In this document: piece after piece, positions 1 to 64,000 of the stretch
Numbering within the stretch: position 1 is the stretch's first letter
How the letters are laid out: each line of letters starts with the position of its first letter
The notes under the pieces: model-generated
Database searches by the model: none
The model's input: the letters and a program-made list of their open reading frames with translations, nothing else
Told to the model about the DNA's origin: nothing
IMG/VR virus record: IMGVR_UViG_3300012954_000010
Location: 34,498-98,497 of that record
Length of the DNA stretch: 64,000 nt
Reading direction: 5' to 3' (one strand)
Origin: a virus
Translations under genes and position numbers: made by a program

Positions 1-3000
1 TCGTGCAAGACCATTCTTTCTAACATAGAATGAATTATCTGCAAGAACGCTGTCATACAACCAAGGAGAAGAATCTCTCTGCATTCTTCTGTTGCCATTT
101 TCGTCCAACTGGTATGCAAGTGTTGCTGTTACACCTGAAAGTTGTACCTCATCTGCATAACTAATGTAATCTGTAGAGAAGTACAATTCAGAACTGCCGT
201 TGAACACTGGGTTGTTACCAGATACAACTAATTCAATAGTACGATCATTTGTTCTGGAAAGTTTTTTGATTTTACCAATGATGTTTACAGTAGAACCATC
301 TTTCTGATATACAAACCTTTCTTTATCGTAGTTTATGTTTGTAAATGTGAATACATTATCGTATTGATTGGGACTAGAGTCTGAAATGGTCAGAGTTAGT
401 CTGTTTAAGTATGTGTTCGGTTCAAAATCGTGTAATGCGATAGATTGATCTAGTTCTCGTCCATACAATAGTATTAATTCAATATTGTTGTAATCATATA
501 CTTTTCTAGTAAAACGAATCGCTGGACCGTTGATGCTGTATGCATCACGACGCTGCATGACACCATCAATGAATACAAACATGTATCTAGGATCGTCTAC
601 AGTTTGTACATTATCATCTTCTTTCCTAATAATAATGAATGGACCAGCAGAACCATCCAGGATACCTGAGGTATCTAACTTGCATCGCTTGTAGTTACCT
701 ACACCATGCATTGCAATTCTTTCTACCGCTAGTGGTTCCTGCACAGTCTTAACATTCTCACCTTGGTCCCAAATTGGAGCTCCACTGAACACAATTCTGT
801 TTGGTGTTTGAGTTTTATCGATAAAATACGCACCATCATGCTGTAAAATGCCACTGATGGACACAAACAGGTTCTCATCATCATCTAGGTCAACAACGCC
901 TCCATCTTCATAATAAAGATCAAAGATTGTATTCTCGTTATTTGTATAATCAGGTAGAGAGATCTCTACAGTTCCAGGTCCAGTAACCAAAGTAGACTTG
1001 ATACCATCATACAAAGAATCTAGTGCTGAAGCAACTTCTTCACACTCGCTAAGTGTTGCATTGACCAGTAGAGGGTCAGGTAAGATGTTTTTGTTTACAT
1101 ATGTTTTCAGCGTAGTCCAGTATCCAGTAGAACTTTCATTTTCTGGAGTTGCTACTACTCTATTAGGTCCTCCTTGTAGAATAGTTGTCACTACATTGAT
1201 ATAAGATGTAATAGCACTTTCAACATCAGCACAGTATGGTGTTATATTGTCCACTCTGACCAGAGGATCAGTGACTGGAGCAATAATTGTAGAACCAGAG
1301 ATATTGTTTCTCATAGCAAGAATCATGAGATCGCGAGCAACCTCATTTGCATAGATTGTTTCTAGCAATTCACCTTGAATATGATTTAGTTTGTAGTTGT
1401 TGAAATATGCCTCTGCAAATTCAACAACTTTCTGGGTTCCACCCCAGCGAAGTGAGTATACGATAGCATCTACTAGGATGCCAGTATCTCTGAAGCAGAA
1501 GTCTTCTGCTTCGACCCATTCTTTAATACCAGTGTTAACTGTAGTAGTTGGTGCTGTATTGTTTGTGAGTGCGTCGGTTAGAATACCGAATAGAGTTGTA
1601 ACCGCAGAGTTTACGTTTGTGCAGTCAGGAACAAGGATAATACCAGGATCTTGTACTGTACCTCTGTTATTGATTGCTTCGATGCAAAGATCTCTTGCAA
1701 AGTTAAAACCATATATCGATTCTGTTCGTTCTCCATCTAGTGCGTCGTGATTTGTGAAATATCTGTTGGTTGCTGCAATAGTGGCAGAGTTTCCACCCCG
1801 ACCAGTATCTTCAGCAACAGCGGCGATAACAATCTTCAAATCTCTTGCACATTTTTCTGTAGCAAATTCTGAACCATACTTAGTATCCAGTTCCGCAATA
1901 GTTTGTGTTACGATGTCTTGTAGATTATCGTAAATAAGTCTTCTTCCATCTTTAAATCTGAAAGCTGCTTCAGGAACTCTAGGATATGTAAACTTAGGAT
2001 ACTTATCATAGATTCTGTGTGCTGCTTCTCTTTGGATGTTAATTTTGTTTGCTTCAATTAGTGTAGAAGCATCATAGAATGTACCATTATTAAGTCCACT
2101 CCAAATAAATGTCATCTGTGCATTTGCAGAGACATTAATCTGTCCACTTTGAGGTAGTGAAATAGTATATGTTGCACCCTGATCAATTTGAATGAAAATA
2201 CCAGGAGCAATCTGTAAAATTGGAGCAGTTGATTGATCAGTAGTTAAAATTTGATTAACAGTTAACTGCTGTAGTGTGTTGGAAATATTGAGAGAAGGTT
2301 GACTAATTCTAATAGTTCTCTCGTCAATAATTTCAGTAACAGTTGTTGCTGGATTGAATGCTCTACCAGCACTAATCTTCATACCAATAGCAATGTTATC
2401 GCTATTTGATACAGTAACTAAATCTGTACCAGGAGTCCAACTGACTTGTCTGTCAACAAAGTCCCAGTTACGCATTGCCAACTTACAAAGTCTAACAGCG
2501 TAATCATATGCTTTGATAGATGCTTCTAATTCTCCGTCGATGTATGCCAGAACACCATCGATAAAATATTTCTCGATAGCATCAATAGTCTTACTGTTAC
2601 CACCAAATCTTAAATCATGCTCAAGTGCTTCAACGACTAATCCAATGTCTCTATAACACTTAGTACCTAGAGTTCCCCATGATAGGTTTGGATATTCATT
2701 TTGAATGTAACCAAGAGTCTCAGATTGAATGAACGCTTTGTTCATTGCTAACTGGTTTGCAGAGTCAATCCATGTACCTTCTCTCTGGTAAATATTTCTG
2801 ACTCTCTTCAGATATCTTGCATTTAGAGTTGCATTCTTAAACTCAAAATATCTACAATGGAATGTTACACCAGGAACTTGCTGTCCATCTTTAACACTAG
2901 GTCCTAATGGAGGTGCAGCAAATGTAATTTTGTTTCCATTGACTGTATATGCTCTTCCAGGTTCTTGTAAGATACCATCAAGAGTAATGGTCAATGCTTG

Positions 3001-6000
3001 CTCATTATATGGAGAGATAGTAGCACCAGTATTATCAACTAATGTAAATACGGTTCTACCCTCTAGATTTCCACGGTCTGTAAATGCTCCAGTGAAAGCT
3101 CCATTTAGATATAGTTCCTTCGCTCTGATCTCTGTCGTATTGAATGTCTCAAGACCAATAGATCCAGCACCACGCTCAATCTTAAGTTGCTCTGTTTTAA
3201 TAACAGATGTAGTAACTTGCTTCTTGGTACTAACAACAGTGATTTTGTTTTTGTTAGGATCCCAGAGTTGTACGATACTAGTGCCGACTGTCTTCGTATT
3301 TGGAGACATAGGTACTGCAGAGTCTGACTCAACCAACACTTCTCCAAATAATTGGAAACCTGCAGGGTGAGTTGTCTTCTTAATTAACTCTCTCCAAGAA
3401 TTAATTGAAGTACGAGACTTAACAACATACGAGTAATCTTGATAATAGAATGAATCAGTTAGTCTTTGGTTAGAAGAACTAACCACACCTTGGTCATCTT
3501 GGAAGCTTCCGATGTTGTCAAAATATGTTTTAATATTTTTATTAAATTTAGAATACGCAATGGTATCCAGTACAGCTGTGTTGCGTCTAGAAATGCCTAA
3601 AATTTCAATGTTTTCTCTAAACAATCCAGTGATGTCTTTTACGATCAAAATGTTGGATCCTTTTCTCCAAGAAACCACTTTTGCTCTAGCAGTTTCTACA
3701 CCAGAATTTGTTTGAATTATTGTTTCGCCAATCCCAAATGCATCTTCTCTAAAATTAGATACTTTGAAAATATAATTTGATCTGATAGTTGAACTTAGAG
3801 TCTTATCATTATGGTAAGATCCACCATTGTTAATGATTCTTACATTTCTAGGCAAACCAATTGTTTCACTGGTAAGGTAAACTCTTACATCAGACTCAAC
3901 AATATTAATTGTTGGTGGAGTAGTATAACCAGAACCAGGATGCTTAACTACAATACCAGTTACTCTTCCCTGATCTTGTACAACTTCCAGTAAAGCATTA
4001 CCTTCAACAATTGCTTTTGCTTTCGAGTAGTTAGATCCATTGTTAGTTACTACGACAGCAGACAAAGATCCATCTACAATATCTGCTGTTGCCTTTGCAA
4101 CATATGTCGGTGTTGGTAACACACCAGTTACAATAGGAAGTTTTCTATACTCGGTTCCAGTGTTGATTACATTGACAGTGTTAATCTCACCAACTGAGAA
4201 CTGAGACATAGAGTTATACTTGATAACTCCTGTTCCGTCATGTGGAGCAGCAATTGTTGTGTCGTATACAATAGATCTTGGTGTAACATATAGTGCAGAC
4301 TTCTTGCCTTGTAGGGGATCATCTACAACATTAAAGAATCCAGTTTCCGAAGAAGACTGACCATTCTTATCAAAGTAGTAATACTTAGAGTATTGTAATG
4401 CTTGTTTTTTAGAATATGAATTATTTGTAAGTCTTGATCCGAAACCAAGTTTTAAATCAACAATCCCACCATTGATTGTTCTTTCTGTAGTAACAATGTT
4501 ATAATTGATACTTGGAGAAATTTCAAACGCTCTTCCATTCATAGAAGGGTGAGCAGTATTGAAACTATATTTGTAGAACTTCTTAATATCAATTACAGGG
4601 TTTCTTGTAAACTCTAGATTGTCAGAAGAAAATTCAAATACAGATTTTGCTGGTTCTATATCTAAAATTCTAACTAGTTTCTGATCAGCACTCTGATCAA
4701 AGAATACTGTGCTTAGAGAAACTTCATTGATTGTACTTAGAGTTTGATCATATCCAAATACAACTTCAGCAACTTGAGTTGACGCATCATATTCTTCGAT
4801 GACTGGATCTCTAGGACTAGATCCAAGAGCAAATCCTTTTGGTAAATTAAATGCAGGTGCAATCTGTGTTAATGCAGCACCATCAAAATGTTCTACCGCA
4901 GTAGTTCCTAACTGTCCTCTCAATACAGTTAGTACATTGTCAGTTCTATTAACTACCTTTACGATCTCACTGCCAATTCTGATAAAATCATCTGCAGTGA
5001 ATCCAGTACCATCAGCTACATTGATATCAGTTTCTTCTGCACCAAGACCAACATGGTCTACACGAATCTGAACACTACCAGTTGTTAGATCTGATTTTGA
5101 GAGATAAGCAGCACTAACTGTAAGGACATCACCTCTCTTGTATCCAGTTCCCTTCTTATCCGATCTTGGTGCTACAGATGTTACATATCCTTCAGGTCCA
5201 ACAACTATACGCGCTGTTGCGTCCTCTCCAGATCCACCAAGTAGAGGTGCCTCTGCATATGTTTGGTTTGGTAGGTAGTCAGCACCACCAGTTAGGAGCG
5301 TCAGTTTACCAACACCAGTATCCGTGAGAACCGTTGCAGCAACTGGGATGTTGAACTTAATTTTTTGATAAATTCTACTTCTTACATAGTATAGTGTTGT
5401 TGATGATGAATCGTCTGGATTGATATCAACATCAATCACATCATTAACACCAACACCATGATCTTGACTGGTCTTCAGTATTGCAACATTGTTGTTAATG
5501 TTGAAAATAATCAAACCACTACTTAGAGAACCAACTTGGGCAACATTAACACCAGGAGTATCAAGTAAATTTGAACTTCTGATAAAATAGTCGTCTGTTG
5601 GTGTAAATGAACCAAATACTAGTCGTACTTTTACACTATTCTTAGAAATAGTAGTTTCTAGCACAATTCCTTGTGCAATTACTGATGCAGCACCATCAGT
5701 GTACTCAAGCATTGCACCAGATGTGTATGATGCATTCTCATCAAGAATTAAATTTAGTACAGTTGTATTAGAACTGAGTGTGTCTCCAGTAGAAAACTCA
5801 CCACTTACATTTCTAAGTGCAAATTTCTTACCAGAGAATACATCACCAACAATCTCACCAGACGCACCAGTTACATCTTGAGTGATAGTATCACCATCAA
5901 ACAAATATGCAGTGTTGGAAAGATTGACCAGTAGCGCCTTTGTAGATTGAGACTCAATAGACTCAACTTGTTTTCCTTTTACAGAAGATACTTCTGCAGT

Positions 6001-8724
6001 GGCACCAAAACCACTGGTAGATGTATTGTCAATGAATACTTCAGATCCTACAGAGAATGTATCGACACTAGAATAGATCTCAGCACCAGATACATTACCT
6101 CTTTCGATATCTTCAATAACTGCTACTGCCAGTTCACCATTAGCATCGATGTCAGCAGTTCTGAGTCTCGTAGAAGTCTTAGGAATGTCAGTATGAGACA
6201 ATGCCTGTGTATAGTTTGAATCTCTAGGAATAGAATAATAGTTGTCTCCTAGGATATATGGGAACTGTGGGTCGTCATTACCATCAACAGTAATGAAGTA
6301 TGCATAAGTTCCTTCTGGGTAGTCTGGAGTCACACAGAATCTACCATTGTTTTGATCTAGGTGTCCACTCTGGTGAACATAAGTATAATCTTCAAAAAAT
6401 GAACCTAACGGATAAGTAGCAACAGCAGGTCCATTACTTCTTGCAATATTTTTAGTGTAACTAGAATCCATTCTTACAATGGAACTAGTAGGATCTAGAG
6501 CATCAGAAAAACCAAAAGCACCGTAAATAGGATTGCCATCATAAGCAAATCCTAAAATAGGAGAGTGGTTAGATCCATTATCGTTTTGTCTCAAAGCAGT
6601 TGGTGATGCATAGTATGCATACCCATAATCTTGAGAGATATCTTTGTTTTGGATAGCATAACCATTATTACTATCTAACTCAGACGAATATAGTTCATAA
6701 CGATTCTTAGTCCATTGCAATACTTTAGATTCTGCAATAGCACCAGAACCAACAGCAATAACATCTACACGAATGTTCTCTGCTGTATAACCGCTACCTT
6801 TATTGATCTGAATAAAATCAACTAGTTGACCTGCAGGAGAAACTACAGCAGTGTAGTCAGCAAATCTTCCTTTACCTGCTAGATCTATAATTCTGATGAC
6901 TGGTGAGGAAGAGTAGAACTCACCTGGGTTCGATACCACTAAACTAGTGATTTCACCATTAGTAATGATTGGTGTTACTACACCGTTTCTACCAGATACA
7001 ACTTCTACTTGTGGGTTGCCTTGATAGTTGCCAGGATTGTCTACTACAATAGACTCAACAACCTGACCTGCCATTTTTGCTCTAGCAATACCAGCAGCAC
7101 CGTCTACTAATACAAATGGTTCTCTTGCATAACCAGAACCCCTGTTGAGCACAGCGATCTCTTGTAGTGGACCATTGAATACTTTCTCAGTATCCTTGGC
7201 ACTCATTGCAACAACACCATTTACAAAGATACCAACATCTCTATCGTTGGTTTTGTAAATCTCTGTGGTGCTTGTAGGTTGCTTTGGTATAATTCTTAAT
7301 TGACGCTGATCCTTAATAGGAACATTCAATGTGAATGGGTGATCAGGGAATCCAGAAGATGCAATGTAATAGTCTGTGTCATCCTCGAAAACTGCAGATA
7401 CACCAGAGTTTAGTAGTGGTAAACCAGATACTTTACCACTTGATAGATTCCATCTAATATTATTCTGAGAGTCAACAATTTTTTGATTCGTTGTCTCAAA
7501 TCCTGGTCTAGAAATTTCTAGTTTTTCACCAGCAACTGCATATGGTTCTTTAGTCTCAGATTCTACTGAATATAAGACACCTAAGATTAAAATTGAGTCT
7601 GTACCTACATTGACTTCAGCAGCGTCATATACAAGACTGCCCGCAGTGTAAGAAGAACTGCCAGATCTGGTCTTGATGGTAAATTGATTGACATTTTTAG
7701 TTTCAAATGTGAAGACTTCGTTCTCAATGTAGAACTTACCAGTCTCACCCCATCCCATAGTAGAAAACACATCAACAACTGTGCTGCTGATGTCAATGTC
7801 TTCTGTTAGTTTTGTTTTAGATGAAATTACAAAGTCACCATTGACAGTTTCTTCTGCCAAGATAAATTCGTATAAATCAATACCGTCATATGTACCAGAG
7901 AATAGTACATTGTCGATGGTAGCAGAAGCGTAGTTACCATCTAGGTTTTGGACGATTTGTTTTCCAATAAATGACTCTGGAGAACCAGAAATGATTTTTA
8001 CTTTTAGAGAATAGTTATTAGTCCATGTAGACTCAGATGACTTGAGTGTATAATCTCTAGGATATAATACCTCAGGGTTCTGGTCATTAGGAACTAGACA
8101 TTTGAACAAAAACTTGATAGAGTTCTTTGTTCCCTTAGATTTGTAAAAATCACCGATGTTTTTGATCAGTGTTCTTTGATCAACCTTCTCATTTAGAAAT
8201 GCTATAGGAAAGTCTGGTAAGTATTGTGCCTCGAAACTCTTCACAAGAGCAAAGAGGAACAGATTACTAATATTTTGTACAGTAGAACCATTTGGGTGGT
8301 CTGCTGCTTGTGTAGTTACAAATGTAGACTCATTATACAGATCTCCCAGTGTAGTGTTACCACTTACACCTCTGCTTACATGGAGAAACTTTGTATCGGT
8401 TCTTTCTTTGTAAAAACAAATTTCGTCGTTTACTGCTAAGTATCCTGATGTAGGAAACGCAGTGGCATCTACTACAGTAATAGTAGTATCAGTGTCTTGT
8501 GCAAATTCTGCAAGTTTAGTCTCTTGCTGCAGAATTTTCTTCTCATAAAAATCAATATTACGATATGTCGCAATATTGTTTGCAATGTCTAATGGTTGCC
8601 CTTGTAATTCAAGCTGCTCATAATACTTCTGCACGAACTTACCAAAAAGTTCGTACTCATCGCTGATAAATGCTGGAAGTTGATCTTCAATTAAAAGAGA
8701 GATCTTATTAGCAGTTTTAGGCAT
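1..8724 (-). CDS. gp7-like baseplate wedge protein, giant, C-terminus cut by window edge
   Basis: At least 2908 codons are open to the left edge, so the C-terminus is missing. Residues about 1-250 resemble the C-terminal part of T4 gp7: DFYKSKGTKNSIKFLFK here aligns with the T4 gp7 stretch that reads DFYSTKG...YKFLFK, preceded by a helical DEYELFGKFVQKYYEQ segment like gp7's FEAFCEAYIQYLSD. The rest has no T4 gp7 counterpart. It holds GSGY-type beta repeats (about residues 550-750) and at least three diverged copies of a GGN-Y-GE-MRN helical repeat (near residues 2040, 2310 and 2430), also found in the 4588-aa protein at 33984-47750. The start follows gp6 by 3 nt. The likely role is baseplate wedge core plus peripheral or fibre-like extension; the gp7 link is by motif only. 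Confidence 0.7.
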   Translation of the reverse strand, partial: MPKTANKISLLIEDQLPAFISDEYELFGKFVQKYYEQLELQGQPLDIANNIATYRNIDFYEKKILQQETKLAEFAQDTDTTITVVDATAFPTSGYLAVNDEICFYKERTDTKFLHVSRGVSGNTTLGDLYNESTFVTTQAADHPNGSTVQNISNLFLFALVKSFEAQYLPDFPIAFLNEKVDQRTLIKNIGDFYKSKGTKNSIKFLFKCLVPNDQNPEVLYPRDYTLKSSESTWTNNYSLKVKIISGSPESFIGKQIVQNLDGNYASATIDNVLFSGTYDGIDLYEFILAEETVNGDFVISSKTKLTEDIDISSTVVDVFSTMGWGETGKFYIENEVFTFETKNVNQFTIKTRSGSSSYTAGSLVYDAAEVNVGTDSILILGVLYSVESETKEPYAVAGEKLEISRPGFETTNQKIVDSQNNIRWNLSSGKVSGLPLLNSGVSAVFEDDTDYYIASSGFPDHPFTLNVPIKDQRQLRIIPKQPTSTTEIYKTNDRDVGIFVNGVVAMSAKDTEKVFNGPLQEIAVLNRGSGYAREPFVLVDGAAGIARAKMAGQVVESIVVDNPGNYQGNPQVEVVSGRNGVVTPIITNGEITSLVVSNPGEFYSSSPVIRIIDLAGKGRFADYTAVVSPAGQLVDFIQINKGSGYTAENIRVDVIAVGSGAIAESKVLQWTKNRYELYSSELDSNNGYAIQNKDISQDYGYAYYASPTALRQNDNGSNHSPILGFAYDGNPIYGAFGFSDALDPTSSIVRMDSSYTKNIARSNGPAVATYPLGSFFEDYTYVHQSGHLDQNNGRFCVTPDYPEGTYAYFITVDGNDDPQFPYILGDNYYSIPRDSNYTQALSHTDIPKTSTRLRTADIDANGELAVAVIEDIERGNVSGAEIYSSVDTFSVGSEVFIDNTSTSGFGATAEVSSVKGKQVESIESQSTKALLVNLSNTAYLFDGDTITQDVTGASGEIVGDVFSGKKFALRNVSGEFSTGDTLSSNTTVLNLILDENASYTSGAMLEYTDGAASVIAQGIVLETTISKNSVKVRLVFGSFTPTDDYFIRSSNLLDTPGVNVAQVGSLSSGLIIFNINNNVAILKTSQDHGVGVNDVIDVDINPDDSSSTTLYYVRSRIYQKIKFNIPVAATVLTDTGVGKLTLLTGGADYLPNQTYAEAPLLGGSGEDATARIVVGPEGYVTSVAPRSDKKGTGYKRGDVLTVSAAYLSKSDLTTGSVQIRVDHVGLGAEETDINVADGTGFTADDFIRIGSEIVKVVNRTDNVLTVLRGQLGTTAVEHFDGAALTQIAPAFNLPKGFALGSSPRDPVIEEYDASTQVAEVVFGYDQTLSTINEVSLSTVFFDQSADQKLVRILDIEPAKSVFEFSSDNLEFTRNPVIDIKKFYKYSFNTAHPSMNGRAFEISPSINYNIVTTERTINGGIVDLKLGFGSRLTNNSYSKKQALQYSKYYYFDKNGQSSSETGFFNVVDDPLQGKKSALYVTPRSIVYDTTIAAPHDGTGVIKYNSMSQFSVGEINTVNVINTGTEYRKLPIVTGVLPTPTYVAKATADIVDGSLSAVVVTNNGSNYSKAKAIVEGNALLEVVQDQGRVTGIVVKHPGSGYTTPPTINIVESDVRVYLTSETIGLPRNVRIINNGGSYHNDKTLSSTIRSNYIFKVSNFREDAFGIGETIIQTNSGVETARAKVVSWRKGSNILIVKDITGLFRENIEILGISRRNTAVLDTIAYSKFNKNIKTYFDNIGSFQDDQGVVSSSNQRLTDSFYYQDYSYVVKSRTSINSWRELIKKTTHPAGFQLFGEVLVESDSAVPMSPNTKTVGTSIVQLWDPNKNKITVVSTKKQVTTSVIKTEQLKIERGAGSIGLETFNTTEIRAKELYLNGAFTGAFTDRGNLEGRTVFTLVDNTGATISPYNEQALTITLDGILQEPGRAYTVNGNKITFAAPPLGPSVKDGQQVPGVTFHCRYFEFKNATLNARYLKRVRNIYQREGTWIDSANQLAMNKAFIQSETLGYIQNEYPNLSWGTLGTKCYRDIGLVVEALEHDLRFGGNSKTIDAIEKYFIDGVLAYIDGELEASIKAYDYAVRLCKLAMRNWDFVDRQVSWTPGTDLVTVSNSDNIAIGMKISAGRAFNPATTVTEIIDERTIRISQPSLNISNTLQQLTVNQILTTDQSTAPILQIAPGIFIQIDQGATYTISLPQSGQINVSANAQMTFIWSGLNNGTFYDASTLIEANKINIQREAAHRIYDKYPKFTYPRVPEAAFRFKDGRRLIYDNLQDIVTQTIAELDTKYGSEFATEKCARDLKIVIAAVAEDTGRGGNSATIAATNRYFTNHDALDGERTESIYGFNFARDLCIEAINNRGTVQDPGIILVPDCTNVNSAVTTLFGILTDALTNNTAPTTTVNTGIKEWVEAEDFCFRDTGILVDAIVYSLRWGGTQKVVEFAEAYFNNYKLNHIQGELLETIYANEVARDLMILAMRNNISGSTIIAPVTDPLVRVDNITPYCADVESAITSYINVVTTILQGGPNRVVATPENESSTGYWTTLKTYVNKNILPDPLLVNATLSECEEVASALDSLYDGIKSTLVTGPGTVEISLPDYTNNENTIFDLYYEDGGVVDLDDDENLFVSISGILQHDGAYFIDKTQTPNRIVFSGAPIWDQGENVKTVQEPLAVERIAMHGVGNYKRCKLDTSGILDGSAGPFIIIRKEDDNVQTVDDPRYMFVFIDGVMQRRDAYSINGPAIRFTRKVYDYNNIELILLYGRELDQSIALHDFEPNTYLNRLTLTISDSSPNQYDNVFTFTNINYDKERFVYQKDGSTVNIIGKIKKLSRTNDRTIELVVSGNNPVFNGSSELYFSTDYISYADEVQLSGVTATLAYQLDENGNRRMQRDSSPWLYDSVLADNSFYVRKNGLAR

Positions 8725-8727
8725 CTA

Positions 8728-10533
8728 CTACTCTTTATATGCGACGAATTTACTCTTAGCAACATCAACATCCAGATATGCTTCTCTAAGTACAGAAACA
8801 TCATCTGACGCTGGTTTTACACGCAACTCAATACGATTGTCTGAGAAACTTCCTTGGATAATAGTTAGATCATACATTTTGATCTCACCATGAACATAAT
8901 CAATGTCACCCAGAGAGTCATTTAAGACAATTTTTTCACCAGTCAGTGCATCTAGTCTATATAGGACAATTTTGCCAGATCTATCCTCTAGATACACGGT
9001 ATAGTTTGGATACTCAAGGGTTACGAATCCACTGGATGATACAACTGGATCGTCACAATCCGTTAGGAATTCATTCTGGTAACAGATCTCATAATATGAT
9101 GTAGCATTTAGTTGTGCATAGAAATCTTTTCTGAGAGTTACTTCCGTCAAGTTTGAATTGATTGCTCTATCAGCATCGTCAATCACACCAACGAATTTGG
9201 AGTATCTGAACTTACCATTAAACTTCTCAGTATCAGAAGTTTTTAGATACTCTGTAATTGCACTACTGACTTTAGAAGCAACATCTCTTGGTAGTAGATT
9301 TGTCTTTGTTCCGTTGTAATAGATCTTGGAAGACAACTCCACATATAGAATAGATGGATCAACCAATACAGGTCTTACGGAACCCACTGAGTATTGCTTC
9401 AGATCCGCCTCAATCTGTCTCTTTGTGAATTGTGATAAGAACGATGCATCAGATGGTTTGATGGCAATGAAGACCTTACCGTAGGCAGGAGGGACTTGAT
9501 CTTCTCCACCAAATACAATGATGTCGCTGATCGCTGGATATACATTACGAGCGATTACTTCATAGTCACTGCTTGTGACTGCTCTGTTTTGAGATGCAAA
9601 GTATTTTGGTGCAAGATACTTGATTTTGTTAATGCTCTCAATATCTTCACCACCAGATGCCTTCGAGACTGTAGTGATATTATTTACACTGTAAGGAACA
9701 GAGAGAACACCTACATCATCTAAGAAGACACCTGCAAATGAGAATGTACGCGCACCATTAGACTCTTTTCCATTGGTCCTCACATAGTTCATCTCAACAA
9801 CTTCGCCGTCTTCTAACTTACGACCTAGTACACCATCACCAAAAATAACTTGATATCTCTCATCTTCAATTTCATTGACAAAAAATACCTTAGCATCCTT
9901 ATCAATACTAGGATCTAAGATGTTGTCAACACGCTTGTATGAATCATTGATTGTACTAGTCTCAGATTGAAATACATTTACCTTCAATGTATTCAAGTCT
10001 GCACTAGAATTCTCAATTAAAAACTTTTGAGACTCAGATACACTATTGACTACAGTTCTTGACTTAACCTGAGTTCCTTCTACCAATTCTACTTCTGTAA
10101 ATGTAGCAACACCGTTTGCTACTTCCGCCCTGGTATCTTCAACTACAATGTACTGATATACACTGTCATCGTAGTTAGTGATAAAACCAGTTCCCTTCTT
10201 CAGAGTGATAAACCCTGGTGCGTTGTTAGGGATGCTAACATTAAATGATAATACTGTCTTTGGAGCAGTAATTGACTTCGGTGTGTATCCTAACTGTTTC
10301 GCTAGTGTAACAACATTGTCTCTCAGTGTTGCACTATCGAGAAACATCTCGTTTACCACCATGTTCGTATTGAACGCAGTGTAGTATGTGTTATACGCTA
10401 ACACATCTAATAGTTGACTGAGCACAGAACCATCAAAGTCATAGTCTGTGAAATCAGACTGCGCTCTCATGTATTCCTTTAGCGCAGTTTTAATCTCAGA
10501 AAAATCTAGATTATTGAGCTGAGTGTATGGCAT
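8728..10533 (-). CDS. 6: Baseplate wedge protein gp6
   Basis: 601 aa. The N-terminus (LNNLDFSEIKTALKEYM, then DFDGSVLSQLLDVLAYNTYY and a following NMVVNEMFLDSA) is the recognisable opening of T4-type gp6/gpJ-family baseplate wedge proteins, and the length is close to T4 gp6 (660 aa). In T4, gp6 forms the inner ring that joins wedges around the hub and drives the sheath-contraction switch. It directly follows gp25 (stop and start abut) and precedes the gp7-like gene, the order expected for a wedge operon. The C-terminal 200 residues look like the usual beta-rich dimerisation part. No truncation seen. Confidence 0.92.
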   Translation of the reverse strand: MPYTQLNNLDFSEIKTALKEYMRAQSDFTDYDFDGSVLSQLLDVLAYNTYYTAFNTNMVVNEMFLDSATLRDNVVTLAKQLGYTPKSITAPKTVLSFNVSIPNNAPGFITLKKGTGFITNYDDSVYQYIVVEDTRAEVANGVATFTEVELVEGTQVKSRTVVNSVSESQKFLIENSSADLNTLKVNVFQSETSTINDSYKRVDNILDPSIDKDAKVFFVNEIEDERYQVIFGDGVLGRKLEDGEVVEMNYVRTNGKESNGARTFSFAGVFLDDVGVLSVPYSVNNITTVSKASGGEDIESINKIKYLAPKYFASQNRAVTSSDYEVIARNVYPAISDIIVFGGEDQVPPAYGKVFIAIKPSDASFLSQFTKRQIEADLKQYSVGSVRPVLVDPSILYVELSSKIYYNGTKTNLLPRDVASKVSSAITEYLKTSDTEKFNGKFRYSKFVGVIDDADRAINSNLTEVTLRKDFYAQLNATSYYEICYQNEFLTDCDDPVVSSSGFVTLEYPNYTVYLEDRSGKIVLYRLDALTGEKIVLNDSLGDIDYVHGEIKMYDLTIIQGSFSDNRIELRVKPASDDVSVLREAYLDVDVAKSKFVAYKE

Positions 10534-10932
10534 TTATCTTGTGCGGGTCAGGAAGAACTCTACAGCAATTGGTGCAATCTCTGTACCAACAACCTCAAAT
10601 GACAACTCCACATTAAAACCATTATCATTATAATTAGGTGCTGTGTTTATTTGCACAATCTCAATTCTAGGTTCAAATGTTTTTAGTGTTTCACGAATCG
10701 ATGAATTAATAAGTGCTGCAGTAGCAAAATCTAATGGCTCAAATAAAAAGGAGCGAAGACCACTCCCAATATTGGGTTGGAATGGTCTCTCTCCTTGATC
10801 AGTTAATAGTAATGTTGTGATCGCTTGTTTGATTGCGGCAGCATCCTTAGTAACAACCAGATCATCAGTAACTGGATGCTTCTTAAAACTAAGATTCAAA
10901 TCCTTGAAGGATTGTGTCAGAGCTTTTGCCAC
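10534..10932 (-). CDS. 25: Baseplate wedge protein gp25
   Basis: 132 aa, matching T4 gp25 (132 aa). It has the LLLTDQGERPFQP-N-GSGL stretch and the conserved FEPRI (EPR) motif of the gp25/GpW/TssE family. In T4, gp25 sits at the sheath-baseplate interface and nucleates sheath assembly with gp6 and gp53. It is followed without a gap by gp6. A TAAATA-type late promoter candidate lies just upstream, at the stop codon of the small gene before it. Confidence 0.93.
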   Translation of the reverse strand: MAKALTQSFKDLNLSFKKHPVTDDLVVTKDAAAIKQAITTLLLTDQGERPFQPNIGSGLRSFLFEPLDFATAALINSSIRETLKTFEPRIEIVQINTAPNYNDNGFNVELSFEVVGTEIAPIAVEFFLTRTR

Positions 10933-10955
10933 AATATAAGTAGAAGATTACTTCT

Positions 10956-10963
10956 TATTTAGT
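10956..10963 (-). promoter_or_regulatory. Candidate late promoter upstream of gp25
   Basis: ACTAAATA matches the T4-type late box TATAAATA at 6 of 8 positions. It lies 24 nt before the gp25 ATG and overlaps the stop of the preceding small gene. Confidence 0.35.
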
Positions 10964-11136
10964 CACTCCGTCCAACGCTCAACAAAATCGTCCATATCCT
11001 TCTTACGACGCTTTTGATCTGCAATTTGCTTAAGATACTTTTCACTGTCAACTTCAGTGATCAGTGTCATGCCGCTACGAATAAACTCATCACCTTTATC
11101 TACAGATCCGTCCAGGTGTTGTGGATGTCCCATCAT
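10963..11136 (-). CDS. Small hypothetical protein upstream of gp25
   Basis: 57 aa, charged, with a lysine/arginine-rich C-terminal helix (QKRRKKDMDDFVERW). I do not recognise a family. The ATG overlaps the stop codon of the 232-aa gene as ATGA, and a good Shine-Dalgarno (GGAGG) sits 8 nt upstream, so translational coupling is likely. A second ATG follows immediately, so the start could be one codon later. Membership in the gp25 operon suggests expression with wedge proteins, but no function follows from the sequence. Confidence 0.7.
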   Translation of the reverse strand: MMGHPQHLDGSVDKGDEFIRSGMTLITEVDSEKYLKQIADQKRRKKDMDDFVERWTE

Positions 11137-11831
11137 TTGTTCTCCTCCGTTAGTAGTTGTGGATCAGAACTTTTAGTGGGGTTGCTATCCCGTTCTGCTG
11201 GTGTGGTCCAAAAATAATCATCGGTGTCTCCAAGGCGTCCCCAGGCGGTTCCGTTCTCTACTTGGTATTCTATAGTCGATACCTTGAAGTCGGGCATCAG
11301 GGGCGTCTCAGGTGTGATAGAGAGATCGTATACACGCATCCTATTATTAGGATACAAAGCAAACTGACCATTCTCTAATGCAATGCAATTATGTGACTTG
11401 TGCTCGGCGGGCACTTCACTCACATTATTATCTATAACATCAATGTTCGCGTGATAGTTATCTAATGTAAACAAATACTCACCGCGCATCAAACCATGGT
11501 CTCTAGTTCTCAATTCAATATCCATAGAACTAATAAAACCTTTATTGATGCATCCTACACCGTAGTCCATACAGTTCCAGAATTGTAAATTGGGTAAATC
11601 CATATCTACATTCGGAGTTTTCGGCGTTCGGAGGAACGCGCTTATCGGTAACTTATCATACAAAGCACCATACTCAGGTAGGTAAGTCTCAAAGTAAAAA
11701 GCACGCCCAGGTATCGACTTTGCAGATACCCAGACGCCTCTAACAAACTCACCATGCCCATCCTGATGGTCGCGAAGATATTCTCTACGGACCCATACAG
11801 TCACAGCAGGCAAATTACAAATCAGATTCAT
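11133..11831 (-). CDS. Conserved-looking hypothetical protein in wedge operon
   Basis: 232 aa, soluble, no signal peptide or membrane segment. It is rich in aromatic residues and has a cysteine pair in the middle (NCMDYGVGC). I recall similar unnamed proteins beside gp25 in cyanomyoviruses but cannot assign a function. The start ATG overlaps the TGA of the zinc-finger-like gene before it, and its own TGA overlaps the next ATG. It is therefore in the middle of a chain of coupled genes leading to gp25 and gp6. The opening is beta-strand-like (LPAVTVWVRREYL), and a structural or baseplate-associated role is possible from context only. Confidence 0.75.
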   Translation of the reverse strand: MNLICNLPAVTVWVRREYLRDHQDGHGEFVRGVWVSAKSIPGRAFYFETYLPEYGALYDKLPISAFLRTPKTPNVDMDLPNLQFWNCMDYGVGCINKGFISSMDIELRTRDHGLMRGEYLFTLDNYHANIDVIDNNVSEVPAEHKSHNCIALENGQFALYPNNRMRVYDLSITPETPLMPDFKVSTIEYQVENGTAWGRLGDTDDYFWTTPAERDSNPTKSSDPQLLTEENK

Positions 11832-11974
11832 TTCTCTGTTTTCGGATAGTATACTTCAACATATGAATCACACTTAGGACAGTGGAGGTTAGTTACAAAA
11901 CTATAATCTTCGCAGAGCTCACAATCAGTGTCTCCACCCCAGATAAGTTCTGTATCACAATGCCAACATCTCAC
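11828..11974 (-). CDS. Small zinc-ribbon-like protein (three CxxC knuckles)
   Basis: 48 aa starting with GTG (MRCWHCDTEL). Three CxxC pairs are visible: CWHC at 3-6, CELC at 18-21 and CPKC at 32-35, the spacing of a small treble-clef or zinc ribbon. Such miniproteins bind one zinc ion and may contact nucleic acid or protein; the actual partner is unknown. No ATG exists in frame. The GTG overlaps the stop of the upstream basic protein (GTGA) and its own TGA overlaps the next ATG, both typical of coupled translation here. Confidence 0.7.
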   Translation of the reverse strand: MRCWHCDTELIWGGDTDCELCEDYSFVTNLHCPKCDSYVEVYYPKTEK

Positions 11975-12117
11975 CTGCCCTGACCGCGATAACGCTTGCG
12001 CTTGCCGTTGCGAGAGGTGGCACTATATTTCGTGTGCTGCCCAGAACCCTGACGAGTGCGCTTGGGTTTGGATTCGATGGTGGGTCCGCCACTGAGACCA
12101 ACTTTTGCTCGAGCCAT
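11971..12117 (-). CDS. Small basic protein, cyanophage-type
   Basis: 48 aa, very basic (KPKRTRQGSGQHTKYS, then RNGKRKRYRGQGR), with no acidic patch except one Glu. The composition suggests nucleic-acid binding or an unstructured scaffold role. I recall near-identical short basic proteins in this position of other T4-like cyanophages, but their role is unknown to me. ATG start; the TGA overlaps the GTG of the next gene. It lies 8 nt after the PAAR-like gene. Confidence 0.7.
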   Translation of the reverse strand: MARAKVGLSGGPTIESKPKRTRQGSGQHTKYSATSRNGKRKRYRGQGR

Positions 12118-12125
12118 AATTTAGG

Positions 12126-12581
12126 TTATTGTTTTGTACCGATTAGTATTGTAGGATAAGGAGTGACTCCTGTCAAGTCCCTAAACTTAGGTGTGCCACT
12201 TGGAGCATTGACTGTATCACCACTGACAACGACTCGCTTGCCTTCAAAGAAGACAGTGGTGTTGACCTTCCCAAGGATGTTGAGACGCTCCAACGGTGGT
12301 GGGACAGGTGGTAGTATATTAGGCCATGTTCCTGGAACAGGTAGCGGTGGTCTGTCAGGATCGACAACCAGCATCGGCACACCTGTTGGTGCTTCCTTTG
12401 TAGCACCTGTTCGCAATGTCTTTAATTCTGTTGGATAGTTCGCAGCACCTTGAATAGGATACGCTGGATACTGGGCGCTGATCTCATTCCTAGTCGATGG
12501 AGAGTCCAACGCAGCTCCAGTAACAATCGTACCCTCTAGAGGGTAATCTATACCAGCAACAGGCGAATCATCAGTTGACAT
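12126..12581 (-). CDS. PAAR-like spike-tip candidate
   Basis: 151 aa. The N-terminal two thirds are rich in Pro/Thr/Ser. The C-terminal part reads TVFFEGKRVVVSGDTV and ends PTILIGTKQ, which resembles the short beta-strands of PAAR proteins (Val-rich strand, GD turn, terminal TVLIG). In T4, the PAAR protein gp5.4 caps the gp5 needle and its gene lies between gene 5 and gene 6; this gene is likewise upstream of gp25 and gp6. The zinc-binding His/Cys set of classical PAARs is not obvious, so this could be a divergent member or an unrelated small virion protein. The start overlaps the end of the coiled-coil frame by 11 nt. Confidence 0.45.
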   Translation of the reverse strand: MSTDDSPVAGIDYPLEGTIVTGAALDSPSTRNEISAQYPAYPIQGAANYPTELKTLRTGATKEAPTGVPMLVVDPDRPPLPVPGTWPNILPPVPPPLERLNILGKVNTTVFFEGKRVVVSGDTVNAPSGTPKFRDLTGVTPYPTILIGTKQ

Positions 12582-12786
12582 ACTTACCCATCATTCTGAT
12601 TTTCTCATATAGATCATCCAATGCTTCAGAGATCTTCATGTAACTCTGGGAGTGGGGCGGCTTGTACATCAATTGGGGGTTTTCTAAAGCCTTCACCCTC
12701 AGTTCCAGTCTCTCTAATTTCTCGTGCAGCTTTAGGAGTAGCTCTTTGCACTCGTGCGTCGTCAATTGGGTTTCTTGAGTCATCAT
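12571..12786 (-). CDS. Coiled-coil small protein overlapping another frame
   Basis: 71 aa from the first of two adjacent ATGs (MMTQETQ). The core KELLLKLHEKLERLELRVKA has clear leucine heptads, so a coiled coil is likely. It shares 161 nt with the 85-aa frame at 12626-12883, read one base later. Codons here end often in G or C, unlike neighbouring genes, whereas the other frame has the usual A/T-ending codons. Either both are translated or one is a by-product. Its stop lies 11 nt inside the PAAR-like gene, which favours a genuine translated frame. Confidence 0.5.
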   Translation of the reverse strand: MMTQETQLTTHECKELLLKLHEKLERLELRVKALENPQLMYKPPHSQSYMKISEALDDLYEKIRMMGKYVN

Positions 12787-12883
12787 CTTGTCCAGTGAAT
12801 CGTTGTGCTGCAGCTGCTTCAAATTGATCGCAGAATGCATCGAAGTTATTCAGTATATCTTCGTAGAAGTTGTTTTTGGTCAT
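12626..12883 (-). CDS. Hypothetical protein, dual-coding 3' half
   Basis: 85 aa. The N-terminal third (DILNNFDAFCDQFEAAAAQ) is helical; the rest is polar and Pro/Arg-rich. The ATG overlaps the TGA of the 59-aa gene (ATGA), which argues that at least the N-terminus is translated. Codon use matches the phage. From 12786 on, the same DNA also encodes the coiled-coil frame. No family recognised. Confidence 0.55.
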   Translation of the reverse strand: MTKNNFYEDILNNFDAFCDQFEAAAAQRFTGQDDDSRNPIDDARVQRATPKAAREIRETGTEGEGFRKPPIDVQAAPLPELHEDL

Positions 12884-13059
12884 AGTCCCATCATCTTTCC
12901 AAATGTGGTTGCTTTTCCCCTCCCTGGAAGATCCTTCAGTGGATCGTTTGCAGGGTCCTTGCTGAACCTCAGGTCCATTTCCAGATCATGGAATTTTTTC
13001 TCCAAGGCGTCAATGCGCTCATTGATTTTTCTCAAGGTATATGTTAGTTCAGAATCCAT
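12880..13059 (-). CDS. Short coiled-coil protein, first gene of wedge operon
   Basis: 59 aa (MDSELTYTLRKINERIDALE...). Residues 9-32 form heptads typical of a short coiled coil, followed by a basic, Gly-rich tail (PGRGKATTFGKMMGL). It is the first gene after the late promoter candidate at 13135-13142, with an untranslated leader of about 70 nt. The TGA overlaps the next ATG. Function unknown; small coiled-coil proteins in phage structural operons are often assembly factors, which is inference. Confidence 0.6.
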   Translation of the reverse strand: MDSELTYTLRKINERIDALEKKFHDLEMDLRFSKDPANDPLKDLPGRGKATTFGKMMGL

Positions 13060-13134
13060 AACGACTTTTTGGGCGAATTTTTTGCTGGGAAATTTTTTTA
13101 GATTTCATGGTTTTAAAAAAACCATTTCCAAATA

Positions 13135-13142
13135 TATTTATC
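13135..13142 (-). promoter_or_regulatory. Late promoter of the gp25-gp6-gp7 operon
   Basis: GATAAATA (minus strand) matches the T4-type late box at 7 of 8 positions and lies 76 nt before the first ATG of the wedge operon, after a terminator. The segment between it and the terminator (13143-13206) holds no gene. Confidence 0.6.
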
Positions 13143-13206
13143 GGTCGCTGGGGAACCTTTGTAGGTTAGGAAGGACCCATGTTTTTCGCTTGGCGCCCCT
13201 TACATA

Positions 13207-13236
13207 TAACAAAAGGGGGCAAATCACTGCCCCCTT
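13207..13236 (-). terminator. Rho-independent terminator after the accessory block
   Basis: Nine-base-pair stem (AAGGGGGCA with TGCCCCCTT), six-base loop, then TTTTGTT on the minus strand. It separates the early-type accessory genes from the late wedge operon. The 13237-13310 stretch before it holds no gene I can see. Confidence 0.75.
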
Positions 13237-13310
13237 AGTGTTAATTAGTGGACTTACAGTCTGGGCTCGCCAGTAAAGATGTAGGCGCCGCAGTCCATGC
13301 CACTATGTGA

Positions 13311-13574
13311 TCACAACTCCCACATCATTTCATTCATTTCATCTGCATCAATCGCGGGGTCATTCCACTTAACGCCGTCACCTGTCTCACCCAACATGCG
13401 ACCGATCTGTCCATCCATCATGCAACGGACGAAGCAGTCCCATGGGGTCTCCAGTGTCTGGCGATAGGTCACACATGCCTTAGCGGTGTTGTAGAGAAAC
13501 TCATCGTTGCCGATCCAGAGGGAAGCGTTCCAAGTTTCGTAGTTTGCCCAACCGTTGTAGGTAGTGTCGCTCAT
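13311..13574 (-). CDS. Conserved phage protein with NYETWN motif
   Basis: 87 aa from the ATG preceded by AAAGGA. It contains NGWANYETWNASLWIGNDE, the hallmark of a small protein family common in phages and known to me only as a domain of unknown function. A longer in-frame GTG start (13631) would run through the promoter and is rejected. Its leader is nearly identical to those of the genes starting at 14905 and 20676, so the three are probably co-regulated. A terminator follows. Confidence 0.75.
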   Translation of the reverse strand: MSDTTYNGWANYETWNASLWIGNDEFLYNTAKACVTYRQTLETPWDCFVRCMMDGQIGRMLGETGDGVKWNDPAIDADEMNEMMWEL

Positions 13575-13596
13575 GATGTCCTTTGTTGTGTATGTA

Positions 13597-13833
13597 CTAA
13601 TTATAGGCGGGCATACAGGAAGTGCCACCACGCATGTGGCAGTTTACCCACTGTCCCAATGACCTGTCCCCTGCGATCATCAATGCTAAGATGTCACGCT
13701 TGCGAGTCTTGAAGGTGTACTCTGCCGAAGGGGTCTTAAACCAGCGCACTCTACAGGTGCCCGTGAAGGGGTTGACTCTCAGCGTCCACACGCTGCGGGA
13801 GATGCTGGGAGAGGTGCAGGAAATGTCAATCAT
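13597..13833 (-). CDS. KTSC-like small protein
   Basis: 78 aa. VWTLRVNPFTGTCRVRW, an aromatic strand, then DRSLGQWVN fit the pattern of KTSC domains (beta-strands ending in a S-x-G-x-aromatic-x-N helix). KTSC domains occur in phage and bacterial proteins and have been linked to RNA binding; no substrate can be read here. It starts within the previous gene (8-nt overlap ATGATTGA), and its stop codon falls directly after the TATAAT of the next promoter, so that promoter lies in the end of this gene. A second KTSC gene lies at 16724-16963. Confidence 0.55.
   Translation of the reverse strand: MIDISCTSPSISRSVWTLRVNPFTGTCRVRWFKTPSAEYTFKTRKRDILALMIAGDRSLGQWVNCHMRGGTSCMPAYN
13600..13628 (-). promoter_or_regulatory. 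Host-type promoter for the 13574 gene
   Basis: GTGGCA (weak -35), 17-nt spacer, TATAAT. The leader downstream, ending CATACACAACAAAGGACATC before ATG, is shared with two other genes. Confidence 0.6.
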
Positions 13834-13960
13834 AAATGGGGGCGAACAGTTGGTAGTAGAAGTCGTCGAAAATTTTGAACTGGTAGGAGGTCTCTGTTAG
13901 TGCGTCATCCTGTCCAGCGTTCCAGCAGTCTAGCACTGCGTCGTAAGTTTTTTCTGTCAT
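13826..13960 (-). CDS. Short hypothetical protein
   Basis: 44 aa, acidic and aromatic-rich (the C-terminal part reads FKIFDDFYYQLFAPIYD). ATG start 8 nt after the stop of the 67-aa gene; the stop overlaps the KTSC-like start. The tight packing and normal codon use suggest that it is translated. No family recognised. Confidence 0.55.
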   Translation of the reverse strand: MTEKTYDAVLDCWNAGQDDALTETSYQFKIFDDFYYQLFAPIYD

Positions 13961-13968
13961 GGCGGGCA

Positions 13969-14172
13969 TCAGTGGCGGTCGCTGATGTTCCAATATCCCC
14001 AGTTGTCATATCGGGGGGCGGGTTCCAGACCCTGACGCACACGCTCGCGGTATGCTGTCTCTGCTGCCATTTGCTTTCTGATGCTGTCCATCGCTGCTTG
14101 CATGATGGGTGAAGGGTTCTCATTGTGAAGGAAGAGACCGTCTTCTGATTTGATGAGTTTGGTTTTGTTCAT
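13969..14172 (-). CDS. Small hypothetical protein
   Basis: 67 aa, charged (MNKTKLIKSEDG...). The middle IMQAAMDSIRKQMAAETAYR is helical and the tail PRYDNWGYWN is aromatic. A TATAAT lies only 6 nt before the ATG, so a transcript from that box would be nearly leaderless. It heads a three-gene run (67, 44 and 78 aa) ending at the promoter near 13600. Function unknown. Confidence 0.6.
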   Translation of the reverse strand: MNKTKLIKSEDGLFLHNENPSPIMQAAMDSIRKQMAAETAYRERVRQGLEPAPRYDNWGYWNISDRH

Positions 14173-14178
14173 GTCTTT

Positions 14179-14198
14179 ATTATAGGGGGCGCTGCCCC
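14179..14198 (-). promoter_or_regulatory. Hairpin followed by -10 box before the 14172 gene
   Basis: GGGGC-AGC-GCCCC hairpin directly after the TAG of the upstream gene, then CTATAAT six bases before the next ATG. There is no convincing -35. It may be a processing or termination hairpin combined with a start signal. Confidence 0.4.
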
Positions 14199-14428
14199 TA
14201 ATTGGTGACAGGGTAGACCACTTCGTCAGGTGTCACACGAACCCACTTCATTGCTGCCTGTGTGCCTATCTTCCAGATCATGGCGTCTTCACCCAGTTCA
14301 GCGGCGAGACGGTAGGCGGCGTTCATGTTGGTGGCATACTCGCAACCGTGCCCGTCCAACTTTGCCCACGATGCAGGTTGCACAGCGAAGAGGCGCTGTC
14401 CCTCGGTTGGTCGTTTGATTTCGTTCAT
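14198..14428 (-). CDS. Small hypothetical protein next to HicA-like gene
   Basis: 76 aa (MNEIKRPTEGQRLF...), mixed alpha/beta with an Ala-rich helix (NAAYRLAAELGEDAMIWK). I recognise no family. Its ATG overlaps the TGA of the HicA-like gene, the position where an antitoxin would be expected. However, it lacks a clear HicB signature (no DxxG strand and no ribbon-helix-helix). The RNase-inhibiting role is therefore only a possibility. Confidence 0.6.
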   Translation of the reverse strand: MNEIKRPTEGQRLFAVQPASWAKLDGHGCEYATNMNAAYRLAAELGEDAMIWKIGTQAAMKWVRVTPDEVVYPVTN

Positions 14429-14598
14429 GCTGCTTTGTTTAATTGTTTTGCTATGTTGGACGCCACGAACGGGCGGGGTCGATATGGTATGGTTATTTGC
14501 TTACCCGAAGGGTGGCGAAAAACCATGTGCTTTGATCCGTTACGGTGCAGGACCCAGCCCCGCACCTTTGCAAGTTTGACCAATTGCTTTGGCGTCAT
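14425..14598 (-). CDS. HicA-like (YcfA family) small protein
   Basis: 57 aa: a short N-terminal helix (MTPKQLVKLAKVRGW), then VLHRNGSKHMVFRHPSGK, QITIPYRPRP and a C-terminal helix ending NIAKQLNKAA. This is the double-stranded RNA-binding-like fold order of HicA mRNA interferases: GS(K)H holding the catalytic His, a FRHP strand and the I-x-(I/V)-P strand. HicA toxins are usually paired with HicB; here only the 76-aa gene overlaps it. It starts one base after the stop of the 101-aa gene. It could act on host mRNA or be a domesticated RNA-binding protein. Confidence 0.65.
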   Translation of the reverse strand: MTPKQLVKLAKVRGWVLHRNGSKHMVFRHPSGKQITIPYRPRPFVASNIAKQLNKAA

Positions 14599-14599
14599 G

Positions 14600-14905
14600 T
14601 CAGACGAAGGCGGTTTCCGTTTGCAGTTCAGAGATTAGCACTGCTTCCTGACGGAAGGCGCGTTTGTAATCATTCGCAACATCTACGAACAGAGGCATCA
14701 TCTCAGCGACCTGAGACTCAGGCATCTCAATGTAGAAGATTTTGGTCTCCTCCATCTCACCTTTCCAAAAACCGACGCCATCGATGAAAGTACCGAATTC
14801 AAACCGTGGCATGATGCTAGTACGGATGAACTCGTTCATCATTCCGTCGCTGACTTTGCCACTGTCGGGGATGTTGCGTCCCATTGTGATTTCGAGTCTG
14901 ATCAT
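14600..14905 (-). CDS. Hypothetical protein upstream of HicA-like gene
   Basis: 101 aa from the ATG preceded by AAAGGACAGC (MIRLEITMGRNIPDSG...). A longer in-frame TTG start is rejected because it would cross the promoter. It is mostly beta with one helix (ESQVAEMMPLFVDVANDYKR). No family recognised. It heads a three-gene unit with the HicA-like and 76-aa genes. The leader TATACACAACAAAGGACA is shared with the 20676 gene and nearly with the 13574 gene. Confidence 0.7.
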   Translation of the reverse strand: MIRLEITMGRNIPDSGKVSDGMMNEFIRTSIMPRFEFGTFIDGVGFWKGEMEETKIFYIEMPESQVAEMMPLFVDVANDYKRAFRQEAVLISELQTETAFV

Positions 14906-14930
14906 GCTGTCCTTTGTTGTGTATACAGTT

Positions 14931-14985
14931 ATTATAGAGGATGGGGCAGACCTTGCTACCCCTACTGTGCCACTACCACAACTGG
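14931..14985 (-). promoter_or_regulatory. -10 box with upstream CCAGT-N6-AGTGGCACA element
   Basis: TATAAT at 14931-14936. The upstream element (plus strand TGTGCCACT accaca ACTGG, 14966-14985) ends 29 nt before it. A GGGG...CCCC hairpin lies between. It serves the 101-aa/HicA-like unit. Confidence 0.55.
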
Positions 14986-15131
14986 TCTTCAAACCGTTGA
15001 CGGGCGATCCATTCGCAGTGTTCAATGAGGGCGGCGTCTGTCATAGTGTCCGCTATGCCCGATTGCTTCATTGATGCCATTTCCTCGTCATAGAATTCTA
15101 ATAGCATGTCTTCATGATGGGGACTACTCAT
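14973..15131 (-). CDS. Small acidic hypothetical protein
   Basis: 52 aa from ATG at 15131 (MSSPHHEDMLLEFYDEE...). The start overlaps the stop of the 64-aa gene by 8 nt (ATGAGTAG), a spacing seen repeatedly in this block. It is mostly acidic helices. The stop codon lies inside the upstream promoter element of the next unit. Function unknown. Confidence 0.6.
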   Translation of the reverse strand: MSSPHHEDMLLEFYDEEMASMKQSGIADTMTDAALIEHCEWIARQRFEDQLW

Positions 15132-15318
15132 ATTCACCCCCGTGAAATGCTTCATGTGCATCTAGGACGAAATCAATAATTTCATCTGTAGCACTGCAAC
15201 TGAATCTATCACAGAACCAGTCGAGGGTCATTTCTGCTGACCACATTGTGTCTAGCATGAATGCTTGAAGTTCAAGCAGGTTGTCATCGTTGATGACTGC
15301 GTTGATGTTTTGTCTCAT
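15124..15318 (-). CDS. Small hypothetical protein
   Basis: 64 aa (MRQNINAVINDDNLLELQ...), acidic and helical with a Cys pair (FCDRFSC). The ATG lies 6 nt after a TATAAT, so translation may be leaderless. An in-frame TTG 18 nt upstream has no ribosome site. It is coupled to the 52-aa gene. No family recognised. Confidence 0.6.
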   Translation of the reverse strand: MRQNINAVINDDNLLELQAFMLDTMWSAEMTLDWFCDRFSCSATDEIIDFVLDAHEAFHGGEYE

Positions 15319-15324
15319 GTGCTT

Positions 15325-15379
15325 ATTATAGGGCAAGGGGTCAGCAGTTCAACCCAGGCTGTGCCACTACGGGAACTGG
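15325..15379 (-). promoter_or_regulatory. Promoter plus CCAGT-N6-AGTGGCACA element
   Basis: TTGAAC, 16-nt spacer, TATAAT (15325-15352). The upstream element (plus strand TGTGCCACT acggga ACTGG, 15360-15379) ends 29 nt before the -10, exactly as at 14931-14985. The element lies within the last codons of the 82-aa gene. Confidence 0.6.
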
Positions 15380-15589
15380 TCCGTATATGTGGTTCATTAG
15401 GTCCCGCACTCTCTCGCGGTCTATACTGTCACCGTCACCCCAGTCCCAGTGATCCATTGCATCATTACACCTGTCGAGGTACATTAACAATGCATAGGAA
15501 ATTTGTTCCTTAGTTCTGTTCTGTGCATACATGCCACCCTGACCATAATAAGAGTAGACATAGTTGATGAATTCGTTGAAGTCTTTCAT
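15341..15589 (-). CDS. Conserved cyanophage-type hypothetical protein
   Basis: 82 aa. FINYVYSYYGQGGMYA, then the pattern TKEQISYALLMYL and GDGDSIDRERVRDLM resemble an unnamed family I recall from cyanophages (opening helix, GGMYA turn, GDS(I/L)DRE-VRD motif). It is soluble and acidic, with a good ATG start 5 nt after the preceding stop. The last nine codons overlap the promoter element of the next gene. Function unknown. Confidence 0.7.
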   Translation of the reverse strand: MKDFNEFINYVYSYYGQGGMYAQNRTKEQISYALLMYLDRCNDAMDHWDWGDGDSIDRERVRDLMNHIYGPVPVVAQPGLNC

Positions 15590-15594
15590 GTTAA

Positions 15595-15777
15595 TTAAGC
15601 AAATAGTGGACGCATGTACTCTTTAAATTCCTCGCGCTTAGCATCAGCAAGGACCTTTAACTCTGTTTCAGAGAGATGCTTATATCTGAAATCTGCTTTC
15701 ATCTCATCATAACATGCCTGACTTATTCCTTTGTCAGTGATGTCATATTCATGAAGTTGAATGTGCTTAAAGAACAT
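15595..15777 (-). CDS. Small charged helical protein
   Basis: 60 aa (MFFKHIQLHEYDITDKG...), helical and charged at the C-terminus (ETELKVLADAKREEFKEYM). ATG start immediately after the T-run of a terminator-like hairpin, so expression may depend on read-through or on the -10-like box inside that hairpin. Function unknown. Confidence 0.55.
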   Translation of the reverse strand: MFFKHIQLHEYDITDKGISQACYDEMKADFRYKHLSETELKVLADAKREEFKEYMRPLFA

Positions 15778-15779
15778 AA

Positions 15780-15822
15780 TAAAAAAATCCTGTACATCTA
15801 TACAATAGACGATCAGGATTTA
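15780..15822 (-). terminator. Terminator or attenuator hairpin before the 60-aa gene
   Basis: AATCCTG ... CAGGATT stem enclosing a smaller TCTAT-TGT-ATAGA hairpin, then seven T on the minus strand. The T-run ends at the ATG of the following gene, which looks like an attenuation arrangement. Confidence 0.6.
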
Positions 15823-15836
15823 AATGCAACACATAG

Positions 15837-15856
15837 TGTGCCACTTTTAAGATTGG
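15837..15856 (-). promoter_or_regulatory. CCAAT-N6-AGTGGCACA element copy
   Basis: Plus strand TGTGCCACT tttaag ATTGG. A TATTGT lies 29 nt further along the minus strand (inside the hairpin), a weak -10 at the spacing seen in the other copies. Confidence 0.45.
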
Positions 15857-15957
15857 ACGGTGTAGTCAATTTCTACATTGCTTTGTGTGCTATCATCAAA
15901 AAAGAGTTCATTGTCATCCTGTAGAAGTGATTCAGCAATCATTTCTTCATTAGTCAT
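15847..15957 (-). CDS. Very short acidic protein with its own strong promoter
   Basis: 36 aa (MTNEEMIAESLLQDDNELF...), highly acidic, no cysteine. It has a clear ribosome site (GGGAG, 9 nt before ATG) and a consensus promoter at 15986-16015. Short acidic phage proteins driven by strong early promoters are often host-takeover factors, which is inference only. Its stop lies within the promoter element that follows. Confidence 0.65.
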   Translation of the reverse strand: MTNEEMIAESLLQDDNELFFDDSTQSNVEIDYTVQS

Positions 15958-15985
15958 AATACTCTCCCTAGAAAATACACTACTA

Positions 15986-16015
15986 ATTATAATGCTTAAG
16001 CACCTTTTTTGTCAA
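15986..16015 (-). promoter_or_regulatory. Consensus sigma70 promoter
   Basis: TTGACA, 18-nt spacer, TATAAT: both hexamers perfect. It drives the 36-aa acidic gene. The 16016-16095 stretch upstream holds no gene. Confidence 0.85.
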
Positions 16016-16095
16016 TATAAAAATAAACCACGGCAAAAGATGATCGTTCGTCGATGTCGGAACGTACTTCATTATTGTGGGGGTAAGGGTATATT

Positions 16096-16122
16096 AAAAA
16101 GGGGGAGCAACGCGGCTCCCCC
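16096..16122 (-). terminator. Strong rho-independent terminator
   Basis: Eight-base-pair GGGGGAGC/GCTCCCCC stem, six-base loop, then five T on the minus strand, directly after the 107-aa gene. Confidence 0.85.
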
Positions 16123-16132
16123 ATATATTATA

Positions 16133-16456
16133 TCATGCTGCTCTGAATTCGTAACCGTTGATGAACTGGTATTGCTTACCGCCATCCATCACATACCACA
16201 CAAAATCTTTCTGAAATACGCCATCAGTGAAAGCGTTACAGAATTGGTTGATGATTGCATTAAGTCTAGACTTAGTGGTGTTGGATTGCCATCCACCATC
16301 AAAGATCTTAACGAAGTCATCACCAAGGGTAGCGATGTGGTTGCCGTGCAAATGTACATAGGTCATGCCGTTGCAGTTGGTGACTTCTGTGTTACCAGAT
16401 CTCCAATCCTTGCAGTTGGCGATGGCGCTGTTCATTTGCTGTTCAATCTTACGCAT
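16133..16456 (-). CDS. Conserved phage protein (HGN...TTKSRLNA family)
   Basis: 107 aa from ATG at 16456. It contains VHLHGNHIATLGDD, DGGWQSNTTKSRLNAII and a closing FQKDFVWYVMDGGKQ strand pair, which I recall from a small widespread phage family of unknown function. A TTG-started longer frame is rejected because it runs through intergenic sequence. It is followed by a strong terminator, so it ends its transcript. Confidence 0.75.
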   Translation of the reverse strand: MRKIEQQMNSAIANCKDWRSGNTEVTNCNGMTYVHLHGNHIATLGDDFVKIFDGGWQSNTTKSRLNAIINQFCNAFTDGVFQKDFVWYVMDGGKQYQFINGYEFRAA

Positions 16457-16527
16457 GAGAGTCGGTGTTGTGTTGACTCTTTTAATATGACACAAAAAAT
16501 CGAGGTGTGCAACCACTAGTGGACAGT

Positions 16528-16686
16528 TCAATAACTGTCATAGTATTCATCGACCTCGCGTTTGAATTTGTTAACCTTCTTTTTGGATTGCCGCCGAATG
16601 TTTTTCACTTCATAACCGAAGTCTTCAAAATCATCCTGCAATTCTTTATACTTACTGGACTCGTACTTACCGTGTCTCTTACCCAT
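16528..16686 (-). CDS. Small basic protein
   Basis: 52 aa: MGKRHGKYESSKYKEL..., then RRQSKKKVNKFKREVDEYY. It is strongly basic in the middle with an acidic tail. Similar short proteins occur in other cyanomyoviruses as I recall; function unknown. A GACAGT/ACTGTC inverted repeat follows its stop. Confidence 0.65.
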   Translation of the reverse strand: MGKRHGKYESSKYKELQDDFEDFGYEVKNIRRQSKKKVNKFKREVDEYYDSY

Positions 16687-16723
16687 GGTCTAGTTTGTAT
16701 TACTCTACTGCCGAAAGTGATAA

Positions 16724-16963
16724 TTATTTAGTTTCAGTTAGATATCCATCTTTAATCTGGGCATGTAAGAATTTACCCATAGATCCATTGTCTCTGAACA
16801 ACACTTTCAGGATCTCTTCTTGTAGTTGTTCGACGAATAGTTCAGTATTTTTAGCAATAAATGAGTATTCTTTACTATTATTGCTATTATACACAATTTT
16901 GACAGTATTATCAACGATTTCAACTGATTTTACAGCTGAACTGTTGAATTTATCGTAAATCAT
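16724..16963 (-). CDS. KTSC-domain protein
   Basis: 79 aa with the full pattern: FNSSAVKSVEI strand, V-KIVYN strand, KEYSF strand, a helix (ELFVEQLQEEILKVL) and the closing NGSMGKFLHAQIKDG, equivalent to the S-x-G-x-F-x-x-x-I end of KTSC domains. Better preserved than the KTSC-like protein at 13597-13833. Likely a small RNA- or protein-binding accessory. Its leader is about 130 nt, T-rich and repetitive (TTTTTTGAGTTTTT twice around a CTTAAAA/TTTTAAG inverted repeat). Confidence 0.7.
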   Translation of the reverse strand: MIYDKFNSSAVKSVEIVDNTVKIVYNSNNSKEYSFIAKNTELFVEQLQEEILKVLFRDNGSMGKFLHAQIKDGYLTETK

Positions 16964-17100
16964 GACGCTTTTGTCTTAAATACGCAAGTGGTTAAATGTT
17001 AAAAAATGAAAAAACTCAAAAATCTTAAAATTTAACTTTTTAAGAATTCTGAAAAACTCAAAAAACGCAAAAAGTGAGATTTCTGTATTTCCATGAATTC

Positions 17101-17156
17101 ATTATAATGGCATTCTGAGGATTTTGGAGGTTTGGGTGTGCCACTTTGAGGACTGG
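17101..17156 (-). promoter_or_regulatory. -10 box with upstream element, KTSC gene
   Basis: TATAAT at 17101-17106 and the element (plus strand TGTGCCACT ttgagg ACTGG) at 17137-17156, 30 nt apart. In this copy the element extends to a hairpin TGTGCCA...TGGCACA. The whole 16964-17298 stretch has no gene; it holds the KTSC leader, this promoter, tandem repeats and an inverted repeat. Confidence 0.5.
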
Positions 17157-17196
17157 CACATTCTCGGTTGACTTTCGATAGGTCGCGTGCTAAGCC

Positions 17197-17240
17197 AGCA
17201 TCTCCAGAGTACCTTTACAGTATCTTCACAGTATCTACAC
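17197..17240 (-). repeat. Four contiguous 11-bp tandem repeats
   Basis: Minus strand units GTGTAGATACT, GTGAAGATACT, GTAAAGGTACT and CTGGAGATGCT follow each other with no gap. One unit per helical turn suggests an array of protein-binding sites, iteron-like. Confidence 0.7.
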
Positions 17241-17243
17241 AGC

Positions 17244-17296
17244 GTACATGGTATATTTTTTTATATATTTCTAATATATTTGGTATCACCATGTAC
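17244..17296. repeat. AT-rich inverted repeat
   Basis: GTACATGGT and ACCATGTAC (9 of 9 bases) flank 35 bp that is almost only A and T. It is adjacent to the 11-bp tandem repeats; together they could be an origin, operator or terminator-like element. Confidence 0.65.
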
Positions 17297-17298
17297 AA

Positions 17299-17532
17299 TC
17301 ACTTAAATCCCTTACTATCACTGGCGCGGACAGGAGGCAAATCATTAACAATTACATGTGACAGGTGCTTAGTCTTTGACCAACCGAACCAGTATGATCT
17401 CATCTGTTCATAGTCATCAAATGTAAGTGTTTTTTTGTTCTTAAACACTACTGTGTAAGTGTGTCTATCATACAATCCATCACTTGTTTGAGTGTAGTAT
17501 TGTGGATCAGAGGGTTGGATCAATTGTGTCAT
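17299..17532 (-). CDS. Small hypothetical protein
   Basis: 77 aa, beta-rich (HTYTVVFKNKKTLTFDDYE...). The DDYEQMRSYWFGWS stretch is aromatic. No family recognised. It overlaps the end of the preceding gene by 26 nt, last in a four-gene overlapping chain from 18037. Confidence 0.65.
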   Translation of the reverse strand: MTQLIQPSDPQYYTQTSDGLYDRHTYTVVFKNKKTLTFDDYEQMRSYWFGWSKTKHLSHVIVNDLPPVRASDSKGFK

Positions 17533-17746
17533 CGTATTTGGATGCTCGTTTACCTTTGTATACTAGATCATCATAGTCACGAGGGAAACAACAAACTAGT
17601 ATGTGATCTTTCTTATGTTGTGATAGACCATCGAGTCTAGGTTTAGTTCCTATCTCTATTGTGACATACTCATCACATGAGAAATAGACCCATCCTTCTA
17701 ACTCTTTCCATACAACATAGTCATTTACTTGCGGTTTGTATGTCAT
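17507..17746 (-). CDS. Small conserved-looking hypothetical protein
   Basis: 79 aa from ATG at 17746, which overlaps the TGA of the membrane-protein gene before it. An ATG 18 nt earlier is less likely because of that coupling. The sequence VNDYVVWKELEGWVYF then EYVTIEIG and HKKDHILVCC suggests a small beta-barrel (SH3-like) fold. I recall similar cyanophage proteins without a function. Confidence 0.65.
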   Translation of the reverse strand: MTYKPQVNDYVVWKELEGWVYFSCDEYVTIEIGTKPRLDGLSQHKKDHILVCCFPRDYDDLVYKGKRASKYDDTIDPTL

Positions 17747-17889
17747 GGGTGTAATGACTTCCATACTGCTTCAATGTGCATGTTACCTTTAATGTATCCA
17801 CTTACTATGATAGTAATAGTGAATAAGAATACTGCTACTAGTGATAGTACGAGTGGTACTGTTGGGTTAGCATTAGTATTGTTCGCCAT
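17743..17889 (-). CDS. Small membrane protein, single helix
   Basis: 48 aa with one clear membrane segment (VPLVLSLVAVFLFTITIIV, residues about 11-30) and a short C-terminal tail. The start lies inside the end of the previous small membrane protein (17-nt overlap). Such paired short membrane proteins resemble holin/antiholin or superinfection-exclusion peptides, but nothing proves it. Confidence 0.65.
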   Translation of the reverse strand: MANNTNANPTVPLVLSLVAVFLFTITIIVSGYIKGNMHIEAVWKSLHP

Positions 17890-18037
17890 CTTTTGCTTTA
17901 GCGGCGCTGTGTACTGTTTCGACTACTGTGTATATCATTTCAGTAGTGGGCGACATGTTGGTGGTCACAATGATCAGACCAGCAACAGCGATGATGGCAG
18001 ATGTCCACCAATAGTGCTTTGTGATCAGGGTCGTCAT
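17873..18037 (-). CDS. Small membrane protein, single helix
   Basis: 54 aa from ATG at 18037. Membrane segment WWTSAIIAVAGLIIVTT (about residues 10-27) then a polar tail. First gene after its own promoter, leader about 15 nt without a strong ribosome site. Partner of the overlapping 48-aa membrane protein; role unknown. Confidence 0.65.
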   Translation of the reverse strand: MTTLITKHYWWTSAIIAVAGLIIVTTNMSPTTEMIYTVVETVHSAAKAKDGEQY

Positions 18038-18058
18038 GATGTAGTGTCGTATAGGTAT

Positions 18059-18088
18059 ATTATACCATAGATGGGTCAACTGTGTCGA
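18059..18088 (-). promoter_or_regulatory. Sigma70-type promoter
   Basis: TCGACA, 18-nt spacer, TATAAT. It overlaps the last codons of the preceding gene and drives the membrane-protein unit. Confidence 0.7.
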
Positions 18089-18270
18089 ACATATCGTTGA
18101 ATCCTGACTCCACCAGTCAGTGGGTCAGTCAATGGTACACTGGTGTGACACATCAATTTGTAGTCTCGTGGTTTAAGGTTGGATCGTTCGATCTGGTCAA
18201 CAGCATGGTCAAAACACATGAACCATGATAGATTGAATTTGTCTGTTCGTGGTTCGAGACGCCATGGCAT
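18076..18270 (-). CDS. Hypothetical protein, start uncertain
   Basis: 64 aa from ATG at 18270 (MPWRLEPRTDKFNLSW...). The same frame stays open back to 18543, over the whole AbrB-like gene, where it would encode a Ser/Thr/Lys-rich segment. GVKHTRCKDTDLFPVRS, just before the ATG and past the AbrB stop, looks protein-like, so the real product may begin earlier, by an unusual start or by joining the AbrB frame through a +1 shift. No family recognised. Confidence 0.5.
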   Translation of the reverse strand: MPWRLEPRTDKFNLSWFMCFDHAVDQIERSNLKPRDYKLMCHTSVPLTDPLTGGVRIQRYVRHS

Positions 18271-18334
18271 ACTCCTCACTGGAAATAGATCTGTGTCTTT
18301 GCATCGAGTATGCTTAACACCACGATCTTTTGTT

Positions 18335-18559
18335 TTAGAACCACTTACCTTTCGTTTTGAGGAAGTCTTTTGTTGTGTGGCGAGTGATTTCAGGTTCTTG
18401 TCCAGACTTTGTTGTGTCTTGGATGATGATACTGTCGCCTTCGACTTTCCACTCGACTTCTGTACCCGCTTGCCACTGGAGTTCTTGGAGGATGTAGTGC
18501 GGGATCGTGATGTAGAGGTCTTTCGTGTCGTCATACTGTTCAATCTTGAATGTATCCAT
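18335..18559 (-). CDS. AbrB/MazE-like DNA-binding or antitoxin-type protein
   Basis: 74 aa. DLYITIPHYILQELQW, then AGTEVEWKVEGDSIII, is the swapped-hairpin pattern of AbrB/MazE/SpoVT domains (I-T-I-P, a short helix, a G-x-x-V-x-W strand). Such dimers bind DNA, often as antitoxin or transition-state regulators, and small single-domain versions are common in cyanophages. No toxin gene is adjacent; the HicA-like gene is 4 kb away. Start overlaps the peptidase gene by 20 nt. Confidence 0.7.
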   Translation of the reverse strand: MDTFKIEQYDDTKDLYITIPHYILQELQWQAGTEVEWKVEGDSIIIQDTTKSGQEPEITRHTTKDFLKTKGKWF

Positions 18560-19226
18560 TCTCAGTTAACCATTTGCGAGTGAGTGGTGTCGGTTCATAT
18601 TCTGTCCACATGGACCCACGAGCACATGCCTGGAGTGCTTTCATAGTCATGTCCTCTGTACGACCTGCCCATTGTGCTTCCGCTTCCCATGGTACAGCAG
18701 ATGCGGGATAGGTGCGCTCTGCCATGACACGCCAGATCATAGGGACATCTTCCTCTGGTTTGATAATAGCAATTAAACTATTATCAATGGTGCCTGCCAT
18801 ACAGTCCTGAGCAGCGTGCCATCCTTCATGTCGCATCAATTGCATCAATACATGTGGTTCATTCATGTATCTCTTATTGAGATATACATTGTTACTCACA
18901 GTATGATACACACCACGATGCATGATGGGAAAGTATCGTGAGTCAGCAAGATATACTTTGATGCCAATCTGATTCATTGTCATCAACATATTGTTGAACT
19001 CATTGGCATGACGAGTGAATCGTTCTGGGTTATCATACTGTGAACTAATGTCCAACAGTGAGAACACTTCATCTACATCCTTCTTGCATTCTCGTACAAG
19101 CATACAACCCATTGAGTCCATGCTATTGTATCCTTGGGTGATTTTATCCTCACCTGCATTGACACTGGTAGTACCTAGTAGTAGTGCTGCTGCGATTGTG
19201 TTAAACAGTCTGATCCGATGTGCCAT
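18540..19226 (-). CDS. Exported HExxH zinc metallopeptidase-like protein
   Basis: 228 aa. Residues 1-24 form a signal peptide (basic start, IAAALLLGTTSVNA, then cleavage). LMRHEGWHAAQDC contains HEGWH (residues 133-137), the zinc-binding HExxH of gluzincin/metzincin-like peptidases; E181 or E183 in VPWEAEAQW could be the third ligand. Cysteines at 41, 47, 142 and further on could form disulfides, fitting a periplasmic location. Substrate unknown; cell-envelope or surface-layer proteins are plausible for a phage. I recall related proteins in other cyanophages. Confidence 0.7.
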   Translation of the reverse strand: MAHRIRLFNTIAAALLLGTTSVNAGEDKITQGYNSMDSMGCMLVRECKKDVDEVFSLLDISSQYDNPERFTRHANEFNNMLMTMNQIGIKVYLADSRYFPIMHRGVYHTVSNNVYLNKRYMNEPHVLMQLMRHEGWHAAQDCMAGTIDNSLIAIIKPEEDVPMIWRVMAERTYPASAVPWEAEAQWAGRTEDMTMKALQACARGSMWTEYEPTPLTRKWLTENGYIQD

Positions 19227-19368
19227 AGTGATAAGTATAATTCAAGAATGCATTGATGTTTGGTTTAACTCCGAGTGACAAGCAGCACTCATACCATGAG
19301 TCAAAGTCCGTCTGGAGTGTCTTGCTCAGAGCAATTTGGACATAGTTTTTTGATGGTGTTGATGTCAT
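19201..19368 (-). CDS. Possible small protein, overlapping frame
   Basis: 55 aa from ATG at 19368. The second half (DFDSWYECCLSLGVKPN then a tyrosine-rich tail) occupies the otherwise empty gap between the CPNC protein and the peptidase. It overlaps the former by 68 nt and the latter by 26 nt. The heavy overlap makes the start doubtful. Confidence 0.4.
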   Translation of the reverse strand: MTSTPSKNYVQIALSKTLQTDFDSWYECCLSLGVKPNINAFLNYTYHYGTSDQTV

Positions 19369-19468
19369 GTAGGATTTTCTCTGCGAGTGCTTTGTCACCA
19401 TCGGCATACGCTTTCATGTAATTAAGTACAAGAGAGCGTAGTTGCTCCTTAAGTTGTGAGTTCGTCAT
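19301..19468 (-). CDS. Small helical protein with CPNC knuckle
   Basis: 55 aa (MTNSQLKEQLRSLVLNYMK...), helical, ending KKLCPNCSEQDTPDGL. One CxxC pair could bind metal in a dimer. ATG start overlaps the 74-aa gene by 20 nt; good phage-like codons. A longer overlapping frame in the same DNA (19201-19368) competes only for its last third. Confidence 0.6.
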   Translation of the reverse strand: MTNSQLKEQLRSLVLNYMKAYADGDKALAEKILHDINTIKKLCPNCSEQDTPDGL

Positions 19469-19673
19469 ACAGTGCTACGAGTTCGTCACTATTGTAAAAG
19501 TGAGTTTGCTCGTTTATATAGTTGTTGGGGTCCAACCACTCAAACCACTCATCAGCAAAACAAATAGCATCATCAGTGCGATTGTCAGCGATCAGTTCAC
19601 GAAACCGTTCTACTACCCACTCACAGATAGCATCACGGTTCTCAGAGATTTGCAGAGCGAATTCGTTGTTCAT
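19449..19673 (-). CDS. Small acidic hypothetical protein
   Basis: 74 aa, acidic and tryptophan-rich (ENRDAICEWVVERFREL, then FADEWFEWLDPNN). Helical; no cysteine cluster or membrane segment. Start overlaps the preceding gene by 4 nt (ATGA). No family recognised. Confidence 0.65.
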   Translation of the reverse strand: MNNEFALQISENRDAICEWVVERFRELIADNRTDDAICFADEWFEWLDPNNYINEQTHFYNSDELVALYDELTT

Positions 19674-19963
19674 TGCTTGTTAAGAGTGAGTTGGTTGTTC
19701 AGGTGGTCGTAGGAGACAAACTCTGTCCCTCGGGGCAGAGACTCAATGATAGCACGAGTGAACTCAAGAGTAAAGCGTGACTGGTATTTCCAGAACAAAC
19801 GATACAATTTGTTATGTGGTTCAACAATGGTGTCCACTCGCACAGTATACTCACCACGAGTGTATCGTGCTGGGAATGGCATCAGCAGTTCTTTGACATG
19901 ACTGACAACAACAGGAGAGCAGCGTTGCTGCTTGTTGACTTGATTACCTAAACGCAAACTCAT
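19670..19963 (-). CDS. Hypothetical protein
   Basis: 97 aa, basic (pI probably above 9), with beta-strand-like YTRGEYTVRVDTIVEP and LFWKYQSRFTLEFTRA, then EFVSYDHLNNQLTL. It overlaps both neighbours by 4 nt (ATGA), showing coupled translation. No known motif. Confidence 0.65.
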   Translation of the reverse strand: MSLRLGNQVNKQQRCSPVVVSHVKELLMPFPARYTRGEYTVRVDTIVEPHNKLYRLFWKYQSRFTLEFTRAIIESLPRGTEFVSYDHLNNQLTLNKQ

Positions 19964-20202
19964 TTTACAAATACCTCTTTGTTGAATTCTTTAGTAAGAT
20001 CTACTGTCTGTTTGAGTAGATTGCAGATATGAATCACATAGTCTGCTTCATTGTCATCCATGCCACGCTCAAAGTCGAAGTCATAGGATGCGTCCCAATC
20101 GGGTGTGCCATCCATCTTAACAGGTGCTCCGTACATATATCCATCTTCTTCCATCGCATATGCGTTGCCGTCAGCAACAATGTAGAAATCTGGGGCGTTC
20201 AT
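19960..20202 (-). CDS. Small acidic hypothetical protein
   Basis: 80 aa, very acidic in the middle (DGTPDWDASYDFDFERG) with a helical C-terminus. First gene after the promoter at 20232-20260, leading a coupled chain (80, 97, 74, 55 aa, then the peptidase and the AbrB-like regulator). I recall similar unnamed proteins in cyanophages. Confidence 0.65.
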   Translation of the reverse strand: MNAPDFYIVADGNAYAMEEDGYMYGAPVKMDGTPDWDASYDFDFERGMDDNEADYVIHICNLLKQTVDLTKEFNKEVFVK

Positions 20203-20231
20203 GGTTGGTAAGTGTGAGTTGGTATGATAGT

Positions 20232-20260
20232 ATTTTATAAAAGAAATGAGCGTTTGTCAA
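20232..20260 (-). promoter_or_regulatory. Sigma70-type promoter
   Basis: TTGACA, 17-nt spacer, TAAAAT. It overlaps the end of the 139-aa gene and drives the chain starting at 20202. Confidence 0.7.
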
Positions 20261-20676
20261 CTCATGTAGAGATAACCTCCCGCCCAATCAGCAACTTCAA
20301 GACAACGCTCGCGGGATTCTTCATTCAAAAGATTGTAGCGAACATATTTGGCAGGTCCTTTCCAACCTGCTGGTTTGTAGACATCACCAGTGTTACGATC
20401 GATGAATGCATGTACAGACTGAGAACCACTAGAGTCCTTCATGATAAGTTTGTAATACTTACGACCTTTGTCAAGGTAGAAGTCATAATCAGCATTGCCT
20501 GCCTGGAGAGAATCGATCTGAGACTGGTGATAGTCAATGCTATGCTGTTGAGTAGCATTAGCAAGAGAACGCTTCTGACTACGGATGCTATACTCAATGA
20601 AGTCGGTAAGCAATGCCATGCACAGTTCGTGACTGTGTTGGGTAACTTGTGATTGTTGAGCAGTTGCGGTGGTCAT
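20257..20676 (-). CDS. Conserved cyanophage protein (HAFID..GDVYKPAGWK family)
   Basis: 139 aa from ATG at 20676. The C-terminal half KYYKLIMKD, SVHAFIDRNTGDVYKPAGWK, and RERCLEVADWAGGYLY is a block I recall as widely conserved in T4-like cyanophages, without a known function. The N-terminal half is helical and Gln-rich. It has its own promoter and the shared leader TATACACAACACAGAACG. Confidence 0.75.
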   Translation of the reverse strand: MTTATAQQSQVTQHSHELCMALLTDFIEYSIRSQKRSLANATQQHSIDYHQSQIDSLQAGNADYDFYLDKGRKYYKLIMKDSSGSQSVHAFIDRNTGDVYKPAGWKGPAKYVRYNLLNEESRERCLEVADWAGGYLYMS

Positions 20677-20703
20677 GATGCGTTCTGTGTTGTGTATACA
20701 GTT

Positions 20704-20731
20704 ATTATAACGGTCAGTTGAGCAGTGCCAA
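20704..20731 (-). promoter_or_regulatory. Sigma70-type promoter
   Basis: TTGGCA, 16-nt spacer, TATAAT. The -35 lies in the last codons of the 49-aa gene. Leader resembles those at 13574 and 14905. Confidence 0.65.
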
Positions 20732-20863
20732 CACCTCAGGTGACAGTTCCTCAACTGTCCACTGGTCGCTCAGGTCAGGGATGTCATCATCCCAATCTAC
20801 CTCAGCAGAATCAATCAGGTCAAGCAGTTTACGATCGAGCAGAACTTCAGCAACGGTAGTCAT
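20714..20863 (-). CDS. Short acidic protein
   Basis: 49 aa, strongly acidic (AEVDWDDDIPDLSDQW, then VEELSPEVLALLN). ATG overlaps the stop of the membrane protein upstream (ATGA). Two leucine-rich amphipathic helices flank an Asp cluster. No family recognised. Confidence 0.6.
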   Translation of the reverse strand: MTTVAEVLLDRKLLDLIDSAEVDWDDDIPDLSDQWTVEELSPEVLALLN

Positions 20864-21069
20864 AGTAATTTGGAGAGACTAATGAACAGTAGAAAAGTGA
20901 GCATGATTACCACATCATACGATTTAGTGCGTATGAAATATGGCAGGGAGACTAGATCTCCTATAAAGTGGAGTGCGACTCCACCAATTACGCTAACATG
21001 TAACACAACAAAGTATGCTACAACTACACACGCACTGCCTGCAATGCGTAGATTGACATCATAAGTCAT
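20860..21069 (-). CDS. Small integral membrane protein
   Basis: 69 aa with two probable membrane helices: IAGSACVVVAYFVVLHVSV (about 8-26) and, after VSLPYFIRTKSYD, VVIMLTFLLFISLS (about 53-66). The PYFIRTKSYDVVIML core is one I recall from several cyanophage small membrane proteins. Function unknown; inner membrane by analogy. Coupled with both neighbours by ATGA overlaps. Confidence 0.7.
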   Translation of the reverse strand: MTYDVNLRIAGSACVVVAYFVVLHVSVIGGVALHFIGDLVSLPYFIRTKSYDVVIMLTFLLFISLSKLL

Positions 21070-21287
21070 GGGCGAACAACCACATCAGCAGGGACACGAG
21101 AGACTGTGTAACGACGGATCTGACTGCCATACTCACGCCATGCCTCTACAGTCTCGTTCACGATGCGATTGTGTTGACGATCCATACCCTTAGCAGTCTT
21201 ACACTTACGCTCCTTACGGAAATAGATGATGGGATGCTGGGGTGACTCGAAAGTGTCGATCTCGATCTTGTAGTGGGAGTAGGTCAT
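21066..21287 (-). CDS. Small basic hypothetical protein
   Basis: 73 aa from ATG at 21287 (MTYSHYKIEIDTFES...). Basic, with a beta start and helix IVNETVEAWREYG. A longer in-frame start at 21353 would overlap the preceding gene more and is less likely. No family recognised. Confidence 0.6.
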   Translation of the reverse strand: MTYSHYKIEIDTFESPQHPIIYFRKERKCKTAKGMDRQHNRIVNETVEAWREYGSQIRRYTVSRVPADVVVRP

Positions 21288-21319
21288 GACCTGTGTTTCG
21301 CTGACTCCGTTAGTATAGG

Positions 21320-21577
21320 TCAGGTGGCGTCGTTGAGGGCATTGGATAGACACTCCTGTAAGTGTCCCTCAAGTGCAACATCATTCACATTGTGACGAAT
21401 TGCAAACGATTGACTGTCATGTCGGTTCATAGACCACATACTATCAATCAGGAACCTAATCTGATCTGTATTCAGTTCAATCTGTAATGTGATAGGTTTG
21501 GGTCTTACAGGAAGTTCAACACCGAAGGTGTGAGCGGACGCAAGATCTGCATCGCTGTATAAGGGGTCGTTTGACAT
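21320..21577 (-). CDS. Small hypothetical protein
   Basis: 85 aa. The pattern ITLQIELNTDQIRFLIDSMW then a helical C-terminus (HLQECLSNALND) suggests a strand followed by helices. The first 24 codons are shared with the end of the 94-aa gene in another frame (73-nt overlap), long even for this block. Function unknown. Confidence 0.6.
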   Translation of the reverse strand: MSNDPLYSDADLASAHTFGVELPVRPKPITLQIELNTDQIRFLIDSMWSMNRHDSQSFAIRHNVNDVALEGHLQECLSNALNDAT

Positions 21578-21789
21578 AGTTCTACTGGGTCGTTACCCAT
21601 GCGCTTTGCATTAATGGGTGGATAGAATTGTTTGCTTTTTTTGTGGTAGAATCCCCAAATTGTAGAAACAGATGCACTGTTAAAAATGTATTCACGATGA
21701 TGGCGCAACCATATAGCAATAACACCGCGTTTGTGTTCCTTAAATTCATAAGAGTATCCATCTGGTGGTTTATGAGTGAATTCTATCAT
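21505..21789 (-). CDS. Conserved cyanophage protein (STIWGFY..TPYTAM family)
   Basis: 94 aa from ATG at 21789. GYSYEFKEHKRGVIAIWL, VSTIWGFYHKK and TTPYTAMQ are blocks I recall from an unnamed cyanophage family. Basic, beta-rich N-terminus. It overlaps the preceding gene by 4 nt and the next by 73 nt. Function unknown. Confidence 0.65.
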   Translation of the reverse strand: MIEFTHKPPDGYSYEFKEHKRGVIAIWLRHHREYIFNSASVSTIWGFYHKKSKQFYPPINAKRMGNDPVELCQTTPYTAMQILRPLTPSVLNFL

Positions 21790-22037
21790 GTGACACAAGC
21801 AAATGGGGATCCGTGTACAGGTTGTGTGTGGAAATCAGTGACACTGTATCCATAACCATGAATACGAGAGTTTGCTTCCTCACGCAATGCCTTACGAGTG
21901 ATTATAGACCGAGAGATGGTCTCGATGCCATAATATTTGACATGCTTAACAATAAAGTTAGGAGACACATGTCCGTCTGCCGTCATGCATGGATAGAAAT
22001 CCACTACCATGTGACCTTCAGGTGACTTGAGTTGCAT
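21786..22037 (-). CDS. Small hypothetical protein
   Basis: 83 aa, basic, with VVDFYPCMTADGHVSPN and a C-terminal beta part (HGYGYSVTDFHTQ). First gene after the terminator/promoter element at 22061-22114. No family recognised. Confidence 0.6.
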   Translation of the reverse strand: MQLKSPEGHMVVDFYPCMTADGHVSPNFIVKHVKYYGIETISRSIITRKALREEANSRIHGYGYSVTDFHTQPVHGSPFACVT

Positions 22038-22060
22038 GGGGTTGTTCGCTTGACTCTTCT

Positions 22061-22066
22061 AATATA
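22061..22066 (-). promoter_or_regulatory. -10-like TATATT at set distance from upstream element
   Basis: TATATT lies 28 nt from the upstream element at 22095-22114 and 24 nt before the ATG of the 83-aa gene. A terminator sits between element and box. Confidence 0.4.
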
Positions 22067-22070
22067 CATG

Positions 22071-22093
22071 AAAAAGGGGCGGTTGCCCACCCC
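22071..22093 (-). terminator. Rho-independent terminator with GNRA-type loop
   Basis: GGGGTGG-GCAA-CCGCCCC stem-loop then five T on the minus strand, ending the unit of the 59-, 111- and 57-aa genes. Confidence 0.85.
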
Positions 22094-22094
22094 T

Positions 22095-22114
22095 TGTGCC
22101 ACTAAATCAACTGT
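22095..22114 (-). promoter_or_regulatory. ACAGT-N6-AGTGGCACA element copy
   Basis: Plus strand TGTGCCACT aaatca ACTGT. It directly follows the stop of the 57-aa gene and precedes the terminator. Confidence 0.5.
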
Positions 22115-22280
22115 CACTCATACAAGGGATGACATCGATAGGACCTGTTACCTTTGGATCGTTCTCTAGATGTTTAATGAAATTACAAATGTCATCTAGA
22201 TCATACATTACAACACGCTGTTGTGCTGAGTAACCTTTCTTCTTTAGTTTTTTCCAAGTAATAGCGTACTTCTCAATCAA
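22107..22280 (-). CDS. Small basic protein with TTG start
   Basis: 57 aa (MIEKYAITWKKLKKKG...). No ATG is available; the TTG overlaps the TGA of the 111-aa gene (TTGA). The lysine-rich helix and MYDLDDICNFIKHLEN suggest a small folded helical protein. The terminator and regulatory element follow. Function unknown. Confidence 0.55.
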   Translation of the reverse strand: MIEKYAITWKKLKKKGYSAQQRVVMYDLDDICNFIKHLENDPKVTGPIDVIPCMSDS

Positions 22281-22612
22281 AGTGATGAACCTCGTTGGAA
22301 CTTGGCGATGTCTGCCAGTGTGATTCTAGCAGCATAGTTATATGATTTACTGCCATCATCATGCTCTGTAACATCCTGCTGTGCTGCCAAGTGACCATAT
22401 GCGTCATCAAATGCATCAGCAGGACGGTGACCCTGCATCAGATCATACAAATCAGATGCTTTATCAAGTTCCTTACGATGATAATCAATGTTATCTTGAA
22501 TTGCCATCAGCATCTGCTCATAGCAAGCGCGAGCATCTAGAGTATCATCATTAAGATAATCATCAACACACTCTTGCATACGCTTATTTCTCTGTTGTGA
22601 ATAAGATTCCAT
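22277..22612 (-). CDS. Hypothetical helical protein
   Basis: 111 aa, acidic, predicted mostly helical (NKRMQECVDDYLND; NIDYHRKELDKASDLYDLM). I recall similar short cyanophage proteins with a YH-KELEK helix. Good ribosome site (AGGAG); its ATG shares one base with the stop of the preceding gene. Function unknown. Confidence 0.7.
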   Translation of the reverse strand: MESYSQQRNKRMQECVDDYLNDDTLDARACYEQMLMAIQDNIDYHRKELDKASDLYDLMQGHRPADAFDDAYGHLAAQQDVTEHDDGSKSYNYAARITLADIAKFQRGSSL

Positions 22613-22791
22613 TAATAAAACTCCTGGTTACGGCGTGAATCCAAGTATGCGAGGATTTCTCCGCGCCATTCGAGTAACTCATGATAACATAGTTGCTCAT
22701 GTGCATCTTCTCTCAGTTCATGGTCTGGTTTGAGGACACTCTCATAGAATAGATTGAATGCATCTCTGCGCTTTTGTGATTTAGTCTCCAT
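22612..22791 (-). CDS. Small helical protein
   Basis: 59 aa (METKSQKRRDAFNLFYES...), charged helices and no cysteine motif beyond one Cys. The preceding TTTACA, 16-nt spacer, TAAAAT ends two bases before the ATG, so the transcript may be leaderless. Overlaps the next ATG by one base (TAATG). Confidence 0.6.
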   Translation of the reverse strand: METKSQKRRDAFNLFYESVLKPDHELREDAHEQLCYHELLEWRGEILAYLDSRRNQEFY

Positions 22792-22812
22792 GAATTTTAC
22801 CTAATGTACATT

Positions 22813-23535
22813 CTATGTAAAGGACAGAACACTGCTTTTAAGTCTATCATTTGATATCTTAATGTATTCATCATCGATTTCATACCCAATCCAATCTCTA
22901 TTCAGTGATTGTGCCACCAGTGCAGTGGTTCCTGATCCCAGAAAGGGGTCTAGGACCGTCTGTGATGCCTGTGTAGTGAGTTGGATACAGTTGCGTACCA
23001 ACTGCTCAGGGAAGGGGGCAGGATGCTGCTTCTGACGATCGGGTGGAATCACCCATACCTCACCACGATATTGTGGATCAACAGCATCACGGAACACCTT
23101 GGGTTTCTTCTTACAGAACCAGTAGATATGTTCTGTGCATGGCACTAAGATATCATTGCGGATGTTTGGAGAGTTGCGTCTGTCCCAAATAATAAGTTGA
23201 TACAACTGTGCCGCACTATGTGCAATGAAATCAGTGGGTAGATAGCATCTGTTTTTGTGTCTGCGTGGTTTATGGTTGAAAAATATACTACCATCATCTT
23301 TGATGACGCGGTGACACTCATCCAATACTGCTACCATCCATGCCTGATACTCTTCCTCTGGCATATCATCACCATAAGAAGAGTAATCGATGTTGAACTT
23401 ACCCCATATTTGATTACCACGCTTAACATTGCCAAGCAGACCTTTCTTATTGTATGGTGGTGATGTAATAATACAATCAATAGAGTTGTCATCCAACTCC
23501 TTCATACCCTCAAGACAGTCTTTATTGATAATCAT
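22813..23535 (-). CDS. DNA methyltransferase, beta-class N4/N6 type
   Basis: 240 aa from ATG at 23535. TSPPYN (residues 24-29) is the catalytic motif IV of amino-methyltransferases; DPFLGSGTT (196-204) is the SAM-binding motif I, lying after motif IV, which defines the beta group (M.HinfI/DpnIIA type). A target-recognition region lies between. It would methylate adenine N6 or cytosine N4 in phage or host DNA using SAM. The start overlaps the stop of the endonuclease-like gene (ATGA), so the two are co-translated. A GTG start nine codons earlier is less likely. Confidence 0.9.
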   Translation of the reverse strand: MIINKDCLEGMKELDDNSIDCIITSPPYNKKGLLGNVKRGNQIWGKFNIDYSSYGDDMPEEEYQAWMVAVLDECHRVIKDDGSIFFNHKPRRHKNRCYLPTDFIAHSAAQLYQLIIWDRRNSPNIRNDILVPCTEHIYWFCKKKPKVFRDAVDPQYRGEVWVIPPDRQKQHPAPFPEQLVRNCIQLTTQASQTVLDPFLGSGTTALVAQSLNRDWIGYEIDDEYIKISNDRLKSSVLSFT

Positions 23536-24197
23536 ACAAATAGATGGAGGTGAATGTGCCACAGCACATTATAGCGGTTGCTCTTCGATTTCTTACCTTC
23601 ACGCTGAAAGTGAAAGTATGATTTGCCTTGCTTGTTCTTCAAGTGTATACCACCAGAGAGGAATTTCCACTCAGCGTCTTCGATTTTATCAATGATCTGC
23701 TGATATGTCAACTCATATTCTTTATGCTCTAGGTGATTGTATACAACATGGGTGATGCCATCACCATTGCTGATGATAAGATCAACAACCTTACGCTTGT
23801 TGTTGTTAAGGAATTCTTTGAATGCTTCAATTTGGTCATCATCAATCTGTTTAATTGTACGGCGATCCTTGCCGTTGTAGTTATAGTCTGCATTACCACA
23901 GAAGTTGCGGATAAATGCAGCAGCGAGACCAGTAATACCAAGGGTCTCCATGAAATGTTTTTGAGTAGTAAGATGCACCTGAGTGGATGTACCACTAGCA
24001 TTCTTAATACTCTTATTGTTTACACCATCAGTGCCATCAACTTTAGTACGAGAACCACCAATTTGCTGCAGTCCATGTGCATCACAGATTGCTTTCTCTT
24101 TAGGACCAGAGTATTCTGCTCTAATCAGAGCACCCTTCTCTTCCTTGGTGAGCATGTCGTATGATGTTTTTGGTGGTGGAACTGTAAAGTCTGGCAC
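23532..24197 (-). CDS. Restriction-endonuclease-like protein paired with the methyltransferase
   Basis: 221 aa from GTG (an ATG at 24155 is an alternative). VDGTDG and then KSIKNASGTSTQVHLTTQ (about residues 53-78) resemble the D...(E/S)xK metal site of type II PD-(D/E)xK endonucleases of the SIKN kind. The C-terminus SYFHFQREGKKSKS and WHIHLHLF also recalls restriction enzymes. It overlaps the methyltransferase by 4 nt, the usual layout of a restriction-modification pair. I have not matched it to a named enzyme. Alternatives are a nicking or homing-type nuclease, or a protein of unrelated function. Confidence 0.5.
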   Translation of the reverse strand: MPDFTVPPPKTSYDMLTKEEKGALIRAEYSGPKEKAICDAHGLQQIGGSRTKVDGTDGVNNKSIKNASGTSTQVHLTTQKHFMETLGITGLAAAFIRNFCGNADYNYNGKDRRTIKQIDDDQIEAFKEFLNNNKRKVVDLIISNGDGITHVVYNHLEHKEYELTYQQIIDKIEDAEWKFLSGGIHLKNKQGKSYFHFQREGKKSKSNRYNVLWHIHLHLFV

Positions 24198-24220
24198 GAT
24201 AGTAACTTGGGTATGGATTT

Positions 24221-24254
24221 AATATACTACATTACATGCTCATGTGCAAGCATG
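24221..24254 (-). promoter_or_regulatory. Promoter and palindrome before the endonuclease-like gene
   Basis: TTGCAC, 17-nt spacer, TATATT. A CATGCT...AGCATG inverted repeat (24235-24254) covers the -35, where a repressor could bind. Confidence 0.45.
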
Positions 24255-24263
24255 GTAGACACT

Positions 24264-24896
24264 TCAAGAATTGGACCTACTACCCCACCTAAACATCTGA
24301 CCTGTGCTAAGTTCATCATCAAATGGAGGTCGAACGCTCTCATGTGGCACTACATTAAAATTGAATGCAAAGATAGTTCTAGGTTTCTCTGATTCATTTG
24401 GTCTGGCAAGATGGTCAGCATATGCAGGAAACAATATTAATGTACCTTCATTACAGTTAGGTATTTCAATCTGCCTCTTCTGACCATCCCAGAAACTAGG
24501 CAATGGTTCATAGAATACAGTAGATGTATGCTCACTAGGATCAAAATCTACATAGCATGTTGCAGAAAATCCTTTGTATCCATGATTATGAATACCTTGC
24601 TCCATTCCTTTGAATGATGTTTGTGTCCAACCAAGTGTGATTTCATATGAAATAGCACCAAGAGTCTTAGCGAAGTTTAAAATATCATCACCAAAGATAT
24701 CTTGCACTGCTTCACATGCAGGTTTCAACCTATCAGGATTTGTACGAATAGTATCGTAGTTACTCATAGGTTGATAGCGACCCTTTTGATATGGGTGCTG
24801 TTTAGTAAACTCGTAGATCTTTTGTTTTTTATTTTCCCAGTCATTCAGTTGCACAACTGAACAGGGCCATGGAAATAATTGTTTAATCAACTGCAT
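24264..24896 (-). CDS. 2OG-Fe(II) oxygenase-like protein
   Basis: 210 aa from ATG at 24896 (a TTG three codons earlier is unlikely). The C-terminal half fits the putative 2OG-Fe(II) oxygenase family common in marine phages: H103/H105 in IHNHGYKGFSATCYV, a double-stranded beta-helix core, then GTLILFPAYADHLARPN with H162 and RTIFAFNFNV with R173, the 2-oxoglutarate-binding Arg. Such enzymes hydroxylate proteins or nucleotides using iron, O2 and 2-oxoglutarate; substrate unknown. The start overlaps the preceding small gene by 14 nt. A second oxygenase is at 47874-48398. Confidence 0.75.
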   Translation of the reverse strand: MQLIKQLFPWPCSVVQLNDWENKKQKIYEFTKQHPYQKGRYQPMSNYDTIRTNPDRLKPACEAVQDIFGDDILNFAKTLGAISYEITLGWTQTSFKGMEQGIHNHGYKGFSATCYVDFDPSEHTSTVFYEPLPSFWDGQKRQIEIPNCNEGTLILFPAYADHLARPNESEKPRTIFAFNFNVVPHESVRPPFDDELSTGQMFRWGSRSNS

Positions 24897-24999
24897 CAAC
24901 TCCAACTATATCTTTGACTGGCACTTCATGCTCTCCTGCGATAAGATACCAGTGCTCACCCTCACGCACTCCGAGATACTTTATCTCGCTTGGGGGCAT
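24883..24999 (-). CDS. Short protein between DUF4385 and oxygenase genes
   Basis: 38 aa from ATG at 24999 with ribosome site AAGAGAG (MPPSEIKYLGVREGEHW...). The frame is open further back inside the DUF4385 gene and the residues before the ATG (LLHLQLQAILREND) also look protein-like, so the true start may be at 25107. Beta-rich, ending IVGVDAVD. Function unknown. Confidence 0.5.
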   Translation of the reverse strand: MPPSEIKYLGVREGEHWYLIAGEHEVPVKDIVGVDAVD

Positions 25000-25522
25000 A
25001 TCGTTCTCTCTTAATATTGCTTGTAGTTGCAAGTGCAGCAACTCGCTGTTCGTTGGCACACTCAATTTCTCGTCGCCAGTGTTGTCTGATTCGTTTGTAT
25101 TCTGCATTGTTTGCCACGATGTCGCGTACTTTCTTAAAGATCTGAGCACTCTTATTATAGTCACAGGTCCAGTGATCAGATTCCTGAGGGCGGACTTCAC
25201 CTTTACTATCATACTTCTTTCCACTATGATGGTTAGCATATCTACGAGCACGAGTAAATCCCATCTCCAGGAATTTACGACACATATCCATGCCTACAAA
25301 ATCTTTAGCATCTCTGTAATCGAGATACATTGCATATATCTTGTTAGCAGACTTTACTGCAACATCAGGAGTTCGGAACCGCCAATGAGCACAAATGTCG
25401 TCTGTATAAGGCCGTACCAATAGAACTCCTTGTTCTCCCCGACCAATACGATAAAGTTCGTGAGTTTCTGGATCTGTAAAGTCAAGTGACTTGTAGTCGA
25501 GTTCATAACAAAACTCAAGCAT
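24962..25522 (-). CDS. DUF4385 family protein
   Basis: 186 aa. YRIGRGEQGVLLVRPYTDD, HWRFRTPDVAVKSANKIY, VGMDMCRKFLEMGFTRARR and YANHHSGKKY are the successive conserved blocks of DUF4385, a family found in bacteria and phages with no known function. The charged, His-rich GRKY-type end suggests nucleic-acid contact (inference). Complete at both ends; its last 38 nt overlap the next small gene. Confidence 0.8.
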   Translation of the reverse strand: MLEFCYELDYKSLDFTDPETHELYRIGRGEQGVLLVRPYTDDICAHWRFRTPDVAVKSANKIYAMYLDYRDAKDFVGMDMCRKFLEMGFTRARRYANHHSGKKYDSKGEVRPQESDHWTCDYNKSAQIFKKVRDIVANNAEYKRIRQHWRREIECANEQRVAALATTSNIKRERYAPKRDKVSRSA

Positions 25523-25569
25523 AGTGGTGTGCTAGTTCAGAACCAGCATAGCATCACGCTACTATGATG

Positions 25570-25911
25570 TCAAGCGTTGTCCCAGATAATATCTCCATAT
25601 GCATCCACGACATATGCATGGATGAAATGATCAGAGTCTGGACACTCGCTCTCCTTAGGGAACCACGACCCTGCCATCAATGAAGCAATATTCTCTTCAT
25701 CAAACTCTAATGTGTTAAACTTACCTTGCTTGATAATATCCATGACATAATCATCAACAAAGTCTGCATAAAATGCAGTTACAGTTGCTTTCTTTGTTGC
25801 ATCTAGTGCATTATATGTAATGAGATCAAAATATACTAGTGTTTTTTGATATCTCTGTGCATAACATGCAACTAAATCGAATACTTGTAGTTCTTTACCC
25901 TCAATAATCAT
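25570..25911 (-). CDS. Hypothetical protein
   Basis: 113 aa. Start chosen at 25911, where AGGAGG lies six bases upstream and ATG overlaps the stop of the previous gene (ATGA); earlier in-frame starts exist. Acidic and helical (FDLVACYAQRYQKTLVYF, then FYADFVDDYVMDIIKQ). No family recognised. Confidence 0.65.
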   Translation of the reverse strand: MIIEGKELQVFDLVACYAQRYQKTLVYFDLITYNALDATKKATVTAFYADFVDDYVMDIIKQGKFNTLEFDEENIASLMAGSWFPKESECPDSDHFIHAYVVDAYGDIIWDNA

Positions 25912-26147
25912 TTCCATCCTCCTTTTAGAACCCACTCGTCATGGTATTGGTTTTTCCAACCACTACTGATTCCATAGGATGGTTGAATCACTTGCTCAAT
26001 GTACCTACGATTTTCTTTTGCAATATTTAGACTCTGCTCTTCTAGAGTTTTCACTCGTCCATCTATTTGCGAGGACCACCAGACAGCACCTGCACCCTGA
26101 ACGAGCAGGAATGATACAATGGCAAAGGGAATTTTAAAATCACTCAT
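25908..26147 (-). CDS. Small membrane-anchored protein
   Basis: 79 aa: one N-terminal membrane helix (IPFAIVSFLLVQGAGAVWW, residues 6-24), then a coiled-coil-like stretch (DGRVKTLEEQSLNIAKEN) and an aromatic tail. It resembles a group of short cyanophage proteins I recall after tail-fibre genes; a holin or spanin role would be speculative. It overlaps the chaperone gene by 8 nt. Confidence 0.65.
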   Translation of the reverse strand: MSDFKIPFAIVSFLLVQGAGAVWWSSQIDGRVKTLEEQSLNIAKENRRYIEQVIQPSYGISSGWKNQYHDEWVLKGGWK

Positions 26148-27057
26148 CGTTCTCAGTATCCAGTTCTTCTTCTACCTTAGTAATTAACATTTCCAACCAT
26201 TGCTTTCTGTCAGCAAGTTGACTTTCGGTTAGATCTGTTTCACCAACACCAACATCCTCAACAGCATTTGCATTCTTAAGTTTTTCATACTCAAGTAATA
26301 ATGTAGCGAAGTAGTTGTTCTCTGTTAGAGACTTCAGAACTAGGAAGTTTGCAATCTTTTCTCTGAATAGTTTGAGATAGTGTTTTGAGATAGGCAACCA
26401 CTGATCATCAGTTGCAAGATACTCTCTATCAGGATAGTCTTCAGAATATATTTTCTTGAAAAAGTCAGGAGAAATTGGAAACTTAACTCCTTCTGGGTTG
26501 GTAGAGAACTCACTTGCAGTAGTTAGATCTCTAAGTTTAGATCTATACAATGTATACTGTGCTTTAGCATCAGCATCAAGTGGAGAATCTACTGCCAACG
26601 CCCAGTCAGTTTCTGATAGTAAGAAGTTTCTTGCCAATCTAACAGTGAAAGGAGATACTTTTCTCTGCTTACCATACATACGAGACAGTTCCGTTTGGAA
26701 CTCTTCATTCTCGATAGAGTCAATTAGATAGAATGTTTCTACTAACTTATCTCTTACTTGCTTTGCCTGCTCAACATCAACCTGCTCCATTTCATAGTCA
26801 ATCCACTCATACTCACCAGTTTTGAAGTTCTTGATGAATCTTCTGCGCTTAGCATAGTATGTGTTATTGGTGAACCAACTAAACATGATTAATTTATCCT
26901 TATCACTATCCCACAAAGGATAGAGAAAAGGCACCAGTTCATCCTGCCAATAGTTGTCGGGGATGACCTTGATGGTTCCATTGTAACTGATTTCTTGCTG
27001 TACAGTATCCAACTGTACTTGCAATACAGGAATATCAGCGGAGTTGAAGGTTGACAT
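26140..27057 (-). CDS. Tail fibre assembly chaperone-like protein
   Basis: 305 aa. The middle part RLARNFLLSETDWALAVDSP followed by a spacer and YRSKLRDLTT matches the pattern of phage tail assembly chaperones (R..L...DW...D.pl....YR..LRdi, as in Phage_tail_APC proteins). It is acidic at the C-terminus with no membrane segment. It lies directly after three fibre genes, the usual position of fibre chaperones such as Tfa or gp38, so it probably assists folding or trimerisation of those adhesins and is absent from, or minor in, the virion. Confidence 0.6.
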   Translation of the reverse strand: MSTFNSADIPVLQVQLDTVQQEISYNGTIKVIPDNYWQDELVPFLYPLWDSDKDKLIMFSWFTNNTYYAKRRRFIKNFKTGEYEWIDYEMEQVDVEQAKQVRDKLVETFYLIDSIENEEFQTELSRMYGKQRKVSPFTVRLARNFLLSETDWALAVDSPLDADAKAQYTLYRSKLRDLTTASEFSTNPEGVKFPISPDFFKKIYSEDYPDREYLATDDQWLPISKHYLKLFREKIANFLVLKSLTENNYFATLLLEYEKLKNANAVEDVGVGETDLTESQLADRKQWLEMLITKVEEELDTENDE

Positions 27058-27084
27058 ATTGCTGAATATAGTCTCCAGATGTAT

Positions 27085-30000
27085 TTAGAACGCTTTGATT
27101 AGATACTTACATAATCTATATGGTGTAACCAGAGGAATATCAAAGTCAGGGTCAATTGATGCTACTGGTTCTACCTTCGTAGTTGACTTGAGTGTTAGTC
27201 TAGCATCAGTTGCTCCAAGACCAGAACTATATGTAATTCCTGGTCCAGTCTCACCTTGTACAACATATTTTAGAGAGTCAACTGCTGGTTTGGATATAGC
27301 ACCCGCACTTGGAACGAATACCAATTCAGTTACCTTCTCTCTCCAGTAGATAAACTCAGCAATACCATAATGGTCTGTGTTACCATCATTATCATTTGCA
27401 CCACTAGCATTTCCTCTAGGTTGCTCAACTTTGAATTTAGTGTTATTCTGTCTCGCTGCCTGTGGAACTGCAACTGAATATGTATACCACTTAGTATCTC
27501 CAGCTGCTCCATCCCATGATTGAGAGATGCTAGGAACATCACCGATGATAGGATCAGTTCTAGTAGCATTTGGATTGATGATAGTATCAATCAGTGTCCA
27601 TCCAGTAGATCCTTCTAGTTGATAATAGACACGCAATGTCTCTTCTGGTTGGTTACCACCGTTGACACCATTTCCTCTACATGCTTTGATAGAGAAGTAA
27701 TGAACATTTGTCGTATCTACAGGCACCAACTCAACAAATCTGGTCTTGGTTGTTTGACCATTTTGCCCACCAAACAGTAAGTAGCGAACATATTTTGCTG
27801 AAGTATTTGGTCCCAGAGTGATATCAGAAACCGTACCAGATGCAGAGTCAACATTTGCAGTCACAACAGTACCACCAGCAGCACCATTCATAACATAAAC
27901 ATATGGTGTCTCAGTATATCCACCACCAGCATTACCTAGTGTCACTGCTGTTACCTTTTGATTAGCAATAGTTGCTGTTGCAGTTGCACCAGATCCACCA
28001 CCACCAACGATGTATACGCTTGGAGTTGCAGTTGGTAGTTTGAAACTACCATCATTGCCAGTTCCTGTGCCATCACTGTAAATGTTAACATCCCAGTCAT
28101 CTGCGGTAGCACTACCAGCAGTAACAACATCACCCTGAGATACTGTGAGGTTACCACCAACATATCCAGTAATAACACCGAGTGCTACTTTCACATAACC
28201 GTTAGCACCACTAGCAGTGGATCCACTACTGGATCCAGATGCAGACTTACCAGCACCACCAGAACCAACAGTAACTGTAGCGCCAGCTGGATTTCCTAGG
28301 TCTGCCCATGAGACATTACCATTCCAGTATGCACCACCGCCACCGCCACCTCCACCAGGAGTCCAGTAATCATTATTATATTGAACAACCAGTCTTACTT
28401 TACCATTTGTTCTACCAGAGTTGGAGAGTGAACCATTTTGGAAGTAGTCTGATCTATAAGAGGAGACACCAGTCTGTCCTCCACCACCACCACCGTGACC
28501 ACCGTCACCAGCAGGACCACCACCAGGACCAGCGGATCCACCACCGTTACCGTTACCACCAAAGGTGAGACCGTTACGAGCGCAGCCACCGCCGCCGCCT
28601 CCACCGCCGCCACCGATACATCCGTAACGTCCACCGACACCACCTGCACCAGAACCGAGAGCACTAGTCGTAGCTTGCAAACCTGCGGGAGGTCCACTAC
28701 CATTGACACCAGCGCCATTATCATATCCAGTAGCACCAGCGCCGCCGCCACCACCTGCTCCAGCAACAATTTGAGATCCTCTCTTCAATAGAGTTGATGC
28801 TCCACCAGAACCGCCATCAGCATCATTATGTCCTTCTCCACCGTTGCCACCTCTACCAGAGTGTGATGCAGTACCACCACTTGGAGGACTATTACTAGTG
28901 TTACCATCACCACCAGCGTATCCAATTTCACAAGACCACGCTTGCTGTGTAAATGTACCTAATTGATTAGATTTTACTTCAACATAAACTCTTGCTGATG
29001 GGTGTCCAGTATAACCACCACGAGCTCCACCACCTTTACCACCATGAACATAAAATACAGCGGATGATGGATTAGCAACACCTGCTAGGTTAAATGTTCC
29101 ATTAGATTCTAATGTCTGGTCATATGTACCACTCTGTCCACCAACTTCCACATTGACTCCAGCAGTTCCTGATCCATATGGAGGTAAACCAAACACACCA
29201 GCAGAACCACCATTGTTAGGATTGTTTGGATAATCTACCTTTGGAAAACCATTTCCTGACACACCATTGCCGCCATCGCCGCCATCAAATCCATCAGCAC
29301 CACCAGTGCCTTCACTACCATATGATGATTTAGTTCCACCAGCTCCACCATTACCGCCTTGTAGACCTGAAGAACCTGATCCTCCGCCGCCACCTCTTGC
29401 TAGTAGGTTGATCTCATTACCATTACCAATTACAAGAGAACTATTTGTACCTGAAGATCCAGAAATTGTACCAGCAGCGCCCGATCCACCACCACCAACT
29501 ACGACATACTGTAGAGTCTCTGGATTACCTGTAACAGAAGAAAAATCAATATTGTAACTACCAGGACTTGAATATGTCCATTCATTTGAATAATCATATA
29601 CAGGCGTACCACCAGTGACTACATTTCTACCACCAATAGTGGATGTAGATTGGAATCTAAGGAATGTAGGATCTGGAATATATGTCTGGAATTCATACGA
29701 TCCAGCACCATTTGCACCAGAAGCAAGATAGTATTGTTCATCTTCAGGTACTGTTGGGTCTTTAATACTACCGTTACCACCTGCACCACCTTGAAAATCT
29801 AAAACATCATATGTTGCGACAGTATTATCTGTATTCGCAACTCTCAGTAGACCATGCTTGTGTGTGAATACTGTTCCTGTTGTTGGATACCATCTAGCAA
29901 TTCTACCAGAACCAGCACGATAATCTACAAGATATCTGTCACCACTACCTTCTTTGATCCACTCTTCTGTTCCAGGAACACTATGATATACTGTGTGATT

Positions 30001-30894
30001 ATGTTGTGGAGCACCACGCAGTTTTGTCTCTCTCATGCTGACCTCAACGGTCTGCGATCCAATAATAGAACAACCAGTAGTCTCAACTACTTGATCATAT
30101 CCAGTAGTAGTAATTCTTCCCAGTGAGAAGTAATCATCTTGAGATTCTTGTGCAAAGTACCATTGCCCACCTTTAGTTCCTACACCAAGAGAACTGTTGC
30201 CAACATTAGGAGAGTTGTTACCGAATACAGAACTGTTACCAACAATCTTTCTTGCTTTTGTATCTGGCACTCTAAATGTGCCCATGTATGGATCACCCCA
30301 CCACTCCATCACATTTGCAGTTGATATGGGTGTGATCTCACCATTTGGACCAATTCTTACTACAGCAGTAGCACCTGTTCCACCACCACCAGTGATAGTT
30401 ACATTAGGAGGATTTTGTGGATCATATCCTTGTCCAGCATTAACTACTTGAATGCGTGTAACAATTTGATTGACACTATCAATTTCAATACTAGCAGTTG
30501 CTTGAACACCACCAGATAATGCTGGAGGATCGATATCAATTGATGGTAGTGCGGTATATCCAGACCCACCATTTGTTACATCGATTCCAGTGCTAGATCT
30601 ACCACCATATCTGTTTCCAATAATTTCAAATAGTGCAGGATACTCAGCAATATCGTACTGCCCTCCATCACAATAAAGATATCCTTCATGTGTATAAGCT
30701 GGATCATCACCCTGTATGTACGCATTACCTGCTCTTTCTGACAAGTTAGGGTAGGCAGTTGCAGAACTGACATAATTATGGTCAAATGTATTGTCTGTTG
30801 ACTTAAGATTAGGTACAATAGATCCAATTGGTGTAGTATCCACCAACATATCGGTCAGGAATCCCTGTCTAGCGTTTCTATAACTTTGAGACAT
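27085..30894 (-). CDS. Glycine-rich collar-domain tail fibre adhesin
   Basis: 1269 aa. Near residues 70-215 is a phage collar domain (EGYLYCDGGQYDIAEYP to FRVPDTKARKIVG), interrupted by a GSGY-type beta repeat (about 105-180). HNH and HKH motifs in the next 150 residues could bind metal, as HxH does in T4 gp12. From about 450 to 900 the protein is a glycine-rich domain with many GG and GGG(G) runs, similar in texture to the poly-glycine adhesins at the tips of some T-even fibres. GSGY-type repeats return near 970-1020. Likely the receptor-binding fibre; outer surface of the virion. Confidence 0.75.
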   Translation of the reverse strand: MSQSYRNARQGFLTDMLVDTTPIGSIVPNLKSTDNTFDHNYVSSATAYPNLSERAGNAYIQGDDPAYTHEGYLYCDGGQYDIAEYPALFEIIGNRYGGRSSTGIDVTNGGSGYTALPSIDIDPPALSGGVQATASIEIDSVNQIVTRIQVVNAGQGYDPQNPPNVTITGGGGTGATAVVRIGPNGEITPISTANVMEWWGDPYMGTFRVPDTKARKIVGNSSVFGNNSPNVGNSSLGVGTKGGQWYFAQESQDDYFSLGRITTTGYDQVVETTGCSIIGSQTVEVSMRETKLRGAPQHNHTVYHSVPGTEEWIKEGSGDRYLVDYRAGSGRIARWYPTTGTVFTHKHGLLRVANTDNTVATYDVLDFQGGAGGNGSIKDPTVPEDEQYYLASGANGAGSYEFQTYIPDPTFLRFQSTSTIGGRNVVTGGTPVYDYSNEWTYSSPGSYNIDFSSVTGNPETLQYVVVGGGGSGAAGTISGSSGTNSSLVIGNGNEINLLARGGGGGSGSSGLQGGNGGAGGTKSSYGSEGTGGADGFDGGDGGNGVSGNGFPKVDYPNNPNNGGSAGVFGLPPYGSGTAGVNVEVGGQSGTYDQTLESNGTFNLAGVANPSSAVFYVHGGKGGGARGGYTGHPSARVYVEVKSNQLGTFTQQAWSCEIGYAGGDGNTSNSPPSGGTASHSGRGGNGGEGHNDADGGSGGASTLLKRGSQIVAGAGGGGGAGATGYDNGAGVNGSGPPAGLQATTSALGSGAGGVGGRYGCIGGGGGGGGGGCARNGLTFGGNGNGGGSAGPGGGPAGDGGHGGGGGGQTGVSSYRSDYFQNGSLSNSGRTNGKVRLVVQYNNDYWTPGGGGGGGGAYWNGNVSWADLGNPAGATVTVGSGGAGKSASGSSSGSTASGANGYVKVALGVITGYVGGNLTVSQGDVVTAGSATADDWDVNIYSDGTGTGNDGSFKLPTATPSVYIVGGGGSGATATATIANQKVTAVTLGNAGGGYTETPYVYVMNGAAGGTVVTANVDSASGTVSDITLGPNTSAKYVRYLLFGGQNGQTTKTRFVELVPVDTTNVHYFSIKACRGNGVNGGNQPEETLRVYYQLEGSTGWTLIDTIINPNATRTDPIIGDVPSISQSWDGAAGDTKWYTYSVAVPQAARQNNTKFKVEQPRGNASGANDNDGNTDHYGIAEFIYWREKVTELVFVPSAGAISKPAVDSLKYVVQGETGPGITYSSGLGATDARLTLKSTTKVEPVASIDPDFDIPLVTPYRLCKYLIKAF

Positions 30895-30899
30895 TACTA

Positions 30900-32282
30900 T
30901 TAGATCTTAATTAGATATTCCATAACAATAAATGGAGCACAAGCAGAATCAACTGATACTGATGGATCTGTGCCAATTTGCATTGTTGTCACCAAGTTTT
31001 CTGGTGGTACAACAATAGCTTGAGTCTTAACTTTATAGTTATGATCTCCTCTATCTAGGTCAACTCTGTGATTATGATTAGTGGGATCATCCCCTGGTGT
31101 GATTGACAAGTCAATTGTATCTGTTGTAACTTGATCAACATCAACAATTGCAGTTCCAGATTTATGCTCTTGGTTAGACTGAAGTGGTACAACATCATGC
31201 AAACTGTTACCATCTACATCCAATGGAACTCCAGGATATCCCTGTTCATATGTGATAGGAACCTGCACTGTATGTGATGCATCATCACCACTACCAACAC
31301 GAGCACAAGCACCAAACAGTCCTTCTACGTTTTTATATCTAACAGTTTCTACACCATCAGGAGAACCTTCTAGTTCAGCACCATCTAGATCGTATTCATC
31401 ATTACTGATACAACCAAAGAAGTATGAAGATTCACCCGCACCAAAAATACATCCACCCCAATAGATGGTTTCCTGCAAACCACCAAACTGAGATGATGTA
31501 GGACCACCACCATCACCAGGACTCCACTTATCAATTGCTTTACATGGTTCTTGAGCACTTCCTGGTGGTTGATTTGAATCACCATTATATCTGGTTGCAT
31601 CTAACCAATCTTGAATTGCAATTGTAGATGCATTTCTCTTACCAGTTCTACCTTCTGCTCTAGGTGCAGCAGAACTAGTCTCTGATGTTGTCATATTTCT
31701 AGCTCTTACAGCACCATGAAAGTGTGCGTGTGGGTGAATTGCTGTTTCTTCAACACCCTCAATATCAGTATAGTGAGAAGCACCAGCATATACCCATCCT
31801 GGTCTACCTCTGATTGCAATTTCTTGACTGGGAACAGTAATTGATCCAGAATATGTAATTCTTACATTCTCACCAATAGCAGAAACTACCTCAATACCAA
31901 TACCAGATCTACTGATCTCATTACCCAAGGCATTAGTTACTCTAGCATTATTATATACACCAGCGTTAGCACCAGATGTAGGTTCAGGATATTTAGATCC
32001 TAGGTCAGGAACCATGAATTGATTCTCTGTTAAGGTATCAAATAAAGTACCATCAAGATTTCTTCTGGCAAACTTACATCCATCACCAACACCAAGAATT
32101 GATGCTAGTTGAGGATAGTCTTCTGCAAAGTATTTTGTGCCATCACATTTTAAATATCCAGCAGGAAGATTTCTTGCGTTTATTGCTTCCGTTGGGTCAC
32201 CACTGTATTCCATTGGCCAGATAATAATCTGACCTGTTAGATTACCATACTTTGATCTTTCTTTAGCGTAAAATGCAGGCAT
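30900..32282 (-). CDS. Collar-domain tail fibre protein
   Basis: 460 aa. LPAGYLKCDGTKYFAEDYP and the following QFMVPDLGSKY form the phage collar domain near the N-terminus. Two His-rich clusters (HPHAHFHGAV around residue 185 and NHNHRVDLDRGDHNYK around 410) suggest metal sites as in short tail fibres. Lies five bases after the 1269-aa gene's start region in the same transcript, between two other collar proteins. Probably a fibre or fibre-base component; which T4 protein it replaces is unclear. Confidence 0.75.
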   Translation of the reverse strand: MPAFYAKERSKYGNLTGQIIIWPMEYSGDPTEAINARNLPAGYLKCDGTKYFAEDYPQLASILGVGDGCKFARRNLDGTLFDTLTENQFMVPDLGSKYPEPTSGANAGVYNNARVTNALGNEISRSGIGIEVVSAIGENVRITYSGSITVPSQEIAIRGRPGWVYAGASHYTDIEGVEETAIHPHAHFHGAVRARNMTTSETSSAAPRAEGRTGKRNASTIAIQDWLDATRYNGDSNQPPGSAQEPCKAIDKWSPGDGGGPTSSQFGGLQETIYWGGCIFGAGESSYFFGCISNDEYDLDGAELEGSPDGVETVRYKNVEGLFGACARVGSGDDASHTVQVPITYEQGYPGVPLDVDGNSLHDVVPLQSNQEHKSGTAIVDVDQVTTDTIDLSITPGDDPTNHNHRVDLDRGDHNYKVKTQAIVVPPENLVTTMQIGTDPSVSVDSACAPFIVMEYLIKI

Positions 32283-33973
32283 TAGTATGCTTTGATGATG
32301 AAAGTCATAGTGAGACTAGGTTGTGTAGTATCACATGTAATATTTAGAGCATTTTCAAGACTATCAGCGGTTAGTGACGATCCATCTGCATCAGCTGCAG
32401 TATGTGATGGAGGACTTGCCATTGATCCGATAGTTTGACTAATCTCAAAACTTCCGTGGTTATGTGATCTAAATGATTGCTCCGTTGGATCCTTACTTGT
32501 ACCTGCTAGGTTCAGTGACATTGGATATGAACCATGTCTAAATTGAACATCAACTGTTCCACCATTTTTTACAGGTAAGTTCAGTGTAATTTCATAAATT
32601 GGTGCTAGAACTGTACCAGTATTTTCAATCTGTTGAATTATAGTTCCTTCACGGAAAACATGATACTTATTATCAACAGATACCGCAGTGACATACATCA
32701 ATGGTACGATCTTGTCGTATTGATACCAGTTTTCGGAACCAACACTATACAATCTTCTAATATCTGTGCCAGCGGGAAGAGTGAATGAACTAGAATCTGA
32801 TGTAAGAGTAACACCAGACACAGAAAATACAGGTGCTAGTTCTGGATCATCTACTAGACCATCACCTCTCACTGCAGCTCCAGTGTCATATCCTAAGAAA
32901 TTTGGTCTTTGTCTTACCTGCATTGGTCTTGGGAAGTATCCAGTATGACATGGTTGCTGGTGAGTATCTACTGGTTCAGTATCAATAATTTGTTCTGTGT
33001 TTTGACGACCAAAAATAGTTTGTGTGTATGTTGTATTAACTGGACCAGTTCCGCCGTTAGCTTGTTCTCTATCAGTTGATGGCCAATTGGATGCACCTGC
33101 AGGAACATTACCCCAATAATTTTTTCCTGTGCTATCCTGAATGAACTCCATGAAATTATCACACCTTGGTAGTGTGTTTTCATGGAAACCATCACCATAC
33201 ATTGTCATACTCACAGCACCATTCTGCCATGATGTTGGTTCTGTTTCAGCATTCTGACAGGTGTTTGGACCCTCGGTTTGATTACAAAGACCAGTAGATG
33301 CTTCACCAGTCATCTCAATACCTCGGTCAGTCCTGAATACCATCGGACCAGAAGCATTTGGGTTAGCAGATCCAAGAGAATCACTATGACCATGTGATGG
33401 CATATGGTTGATTCCAAGTTTTCTGTTCAATGTATGAACAGTCTCTAAAAAGTCTGGAGCTGTTAGTGTAATATTATCAAACTTAAAATATAAATTACCA
33501 GCAAGGTTCAGTGTAAAATCAATATCACCAGATGCTTGATATGTACTATTAATTAACTGATCTTCACCGAAACCTGAGATCAAGTCACCCAGTTTACTTC
33601 CTTGTTCATCATATATCGCATTGGCAGGATCCTGCTGTCCCATTTGATAAGTAGGATCATCCAGATATTGTCTCTCAAGGTCAACCAGAACAGTTGCAGA
33701 CAACTGTGGTAGTCTGAATGTTGCTGTAGTTCCATAGTATGGAAACTCTGGATGATTACCACTAGCATCAGTCATGTCACCACCATAGGTGTCACCCAAA
33801 CTTGCTGCTAGCAATGGATAATCAGAAGCATTCAATGTCTGCCCAGTGCAAACAATCCAACCTTTAGGAATATTAGAGGCAAGGAATCCATTGCCTCCAT
33901 CCCCTCCCCAAGGCATGATGCTGCCAATTTTGGCAGACCTCATGGTTTTTAGAGAATCGTATCTTACTGTCAT
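32282..33973 (-). CDS. Collar-domain tail fibre protein
   Basis: 563 aa. IPKGWIVCTGQTLNASDYP and FRLPQL form an N-terminal collar domain, followed by beta-rich repeats, HMPSHGHSDSLG (about residue 195), and a second His cluster FRSHNHGSFEIS near 515. It ends ITCDTTQPSLTMTFIIKAY, echoing the ends of the other two collar proteins (MEYLIKI and CKYLIKAF). The three are therefore probably tandem paralogues. Stop of this gene and start of the 460-aa gene share one base. Confidence 0.75.
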   Translation of the reverse strand: MTVRYDSLKTMRSAKIGSIMPWGGDGGNGFLASNIPKGWIVCTGQTLNASDYPLLAASLGDTYGGDMTDASGNHPEFPYYGTTATFRLPQLSATVLVDLERQYLDDPTYQMGQQDPANAIYDEQGSKLGDLISGFGEDQLINSTYQASGDIDFTLNLAGNLYFKFDNITLTAPDFLETVHTLNRKLGINHMPSHGHSDSLGSANPNASGPMVFRTDRGIEMTGEASTGLCNQTEGPNTCQNAETEPTSWQNGAVSMTMYGDGFHENTLPRCDNFMEFIQDSTGKNYWGNVPAGASNWPSTDREQANGGTGPVNTTYTQTIFGRQNTEQIIDTEPVDTHQQPCHTGYFPRPMQVRQRPNFLGYDTGAAVRGDGLVDDPELAPVFSVSGVTLTSDSSSFTLPAGTDIRRLYSVGSENWYQYDKIVPLMYVTAVSVDNKYHVFREGTIIQQIENTGTVLAPIYEITLNLPVKNGGTVDVQFRHGSYPMSLNLAGTSKDPTEQSFRSHNHGSFEISQTIGSMASPPSHTAADADGSSLTADSLENALNITCDTTQPSLTMTFIIKAY

Positions 33974-33983
33974 TTGTTCTAAA

Positions 33984-36900
33984 TTAGAGTTCCATCAACC
34001 ACCAACCGCGTAGTGCAGGTGGAATAGTTCTAGCATTTGCAGATCCTTCGATGTCAACAGTACCAGCATATACAAGTCCGAAGGATGCATTTCTGGTTTG
34101 AACAACTAGTTCACCAGAATCCCAGGTAGTTGTCAGAGTTTGACCAGCACCAGCGCCAATCTTAGATCCAGTGCTGTCACCTTGGATAGGTGTAGCAATG
34201 TTATTGATCTTCTTCGCTCTGAGGATCAGACTCGTGTTATATGTCAGGTTACCACTGAGTTCAATGAATCTAATCATGTCACCAGTCTGTGCATTGTCTG
34301 GTAGATATAGAACCATGTTGCTTCCAGAAGAAGCATTAACCATATAGTTATTATTTACCTCAAGTGGGTTGTCTTGCTGCTGACCAATGCCAGTTGATGC
34401 ATCAAATGCAACATATGTGTGTCTTCTACCACCATTACCTGTCCAGTATTTCTCAATACCGAACGAATCGATAGCATTGTTCTGATAAATTCTGAAGTCT
34501 TTAGCACCTTCAGTTCCACCAACACCAGCAGATCCTAGGTTATCAATATGGAAGATGGATTGTGTTGCATCTTCATCTACCTTAAGTTGACCCTTCTGAT
34601 AGAATGTCTCACCCATCAAGACATTACCTTCTCTGTTAGTAACACGGAAGGATGTCTCAGTAGAGCAGATGCCATTCATCTGACAATCATCATAGAAGAT
34701 CTTGAGGTCACCATAGAATGTAGCAGCACCCTTGAGTGTCATGCCATTCGTGTTAGTTAATGGATCTTCAATCGATCCATCACCAGAGTGACCATCGTCA
34801 TTAGAGATAGACAGAACCAGAGTCTTACCATCAGAACCAAACATTCTGAGGACACCACTGTTGATAGTGAGGTCATCTTGAATTGTTACCTTACCACCAT
34901 TGTATAGTTCAACAATAGGAGTGGTGACAACATTAGGAACTCTGACACTCTTAGGTAGTTTGATAGCATAGAATACATCAAGAGAACCATCAACACTATC
35001 AGCGACAAAGAATTCTGTGCCGATTCTCATCATGGTGAAGTAATCTAGTTTTGGTGAAATTAGATCACCATCACGCAGAGTTAATTCTAGTCTTAGGTCA
35101 CTAGTGTTAGGTGTGCGTGCCTTGAGAGCAGTTGCACGATCTCCTTGAGTTGCAGGAACATCATGTAAGAGTGTTGTTGTTCTCTCATACTTCTCAAGTT
35201 TAACAACTTGAACACCAGCAGCGAAATTTTGTGCAGTTGTTCCTTCTACACCTCTACCACCATTTGGATATGCAGCATTGCTAGAAGTTGGTAGGAAGAA
35301 TAGACCACCAGCCTCATATGGATCATCAGTAACTTGAATAATTTCAATTTGAGATCCAGTGACATACATGGCAACTAAATCACCCTTCATGAAGGCATCT
35401 AGATTAGATGCAATCTGAATATTAGTTGTAGCAGCAACAATACTTGCTGGTAGAGTAGTAATAGGACCTGTTGTTAGTTCCGATTGAGGATCGAATCTGT
35501 AAACAGTACAAACATCAACATCAGCAGTGTATGCAGCAGGTGATGTGCCGAACGCTTCAGCGTTGAAGAATACAGTGGCGTGGGTGTTGCCAATCTTGGT
35601 ATCACCTGTGCATGTATCAACTTCAAATGTAGTGATAGGATTAGTAGCACCATTAGTAATGGTGAGTTTCTTATTTGTAGGAGAATTTGTGAATGGTGTG
35701 GTGCAGCTACCTTTGATTGTTAGAGAACCAGTTAGTTCCTGATCACCCTTAGATTTAACAGCACCTGTGGTAGAATCTACCTCATATACAGTCTCCTCAT
35801 TGTTGCTATCACAACCATTCTTGATCCTGAACTTCTTAGCTACCTGAGATAAGAGAGTCTTGACCTTGAATACTTCACCAATATCAAATACAGAGTTGTT
35901 TGCACTAGATTCTCTACCGATGATTACATAGTCACCGATAGCAATAGTGCCACCAAACTGTGCAAGATATACATTCTCATCATTACCCTGATCATCGATT
36001 GGTTGCTCAGTCCATGTAGCGTCAAACTGTACGATACACTTATAGATCGCAGTCCTATCTGGATGTGCGTTGCTGACAGCAGTGAAAGTACCAAATGGTT
36101 CTCTCTCAACAACGAGATAGTATGGAGCGGTGCTGATTCTAGGTAGAGAAACAACTCTCACAAATTCAACATTACTACCAACAGAAGTGGTAGTGTATCT
36201 CATATTAGTGATACCATAATGATCTACAGAATCACCACTAATCGCTTCCTGATAGAGTTGGAACACAACTCCACCAGTTTGAGCATTGACAGGCATGTCA
36301 AGACTCAATCTTGCATAGTTCTTGCTTTGATCAATCCACTGAACAAATGTTGGCCAGGTTGATGGATCAAAATCATCTAGATCTGTTGGACAGATAAATC
36401 CAGCAGAGGTGAATGATGCACCATCATCAGTGGAGTAACGAATCTGTAGACCTTCTTCTTGTCCAGCACCAGATCTATCTGGTACTTCACCACCATTGTT
36501 GTTATTACCAACATAAACATCAATTTCAATTCTGATGACAGGACCATTGTTGTTAATGAATGACGCATCAAGTGATTGGAAGTTAACAGATCTTGGACCA
36601 GTAGTTGTCTCCTGACTGTTTGTGAAGAACGCAAGATACTTCTGACCAGTGTTAAATCCACCACCGTTACCAGTTCCAGGTCCACTAAATGCAATTTCAA
36701 CACCACCCTCATATCCAGTGATGATGCCCTGTGGAGCATTACCATCAGTATAAGAACCGAATTCGGTTGTTACAGTAGCTGTATTTGCGGAGTCAGGAGA
36801 ATCTAGTAGTAGGATATCATTCTCTTGGAAGTATGGATTACCATTTGCATCCAGAGACTCTCTAAGAAGTGGTAGATAGTATTGGTTACCAGTTAGTGTT

Positions 36901-39900
36901 GGTAGATCCTGAGGTTCAATTGTTGGGTTACCACCAATATTAGTGATTTCCTGCTGATAGTTAGTGCCACCCCAGTTACCACTACCTGAAGTATCAATTT
37001 CATTGTACTGAGGATCGCCAGATACAAATCTATTAACATCAATCAGGTCAACATTACTGTTGAATAGATTGTTACCAAGGATACCAGTTGGGTGTGCAAT
37101 CTTAGTAGATCCTGCTTGTCCTCTACTTGCAACGAAGGAGTAGGATGCAAATCCACCACATAGAGTCATGTCAGCGTTGAATCTAGCAGAAGAATCAACA
37201 ACTAGATTGTTTCTAATTGTGGTGCTACCACCTTGACCACCAATAGTAATCTGAGATGCGTTAGTAGCAAAGTCAAGAACAGAGGTTGCACTGTTTCCTG
37301 CGAAGAACTCAACTGTTCCTGCAGTAGATGTCAATCTAACAGTATCAAGTAAACCTCTCTTATTACCTAACTGGAAGTCTCCATCAACCTTGAAGGACTT
37401 GGTAGCAATGTTAACAAACGATAGAGATTCGTTGTTATTATATGCACCACCAATGGTAATCTTAGAGATATTAGTACCAGTATGTGGAGTGTTACCAATC
37501 CAGATATTACTATGAAGTGAGGAGTTACCAAAGTATAGGAACTGATCAGACTGACTATCATTCAGCATTCTCAGAGTTGTACCCTGAGGAGCAATCCTTA
37601 GAGCGCCAGTGAATGTAGAATCAGGAATGATATCAAAGTTACCACTGGTGATGTCAGTTCTGATCTCAGCAGTGTTAGATCCACCGCCACCGTGGACTTC
37701 AATATCCTCTTGGAATCTAGCATCGCCAGTGAATCTAGACTCACCGTCAACAACTAGTGCTCTGTCTAGTTCAGCGTTAGTTACATTGATACCAACGCGA
37801 CCACCATTAGCAGTAGAAACACGGAATGTTGCTTCATTTACTGGTGTGTATGCATCACCACCGACCATAAGAGCGTCGGTACGATCTTCCTGAGTTCTGT
37901 TAGCAAATACACTGTGACTTGCATAGTCAGTTACTTTCTTACCAGAGATGAATGCTGTACCAACAACATCTAGGTTTGCACGAGGTGTAGTGTTAGAGTC
38001 GATGAAGTTAGTCTGATAAGAATCTCTCTCAGATCTAGCAACAGTGTTAACACCTAACTTATAGTCACCGATATTAGCAGTATTTGTTCTAATTGCTTCT
38101 GCACCTAGAACACCAAACTCTTTCCAGTTGGAGTTAGAGAACTCCATGGTGATGTTTGCATTTGCTGCAACTTCATCTGCCCAGAGTCGTGGGTTATCAC
38201 CCTGAACACTGTTCTTGACATTATTAATTGCAATCTGTACAGTATTTGCTGCACCACTGAATCCATTAGCGATGACCTGCCAAGTTCCATCAACCTGACT
38301 ATCTGTCATACCAAGAATTCTGATCTCAGATCCACTGGTAATACCAAGTAGATCATTAGTTAGAGATCCACCCCACTCAATAGTAACAATATTAGTATTG
38401 TTAAATGTTAGTGTGTAGATATTGGTATTGCCAATCTCGGTGAAGAAGTTAGCATAGATCCAACCCAAGGATCCACTCTGTCCAACAGACTCACCCTTGA
38501 GTAGCATGTCACCTGCAAGTGGAGCACCAGCAGAACCATACTGTACGATCTGAGAAGCATTGAATGCTCCATACTGATCAGGTGTGATGTTAGATGGAGA
38601 TGTGCCAACAATATGAGTTTGAATCTTATATGGTTGACCGTCTCTGCGACTATTGAACTGGAAAATTGCAGCGGAAATTTTATTTCGTGCAATGACAATA
38701 TCGCCTTCGGTTTCCTGATTTCTAAGGAAAGCATTTCTATCCAGAGATCCATCATCAACAGCAGGATCAACGAAGGAGGAGATAGTTAGTGCTGCCTCTC
38801 TTACAGTGCCAAGAACATTGATGAGAACTGGGGAGTTAAATGTACTACGACGATCCTGTGCTTCACCACCGTTAACAGTGATGTATTCGTTGAATGTAAC
38901 AGGTGTATCGAATGTAGTAACGAGGTTGCCTAGTGTCTCGTCATCATCAGCAGAATCCTGAAGTGTTGCAGACTCTAGGAACTCTTCTTCACCAGTGATA
39001 GCGTCAATCTTACGGTTACCAATGTATAGGTCACCATTAGAGTTCAAACCAGTGTAGAATACAAGACCACCGTCTTGCTTCTTAGATTGTGCGTAGAAGT
39101 CTTGAGTTGCTGTGAGTACAACTTCCTGACGAGCAGGTAGACCAGTTGAATAGTTACCAGGACCGAAACCTAGGTATTCAAAGGTATGGTTACCAGCACG
39201 AGCGATAGATGGACGACGAAGTTCAACATAGTAACGCTGATCACTCATGACCGTGCTGTCACCAGCAATAGGAATCTTACGATCCTCAGATCCAGATGCA
39301 GCATTACCTGATTGTGCAATCAGTCTGTTATCAACAGTAGAGCTGACTTGAGTATAAGAATTATTCTTAAGCGCAGGTGTTGCTAGGAGGTCAATCATTG
39401 CCTCCTTAGTCATCGATCCCTTGAAGTCGTTAACTCTTACAAGACCGTGTACATAGTTGTCTGCAGCAGAGTATGTTGCAGGTGGATCAACCAATGTAGC
39501 ATCCAGTTTCTGATACCAGAGAGGATCGTTCTTGTAGTTAAGTGGATATAGTTTGCTGATAGGCTGAGAGAACTTGAAGTTCCTAAAGTTGCCTAGGTTA
39601 CCAGCACCCTGTGGGAATGGTGAGATGTTACCACGAACAGCAGTTAGATAGTAGATACCATCTTGCTGTCCAAAGATACGGCGTTGTACCTCTTCAACAT
39701 CAAAGATGTAGAATGTATCATCAATAACACCAGTGTCAGTAACAGACTCGATGTAGTATTGGATACCAGCATCGTCTTCGATGATATCACCAGGAGTTAC
39801 AGTGTAAACTGGTGCTCCATTCTGTCTGTAGTAGAATTCTGGATAGTTCTTACGGATTAGTTCCTTAATAACGAGAGACTTACCAAAGTCAGGGTCTGCA

Positions 39901-42900
39901 AGTAGATCGGAGAATGCAGCACCTTGACCAATTCTGATATTCTCAATGGTGTCGAATGTGATAGCACCTACAACACCCTTAAGGATCATGTACCAGTCAG
40001 ATGTTCCAGGAACATTTGTGATAGCATGTAGATAACCATAACCAGAAGAGTTACCGAACCACTCAACACGGTTGACTGCATCAGAGGACTGAGTTTTATC
40101 TGCAACAAAGTTGCCACCCTGAGGTGCAGTAACCTTGATTGTAGTAAATGTCTCGTTGATGAGAGCAGCATTGGTGATCTCAGGGTTGATAACATTCAAC
40201 TCTAAGTAGTCATTGTTATCAGCAGCAGTGAAATATCTACCAGACTCAATAGTCATGGTGACATAGTTCTGCGTCTCGATCTTCTTGGCATACTGAGTAG
40301 TACCAGTTAGATCCTTTCTGTATGGATCATACTCAACATCAGGGTTGAGGTTTAGTGTTTCAAACTCAGACTTAGTAACACCAATGACTTCATTGGATTG
40401 AACTGGGTTGAAGAATCTCGCCTTGGTTACATTACCAGATACAGGCTTCAGTACCAGTCTCTGTGGTACGAGTTTTCTAGTTTCGTCAGTTCTAGTCTTA
40501 ATTGTGAAACCGTTGATAGGATCACGAGCAGACTGTAGATAAGATGGAATGACATAACGCAAGCGATAGATTCTATCAAGTGCATCACGCTCATCCTTGA
40601 CACGCTCAAAGTAAGAGTCGTTTGTCTTATCAATACCATCAGCATATTCTCTGATACGACCGATGATCTGATCAGTTCCTAGATCGTTCTCAGTTTGTAG
40701 ATACCACTTACCATAGATCACTGGAGCAGTTCCAGGATTTGTGAAAGCGGGATCAAACTTCATAGGCGACTCACGCTTGTTAGCGAAGACGCTGAAGTCA
40801 TAAGTTCCAGGCTGGAATGTAATTTCGTTTACACCAGCTTCAGCATCTGATTTTGTCTTATAGATGGTGAAGACTTTCTCATTGATGTAACGAGCAAAGA
40901 AGTATACATTACCAAGGATTCTACCGTTACCATCAGCAACAGTAGGATCGGCTGCATATGCAGAACCTACTAGTGGTAGTTGACCACCTTCATTTGCTCT
41001 GAAGAATACGGTGTGACCAGTGATGTTAGGGAAAGGAACATCAAAGATGTGTGGTACATCTGTTCTGATGTTGGTGTTGCTGACACCATCAAGTTCACAA
41101 GAATACTGATGGAGATCATAGTTGTCATCTAGGACAAAGTTATAGATGTCAATCTCAACATCAGGATGGATATCCTCAACCTCAGCAGAGTGGATGTAGA
41201 TACCAGCAGCAGCGTTCTCTTTGCTGCTTGCAAGCATGATCTTAGTTTGATCAGAACCATCAAACGCACCGATATTAGAGTAATCCTCTGGTTTTGTAGT
41301 TCTACCAGGAGCAATTACATAATACTTCTCGTTAGTTTCAAAACCATTTGGTAGTCTGACAAGACGCTTGTCAACATCAACATACTGATTGGTTACAGTA
41401 TCATATCGTGGACGAGGTACAAGTCTGACAGCAGTTCCAGTCTCTAGGTTATGTGGATTAGAACCATTGTTGTCTAGAGTCCACACAGTTGCTCTAGCAG
41501 CAAGTTCTGTTGTTAGAGTAGGTGGTTCTGTACGAGCAACAGATGCTAGTCCAGTCTGAATAATCGTAGAGATGTTAGCAAAATACTGACGGATAGTAGA
41601 TGCTTGATCAACACACTCAGGATATGTTGTATGCTGAGTGATTGTCTCGTCAGTTGTAGGTGTGGTGCTACTGTATACACCAGCATCTAGTGTGAAGTAT
41701 AGGTAAGAGTTGGTGCTGGAGCTATTCGCATTAATAGAAGGACCAAACTCTAGACCGAGAGGAACTGGATTTCTAGCAACACTGTCAATATATCCAGGGT
41801 TCTCAATAGTATCAGTGAGAAGTTTGAATAGTGTAGTGATACCAGATGCAATGTCCTGACAGGAACCATTAGAGATAGTTCTAGTTACACTGCCTAGAGA
41901 AGTAGGAGTTGCAACAGCATCTTCTACGATCTTAAACAGAGTGTTGATAGTAACTCTAGTGTCCTCACATGATCCTTCAGATGCAGTCTTGGCAAGATCA
42001 TATAGAGTAATGTTACCTGCGATAGTATCAGTTACAATCTGAGTCAGTGTGGTGATGGAAGATCTTACATCTTCACAGGAACCAGCAGAAACAGTTCTAG
42101 TTACACCAGCGAGAGATGCTGGAGTTGTAACTGCATTGATAGGAATAGCAGCGAGTGTAGTGATAGCAGATCTTACATCATCACATGGTCCCTGAGAGAA
42201 TGTTCTAGTGACAGAGTATAGAGAAGTTCCACTAGTAATTGTGTTGGTGAGTAGAAGAACCAATGATGTAATGGTTGCTTCCTGCTGCTGACATGTTGGG
42301 TTTGCTTGATCAACAGTGATTGTGAGGTCCTTAACCTGAGTCAGAGATGTGTAACCACCAACGGTTACATCCTCATTTCTCATGACCTGAATCATGATGT
42401 CACGAGCTTCGTTGAATGCCTGAATAGTCTGAGCTTCTTCGCCTGCTACATGAGCACCAGTTGCATATAGATTTGCAGCGTCCCAAGTGCGATCATTACC
42501 ACCAAATGCTAGGTTATGTGCAACAACTTTGATGATGTCTTTAATGTCATCAATACAGTCTGCATCATTATTGGTTGGAACAGTGAAACCAGAGTTTGCT
42601 GCTTGCATTCTGCCGAACGCAATCTCTGCAATGAAGTTAGTGTTAGCAAGGATTAGATTCTTAGCGTCAGCTGACTTATTGTTAACAGGAGTTGGTTCGT
42701 TATATGTGATCGTAGTGTCTTTAGTCTGAGATAGACCATGTGAACCAGTGACTAGAACATCTTCGTTTCTCATCACCTGAATCATTAGGTCACGAGCATA
42801 CTCGAATGCCTGTACAGTTTCACTCTCTTCACCGACAACATGAGCGCCAGTGACATAGAGATTAGACATATCCCATGTACGATCGTTACCACCAAATGCT

Positions 42901-45900
42901 AGGTTGTAAGAGATCTCTTCTGCAAAGTCAATGAGGTCATCGATGCAGTCCTGTGGATCACCAGTAGGAGTCGTGAATCCAGGATTTTCTGCAAGCATTC
43001 TTGCATATGCTTCGTTTGCAATGAATGACTTGTTAGCAACGATTAGATCACGAGCGTCACCATTACGGTCTACAAGTGGATCTGGTAGATCATATGTAAT
43101 TGAATTATCAAATGTCTGGGTGTAACCATGTCTATACTGTGATGCAGTTTTAGTTACATTACCTAGACTAGATGGTGTAGTAACAGCATCGATTACAATC
43201 TGTCCAAGAGTAGCAACGCTAGACTGAATGTCATCACAAGAGCTGACAGAGTTAGTGCGTGTTACATTGTATAGGTAAGTGCCCTGACTTGTAATACTAG
43301 ATGTAAGAATATTGACTAGAGTAGTGATACTAGCAGCCTCATTTGCACAGCGAGGAGTGTTAGTATCAGTTGTGATTGAACTGTCAATTACCTGAGTCAG
43401 ACCTGTGTGACCACCAACAGTGATAGTCTCATTACGCATTGCCTGAATCATCATATCTCTCGCTTGGTTGAAAGCGTAGATAGTCTCAGTCTCTTCACCA
43501 GTTACATGAGCACCAGTTGCATAGTAGTTAGCAGCATCCCATGTTCTGTCGTTGCCGCCATATGCTAGGTTGTGTGCAACAACATCAATAACATCTTTGA
43601 TGTCATCTAGGCAGTCATTGTTGTTTCCAGTAGGAACACTGAATGTAGGATACTGTGCAAGCATTCTGCCCAGTGCAATCTCTGCAATGAAATCTTTGTT
43701 TGATAGAACTAGATTACGAGCATCACCTGCTTTATTGTTGACAGGAGTTGCAGGGTTGACAGTGATAGAAGTGTCATAGACCTGAGTGAAACCATGGTTT
43801 CCAAGGATTAGAATCTCCTCATTCCTCATTGCCATAGTCATCAGACTGAGAGCAAATTCAAATGCCTTGACAGTCTGAGCTTCTTCACCAGCAACATGAG
43901 CACCCTGAACATACAGGTTTGCCATGTCCCAAGTCTTATCATTACCACCGTATGCCACATTGTAAGAAATCTCATTAACGAAATCTACAATGTCATCAAT
44001 ACAGTCTTGTGGGTCACCAGTTGGTGTAGTAAAACCAGGATTTTCTGCAAGCATTCTTGCATATGCCTCAGCAGCAATCAGATTTCTGTTAGAAATCATC
44101 AAGTTCTTAGCATCAGCTGCACGGTTAGAACCACCAGCACCAATCAAGAGAACCTTCTGGTTTCTCATGACATCTACCATGATGTCACGGGCATGATCAA
44201 ATGCTTCGATGGTCTGAGACTCTTCACCAGCAACATGAGCGCCAGTTAGATATAGATCAGCAACTTCCCATACTCTATCGTTACCACCAAATGCAGTGTT
44301 GTATGCAACTTCTTCTACGAGATCTGCAATGTCATCAACACAGTCCTGAGTGTTACCAGTAGGAGGAACAAAACTAGGATTGTTTGCAATCATGCGAGCG
44401 TATGCTTCGTTCGCAATCATTGTCTTGTTAGCAAGAATCAAGTTGCGAGCATCGCCACCACGATCTGTTACAGAATCAGGTGCATTGTATGTAATAGTAG
44501 AATCAAATGTCTGAGTTAGACCATGAGCACCAGTAATTAGAACCTTCTGGTTCCTCATTACCTGAGCTGCCATGAGCTTTGCTTGCTCAAACACATACAG
44601 TGTTTGTAGTTCTTCGCCGCTTACATGTGCTCCCTTGACATAGGAATATGCTGCGTCGAATGTCTTATCATTACCACCATATGCAGTGTTGTCTGCAACT
44701 GCTTCTAGGAGGTCTACAACATCATCAATACAGTTGATGTTACCACCAGGGACAATGAATGTAGGATACTTAGCAAGCATTCTCTCGACTGCTTCATTAG
44801 CAATCAAGTTCTTGTTAGCAAGAATTAGATTACGAGCGTCACCATTACGGTCTTGTACCAGTTCTGGTGCAACATAAGTGATAGATGTATCCTTAGTCTG
44901 AGTTAGACCATGCGTGCCATAGATGAACACATCCTCATTACGCATGACCTGAATTGCCATGTCGCGTGCATACTCAAATGCTTTAACAGTCTGAGCTTCT
45001 TCACCAGCAACATGTGCTCCAGACTCGTATAGGTATGCTGCATCCCATACTTCATCGTTACCACCATAAGCAAGGTTCTCAGCAACAGCCTCGATAACAT
45101 CTACAATGTCATCAATACAATCTTGTGAGTTACCAGTTGGTGTAGTAAAACCAGGGAAGTCTAAGACCATACGGTCATATGCTTCTCTAGCAATAAAGTT
45201 TTTGTTAGTTAGGATCAGGTTACGGGCATCTCCGTTACGATCACCAACTAGTTTCTTAGTAGAATAGGTTGCCTTCTGTCCAAGCTCAATCTCAGTAGAA
45301 CTAACAACACGCTTAACATATGTGTCATTAGGAATAACTGGAGATGCAGGACGGGTTGCACCATTGTTGAGCTTACCATCAGTAAACTCTGATGGGTCGT
45401 AGTCTGCAACACGCATACCCTGAACGACACCAGAAGTATCACCGATGTCAACAATAGCAGAAGATGCTGTTGTAGCTGCTCCTGTACGCAAGTAGGAGAA
45501 GTTACGCATTGCTGCGATTGCTAGGTCTCTAGCGTAGTCGTAACCCTCTAGAGTTTCTGTCAGCTCACCAATGATGTAAGACAGACTGTTACCAACATAG
45601 TAAGACTCTGCTGCTTGGATGGTGTTGATGTTACCACCAAGTCTCAAGTCTTGTACAGTAGCATCGATTAGATAACCGATGTCACGACGGCACTTCTCAA
45701 TAGTAATGCCTTGCTTATCTAACAGGTATGGATACTTGTTAGTAATGTAACCATATGCTTCTTCTGCAATGAAGAGTTTGTTATCTTCAATTCTATCAGC
45801 AGCATCTAGATTCTTATGGTTAATAGTGATACCAGAAGGATTGAGAATATCTGCAGATGCAGTAAACTTCTTGAATCCATTTGGAGACAGAGTTGCATTG

Positions 45901-47750
45901 AAGATATTGCTGCCACCAGCAGTTCTAGGAATCAGTTTTACATATAGTTTCTCATCGCTTCTAGCACCTAGACGGAATCCATCGATAGATGCAGCAGGAC
46001 GAATTCTAGGATTGTATCCTTCATCATCACCTAGGTAGATCTTAGTTTGATCAGTTGCAGTGTTCTGGTTCTTAGTTGCAGGTACATCAAGAGTGTAGTA
46101 AGCAGAACGCTTGATGTTGCCAGTAGTTGTATCAACAACTTTAGGTGGAATAATATCTGTAACATAACCACCCTTGTCCTGACTGAACGCAAATCCTTTG
46201 TGACCAATTGCGTGTAGTGAGGTGTTACCAAAGTTGGAGTTAGAGTTGGTGATCGACATGTCACCACCACTTTCCATTAGGAAGTGATCAGCGAAACCAA
46301 CAGCGAAGATCGAAACGTTCTGGATGAATGCATCTTCAGATGCACGAACATGGAAGTTTCTCCAGTCATCTTTCCAGAATGCATCACCCTTGGTGTGATA
46401 TGGAGTGGTTGCAAAAGCGTCTGCTAGAGATGCTTGGTTGAATGTGTTAGAGTATTCATCATAACGAATGAACGCTCTATCGTCTTTCTGCAGCGACACA
46501 CCCGTGTACTGCGCGATAACCATCGACTTGAATCCAGTCGCCTTCAGACCATTTGCCCAGATACCACAAATACCCCAAGTAGATCGGATGGAGCAGTTGA
46601 AGACATATGGAGATGCAGACTCAACAGAGTCAACTTCTGCTTTGACGATAGCGTTGGAACTTAATCCATTCTGAGAAGTGTAGGTAGTTCCGCTAACAAG
46701 ACTGACATTAGTTCCTAGTGCAGCAACAGTTCCAGGAATTTTGTAAGTAAACTTACGCTGGTCAACTAGGTCAATCTCACTGATAGAGAAAGCACCGTTA
46801 AGTTGATCATCAAGACCATTGTTTTCAATAGCAACAAACTGGTTCCTAAAGTAACCATGGTTAACTTTGGAAGTAACTTCAACACTAATAGTACCAGCAG
46901 GACTGGAGTCTGTTAGTTTGATGCTCTCAATAGAACGGAAGTCAGACAGAGGTCCAACAATTCTGTTCTCCTCAATTCTCTCGCTGAATTCACGAGGATC
47001 ATCAATAGTTGGTTGATATTGTGAGAATGCCTTAGCAATCTTTTGATAATACAGACCTAGTTCTTCTTTGTCTGCATATTCAAATACAGTTAGTTTGTGG
47101 TGAGAGTAGTTAGGAACTGCTTTCTGGTCCCAATAACCATTCTGATAGTATACTTTACCGATACCATCAGTCTTGTCAAATAGAGGAGAAGATGGTTCTA
47201 AGTCACCATCCTTAATAGTAAACTGCCAGAAGTAGCAAGCACCTGTTACATTAAAGATAGCGGATCTCTTCTCTAGCCTGTCAGCAGGGTCAGGAACATA
47301 GAGGGGGCGAACAACAGTGCGGCGCAGATCGTAACCAACCAGAGATGAACCACGAGGAAGAATAGCGCCACCCTCGGTATTGTTGAAAAGATAGAGAACA
47401 TTGTTAGGGTCCGAAATATCTAAGTTAGAGTTATCGGTCCACAAATTCATCGCCTGATCAAAGGCGAAAGGATCGATACCATTTGTATCTACAATACCTG
47501 GGCGGTTATCAATATAGTGGTTACCAGGCATCAACATGATAGTGAACTGGTCAAACCTATCATTGTCTGGTCCAGGTAAGTATGAGTACCTGGCAATTTC
47601 TAAGAATGCACGCTGAATCGACTTGAAGGGTCTGATGGGCGAGTTGCCTCTATTATTCAGCTCATCTGTCGCATTAAAGTCGTCAGGTGAGACATAAAGA
47701 TACTTACCAGTCTTAGAGCTGATAAGATTATCAAGTCTTGTCAAAGCCAT
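33984..47750 (-). CDS. Giant repeat-rich structural protein (4588 aa)
   Basis: Start at ATG 47750, after TTAGGA; a longer frame runs through the late promoter and into tRNA-Ala and is rejected. Residues 10-150 resemble a DUF1565/pectate-lyase-like start (NRGNSPIRPFKSIQRAFLEIA then MLMPGNHYIDN). Residues about 840-1820 carry seven close copies of a 110-130 aa repeat (NLILANK..IA.EAYARM, GGND..WD.A..Y..GAHV.GEE, AMRN), with short C-D-ITTL repeats inserted. A diverged copy precedes them. The long C-terminal part is beta-rich, fibre-like. Probably a very long virion fibre or whisker; I recall similar giant proteins in cyanomyoviruses. Function unproven. Confidence 0.8.
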   Translation of the reverse strand: MALTRLDNLISSKTGKYLYVSPDDFNATDELNNRGNSPIRPFKSIQRAFLEIARYSYLPGPDNDRFDQFTIMLMPGNHYIDNRPGIVDTNGIDPFAFDQAMNLWTDNSNLDISDPNNVLYLFNNTEGGAILPRGSSLVGYDLRRTVVRPLYVPDPADRLEKRSAIFNVTGACYFWQFTIKDGDLEPSSPLFDKTDGIGKVYYQNGYWDQKAVPNYSHHKLTVFEYADKEELGLYYQKIAKAFSQYQPTIDDPREFSERIEENRIVGPLSDFRSIESIKLTDSSPAGTISVEVTSKVNHGYFRNQFVAIENNGLDDQLNGAFSISEIDLVDQRKFTYKIPGTVAALGTNVSLVSGTTYTSQNGLSSNAIVKAEVDSVESASPYVFNCSIRSTWGICGIWANGLKATGFKSMVIAQYTGVSLQKDDRAFIRYDEYSNTFNQASLADAFATTPYHTKGDAFWKDDWRNFHVRASEDAFIQNVSIFAVGFADHFLMESGGDMSITNSNSNFGNTSLHAIGHKGFAFSQDKGGYVTDIIPPKVVDTTTGNIKRSAYYTLDVPATKNQNTATDQTKIYLGDDEGYNPRIRPAASIDGFRLGARSDEKLYVKLIPRTAGGSNIFNATLSPNGFKKFTASADILNPSGITINHKNLDAADRIEDNKLFIAEEAYGYITNKYPYLLDKQGITIEKCRRDIGYLIDATVQDLRLGGNINTIQAAESYYVGNSLSYIIGELTETLEGYDYARDLAIAAMRNFSYLRTGAATTASSAIVDIGDTSGVVQGMRVADYDPSEFTDGKLNNGATRPASPVIPNDTYVKRVVSSTEIELGQKATYSTKKLVGDRNGDARNLILTNKNFIAREAYDRMVLDFPGFTTPTGNSQDCIDDIVDVIEAVAENLAYGGNDEVWDAAYLYESGAHVAGEEAQTVKAFEYARDMAIQVMRNEDVFIYGTHGLTQTKDTSITYVAPELVQDRNGDARNLILANKNLIANEAVERMLAKYPTFIVPGGNINCIDDVVDLLEAVADNTAYGGNDKTFDAAYSYVKGAHVSGEELQTLYVFEQAKLMAAQVMRNQKVLITGAHGLTQTFDSTITYNAPDSVTDRGGDARNLILANKTMIANEAYARMIANNPSFVPPTGNTQDCVDDIADLVEEVAYNTAFGGNDRVWEVADLYLTGAHVAGEESQTIEAFDHARDIMVDVMRNQKVLLIGAGGSNRAADAKNLMISNRNLIAAEAYARMLAENPGFTTPTGDPQDCIDDIVDFVNEISYNVAYGGNDKTWDMANLYVQGAHVAGEEAQTVKAFEFALSLMTMAMRNEEILILGNHGFTQVYDTSITVNPATPVNNKAGDARNLVLSNKDFIAEIALGRMLAQYPTFSVPTGNNNDCLDDIKDVIDVVAHNLAYGGNDRTWDAANYYATGAHVTGEETETIYAFNQARDMMIQAMRNETITVGGHTGLTQVIDSSITTDTNTPRCANEAASITTLVNILTSSITSQGTYLYNVTRTNSVSSCDDIQSSVATLGQIVIDAVTTPSSLGNVTKTASQYRHGYTQTFDNSITYDLPDPLVDRNGDARDLIVANKSFIANEAYARMLAENPGFTTPTGDPQDCIDDLIDFAEEISYNLAFGGNDRTWDMSNLYVTGAHVVGEESETVQAFEYARDLMIQVMRNEDVLVTGSHGLSQTKDTTITYNEPTPVNNKSADAKNLILANTNFIAEIAFGRMQAANSGFTVPTNNDADCIDDIKDIIKVVAHNLAFGGNDRTWDAANLYATGAHVAGEEAQTIQAFNEARDIMIQVMRNEDVTVGGYTSLTQVKDLTITVDQANPTCQQQEATITSLVLLLTNTITSGTSLYSVTRTFSQGPCDDVRSAITTLAAIPINAVTTPASLAGVTRTVSAGSCEDVRSSITTLTQIVTDTIAGNITLYDLAKTASEGSCEDTRVTINTLFKIVEDAVATPTSLGSVTRTISNGSCQDIASGITTLFKLLTDTIENPGYIDSVARNPVPLGLEFGPSINANSSSTNSYLYFTLDAGVYSSTTPTTDETITQHTTYPECVDQASTIRQYFANISTIIQTGLASVARTEPPTLTTELAARATVWTLDNNGSNPHNLETGTAVRLVPRPRYDTVTNQYVDVDKRLVRLPNGFETNEKYYVIAPGRTTKPEDYSNIGAFDGSDQTKIMLASSKENAAAGIYIHSAEVEDIHPDVEIDIYNFVLDDNYDLHQYSCELDGVSNTNIRTDVPHIFDVPFPNITGHTVFFRANEGGQLPLVGSAYAADPTVADGNGRILGNVYFFARYINEKVFTIYKTKSDAEAGVNEITFQPGTYDFSVFANKRESPMKFDPAFTNPGTAPVIYGKWYLQTENDLGTDQIIGRIREYADGIDKTNDSYFERVKDERDALDRIYRLRYVIPSYLQSARDPINGFTIKTRTDETRKLVPQRLVLKPVSGNVTKARFFNPVQSNEVIGVTKSEFETLNLNPDVEYDPYRKDLTGTTQYAKKIETQNYVTMTIESGRYFTAADNNDYLELNVINPEITNAALINETFTTIKVTAPQGGNFVADKTQSSDAVNRVEWFGNSSGYGYLHAITNVPGTSDWYMILKGVVGAITFDTIENIRIGQGAAFSDLLADPDFGKSLVIKELIRKNYPEFYYRQNGAPVYTVTPGDIIEDDAGIQYYIESVTDTGVIDDTFYIFDVEEVQRRIFGQQDGIYYLTAVRGNISPFPQGAGNLGNFRNFKFSQPISKLYPLNYKNDPLWYQKLDATLVDPPATYSAADNYVHGLVRVNDFKGSMTKEAMIDLLATPALKNNSYTQVSSTVDNRLIAQSGNAASGSEDRKIPIAGDSTVMSDQRYYVELRRPSIARAGNHTFEYLGFGPGNYSTGLPARQEVVLTATQDFYAQSKKQDGGLVFYTGLNSNGDLYIGNRKIDAITGEEEFLESATLQDSADDDETLGNLVTTFDTPVTFNEYITVNGGEAQDRRSTFNSPVLINVLGTVREAALTISSFVDPAVDDGSLDRNAFLRNQETEGDIVIARNKISAAIFQFNSRRDGQPYKIQTHIVGTSPSNITPDQYGAFNASQIVQYGSAGAPLAGDMLLKGESVGQSGSLGWIYANFFTEIGNTNIYTLTFNNTNIVTIEWGGSLTNDLLGITSGSEIRILGMTDSQVDGTWQVIANGFSGAANTVQIAINNVKNSVQGDNPRLWADEVAANANITMEFSNSNWKEFGVLGAEAIRTNTANIGDYKLGVNTVARSERDSYQTNFIDSNTTPRANLDVVGTAFISGKKVTDYASHSVFANRTQEDRTDALMVGGDAYTPVNEATFRVSTANGGRVGINVTNAELDRALVVDGESRFTGDARFQEDIEVHGGGGSNTAEIRTDITSGNFDIIPDSTFTGALRIAPQGTTLRMLNDSQSDQFLYFGNSSLHSNIWIGNTPHTGTNISKITIGGAYNNNESLSFVNIATKSFKVDGDFQLGNKRGLLDTVRLTSTAGTVEFFAGNSATSVLDFATNASQITIGGQGGSTTIRNNLVVDSSARFNADMTLCGGFASYSFVASRGQAGSTKIAHPTGILGNNLFNSNVDLIDVNRFVSGDPQYNEIDTSGSGNWGGTNYQQEITNIGGNPTIEPQDLPTLTGNQYYLPLLRESLDANGNPYFQENDILLLDSPDSANTATVTTEFGSYTDGNAPQGIITGYEGGVEIAFSGPGTGNGGGFNTGQKYLAFFTNSQETTTGPRSVNFQSLDASFINNNGPVIRIEIDVYVGNNNNGGEVPDRSGAGQEEGLQIRYSTDDGASFTSAGFICPTDLDDFDPSTWPTFVQWIDQSKNYARLSLDMPVNAQTGGVVFQLYQEAISGDSVDHYGITNMRYTTTSVGSNVEFVRVVSLPRISTAPYYLVVEREPFGTFTAVSNAHPDRTAIYKCIVQFDATWTEQPIDDQGNDENVYLAQFGGTIAIGDYVIIGRESSANNSVFDIGEVFKVKTLLSQVAKKFRIKNGCDSNNEETVYEVDSTTGAVKSKGDQELTGSLTIKGSCTTPFTNSPTNKKLTITNGATNPITTFEVDTCTGDTKIGNTHATVFFNAEAFGTSPAAYTADVDVCTVYRFDPQSELTTGPITTLPASIVAATTNIQIASNLDAFMKGDLVAMYVTGSQIEIIQVTDDPYEAGGLFFLPTSSNAAYPNGGRGVEGTTAQNFAAGVQVVKLEKYERTTTLLHDVPATQGDRATALKARTPNTSDLRLELTLRDGDLISPKLDYFTMMRIGTEFFVADSVDGSLDVFYAIKLPKSVRVPNVVTTPIVELYNGGKVTIQDDLTINSGVLRMFGSDGKTLVLSISNDDGHSGDGSIEDPLTNTNGMTLKGAATFYGDLKIFYDDCQMNGICSTETSFRVTNREGNVLMGETFYQKGQLKVDEDATQSIFHIDNLGSAGVGGTEGAKDFRIYQNNAIDSFGIEKYWTGNGGRRHTYVAFDASTGIGQQQDNPLEVNNNYMVNASSGSNMVLYLPDNAQTGDMIRFIELSGNLTYNTSLILRAKKINNIATPIQGDSTGSKIGAGAGQTLTTTWDSGELVVQTRNASFGLVYAGTVDIEGSANARTIPPALRGWWLMEL
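41790..42300 (-). repeat. Short tandem C-D-ITTL protein repeats
   Basis: Within the giant gene, about five consecutive units of 35-40 codons each contain (S/G)C-x-D, ITTL and L-x-x-V-x-R-T. A related pair is inserted at about 43150-43350. Confidence 0.65.
42310..45221 (-). repeat. Seven tandem GGND-type protein repeats
   Basis: Seven copies in one frame. Each contains an IA-EA--RM helix, a DC(I/V)DD helix, GGND, GAHV-GEE and MRN. Spacing is about 375-400 bp except around an inserted module near 43150-43350. A diverged copy lies at about 45480-45790. Confidence 0.85.
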
Positions 47751-47791
47751 ATTTTTCCTAACCTGCTGAGGTATAAGATCCGATCTTCGAT

Positions 47792-47799
47792 TATTTATA
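47792..47799 (-). promoter_or_regulatory. Late promoter of the adhesion operon
   Basis: Perfect TATAAATA, 12 nt after the tRNA-Ala 3' end and 41 nt before the giant gene's ATG. Confidence 0.8.
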
Positions 47800-47810
47800 C
47801 CACTATTAAA

Positions 47811-47883
47811 TGGAGAATAGGAGACTCGAACTCCTGACATCCTGCTTGCAAAGCAGGCGCTCTACCAACTGAGCTAATTCCCC
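47811..47883 (-). tRNA. tRNA-Ala (UGC)
   Basis: Full cloverleaf: acceptor GGGGAAT/ATTCTCC with one G-U, D arm TAGCTCAGTTGGTAGAGC, anticodon arm CCTGC-TTTGCAA-GCAGG (anticodon TGC), T arm with GTTCGAGTC, discriminator A. CCA is not encoded. The first ten bases also contain the end of the 2OG oxygenase gene. Confidence 0.95.
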
Positions 47884-48398
47884 ATGAAGAAGTTGAAGTT
47901 TATTACACATCTGACCTGAGCGTCTAGTTGACTAACTCCTCTGTGAAGTCTGTCAGATCTAAACAAAATCATCCTGTTTGCAATAGAGTTGACAATTTTA
48001 CCATCCTCAAACTCAGTATAACCGTCGTTACTATTGACATAATATATGCCAGTTGTCATTTTCTTACTGGGTTTTCCATCACCACCTCTGTAGTCATGAT
48101 GAAAATCACTGTAATATCTTTCTGGTTTGATTGGTTCTAGATTTGCCTTCACTCGATGCAAAGCGAGAATATTTAGGTTATCTAGAATTGGTGTAATTGT
48201 GTCAAAGTGTGGAGATTTTGTCATGTCATAATGATATTGACTCTCTTGCTTGAAAAATGGATGAATGAACTGATAATTCATCATAGAGTCATCATCTCCT
48301 GCTTTCTTACATAGGATCCATGGCAATGGACCAGCAATCATGTAAGACTGCAGTTTTTCATGCTCTTCAGGTTTTAGAAAGTTATCGAATATTTGCAT
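47874..48398 (-). CDS. 2OG-Fe(II) oxygenase, prolyl-4-hydroxylase-like
   Basis: 174 aa from ATG at 48398 (an ATG at 48413 lies in a terminator-like hairpin loop). Core motifs: YYSDFHHDYRGG with H100-x-D102, then DRLHRGVSQ with H152 and QVRCVINFNF with R163, the H-x-D...H...R set for iron and 2-oxoglutarate. It is compact like other phage P4H-type proteins, which hydroxylate proline or other protein residues; its target is unknown. The TAG stop is bases 8-10 of tRNA-Ala, so the C-terminus (MGN) is encoded by the tRNA acceptor stem. Confidence 0.8.
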   Translation of the reverse strand: MQIFDNFLKPEEHEKLQSYMIAGPLPWILCKKAGDDDSMMNYQFIHPFFKQESQYHYDMTKSPHFDTITPILDNLNILALHRVKANLEPIKPERYYSDFHHDYRGGDGKPSKKMTTGIYYVNSNDGYTEFEDGKIVNSIANRMILFRSDRLHRGVSQLDAQVRCVINFNFFMGN

Positions 48399-48400
48399 GA

Positions 48401-48422
48401 TAAGAGGGGGCATTCCACCCCC
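48401..48422 (-). terminator. Terminator-like hairpin after the tmRNA
   Basis: GGGGG-TGGAATG-CCCCC then TCTTAT on the minus strand. The T-run is poor. It probably marks the end of the tmRNA precursor. Confidence 0.45.
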
Positions 48423-48427
48423 AGTGA

Positions 48428-48682
48428 GTTACTTGGGTAACAAGGCTAACTTGACCCCGATCTCCTTATAGATCAGGCAGCAACAGGGGCTGCTTGACGG
48501 GAGAATGCAACGATGTTGTTCGCTGCGACATCAGATGTGTTTGCATCTATTGGGTGCTTATCCAAGCAGGTTTCAGTCACGCTCCTTGTACCCCGTCGAA
48601 ACCATGGCACCCCCGTGAATGGAAGTGAGGGGAATCGAACCCCTGTCCGAAATGTAGGTGGCGTCACCTATTCCACAAAAGT
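48428..48682 (-). ncRNA. ssrA: Permuted (two-piece) tmRNA
   Basis: The acceptor piece comes first: T arm AGGGG-TTCGATT-CCCCT and 3' acceptor strand CACTTCC, ending at 48620. Five bases later the coding piece begins GGGGGTGCCATGGTTTCGAC (48614 downward); GGGGGTG pairs with CACTTCC. The tag reading frame at 48473-48523 gives ANNIVAFSRQAAPVAA then TGA, very close to marine picocyanobacterial tags as I remember them. Permuted two-piece ssrA is the form known in these cyanobacteria. It would rescue stalled ribosomes and tag the peptide for ClpXP-type proteolysis. Outer boundaries are approximate; CCA is not encoded. Confidence 0.9.
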
Positions 48683-48686
48683 GGAA

Positions 48687-48760
48687 AGCCACTCAACGGA
48701 CTTGAACCGTTGACCTACTGTTTACAAAACAGTTGCTCTATCCAGCTGAGCTAGAGTGGC
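48687..48760 (-). tRNA. tRNA-Thr (UGU)
   Basis: Acceptor GCCACTC/GAGTGGC, D arm TAGCTCAGCTGGATAGAGC, anticodon arm ACTGT-TTTGTAA-ACAGT (anticodon TGT), T arm GGTTCAAGTCC, discriminator T. CCA is not encoded. Its first 23 bases are also the end of a cpeT-like gene. Confidence 0.95.
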
Positions 48761-49223
48761 GTATGAATTCTAGGTGTCCCCAATTGGATCCCCAGACTTT
48801 TTGTCCTGTCTCAGGATTGATTCCCGAGTCCATGACACTGTATGTATTATACCCGAGAACTATGTCATTCGTCAAGTAAGTTTTGATGCCTTGCCAGACG
48901 ACCCAGCAGTCACAGTCAGTGTTGTGACCGAAAAATTTTCCATACTTTTCATCATACTCAAAGATTGTATCACATCCTTCTTTATAGTGGTGACCTGTCA
49001 GGTCAAAATTTTTGATGCGAAATTTTTCTCCATCTGGAAAAACACGCATACGAAATTGCCTGTAGGGTTTATCCTGTGAGTGATAGTATGCTTGAGATCC
49101 CTCAAACCAATCACCACCGATCCATTCATGTTTAATAATAATCCTAGCGTAGCGAGTAGGATGCTTTAATGCTTGTAGACGATTGTCAAAAGTTCCTTCT
49201 AGGTAGTCATGAAAAAGTGTCAT
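48738..49223 (-). CDS. CpeT/CpcT-like phycobiliprotein lyase
   Basis: 161 aa. N-terminal F-NRLQALKHPTRYARI and HEWIGGDWF, then KPYRQFRMRVF, a GCDTIF block and a closing GQKVWGSNWGHLEFIR match the CpeT family (QA..dP..ya.I; PYR; WGS..G..F). CpeT-type lyases attach or chaperone phycoerythrobilin to phycoerythrin in Synechococcus; phage homologues bind bilins as I recall. The last seven codons (HSSSAG and stop) are encoded by tRNA-Thr, so the natural C-terminus was probably replaced. Paired with the paralogue at 50253-50711. Confidence 0.8.
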   Translation of the reverse strand: MTLFHDYLEGTFDNRLQALKHPTRYARIIIKHEWIGGDWFEGSQAYYHSQDKPYRQFRMRVFPDGEKFRIKNFDLTGHHYKEGCDTIFEYDEKYGKFFGHNTDCDCWVVWQGIKTYLTNDIVLGYNTYSVMDSGINPETGQKVWGSNWGHLEFIRHSSSAG

Positions 49224-49503
49224 CGGGCAATAGTTCAGGGTTCTGAACTTCTATATCAAATAAAAGTGGGTGTAATTCTTCTGCGATTAGATAATCAGAA
49301 CTCTTGTCAACTTGATCCAATGAAAACTCTGGGTTACAAGCTGCCTCAGATTTAATCCAGACATCTTCTAACTGATGCTTTTCGATGGTATCAAACGAAA
49401 ATGGCATACCATCGATGAAGTACATTTTGACTATAGTCTCGTACTCTCCAGGGAATGTGCAAAACACATACTTAGAACTAATTGAATATCCCTTGAAAGA
49501 CAT
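49207..49503 (-). CDS. Hypothetical protein between pebS and cpeT-like genes
   Basis: 98 aa: beta-rich N-terminal half (YVFCTFPGEYETIVKMYFID) and an acidic helical C-terminus. It overlaps the cpeT-like gene by 17 nt and has its own late promoter candidate. No family recognised; position suggests a role with bilin metabolism or late particle genes. Confidence 0.6.
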   Translation of the reverse strand: MSFKGYSISSKYVFCTFPGEYETIVKMYFIDGMPFSFDTIEKHQLEDVWIKSEAACNPEFSLDQVDKSSDYLIAEELHPLLFDIEVQNPELLPDDTFS

Positions 49504-49525
49504 AAGTTTCTATGTCATACTGGAT

Positions 49526-49533
49526 TATTTATG
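49526..49533 (-). promoter_or_regulatory. Late promoter candidate inside the end of pebS
   Basis: CATAAATA (7 of 8 bases of TATAAATA), 22 nt before the 98-aa gene's ATG, overlapping the last pebS codons. Confidence 0.5.
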
Positions 49534-50167
49534 TGTCAGCGTATGAAAACAAAAAGTTATTTACATAATCTTTAGAGAAATCTTTACCAAATTTGCTTGC
49601 CATATATCCGATCACAGGATCCAAGTCTAACATATATTGGTCAAAGTTTTTATATACTCTGACATCAGTTTCCTTCGGTCTAGCAAAATAGAGTAGTTCT
49701 TCGTATGCACTTACATAACGCTTGAAGTTAATAAGATGCTTTTTAATGTCATCTACAGTGCCTTTCCTAACATAAACAAATCTAGAGAAATGATTACCTG
49801 CTTCAAAGAATCTGATATCTTCACTAGTGTTGTCATACATGTCTGGAAGTAGATATGAGATGACAGGGTGATCGAAGTCATAATTTGGAGTTGGATGCTG
49901 GAAGTCCCAAACAATTATTACTTTCTTTTCAAAGAAACACATCAAATCCATACCAAAACAAGGAAGATTCTCTCCAGTCTTTGGATAGACGATGTTATTG
50001 TATATTTTAGTTTTACCATCATCAATAATGGTTTCTCTGGATTTCAATATGTGATCCCCAGAATATAATTTTGATTTCAGTCTTGGACCATGGATCCAAA
50101 TTTTACTGTCCTCTTCAACTTTTAAGTTGAGTGTTTTGACCAAGAAGTCTTGGTATTCATTCCACAT
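49529..50167 (-). CDS. pebS: Phycoerythrobilin synthase PebS (ferredoxin-dependent bilin reductase)
   Basis: 212 aa, somewhat shorter at the N-terminus than P-SSM2 PebS (233 aa as I recall). ILKSRETIIDDGKTKIYN, VYPKTGENLPCFGMDLM, VIIVWDFQHP, FEAGNHFSRFVYVR and the ending LDPVIGYMASKFG, then VNNFLFSY, align closely with PebS. The catalytic Asp pair appears as D74 (FGMDLM) and D183 (LDPV), equivalent to D105/D206. PebS reduces biliverdin IX-alpha to 15,16-dihydrobiliverdin and then phycoerythrobilin with electrons from ferredoxin. It lies between two cpeT-like genes; ho1 is not in this window. Confidence 0.92.
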   Translation of the reverse strand: MWNEYQDFLVKTLNLKVEEDSKIWIHGPRLKSKLYSGDHILKSRETIIDDGKTKIYNNIVYPKTGENLPCFGMDLMCFFEKKVIIVWDFQHPTPNYDFDHPVISYLLPDMYDNTSEDIRFFEAGNHFSRFVYVRKGTVDDIKKHLINFKRYVSAYEELLYFARPKETDVRVYKNFDQYMLDLDPVIGYMASKFGKDFSKDYVNNFLFSYADT

Positions 50168-50178
50168 TTAATTCTCCA

Positions 50179-50262
50179 TAGGAGTGGGGGGACTTGAACC
50201 CCCACGATGTTACCATCAGCGGATTTTAAGTCCGATACGTCTACCGATTCCGTCACACTCCC
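50179..50262 (-). tRNA. tRNA-Leu (UAA)
   Basis: 84 nt with the long variable arm of class II tRNAs (TGATGGTAACATCG). Acceptor GGGAGTG/CACTCCT (first pair G-U), anticodon loop CTTAAAA (anticodon TAA), T arm GGGGGTTCAAGTCCCCC, discriminator A. CCA is not encoded. Its bases 8-10 are the TGA stop of the cpeT-like gene. Confidence 0.93.
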
Positions 50263-50711
50263 AAAAATTCATAAATCACATCGCTGCCCCACATTTTTTT
50301 ATTGCGGTTCGCGGTCCATCCTCGGTCACGACTCTTATATCTAGTACCGTCGAATTCTACCATACTTTCGACGAATCCACCATTCACTAGACATTCATCT
50401 GTAGCAACTTTACCTTTGTAGATACCGTTCTCCAGAGTGAATATCATATCACAACAACCACGATGTCCCTGCCAGTTTACTCCCCAGTTCTCAACACGGA
50501 TGTGATCACCTTCAGTATAAACTTTATGCCAACGCTTCCTATATGGTTTTTCTTCACCAAGATAGTGATACCATTGCTTAGACTCTAGTTGTTTGGGTCC
50601 TAGTCTAGTCCAGCGAATTTTAACATGAGCATATCTGGCAGGATCAGCAGATGCCTGCTTCCAACTATCGTAGTATCCTTCTAATTTATCACAAAATTCT
50701 TCAGCATTCAT
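50253..50711 (-). CDS. cpeT: CpeT-like phycobiliprotein lyase
   Basis: 152 aa. KLEGYYDSWKQASADPARYAH, LESKQWYHYLGEEKPYRKRWH, then GHRGCCDMIFTL and SRDRGWTANRNKKMWGS are the family blocks (QA..DP; Q.Y; PYR; C-D--F; S-D-G; WGS). Compared with the 161-aa paralogue it is closer to known cyanophage CpeT proteins as I recall. Probably binds phycoerythrobilin made by PebS and may modify host phycoerythrin assembly. The TGA stop is provided by tRNA-Leu; ATG overlaps the glutaredoxin-like gene's stop. Confidence 0.82.
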   Translation of the reverse strand: MNAEEFCDKLEGYYDSWKQASADPARYAHVKIRWTRLGPKQLESKQWYHYLGEEKPYRKRWHKVYTEGDHIRVENWGVNWQGHRGCCDMIFTLENGIYKGKVATDECLVNGGFVESMVEFDGTRYKSRDRGWTANRNKKMWGSDVIYEFLGV

Positions 50712-50956
50712 GTAAAGAGACCAGTGTCTTTCATATATTGTAGTGCTTCTTTCATGCTACCGATATGCTTTTCATCGATAGCAACTTGTGGATATGATGC
50801 ATCACCGCCAAACTCCATTTCAAACTGATATTGTTCAAAATGCTTTCCAACTGTATACTCTAGAAATTCTTTTACATCTGGAAGAGTTTTAAGTAACTGA
50901 GTCATTCGTTCACATTCTTGACTACCGTTACTATAAATTACAACTGTGTTAATCAC
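50708..50956 (-). CDS. Glutaredoxin-like protein, single active-site cysteine
   Basis: 82 aa from GTG at 50956, which overlaps the stop of the preceding gene (GTGATTAA) with GGAGG upstream. TVVIYSNGSQEC is the first strand and active-site loop of a glutaredoxin, but the first Cys of CxxC is replaced (S-Q-E-C), leaving one Cys at about 14. SYPQVAIDEKHIGSMKEALQY matches the cis-Pro and GG-like loop of T4-type glutaredoxins. It may use a monothiol mechanism or bind a cofactor. T4 NrdC supplies electrons to ribonucleotide reductase; that role is not shown here. Confidence 0.7.
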   Translation of the reverse strand: MINTVVIYSNGSQECERMTQLLKTLPDVKEFLEYTVGKHFEQYQFEMEFGGDASYPQVAIDEKHIGSMKEALQYMKDTGLFT

Positions 50957-51272
50957 GCTGCCTCCAGTCATCAGGTTTGTCCCTCTGAAACCAGTCAACG
51001 ATTTCATCTGCACCTTTGAACCCCGTTCTGTGATTGGATGGGTCGGGGTCGCCAAGTCCCATCCTATTCATAAAATCATCCATACTACCTTCCTGAATGT
51101 CTTGGGCGGCATGGCGTCGTGCTTGCTGCAACCAATTTCTAGCGGTGGTATTTGCTTTGGACAGTTTCTCTGCCCACACCATATCATCTAATGATACTTG
51201 TTCCTTTTTCGCAATCTTGCTACAGATACCTTCTAAACGAAGGCGATATTTAGTAGAGAGCATATTACTCAC
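50949..51272 (-). CDS. Conserved-looking hypothetical protein
   Basis: 107 aa, helical N-terminal half (LRLEGICSKIAKKEQVSLDD then KLSKANTTARNWLQQARRHA) and a Gly/Asp/Pro-rich tail. GTG at 51272 overlaps the preceding stop by 8 nt; ATG at 51263 is an alternative. I recall this pattern near cpeT/glutaredoxin genes in other cyanophages, without a function. Confidence 0.65.
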   Translation of the reverse strand: MSNMLSTKYRLRLEGICSKIAKKEQVSLDDMVWAEKLSKANTTARNWLQQARRHAAQDIQEGSMDDFMNRMGLGDPDPSNHRTGFKGADEIVDWFQRDKPDDWRQRD

Positions 51273-51459
51273 GCAGTTTTGTTTCTAGGTCAGAAAGTTT
51301 AGTAAATTCTGTATGTGCAGCGTCCTGGCGCTCACACACAATATTTAGAATATCATCCAGAATGATTTCATTTTCAACATAGTCATCAAGGTACTGGTCG
51401 AGTGCTTCTTTCAGATACCTATATCTATGCCACTCTGGGGAGTATGGTTTGTAGTGCAT
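51265..51459 (-). CDS. Small conserved cyanophage protein
   Basis: 64 aa (MHYKPYSPEWHRYRYLKE...), acidic helices after an aromatic opening. The HYKPYSPEWHR start is one I recall from several cyanophages. First gene of the cassette driven by the strong promoter at 51483-51511. Function unknown. Confidence 0.75.
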   Translation of the reverse strand: MHYKPYSPEWHRYRYLKEALDQYLDDYVENEIILDDILNIVCERQDAAHTEFTKLSDLETKLRE

Positions 51460-51482
51460 GATATAGCAGATATATGTCCTGC

Positions 51483-51511
51483 ATTATAAGACAAAAAAAG
51501 GGGGGTGTCAA
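51483..51511 (-). promoter_or_regulatory. Consensus sigma70 promoter embedded in a terminator
   Basis: TTGACA, 17-nt spacer, TATAAT. The -35 lies in the loop and descending arm of the terminator hairpin of the upstream gene, and the spacer contains the T-run. Confidence 0.85.
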
Positions 51512-51519
51512 GCACCCCC
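51493..51519 (-). terminator. Rho-independent terminator
   Basis: GGGGGTG-CTTGA-CACCCCC stem-loop, C, then seven T on the minus strand, after the exported protein gene. Confidence 0.85.
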
Positions 51520-51540
51520 TAACATTATATTATATTATCT

Positions 51541-51909
51541 TCAGAAGGAGTAGGTAACACCGATTTTAGTACCATATCCATTGTCAGCATCATCGACGCC
51601 ACCAGCGAAGGAAAGTTCGCCGTAGATATCGAGTGCTTCGGTAGCAGCAACGCTGCCATAAACTTTACCAGACAGAACGGTATCAGATTCACCACCGTCA
51701 GTTACGACGAAAGAAGGACCGACCTGAGCACCATAGGAGACGATACCGTCACCACCAGCGTAGCCCACATGAGCGTCTGTAGTAGTCCCAGTGTAATCAG
51801 ATCCAGTGAAACCTGAGTTTGCCTCGATGTTCACGTAAGGACCAGCAAATGCGGCAGGAGCAGCAAGAGCGGTAGCAGCTGCGGCAGCAGCAAAAGCAGT
51901 TTTGATCAT
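51541..51909 (-). CDS. Small exported outer-membrane-like protein
   Basis: 122 aa. Signal peptide MIKTAFAAAAAATALAAPAA followed by FAG (cleavage near residue 22). The mature 100 residues alternate polar and hydrophobic strands (YVNIEANSGF, YGAQVGPSFVV, LDIYGELSFAGG) and end in GVTYSF, the terminal Phe signature of beta-barrel outer-membrane proteins. It is about half the usual size, so a small barrel or a multimer. I recall similar proteins in cyanophages. It may alter host permeability or exclude other phages (inference). Own terminator downstream; hairpin and late-like box upstream. Confidence 0.75.
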   Translation of the reverse strand: MIKTAFAAAAAATALAAPAAFAGPYVNIEANSGFTGSDYTGTTTDAHVGYAGGDGIVSYGAQVGPSFVVTDGGESDTVLSGKVYGSVAATEALDIYGELSFAGGVDDADNGYGTKIGVTYSF

Positions 51910-51964
51910 GTAAATTTACCTCGTTTGTTGTAGATCGATTGGGTCCTTTCCCAACCACACGAGT

Positions 51965-52022
51965 AATTTATCAGAGTTGAGGGGGAAAAGCAACCCCCCT
52001 TGTGCCAGTTTGCAATGAGTAT
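51965..52022 (-). promoter_or_regulatory. Regulatory region of the exported protein gene
   Basis: GATAAATT (late-like, 6 of 8) at 51965-51972; before it a GGGGG...CCCCC hairpin (51981-51999), and CTGGCACA, a partial copy of the upstream element, whose end lies 29 nt from ATAAAT. A TTGGG/CCCAA hairpin lies in the leader. Confidence 0.4.
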
Positions 52023-52032
52023 ATCTTACCAG

Positions 52033-53076
52033 TTAGTTAAGATAAATTAATGCACCCTTGACAGTGACATCGCCCCCTGCTGTAAGACCAAGGGAAGTTG
52101 TTGCTGTAATTTCCGTTGCTAATGTAGAAGTAGTCTTGACATCCTTCATCGCTTGCACAACAAAGGATCCTGGGAGAAGTCCATCAAAGGATGGTTTCGC
52201 AATGCCAGCGGTTGCCATGATACTACCAACCTTAGTGCTCAACTTAATGTCACCATTGGTAGAATACAAACTTAGAGCATTCTTAGGATCAAAGATGAGA
52301 CCACCTTTAGCACCAACTACACCTAGTTCATATCTACCGACGACCTGATACTTCATGTCGCCCAAAAACTTGAAACTCTGGTTACCAGCAGAAATGGTTG
52401 CTGTGGTTCCTCTAGGATCTAATTGTACATCAGTCTTCTCACTTGTCAATGTTGTTGACTGTCCTAGTACAATTTCTTCCTTATTTCTTGTGATTTGTTT
52501 GATCGTACCAGCATTCATCGAGATGGTTCCACCACCCCCTGTGCCCGCTTGTAGATTGATTCCACCCAGTCCAACCAGATTCAGTAGTCCCGTCGCTTCT
52601 ATGACCACATGGGTGCCTTGGATGCGTCTCTCGCCGTGAGTTTCCTCACGATGGTCACCATGACATAGAACAGACTTAGCAAGACCAGAGGTCGCTCCCT
52701 CTGGTTCCTTTCCTTCAGTGGTAGGGTTGGTAGGATTGGCAGTATTCTCTTCGATGTTAGGTCCATCGTTCTTGGTTATCTGTCCACCAGTTGTGTTGAT
52801 CATAAAACGACCGCCACAAGGGTTTCCCTTACCACCAGGACCAGACACAAAAATAAAGTCACCCTTCTGAGTGATAGTAAATCCGTGACCTGTCAGTTTA
52901 TTTCTAGCATCTAAATCTCCACCATCAGTTCTCAGAACATATTCCTCATTCTGAAAAATGACAGAGACTTTCTCAACAACTCTAGGTTTTGGTTCGTCTG
53001 GAGTTGCTTGAGAGTTTTTTCTTGCAGCGGCATCTAAAAGTTTACCGCTATCCTTGTTTACATTTGCTAATGCCAT
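52033..53076 (-). CDS. Baseplate spike beta-helix protein (gp5 C-terminal-like)
   Basis: 347 aa from ATG at 53076, which shares a base with the gp5-like stop. The region LLNLVGLGGINLQAGTGGGG, TISMNAGTI and repeated short Val/Gly/Thr strands up to the C-terminus resemble the triple-stranded beta-helix needle of T4 gp5 and VgrG. T4 gp5 carries this needle on the same chain as its OB fold; here the OB fold is in the gene before and the needle seems separate. Likely the puncturing spike under the hub. Confidence 0.6.
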   Translation of the reverse strand: MALANVNKDSGKLLDAAARKNSQATPDEPKPRVVEKVSVIFQNEEYVLRTDGGDLDARNKLTGHGFTITQKGDFIFVSGPGGKGNPCGGRFMINTTGGQITKNDGPNIEENTANPTNPTTEGKEPEGATSGLAKSVLCHGDHREETHGERRIQGTHVVIEATGLLNLVGLGGINLQAGTGGGGTISMNAGTIKQITRNKEEIVLGQSTTLTSEKTDVQLDPRGTTATISAGNQSFKFLGDMKYQVVGRYELGVVGAKGGLIFDPKNALSLYSTNGDIKLSTKVGSIMATAGIAKPSFDGLLPGSFVVQAMKDVKTTSTLATEITATTSLGLTAGGDVTVKGALIYLN

Positions 53077-55928
53077 TATGGACAATCAATATAACGACCA
53101 GTGCCAATCTTGGCAGAACCAACCTTGACGAGTGTGTCTGTATCTAGGCAAGAGAATGATGGTATGTATCTAGCACCAAATCCTCCACCACCAAGAATTC
53201 TGACATCAGGGTAGTCAAAATAAGTTGTTTCTCTATCCAGTATTCTAACACTAATTACAAATCCCTGCTCATCAATGATAGCTTCTGCTTTACTTGAATC
53301 ACCATTTAGAAATACAGTTGGAGCTGTCTTATATCCACTTCCAGGGGAAAGCATTGTAAAACTATCAATGATGCAACTAACTTCAACTGGTTCGTTTGCT
53401 TTGTAACCAGAACCAGGACTAGTTACTCGAATTTCTGATAATCTTCCCTTATCATCTAGTAGAGCAATAGCGTTAGCACCACTCCCCTCTCCACTGATAA
53501 TCACAGTAGGAGGTTCAATGAATGGATCTCCTGGTTCATCAACAGGAACTTCGATAATTCCACCATCTCTATCTGTGATTACTGGTTTAGTTGTTGGTCT
53601 CTTTGCTTCTCTAAACTGTTTATCATCACCGTCAGGGAATTTATTGTCCAGCACATCATTTAATTCTTCACTTGACAGATCCTGTTCCTCTCCTTCAATT
53701 ACAACAGATACAGATTCCCCTGTTCCATCAATAACAAAAGTCAATACCTCGTCACCTTCAACTACACCATCATCTTCTATGCCAACAATAACTCTTGCTT
53801 TATCTTCTTCGATAACAAAAGTACCCTGTAGATTACCACCCACAATATCAGATCCAGTAATATTATTACCAATTAATCTATAGTTAAATCCTGTACCACT
53901 TGGAATATTTTCCGAAGTAATAGTATATGTGACAAATTGCCCTTCTCTTACAGAAGTTTTATCAGCAACTACTCTGATTGATGGATCTAAATTTTCCACC
54001 TCTTCAGTCAAACCATTATTGTTAGTAAGATCCTGTACTACATCGTCTGGTAGTTCACTCAATATTACATCTGGTACATTAACTCCACCACCAATTCCAC
54101 CACCATCTGTAGGCGGAAGGTCAGTATCGTCTCCAGTTTTAACTGTAGATTCAAAAATTACAACCCTTGCAAAGGATTTATTAAATGTTACAGCTGCAAT
54201 ATCTCTAGGGGGAGTTGCTCTTTTGATAGCAACAAAGAAATCTTCTGGACCCTCTCTTTCACTATCATTGAATGTTTGAATCTCGATGTATTTTACTGTC
54301 TCTCCAGGAGAAAATCCTAAAATACCATCAGATTTTTGGAAGTCTAGGTAATTAGCACTTCCAGTTATAGTTCTAAAGGTTACACTTGAGGAAATATCAG
54401 TGAGACCAGTTCTAGATACAGCAATCTTAGCAACCTCACCTTCAGTTACACTAAGATCTTGAATGTCATAATTAATAACATTTGGGGTTGGTTGTGTGCC
54501 ACCAATAATAGTAACTTCAGTATCCTCTAACTTGACACCTTCATATGCTTCTTCACAAGTATATGTTGCCCAGTCAGCACCTGCACCTTCCCACGGATCT
54601 TCTAGATCTTTTAGTAACTTGTCTAGGAAGTTTTCTTTCTTGTCTGTCTTACACTTGGTAGATACAGTTGTTGTCTGCTTACATCCTTTACCAGGACCAT
54701 CACAAGAAATACCAAGAAGATCTAGAACAAAATTAATTGCTTCACCAATTATGTTGAGTGGAGCAGCAATTGCACCTAAGATATCTTGTAAAGGACCCAG
54801 AACACTAGCAAGCAACTCTTCCATGAGTGCTCTAATTTTATTGAGTATACCTTGAACTAGTTTATCTACCTGACATGCTGCTGCTTTGTAGATTGAAAAT
54901 AGATAGTTGAATAGTAATTCTTCTAAGAACTCTTGTAGTCTAAGACCCAAGTCTTTCATACTACATCCAAGATTCTTCAACATTTCATTGAAGAATTTAG
55001 TTACTGGTGTTAGAGCATTTCCATTTTCATCTGGTCTCAAGATTGCTTTGATCAAGTCATCGATCACCATCTTGATCTTTTCAACTACATAACCCTTCAC
55101 CTTAGCGATGAAGGTTTCCATGATACGAATTGCTTTATTGATATTTCTTCTTCCAATATCAATTGTATCGTAAATGTCACCAGTCCACTGACCAACCAGA
55201 TATGTACCAACTTTACCGTTACTTTGCTGAACATCCCTGAGCATTTCACTCAGTAATCTGGTAAATGTTCCTTGAAGATTACTCTCCTCACCACAATTAG
55301 TCACGACAGCAACACTGAAATTGATGCCTGCTCTGTTTGTTTCAGAAGTTTCTGCTCTCTTTGCAGCAGATAAATTTGTAATTAATGCTGGTTTTGGAGC
55401 GTCTTCATCAATATCATCATTCTTTCCCCCAGACAAAGGGACTCCTGCTTCTACTGAAGAAAAATCTCCTTCATCAACAGGTTGATCACTTTGTCTAACT
55501 TCTGGATCAAGAAATGTAGTAAAATTTTTACATCCCTCACCAGGATTAGGATCTCCTACAATTTCAGGTGCTGCATTTGCTACCTGACCAATCGATCCCA
55601 TGATTACTGGTTGCTGTTGCTCTCTATCTAAAAAGAAACCAACAACCCAATCTCCAGGTTCTAGTCTTGGTGATTTAGATCTAGTTGCACCAGCAGCATA
55701 AGGATCCGTCACAGGCATCATAGTGATTGCCCATGGCAGATCCGCAGTTGCTACTGCTGTACAAGACTTAGGATGATGCCCTACGATTCTGACTTTATAT
55801 CTGCCAGAACGCTTTGGATCTTTTTCTCCATCATTCCGATATGTAGGCGTCTCAACTTGACCGATCCACCAGGCAAAACCATCGGAACCGATCTGATGCA
55901 TCGGAAATAATGAAGATAGGGCATCCAT
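53076..55928 (-). CDS. 5: gp5-like baseplate hub protein with OB fold and Calx-beta modules
   Basis: 950 aa. Residues 12-125 (FAWWIGQVETP, RSGRYKVRIVGHHP, LPWAITMMPVTDP, PGDWVVGFFLD, PVIMGSIG) form the OB fold of T4 gp5. No lysozyme domain follows; instead come helical segments (about 240-420), a Cys-rich stretch, two Calx-beta-type domains (about 490-600 and 650-760, with EGPEDFFV and EGDEVLTFVI) and C-terminal GSGY repeats (PGSGYKANEPVEV, PGSGYKTAPTVFL). Acts in the central hub. Lysis activity of the tail seems moved to the 1043-aa protein. Confidence 0.85.
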   Translation of the reverse strand: MDALSSLFPMHQIGSDGFAWWIGQVETPTYRNDGEKDPKRSGRYKVRIVGHHPKSCTAVATADLPWAITMMPVTDPYAAGATRSKSPRLEPGDWVVGFFLDREQQQPVIMGSIGQVANAAPEIVGDPNPGEGCKNFTTFLDPEVRQSDQPVDEGDFSSVEAGVPLSGGKNDDIDEDAPKPALITNLSAAKRAETSETNRAGINFSVAVVTNCGEESNLQGTFTRLLSEMLRDVQQSNGKVGTYLVGQWTGDIYDTIDIGRRNINKAIRIMETFIAKVKGYVVEKIKMVIDDLIKAILRPDENGNALTPVTKFFNEMLKNLGCSMKDLGLRLQEFLEELLFNYLFSIYKAAACQVDKLVQGILNKIRALMEELLASVLGPLQDILGAIAAPLNIIGEAINFVLDLLGISCDGPGKGCKQTTTVSTKCKTDKKENFLDKLLKDLEDPWEGAGADWATYTCEEAYEGVKLEDTEVTIIGGTQPTPNVINYDIQDLSVTEGEVAKIAVSRTGLTDISSSVTFRTITGSANYLDFQKSDGILGFSPGETVKYIEIQTFNDSEREGPEDFFVAIKRATPPRDIAAVTFNKSFARVVIFESTVKTGDDTDLPPTDGGGIGGGVNVPDVILSELPDDVVQDLTNNNGLTEEVENLDPSIRVVADKTSVREGQFVTYTITSENIPSGTGFNYRLIGNNITGSDIVGGNLQGTFVIEEDKARVIVGIEDDGVVEGDEVLTFVIDGTGESVSVVIEGEEQDLSSEELNDVLDNKFPDGDDKQFREAKRPTTKPVITDRDGGIIEVPVDEPGDPFIEPPTVIISGEGSGANAIALLDDKGRLSEIRVTSPGSGYKANEPVEVSCIIDSFTMLSPGSGYKTAPTVFLNGDSSKAEAIIDEQGFVISVRILDRETTYFDYPDVRILGGGGFGARYIPSFSCLDTDTLVKVGSAKIGTGRYIDCP

Positions 55929-55930
55929 AA

Positions 55931-56158
55931 TTAGTTATCGTGAATTTTACACTCAGGTGCTCCAGGTTCTACTTCACAATAGAGTTCAAGAGGAGAGGGA
56001 TCATGGTGATCGCCTGCTTCAATTTCATCTTTGTGATTTTCTGCGTAGATTTCTAGTTCATGTAGCTCTTCTTCGACATGACGACGCTTCTGTGGAGAAG
56101 TCATCGGATTGTCTAGAATTTCTTTATCGGCTTTGATGTGTTGTTCGATGCTGTCCAT
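55931..56158 (-). CDS. Small acidic protein between hub genes
   Basis: 75 aa, very acidic, helical (SPQKRRHVEEELHELEIYAE) with two Cys in the tail (YCEVEPGAPECKI). I recall this family between hub and gp5 genes of cyanophages. ATG start 7 nt after the hub gene's stop, ending 2 nt before the gp5 ATG. Possible assembly factor; function unknown. Confidence 0.7.
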   Translation of the reverse strand: MDSIEQHIKADKEILDNPMTSPQKRRHVEEELHELEIYAENHKDEIEAGDHHDPSPLELYCEVEPGAPECKIHDN

Positions 56159-56165
56159 AGTCCTC

Positions 56166-57587
56166 CTACTTTACATTCGATTCTTCGTAACCAATGGAGT
56201 CTCTAATTAACTCCAATACAGTATCGCACTCCTTGGTACGATTGTCAAAGATATTTGTGATTTTCCTGATAAGATAGATGCCACTGTGTTCTGGGTCAAA
56301 GGACCCTGCATTTTCCTTTTCTGCATGAGGAATTTGGTTTGGAATCTTGACCTCTATCTTATTTCCAACTCGAAGATCCAGATTACCAGTCACTGAGATT
56401 GTTAATTGCTGATTGAACAAGATGCCTGCTCTAGCAATCGATTGAAGTAAGTATTGTTTCTGATAATCTGTGAAATCTCCAGGTTTTTCACTGTCTTCGT
56501 TAGAAGCAATGTCTGTACCGTTATACCAGTTTTCGTGATTTACTACAGTGGATAAAATACGTGTGGGGTATTGGGAGAGTGTTACTTGCCCCTGTGGTAG
56601 CTTTTTTTGAGCACCTAGATGAGCCATGTTGTCCCACATGTCACTTAATTTGTAAACATATTCCTCGTATTTGCCAGTATTTATGTTGAAAAAGCAGCAT
56701 AATGACGAATATGCACCTTGTCTTAGCTTCTTGAGTAGATCAATTTCATTTTTAAACTCAACTTCCATGATCTTTCTATCATTCTGTGCATCAGTAGCAT
56801 CCACATTTGCTGCCTGATATGTGTAAGATGCTACAGGTCCAGATCCATTGAACTTATCTGTAGATGTAGAAACTAAAGAGTCAATACTTTTGAAATGAAA
56901 TCCATCAAAGTCCTGATAAAAAATAAATCCAGCAGTTCCTTTCGCTTGAGATACATTTCCTGGGGAATCAGAACTTACTGTTGATGCTCCACTTGAAACT
57001 TCTGCCTTTGTTTTAGTCTTTGGTTCAGCACCAGCTGATATAGTTTTTGCTTGTAGATCTCTGATGATAGAGAATGGACTCTTAGAAGCAGGAATAATCT
57101 TCATAGAGTTGACACTCTCTTGCAATTTCATCTGAGCATCAGATACTTTAAAATACTCCCTCAACAATTTTCCTACAATAGTGGTAGGAGTTCCTTCCAG
57201 AACACGATTGACAAAAATACCTTCGTTTGCTAGTAGAGCAGCAGATACTAGACCTAGTGTATAACTTCTACTTCTTTCTTTTTCAATTCTATTACCTACT
57301 TTCCAAACACGAAACTCATACTCACGATCATCTCCTTTGTAGTCAGTTAACTCAACAGTAACTTTCTCAAAACCTTGAATAGGCATTGTTCCAGGTAAGT
57401 TCTGACCTCTCTCATTAAGCACCAGAGTTGCTTTGTATCCAATGTCAAACAGATCCTCATAATATTGAAATGAGATGACTGTATTTTCAGATACCCCTGC
57501 TTTGTAGATTATTGAATATGGTTCGCCAGATTCTTCACCGACTCTCCAGATTTTGATTGTTTTAAAACTGAATTCTCTTGCTTTCAT
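56166..57587 (-). CDS. gp27-like baseplate hub protein
   Basis: 473 aa from ATG at 57587 (a TTG two codons earlier overlaps the preceding stop). N-terminal beta domain (YEDLFDIGYKATLVLNERG; FEKVTVELTDYKG), a middle with QESVNSMKIIPASK, and a C-terminal beta barrel (NQQLTISVTGNLDLRVGNKI then SGIYLIRKITN, CDTVLELIRDS). This is the tandem-barrel order of T4 gp27/VgrG hubs, and the gene sits before gp5 as gp27 partners would. The similarity is structural in type, not a close sequence match. Confidence 0.55.
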   Translation of the reverse strand: MKAREFSFKTIKIWRVGEESGEPYSIIYKAGVSENTVISFQYYEDLFDIGYKATLVLNERGQNLPGTMPIQGFEKVTVELTDYKGDDREYEFRVWKVGNRIEKERSRSYTLGLVSAALLANEGIFVNRVLEGTPTTIVGKLLREYFKVSDAQMKLQESVNSMKIIPASKSPFSIIRDLQAKTISAGAEPKTKTKAEVSSGASTVSSDSPGNVSQAKGTAGFIFYQDFDGFHFKSIDSLVSTSTDKFNGSGPVASYTYQAANVDATDAQNDRKIMEVEFKNEIDLLKKLRQGAYSSLCCFFNINTGKYEEYVYKLSDMWDNMAHLGAQKKLPQGQVTLSQYPTRILSTVVNHENWYNGTDIASNEDSEKPGDFTDYQKQYLLQSIARAGILFNQQLTISVTGNLDLRVGNKIEVKIPNQIPHAEKENAGSFDPEHSGIYLIRKITNIFDNRTKECDTVLELIRDSIGYEESNVK

Positions 57588-57589
57588 AA

Positions 57590-59947
57590 TCAATCAAAGA
57601 AGATGGGAGATGTATAACCTTTGGTGTATGTATCGGTGCCAGCATTTCCTACAGAATTAATAGCAGACACAGAAGTTTCTGGTTGTGGTCTACCATCATT
57701 ACCACTAAGATTATTTAGAACCACTGGTGTCATTTGATTCTGCCTTCTAAGAGTCTGTGCCTCTGAAGAGGATACATTTAACATCGCTCCAGTGTTATTC
57801 TGTGGTCCATGCACAGATTCATACATAATTCTTCTCTGTTCTGCAGACAGTTTTGGATTATTATACATTGCATTAGGTCCAGTCACCTGATCATATGTTG
57901 ATATTGGTTGTGGATTAATCAGATCATTAATTATCATGTCTGCCAACATAATAAATGGATGTGAGATTTTTGGAGGCATTTTTGGTGGAACTTTAACTCC
58001 ACCAGTTCTAATCTGAGTTCTAAGTAGATTTGCCCTAGAACTATTTGGATATGCATTATTTTGCAATCTTGTAGCAAGATCTCTACCTTTATTAAAAGTT
58101 GCAGGATTTACTTTTGCCTGAGGTTCTATGAAGTTAATACGAGGTGCTCCACCAGGAACAATGGTATTCACAACACCACCAGGCAACTGACTACCACCAA
58201 GAGATCCCATGCCACCTGCATATCTACTAGCACCAGCGAAAGTAGGTGCAGAATATGCACCCCTACCAAGGATCTGTGGTTTACTAGATGGTATATAACT
58301 TTCACCTCTCATCATAGCATTGAATCCTTGTGAATTCATACCAGTAAATCCAGCACGAACATTTCTAGTTCCTCTTGCTAATCCAGTAGGTTTTCTATTG
58401 AATATGTCGAAGAGTCCTCCACCAGGCTTACCTGACTTAGCATATCCACCACCTCCAGGTGAGCGGTATCCTCCACCACCTCCAGGATCTTCAGGTTCTT
58501 CTTCATCATCAAATGGATTTAAAATCTCGAAGATTTTAGTTACAAAGTCCCCAGCACCACCAAAGAAGTTGACAATTCTATCAAACATACTCATTCCTGG
58601 TGGATTTTCTGTTTGATTAAGTTCAGAATTATTTTTGGTGTTGACACTCTTCAGAAGGTTGTTTGACACCAGATTGTTAATACCAAAAGTCTCAGCAATC
58701 GGTTGGGTAATTTGTTGAATTGCTCCGCCCATTCCCATGACAGATGGCATACCACTTGCTGCACGACCCATCATTGCGATGGTTGTCAAACCAGCAACTT
58801 TAGCTGGCATCTCCATCACCTTAATTAAATCTTCAGTGGTGGCATCATTCTTCTGAGTTTTCTTTGTGGTAGGCGACACCATTGGTTTCCCTTGAGGAAC
58901 CATTGGCATAGTAGGAGTTATATTATTAACACCTGTCTCATACTGAGGTTTTGGTCTGGTCTGACCATCAACAGCACTAGGTTCCCCTTGAGTATAGTTA
59001 TTATCAAGTGGGACAACCATCTCATTGCCATGCAGCATGACAGGATAACCGCTGTCAGGACCACTAAAGATACCACCAGTCTCTGCCTGTGGTATATCAT
59101 CAAGTGGTTCATCCACAGGGTCGTTCATGAGGTTGTCACGCATCCTCTGCAGATCTTCTACCTCATTTCGAGCTGCAACAACTTTAGTATTGTCATCTAA
59201 CCCAACAAATTCATCAGTATCAGCAAGATCATCAACATCAGAAACCTGCTGCATCACTACATCAGTTTCCTTATCATCTTCAATCTTCTTATCTAATTGA
59301 AGTTGTTGATTTAAGATTTTTGCAATATCATCTAACTTATCTGATATTGTATCCGTACTGACAGATAGTCCTTTAGCGACAGCAAGTGACGAATCTTTTG
59401 CACTTGCTATTTCAGTCTGTACTTCTGTCTGCCTCTCTCCAATAGTTGAGATAGATTTGTTGATACTCTCAGCTATCTTGACAAGCAACGATCCAAGTTT
59501 CTTATCAGTTGTAGGAACTGGTCGCTGTACAGTATCCTGATATGTTGTAGATGGTCTAACCAGAGGATCCTTTGGTTTTACCTTTTCTCTATACTTTTGC
59601 TCTAGTGGATTTGCTAATTGTTGATACTCAGGTAGAACTCTACTTGCCAGAGGTGTCCCAATCAAAGGATCGTCTGACTTCTGACCTCTTGCTAAGTAAT
59701 CTGGATAATTAAACCTGTCACCGAATTTCTTTTCTCTAAGAAACCCAGGTGTCATTCTATACTTCAGTGCTTCACCAAAAAACTCACCTCGCTTGAGTTC
59801 TGGATCTATACCATACTTCTCTGCTTCTTTCTCAGCAACTTCCCTCTCACCTTTCGCATCTTCACGAGCGTTGGCAAGAACTTGATATAGCTTAGTAGCT
59901 ACTGTGGTGGTAAGATCACCGCTATATGTGTATGAGTATGATGCCAT
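57590..59947 (-). CDS. Tape-measure-like hub protein
   Basis: 785 aa. It opens YSYTYSGDLTTTVATKLYQV, nearly the same as the 1043-aa neighbour. Residues 150-230 are coiled coil; VMLHGNEMVVPLDNN (303-317) is the motif seen near the end of many tape-measure proteins; a hydrophobic patch (AGLTTIAMMGRAASGMPSVM) and a Gly/Pro-rich linker (about 490-515) follow. Probably a central tail or hub component injected or extruded during infection. Stop overlaps the hub gene region by a few bases. Confidence 0.6.
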   Translation of the reverse strand: MASYSYTYSGDLTTTVATKLYQVLANAREDAKGEREVAEKEAEKYGIDPELKRGEFFGEALKYRMTPGFLREKKFGDRFNYPDYLARGQKSDDPLIGTPLASRVLPEYQQLANPLEQKYREKVKPKDPLVRPSTTYQDTVQRPVPTTDKKLGSLLVKIAESINKSISTIGERQTEVQTEIASAKDSSLAVAKGLSVSTDTISDKLDDIAKILNQQLQLDKKIEDDKETDVVMQQVSDVDDLADTDEFVGLDDNTKVVAARNEVEDLQRMRDNLMNDPVDEPLDDIPQAETGGIFSGPDSGYPVMLHGNEMVVPLDNNYTQGEPSAVDGQTRPKPQYETGVNNITPTMPMVPQGKPMVSPTTKKTQKNDATTEDLIKVMEMPAKVAGLTTIAMMGRAASGMPSVMGMGGAIQQITQPIAETFGINNLVSNNLLKSVNTKNNSELNQTENPPGMSMFDRIVNFFGGAGDFVTKIFEILNPFDDEEEPEDPGGGGGYRSPGGGGYAKSGKPGGGLFDIFNRKPTGLARGTRNVRAGFTGMNSQGFNAMMRGESYIPSSKPQILGRGAYSAPTFAGASRYAGGMGSLGGSQLPGGVVNTIVPGGAPRINFIEPQAKVNPATFNKGRDLATRLQNNAYPNSSRANLLRTQIRTGGVKVPPKMPPKISHPFIMLADMIINDLINPQPISTYDQVTGPNAMYNNPKLSAEQRRIMYESVHGPQNNTGAMLNVSSSEAQTLRRQNQMTPVVLNNLSGNDGRPQPETSVSAINSVGNAGTDTYTKGYTSPIFFD

Positions 59948-59948
59948 A

Positions 59949-62900
59949 TTATGCGCTTAGTCTTGCCATGTGGAATGCTAGTGGATTGAATCCAGATGAT
60001 TTTGAACTTTCGATTTGAAGTTCCTGAATTTCACTAGATTTGCTCTCTATAACATTATTTAATACAATTGTCTGTATAAGTACATCAGACTCATCTTCCT
60101 GAGACAAAGAAGCAACACTTTTTTGCATTATCTCATTATTTGCTGAGAAATTAGAAGAATCGGAAGCAGAAGACCTTAAATTTTTTGGTAGTGGCGTACC
60201 ATCAAATATGTTATAAAATTCTCCGTCTTCTCCTTTCTCAAACAATCCACCAAATGGTTTATTCTTTGTAGCAGGTTCGCTAGAATCAGTAGCACCAGAG
60301 AACATTTTATTGTAATTTGCAGTAGAACTAAGTCTCCCGTCAAGGTGTTGATAATTTGGATTTGGCGCTTCATACCAATTCATCCAATTTTTTGCTAATA
60401 CTGCAGGATCTTTAGAGGAATTTTTCCAAGCATTTAAATCATATGTATATCCATATGGCAGCATAGGTTGACCTTTAGCATTTGTTGGAATATTAGTAAA
60501 CTCATGCATCATCCAATCAACCTGTCCTTCGATATCATCAATCAATTTACTTGGATCTCTTCCAGTAGATTCGTACCATTTTAATGCTAAGTCCCAACGC
60601 CCTGGTGTTTCCCATTGAGCTAGACCACGACCAGGACCACCATCAAGTTGATACATTCTAGTGTATCCCATGGTCTCAATGTCAAAGTTTGCCATGATAG
60701 CAGCGATTTGCGCTTGTGAGAAACCTTTACTCTTGAGAGCGTTATATGTGCGTCTTTCTACATTATTTCTAAATGGAATTTTTGGACCGCCACCAGCATT
60801 TTTCTTAGGTCTGATTAAATTACGAATACCACCGCCACCACCGTCGTCATCATCATTAACTGGGTTGGTTGAATCTCCTGCTCCACGCAAACTCTTTGCA
60901 AAATCAAGCAATACTCTATTACTCGCCTTAAATCCAACACCATTGACATGAAGTGAGATATGTGGATATGCAGGTCCACCATATACACCAGAATCTGTGT
61001 TTCCAGACGCTCCTTGGTATCCTAGTAATGTTCCAGCTGGAATTACATCACCATCTTTATTACCTTTATATGGTAAACTTTTAAAGTGTCCTAGTAATAC
61101 TTCATACTCCTTACCATTTTCTTCAAAGAAGTACGCTCCATAATAACCAAATCCCTGTCCTTTCTGCGACTCTACAACATTTGGATTACCTTGAAGACCA
61201 ACGGCAGGCATTCCATCAGTACCAATTTCCTTGTAGACTAGATCTCTTGGTGCATAGATTGGAGTTCCAATTCCACCAGCAAGAGTCATATTCAGTCCAG
61301 TGTCTTGCCCATCAAGATCTCCTGTAGCTCCAATCTTGAAAACAGTATCAAATGCTTCGGCATCGTTTCCTGATGCTGGAGTATTTGGTCCTGGTTGTTG
61401 ACTACTAGTAGTTACAGGTGCTGCTTTATTGGGTTTTGCATCAGGAGGTGGTGGAGAATACTTAATACCTCTATTGACAATGAAATTCCTTTCAGCATTT
61501 CTGTCTGTTAGTCTACGAGTAAGTGTACTTGATGTTTTAGTAGGTGCAGTTTTCTTTAAATCTGATGTATATGTGACATTTTCAATTTTGAACGGCAATT
61601 TAGTAATTTCACCAAATACTTCTCTGTCTACACCAGCATCTTTTGCCAGTTTTAGTGATGTAGATGCAATCTGAGAACCAACTTGTTCAATATGAGAAAC
61701 AGTCAATTTAGATTTTGGATCAACTAACTCAACTCTTTCCTTTCCGTGTAATATTGCTTCACCAGGGTTGGTGAGCATTGAGGTTCCTGTCTCGTATCCT
61801 TCTGGTAATGTGTCAAGTGGGTCATAACCCATGTCTCTGGCAATATCAGCTGCAGTGAATCCCCAACCAAGAATAGGTATTGCGGATCCAAGACTCATCA
61901 AACCACCAACAGGGTCACCACCAGCAAATCTAGCAGCAGCTTCACCAACACCAATAATTGTTCCAAGACCAGGAACAAATTTACCTGCTTTACCAAAAAG
62001 TTTAGTACCTAACTTTCCACTTTTACTTAAAAACCTTTTAGCAGCAACTCTGGATCCATAGACATTTTTATTAATTAATTTACCTAAAGGACCACCCCTT
62101 CTAGCAAGAGTTTTTCTAAATGCTCTAGAGCGAGACCTAATTCCCTTTCTAGCTGCTCCAACCAACCCAGCTCCTTTATCTCTAACTCTGGCAACTTTTG
62201 CTCTAGCATTTTGCACGCCACGCTGTAGTTTAGCACCAATACTTCTATCCATATCAGAGAGTTCAGTCATCAACTCTGATTTCATCAGGATAGCGTCAAG
62301 AGGATCAATTTCCTTATTTCTGATCATCTTAAACAAAAGATCATCTTGATCTTTTATGAATTTTCTGGTGTTAAGTCCAGCATCCTTTGCGTATGTACGC
62401 ATACCACGAGTGGCATAGTAGTCAGCATTTGCTACAATTTTTTTATACTGCCTCTCGCCGCTATTAAATAAATTTCTTAATTTTTTTCTGGTGAAGGTTT
62501 CCCACTTTCTTCTAAATTTAGCTCCTCCCTTTCCTAGAGCATACCTAGCAATCTTACCACCTATCAAACGAAACTGAGATGCGACAGGTTTGCGACCCGC
62601 CTTGACATATTTTTTACTTCCAGTAAGGGTCTCTCCACGAGCGACCTTTTTCATCATCGACCTAGTTTCTGACAAATCTTCTTTTAATTTGTCAAGGGCA
62701 TACTTCTGTCTGAATAATTCAGCTATGCCATCTAATTTTTCTGCTACAGCATTATTATGGTCAACTATGTGTTGAACAGTTTGAATATTAGACGATCGTA
62801 GATCAGAAACCTGCTCTGCAGTGCTATCTACCTTTCCCTCTAACTTAGTTAACTCTAGACTAATGCCACCACCAAACATTTTGGTGACAAATTCAGCCAT

Positions 62901-63080
62901 ATCAGAATTTTTGACAGGAATCGAATCAGGATCATCCCTGTCAAGTTCCTTTTTTAGCTCTTCTTGCTCCTTGCGCTTCTCGTCGCGGTTTTTTTCAACT
63001 TTATTTTTGACAGCATCAAATAACTTACTAGCAATAGTGGTAGTAAGGTCCCCAGAATATGTTGTTGTATATCCCGCCAT
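59949..63080 (-). CDS. Tape-measure-like protein with tail lysozyme and M23-like domains
   Basis: 1043 aa. Residues 1-20 match the paralogue at 57590-59947. A basic, helical middle (150-360) is followed by a hydrophobic stretch (363-415) and AILHGKERVELVD (442-454). Residues 586-715 look like an M23 peptidase (GTPIYAPRDL; EVLLGHFKSLPY; PHISLHVNG), but the HxxxD of active enzymes is missing. Residues 775-910 are a tail lysozyme domain (QAQIAAIMANFDIET with E802 as likely acid, RGLAQWETPGRW). It would cut peptidoglycan during DNA entry. ATG shares a base with the TAA of the frameshift product. Confidence 0.75.
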   Translation of the reverse strand: MAGYTTTYSGDLTTTIASKLFDAVKNKVEKNRDEKRKEQEELKKELDRDDPDSIPVKNSDMAEFVTKMFGGGISLELTKLEGKVDSTAEQVSDLRSSNIQTVQHIVDHNNAVAEKLDGIAELFRQKYALDKLKEDLSETRSMMKKVARGETLTGSKKYVKAGRKPVASQFRLIGGKIARYALGKGGAKFRRKWETFTRKKLRNLFNSGERQYKKIVANADYYATRGMRTYAKDAGLNTRKFIKDQDDLLFKMIRNKEIDPLDAILMKSELMTELSDMDRSIGAKLQRGVQNARAKVARVRDKGAGLVGAARKGIRSRSRAFRKTLARRGGPLGKLINKNVYGSRVAAKRFLSKSGKLGTKLFGKAGKFVPGLGTIIGVGEAAARFAGGDPVGGLMSLGSAIPILGWGFTAADIARDMGYDPLDTLPEGYETGTSMLTNPGEAILHGKERVELVDPKSKLTVSHIEQVGSQIASTSLKLAKDAGVDREVFGEITKLPFKIENVTYTSDLKKTAPTKTSSTLTRRLTDRNAERNFIVNRGIKYSPPPPDAKPNKAAPVTTSSQQPGPNTPASGNDAEAFDTVFKIGATGDLDGQDTGLNMTLAGGIGTPIYAPRDLVYKEIGTDGMPAVGLQGNPNVVESQKGQGFGYYGAYFFEENGKEYEVLLGHFKSLPYKGNKDGDVIPAGTLLGYQGASGNTDSGVYGGPAYPHISLHVNGVGFKASNRVLLDFAKSLRGAGDSTNPVNDDDDGGGGGIRNLIRPKKNAGGGPKIPFRNNVERRTYNALKSKGFSQAQIAAIMANFDIETMGYTRMYQLDGGPGRGLAQWETPGRWDLALKWYESTGRDPSKLIDDIEGQVDWMMHEFTNIPTNAKGQPMLPYGYTYDLNAWKNSSKDPAVLAKNWMNWYEAPNPNYQHLDGRLSSTANYNKMFSGATDSSEPATKNKPFGGLFEKGEDGEFYNIFDGTPLPKNLRSSASDSSNFSANNEIMQKSVASLSQEDESDVLIQTIVLNNVIESKSSEIQELQIESSKSSGFNPLAFHMARLSA

Positions 63081-63262
63081 TATTTCTGCTGGTTCTTTTG
63101 CTTGACTTCTTCAAGATACTGCATGAGGAACGCTACATAGACTTCACGCTCCCACGGTATCCAATTTTCAATCTCAGTCAAGCTATATTTATGGTACTGC
63201 ATCAAGGCAAAATTAACTCTGTAGTACCCCTCCAGATTGTTTTGGAAGAGTGCTATGCGAAA
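63080..63262 (-). CDS. Frameshift extension of the gp26-like chaperone
   Basis: 60 codons without their own early start, in the -1 frame relative to the gp26-like gene. A slippery T TTT TTC (63259-63265) lies just before that gene's TAG, and shifting there continues as FFRIALFQNNLEGYYRVNFA, then MQYHKYSLTEIENWIPWERE and a helical tail. This resembles the GT-type extension of tape-measure chaperones upstream of tape-measure genes. An internal ATG at MQYHKY could also give a 40-aa product. It ends one base into the 1043-aa gene. Confidence 0.65.
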   Translation of the reverse strand, partial: FRIALFQNNLEGYYRVNFALMQYHKYSLTEIENWIPWEREVYVAFLMQYLEEVKQKNQQK

Positions 63263-63966
63263 AAACTCTGCAAACCCTCAAGCACATACTCAGACTCCAC
63301 ACCAGTTTTGGGATTTACCACTGTAAAGGAATGTCTAAGTTTGGGTGATGTTTGATAAAATTCCTGAATTTTCTCAAATTGATTAGTAGTAAGACTATCA
63401 ATAAATTCGCGGAATTCTTTCTTTGTAGTAGTTGTACTATCAAAAACCTCTTCACCCTGGTAGATTTGATCAATACTTTCAGAAATTAATACAAATACTT
63501 CGTCAGTATCGAGATCTTTACTCAAAAAGTCCAATTCGATGAATCTCTTCATGCTAGGATAATTCATCACAACGCCAAATTCTTCATCAAACTCAATTTT
63601 GGGTGAATGACCCTCTGGTTTGAATACTTTAATATCACCAATTGGAATTTTTACATCAACTTTCGTTTCATTGTCATCTTGACAAGTTACGGTCAAAGTG
63701 ATGCTCTCTCCAATAGAAGCAGCACGGATATTAAGGAAAATGTATTCCAGGTCAAAAATAGGCAGTTGATCTACCTTAATTCTACTCAAAACGCAATTTT
63801 TGATAAGATCCTTAACTGCGTTAGTAATTTGCTTTTCGTCTTCAGACTCAAGTGCAAGCAAAAGCACTTTTTCCTCTTTTACCAAAAACGGGCGATATTT
63901 TAAAGTTTTACCCGTAGATGGCAATTCAAGTTCATATGTTGGATACCCAACCTTAGGCAAAGCCAT
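63253..63966 (-). CDS. 26: gp26-like baseplate hub / tape-measure chaperone
   Basis: 237 aa. The opening MALPKVGYPTYELELPSTGK, LKYRPFLVKEEKVLLLALE and IFDLEYIFLNIRAASIGE are the signature of the T4 gp26-type baseplate hub family in cyanophages. T4 gp26 (208 aa) is required for hub assembly. The C-terminus KTGVESEYVLEGLQSFFA ends at a slippery site that would allow a -1 shift into the 60-codon extension. First gene of the hub block after a late promoter candidate; ribosome site GAGG upstream. Confidence 0.88.
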   Translation of the reverse strand: MALPKVGYPTYELELPSTGKTLKYRPFLVKEEKVLLLALESEDEKQITNAVKDLIKNCVLSRIKVDQLPIFDLEYIFLNIRAASIGESITLTVTCQDDNETKVDVKIPIGDIKVFKPEGHSPKIEFDEEFGVVMNYPSMKRFIELDFLSKDLDTDEVFVLISESIDQIYQGEEVFDSTTTTKKEFREFIDSLTTNQFEKIQEFYQTSPKLRHSFTVVNPKTGVESEYVLEGLQSFFA

Positions 63967-63986
63967 GATAATAACCTCAGATCGTA

Positions 63987-63994
63987 TATTTATT
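63987..63994 (-). promoter_or_regulatory. Late promoter of the hub operon
   Basis: AATAAATA (7 of 8 bases of TATAAATA), 21 nt before the gp26-like ATG. Confidence 0.55.
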
Positions 63995-64000
63995 TAGATC

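Follow-up and report, generated by a model that had tools for sequence, protein, structure and literature searches.

A palindromic element of cyanophage early promoters as a candidate operator for a host GntR-family regulator

In the window, the whole 64-kb stretch of viral DNA analysed here, a short sequence recurs upstream of small genes at an almost constant distance from -10-like boxes, which raises the question of what reads it. An earlier note had placed five copies and proposed either an activator site at about -50 to -65 or an RNA element acting in antitermination or processing. The comparison with other phages and with cyanobacterial genomes described below favors the first of these, and judged from sequence the element is likely to be the operator of an activator at -42 to -65 of sigma-70 early promoters, most plausibly the host GntR regulator.

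Sequence, spacing and copies of the element

The element, TGTGCCAGTT-N4-AAGTGGCACA, spans 24 bp and forms an imperfect palindrome. A sigma-70 -10 box follows it at a distance of 28-31 nt, with 29 as the mode, which places the center of the element at about -53.5. Among 81 sites, counted outside phage Mic1, -10 boxes matching at least 5 of 6 positions stood at 28, 29 and 30 nt in 8, 38 and 13 cases, compared with about 1-3 at any other offset, and the histogram of half-site offsets peaks at 54 for 29 nt vs 0-7 away from 28-32 nt. The internal spacing is also strict, as the gapped-motif search that the earlier note had suggested, run on a sequence collection with TGTGCCACT-Nx-ACTGG, returned 101 matches for a gap of 6 and 1-14 for other gaps. 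The sequence separating the element from the -10 box has no overall conservation, hence the spacing was not simply copied along with it. Some copies in phage S-SSM7 have a longer sequence in common. In Mic1, five copies lie at 39 nt, approximately one helical turn farther out.

The five copies located by the earlier note are exact matches to its pattern, all on one strand, and the minus-strand distances that it gave to the five -10 boxes were reproduced without change (Table 1). With at most one mismatch, that pattern occurs six times forward and not at all in reverse in the 98.5-kb record, and its reversed control has no match, whereas a loose pattern taken alone (up to three mismatches) gives 49 matches vs 36.8 expected, which is not significant by itself. 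Combining the element profile with a -10 box at 28-31 nt yielded 12 strand-specific sites in the window vs 1 in five Markov shuffles, and nine element promoters lie within the window, four of them, all preceding early genes, beyond those listed earlier. The degraded copy that the earlier note placed near 52003, at 29 nt from ATAAAT, is a half-site lying 30 nt from TAAATT. GC hairpins or terminators, described as frequent between element and -10 box, are real at some sites, and the example in Table 1 probably terminates the gene before it.

Table 1. Element copies, -10 boxes and associated features, numbered from the first letter of the window
Feature	Position	Strand	Remarks
Element TGGGACAGTGGGTAAACTGCCACA	13635-13658	-	profile score 15.4; additional to the earlier note
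-10 TATAAT	13600-13605	-	29 nt from element; before gene 13311-13580 (DUF7249)
Element TGTGACACCTGACGAAGTGGTCTA	14214-14237	-	profile score 12.1; distal half perfect; additional to the earlier note
-10 TATAAT	14179-14184	-	29 nt from element; before small gene 13969-14172
Element AAGACCAGTTGTGGTAGTGGCACA	14966-14989	-	proximal half perfect
-10 TATAAT	14931-14936	-	29 nt from element; gene start at 14905
Element CGGACCAGTTCCCGTAGTGGCACA	15360-15383	-	
-10 TATAAT	15325-15330	-	29 nt; gene 15124-15318
Element CCGTCCAATCTTAAAAGTGGCACA	15837-15860	-	distal half degenerate
-10-like TATTGT	15802-15807	-	29 nt; gene 15595-15777
Element TATGACAGTTATTGAACTGTCCAC, degenerate	16519-16542	-	profile score 6.6; additional to the earlier note
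-10 CATATT	16484-16489	-	29 nt; before Kyano_Gp96 gene 16133-16456
Element TGTGCCAGTCCTCAAAGTGGCACA, full palindrome	17137-17160	-	profile score 33.3
-10 TATAAT	17101-17106	-	30 nt; downstream gene 16724-16963
Element GTGGACAGTTGAGGAACTGTCACC	20739-20762	-	additional to the earlier note
-10 TATAAT	20704-20709	-	29 nt; before DUF7717 gene 20257-20679
Element AGTGACAGTTGATTTAGTGGCACA	22095-22118	-	profile score 25.6
-10 TATATT	22061-22066	-	28 nt; gene 21786-22037
Terminator-like hairpin GGGGTGGGCAACCGCCCCTTTTT	22067-22094	-	between element and -10 box; called from sequence
Isolated half-site ACTGGCACA (CTGGCACA)	52001-52009	-	weak candidate; -10-like TAAATT at 51965-51970, 30 nt

The promoters themselves have strong -10 boxes, while a -35 box of at least 4/6 occurs in 30% of 119 element promoters vs 24% of the background, and TTG is correctly positioned in only about 20%. 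The conserved half of the element is the promoter-proximal half-site; where this half alone is perfect, a promoter is present in 82 of 748 cases, compared with 41 of 746 where only the distal half is. A strong -10 box, a near-background -35 region and a conserved proximal half together form the signature of an activator site. Activator sites of this architecture, dyads placed far upstream of phage promoters whose -35 boxes are poor, are those of P2 Ogr, P4 Delta and phi29 p4, of which the P2-type sites are centered near -55. The present element works like these sites but is not a member of them, as they serve late promoters, bind phage-encoded activators and differ in sequence.

Distribution among phages and hosts

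Throughout the cyanomyoviruses tested, and in the Microcystis siphophage Mic1, copies of the element gather in the region of small early genes. Syn9 has copies at about 48558, 51002, 52996, 127492 and 148742, and in Mic1 they lie at 57-72 kb. The 733 downstream proteins are small, mostly unrelated to one another and fall into 322 clusters, which rules out the downstream gene as the conserved unit. No copy was found in T4, RB49 or KVP40, nor in HTVC008M, a SAR11-infecting member of the Kyanoviridae, and these absences indicate that the element correlates with the host. It was likewise not found in eight cyanophages of other lineages (P-SSP7, Syn5, PSS2, S-CBS4, S-TIM5, Nostoc A-1, A-4L and MaMV-DC), which counts against the host-regulator reading.

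A link to the host emerged only when element and -10 box were searched jointly in 340 cyanobacterial genomes and the matches were compared with RNA annotation. Only seven of these genomes match the strict pattern, and five of the seven matches lie 40-41 nt upstream of the Cyano-1 (Yfr2) RNA, a spacing that is partly selected because the search pattern included the distance to the -10 box. This does not apply to a perfect copy in a further genome (L292), which was found by the element alone and lies 39 nt upstream of Cyano-1, so that in six cyanobacterial genomes the 5' end of Cyano-1 is preceded, at 39-41 nt, by the element at phage-like spacing. The two other host copies precede an rRNA operon, at 397 and 410 nt from the 16S rRNA. 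Elsewhere in hosts the element is nearly absent: with at most one mismatch it occurs at 14 places in 201 Cyanobiaceae genomes (about 5 expected by our own estimate), and the genes flanking these matches have no common theme, while TGGCACA-N28-30-TATAAT was found once in 101 host genomes. A host regulon could not be defined by the DNA pattern alone, as the strict pattern gave 31 scattered matches in 84,980 genomes, which is near chance.

A published study (PMC6778093, citing Lambrecht 2018) describes PMM1637 as a GntR-family regulator common to all cyanobacteria that binds the yfr2 promoters via a motif termed CGRE1, reports that this motif occurs nowhere else in the Prochlorococcus MED4 genome, and states that Yfr2 induction is mediated by the GntR factor. 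The confinement of CGRE1 to yfr2 in MED4 fits the rarity of the element in hosts. Both occupy yfr2 (Cyano-1) promoters and are nearly absent elsewhere in the host, whereas the phages have many copies before protein genes; the proposed identity is drawn from position and rarity.

Candidate readers of the element

Since the same site stands at the same distance before a host sRNA gene, the phages probably borrow a host regulator for their first genes. The phage element would be a CGRE1-like site to which the host GntR protein (PMM1637 in MED4) may bind, with its dyad centered at about -53.5, and such binding is predicted to activate early transcription. With many copies in the phage genome, host RNA polymerase and this host protein would read the early genes at once, and would do so without Alt, ModA and MotA, the proteins used by T4. 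The activator site of the earlier note is upheld here by a spacing that is fixed across phages, by the near-background -35 region, by the conserved near half-site and by the same geometry at the host sRNA promoter.

It is unlikely, by comparison, that the phage supplies the activator itself, from its own genes or within the virion, and that the resemblance to host Yfr2 reflects an old capture. The lack of a good -35 box, a mark of activator dependence, would suit such a protein as well, and cyanophages encode DNA-binding proteins close to element promoters. One of these is the MazE/AbrB-fold protein of the window (18335-18559), which is also present in P-SSM2, S-PM2, Syn9, P-SSM4, Syn1, Sf-CH1b, S-SKS1 and one further phage (G003). 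However, this protein was not found in the element-rich S-CRM01, S-SSM7, G001 and Mic1 and was therefore rejected as a universal binder, and at the search sensitivity used PhoH is the only protein broadly shared by Mic1 and the cyanomyoviruses. Mic1 gp73, HTH-like in the literature, was rejected too, as none of the other phage records contains a homologue. A T7-like RNA polymerase was not detected in element-bearing contigs, and control genomes were equally without any match. The timing also argues against a phage-encoded activator, as genes within the element-rich stretch of Mic1 are on at 0.5 h, with gp69-gp73 of the 57-72 kb region peaking at that time (PMC11237433).

The regulator could also repress instead of activate. 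GntR-family proteins are often repressors, and an upstream-bound regulator that lowers early-gene expression once the burst is over would agree with the Mic1 E1 transcripts, which drop fast after the 0.5 h peak (PMC11237433). Such a shut-off operator nevertheless seems quite unlikely, as the site lies upstream of the -35 region at a single fixed distance, without overlapping the -10 box or the start, the -35 boxes are poor, and the reported role of the GntR factor is the induction of Yfr2.

Terminators overlap some element promoters, and an early promoter with a terminator hairpin, repeated among variable genes, recalls the PeSL promoter-terminator cassettes reportedly described in T4-like phages by Arbiol in 2010 and Comeau in 2014, although the conserved part here is a protein-type palindrome and neither stem-loop nor terminator-like. 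As a recombination cassette, the element would provide repeated short homology by which early genes are shuffled, a reading compatible with the 322 protein clusters downstream, with the preceding gene's terminator often overlapping the promoter and with the longer sequence shared by S-SSM7 copies. We consider it highly improbable, as the stretch between element and -10 box is not conserved overall, the host Cyano-1 genes have the same element, and PeSLs were judged too sparse in S-PM2 to be the mechanism of deletion there (PMC4503421).

Action in RNA, by antitermination or processing of the transcript that comes before, is barely credible. A hairpin can be drawn from the element and terminators are close by, but the element stands upstream of the promoter at a fixed distance from the -10 box on its far side and works in either orientation, the palindrome being flanked by -10 boxes on one side, the other or both. 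It also opposes G to G at a would-be stem pair in 129 of 168 near-perfect copies and has no U-run of its own, and the adjoining hairpin looks like one that terminates the gene before it.

Prior work and meaning for early transcription

In T4 middle promoters, a MotA box near -30 replaces the -35 box in a system that uses motA and asiA; the element does not belong to this class, as its center lies near -53.5, T4 and RB49 have no copy, and a review reports that cyanomyoviruses lack both genes (PMC2984593). The statement of the earlier note that no such element was known for cyanophages is probably wrong, since the Mic1 repeat 'GTGCCAGTTYATAAAGTGTCACAATTAGAYTTGACA...', printed by Yang et al. (2020; PMC7156551) as containing a predicted promoter, represents one element copy together with its promoter, although that paper lists it only as a repeat within one phage and not as shared with other phages or the host, and since CGRE1 has been published as a host element in yfr2 (PMC6778093). 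The claim to novelty is accordingly modest, and much may already stand in the work of Lambrecht from 2018 and of Doron from 2016. The latter, in ISME J, reportedly describes a novel element that controls early genes and is both abundant and conserved among T4-like cyanophages including Syn9; it is probably the present one. As far as checked, the additions are the Mic1 case, the near-background -35 region, the proximal half-site rule, the contrast with HTVC008M and the copies before rRNA operons.

The control of early and middle genes in T4-like cyanophages, which lack the T4 proteins for redirecting host RNA polymerase, has been called unclear (PMC2984593). With a named host factor and a named DNA site, the question of early control becomes directly testable, and early promoters in viral metagenomes gain a marker. 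The chances are about even that one and the same host-derived operator serves two unrelated lineages, the T4-like cyanomyoviruses and Mic1, as a general early-promoter element, by which a regulator with almost no targets beyond yfr2 (apart from an rRNA operon in some strains) would become the master activator of phage early transcription. Control by the host factor would also link phage take-over to a regulator that takes part in host responses to light and nitrogen stress.

Form, spacing and anatomy of the element

In full, the element comprises 24 bp that make up an imperfect palindrome, TGTGCCAGTT-N4-AAGTGGCACA, in which C5 is replaced by A in ~15% of sites. The exact form TGTGCCAGT-N6-AGTGGCACA occurs in at least 120 stretches of the viral collection, compared with ~1 by chance (an estimate that assumes ~60 billion bases), and the gap of six in the motif put forward by the earlier note was borne out in IMG/VR, where this gap gives 101 matches and other gaps 1-14; not all IMG/VR sites are independent, as some come from related phages. 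Of ~400 exact-form sites, all but 15 have a -10-like hexamer 28-31 nt away on one side or the other, against a baseline of 7% of random four-position windows containing one. At 81 sites from whole phage genomes (Microcystis siphophage Mic1 excluded), -10 boxes (at least 5/6) number 8 at 28 nt, 38 at 29 nt and 13 at 30 nt, and ~1-3 at each of the other offsets.

The element spans ~-65 to -42, taking the -10 as ~-12 to -7. Its promoters have strong -10 boxes; among 119 of them, 30% have a -35 matching at 4/6 or better, versus 24% in the background, and ~20% have a correctly spaced TTG. Since the first IMG/VR search was biased toward a perfect promoter-proximal half, the half-site asymmetry rests on a search for either half without this bias, in which a promoter co-occurs with a lone perfect proximal half in 82/748 cases and with a lone perfect distal half in 41/746, a twofold difference. 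In five Mic1 copies the distance is instead 39 nt, approximately one helical turn more, and these have a TTGACA box. The suggestion that the element is an activator site is matched by the spacing, the poor -35 and the proximal-half preference; judged from sequence, the anatomy looks like a site for an activator that would contact RNA polymerase from just upstream of the -35, although this does not amount to proof of activation.

Element copies and other features of the window

The five copies previously noted at near-fixed distance from -10-like boxes were exactly placed: they share the strand of the genes and have -10-like hexamers at 29, 29, 29, 30 and 28 nt, and a gapped-motif search of the full 98.5-kb record (at most one mismatch) gives 6 forward and 0 reverse matches, and 0 for the reversed control. 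With a position weight matrix from related contigs, coupled to a -10 at 28-31 nt, 12 strand-specific sites were found in the window, compared with 1 across five Markov shuffles. Element promoters number nine, spanning 13.6 to 22.1 kb, and two matches falling within a large late-region reading frame are probably due to chance.

Relatives of the small MazE/AbrB-fold protein of the early region occur in most cyanomyoviruses tested, within or near the element cluster, and were not detected in S-CRM01, S-SSM7, G001 (a further element-rich phage) or Mic1; the protein is a possible phage antitoxin or regulator. The permuted-tmRNA model of Rfam also scores across the tmRNA gene.

Positions of element copies and neighbouring features
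Sequence	Position	Strand	Feature
Window	13635, 14214, 16519, 20739		Extra copies before early genes (matrix and -10 search)
Window	37473, 43755		Matrix and -10 matches, probably chance
Window	14425-14598	-	Small early gene, HicA-like toxin domain (PF07927), no obvious adjoining HicB
Window	18335-18559	-	MazE/AbrB-fold protein (PF04014)
Window	33984-47840	-	Structural region, one reading frame of 4618 codons
Window	48382-48709	-	tmRNA gene (cyano_tmRNA), tag ANTSDVAANNIVAFSRQAAPVAA, adjoining tRNA-Thr, tRNA-Ala, tRNA-Leu
S-CBWM1 (MG450654)	26546-26569, 84560-84760, 96364-96476		Palindrome TGTGAAAGATTCGAAACTGTCCCA, examples
L299 (Cyanobiaceae genome G104)	1501-1524		Element copy, 397 nt upstream of 16S rRNA
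L303 (Cyanobiaceae genome G021)	1501-1524		Element copy, 410 nt upstream of 16S rRNA

Distribution and timing among phages

A novel early-gene regulatory element conserved among T4-like cyanophages was reportedly described by Doron in 2016. One Mic1 copy has already been printed as a promoter-bearing repeat (Yang 2020, PMC7156551), and early and middle control in cyanomyoviruses was called unclear by a 2010 review (PMC2984593). Element profile matches scoring at least 12 number 48 in Mic1, 20 in S-CRM01, 16 each in S-SSM7 and G003 (also a cyanophage), 15 in G001, 13 in P-SSM2, 12 in S-PM2 and 5 in the window record, compared with 0-1 in shuffled genomes. Syn9, P-SSM4, Syn1 and Sf-CH1b have fewer full palindromes, yet the promoter-proximal half is at the correct distance. 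By pattern search, element clusters were not found in T4, RB49 and KVP40, in the SAR11-infecting Kyanoviridae phage HTVC008M, or in the cyanophages P-SSP7, Syn5, PSS2, S-CBS4, S-TIM5, Nostoc A-1, A-4L and MaMV-DC. S-CBWM1 has a different but similar palindrome in ~11 copies genome-wide, often paired ~89 bp apart, which is perhaps another operator or repeat class.

Sites concentrate in small-gene regions of unassigned function (e.g., S-SSM7 39-52 kb, P-SSM2 44-68 kb), and a few precede conserved genes, which, named from protein starts, are a predicted peptidase and a CobS-like ATPase (P-SSM2, S-SSM7), UvsW-like helicases (S-PM2, G003), an RNase H-like gene (S-CRM01) and psbA (Syn1). The 733 distinct downstream proteins fall into 322 clusters, hence the element does not belong to any one gene family.

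All Mic1 copies lie within 57-72 kb, a region that includes gp69-gp73, whose expression is highest at 0.5 h, as well as genes of the second early cluster such as gp52, gp59 and gp63 (PMC11237433). This timing fits a host activator already there before infection, and fits a newly made phage activator less well. Between 66.0 and 72.1 kb, tandem element pairs 56-58 bp apart recur many times intergenically, and only some of them have a clear, normally spaced -10.

Host copies and the candidate binder

The element is rare in hosts: a search of 201 Cyanobiaceae genomes that allowed one mismatch located it 14 times (chance estimate ~5), and a half-site with -10 gives one match in 101 host genomes. 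Both arms with a -10 at 28-30 nt give seven matches across 340 cyanobacterial genomes; A-G, which the search pattern did not specify, stands ahead of the near arm in six of these, and Cyano-1 RNA (RF01701, Rfam) lies immediately downstream in five, 40-41 nt from the element. This host spacing evidence is partly preselected by the pattern, from which a sixth Cyano-1 case, the host locus L292, is exempt, being located by the palindrome alone; its element is a perfect one of the phage type (score 35.6), separated by 39 nt from Cyano-1, which we take to be the Yfr2 sRNA family. Promoters of yfr2 that contain the motif CGRE1 are bound by PMM1637, a GntR-family regulator found in all cyanobacteria, and in the MED4 genome this motif is confined to yfr2 promoters (Lambrecht et al. 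2019, PMC6778093). The two copies upstream of 16S rRNA have a common downstream sequence (..GGGTGCTACCTTTTCTTGGTGCTCA..) and suggest that the element regulator may also act at an rRNA operon promoter.

The absence of element clusters from the SAR11-infecting relative would follow if, as proposed, the binder is a cyanobacterial factor. Mic1 and the myoviruses have hardly any common gene (only PhoH broadly), and it is proposed that they nevertheless have the element in common because its binder is universal to cyanobacteria; such a factor would recognise the element in unrelated cyanophages.
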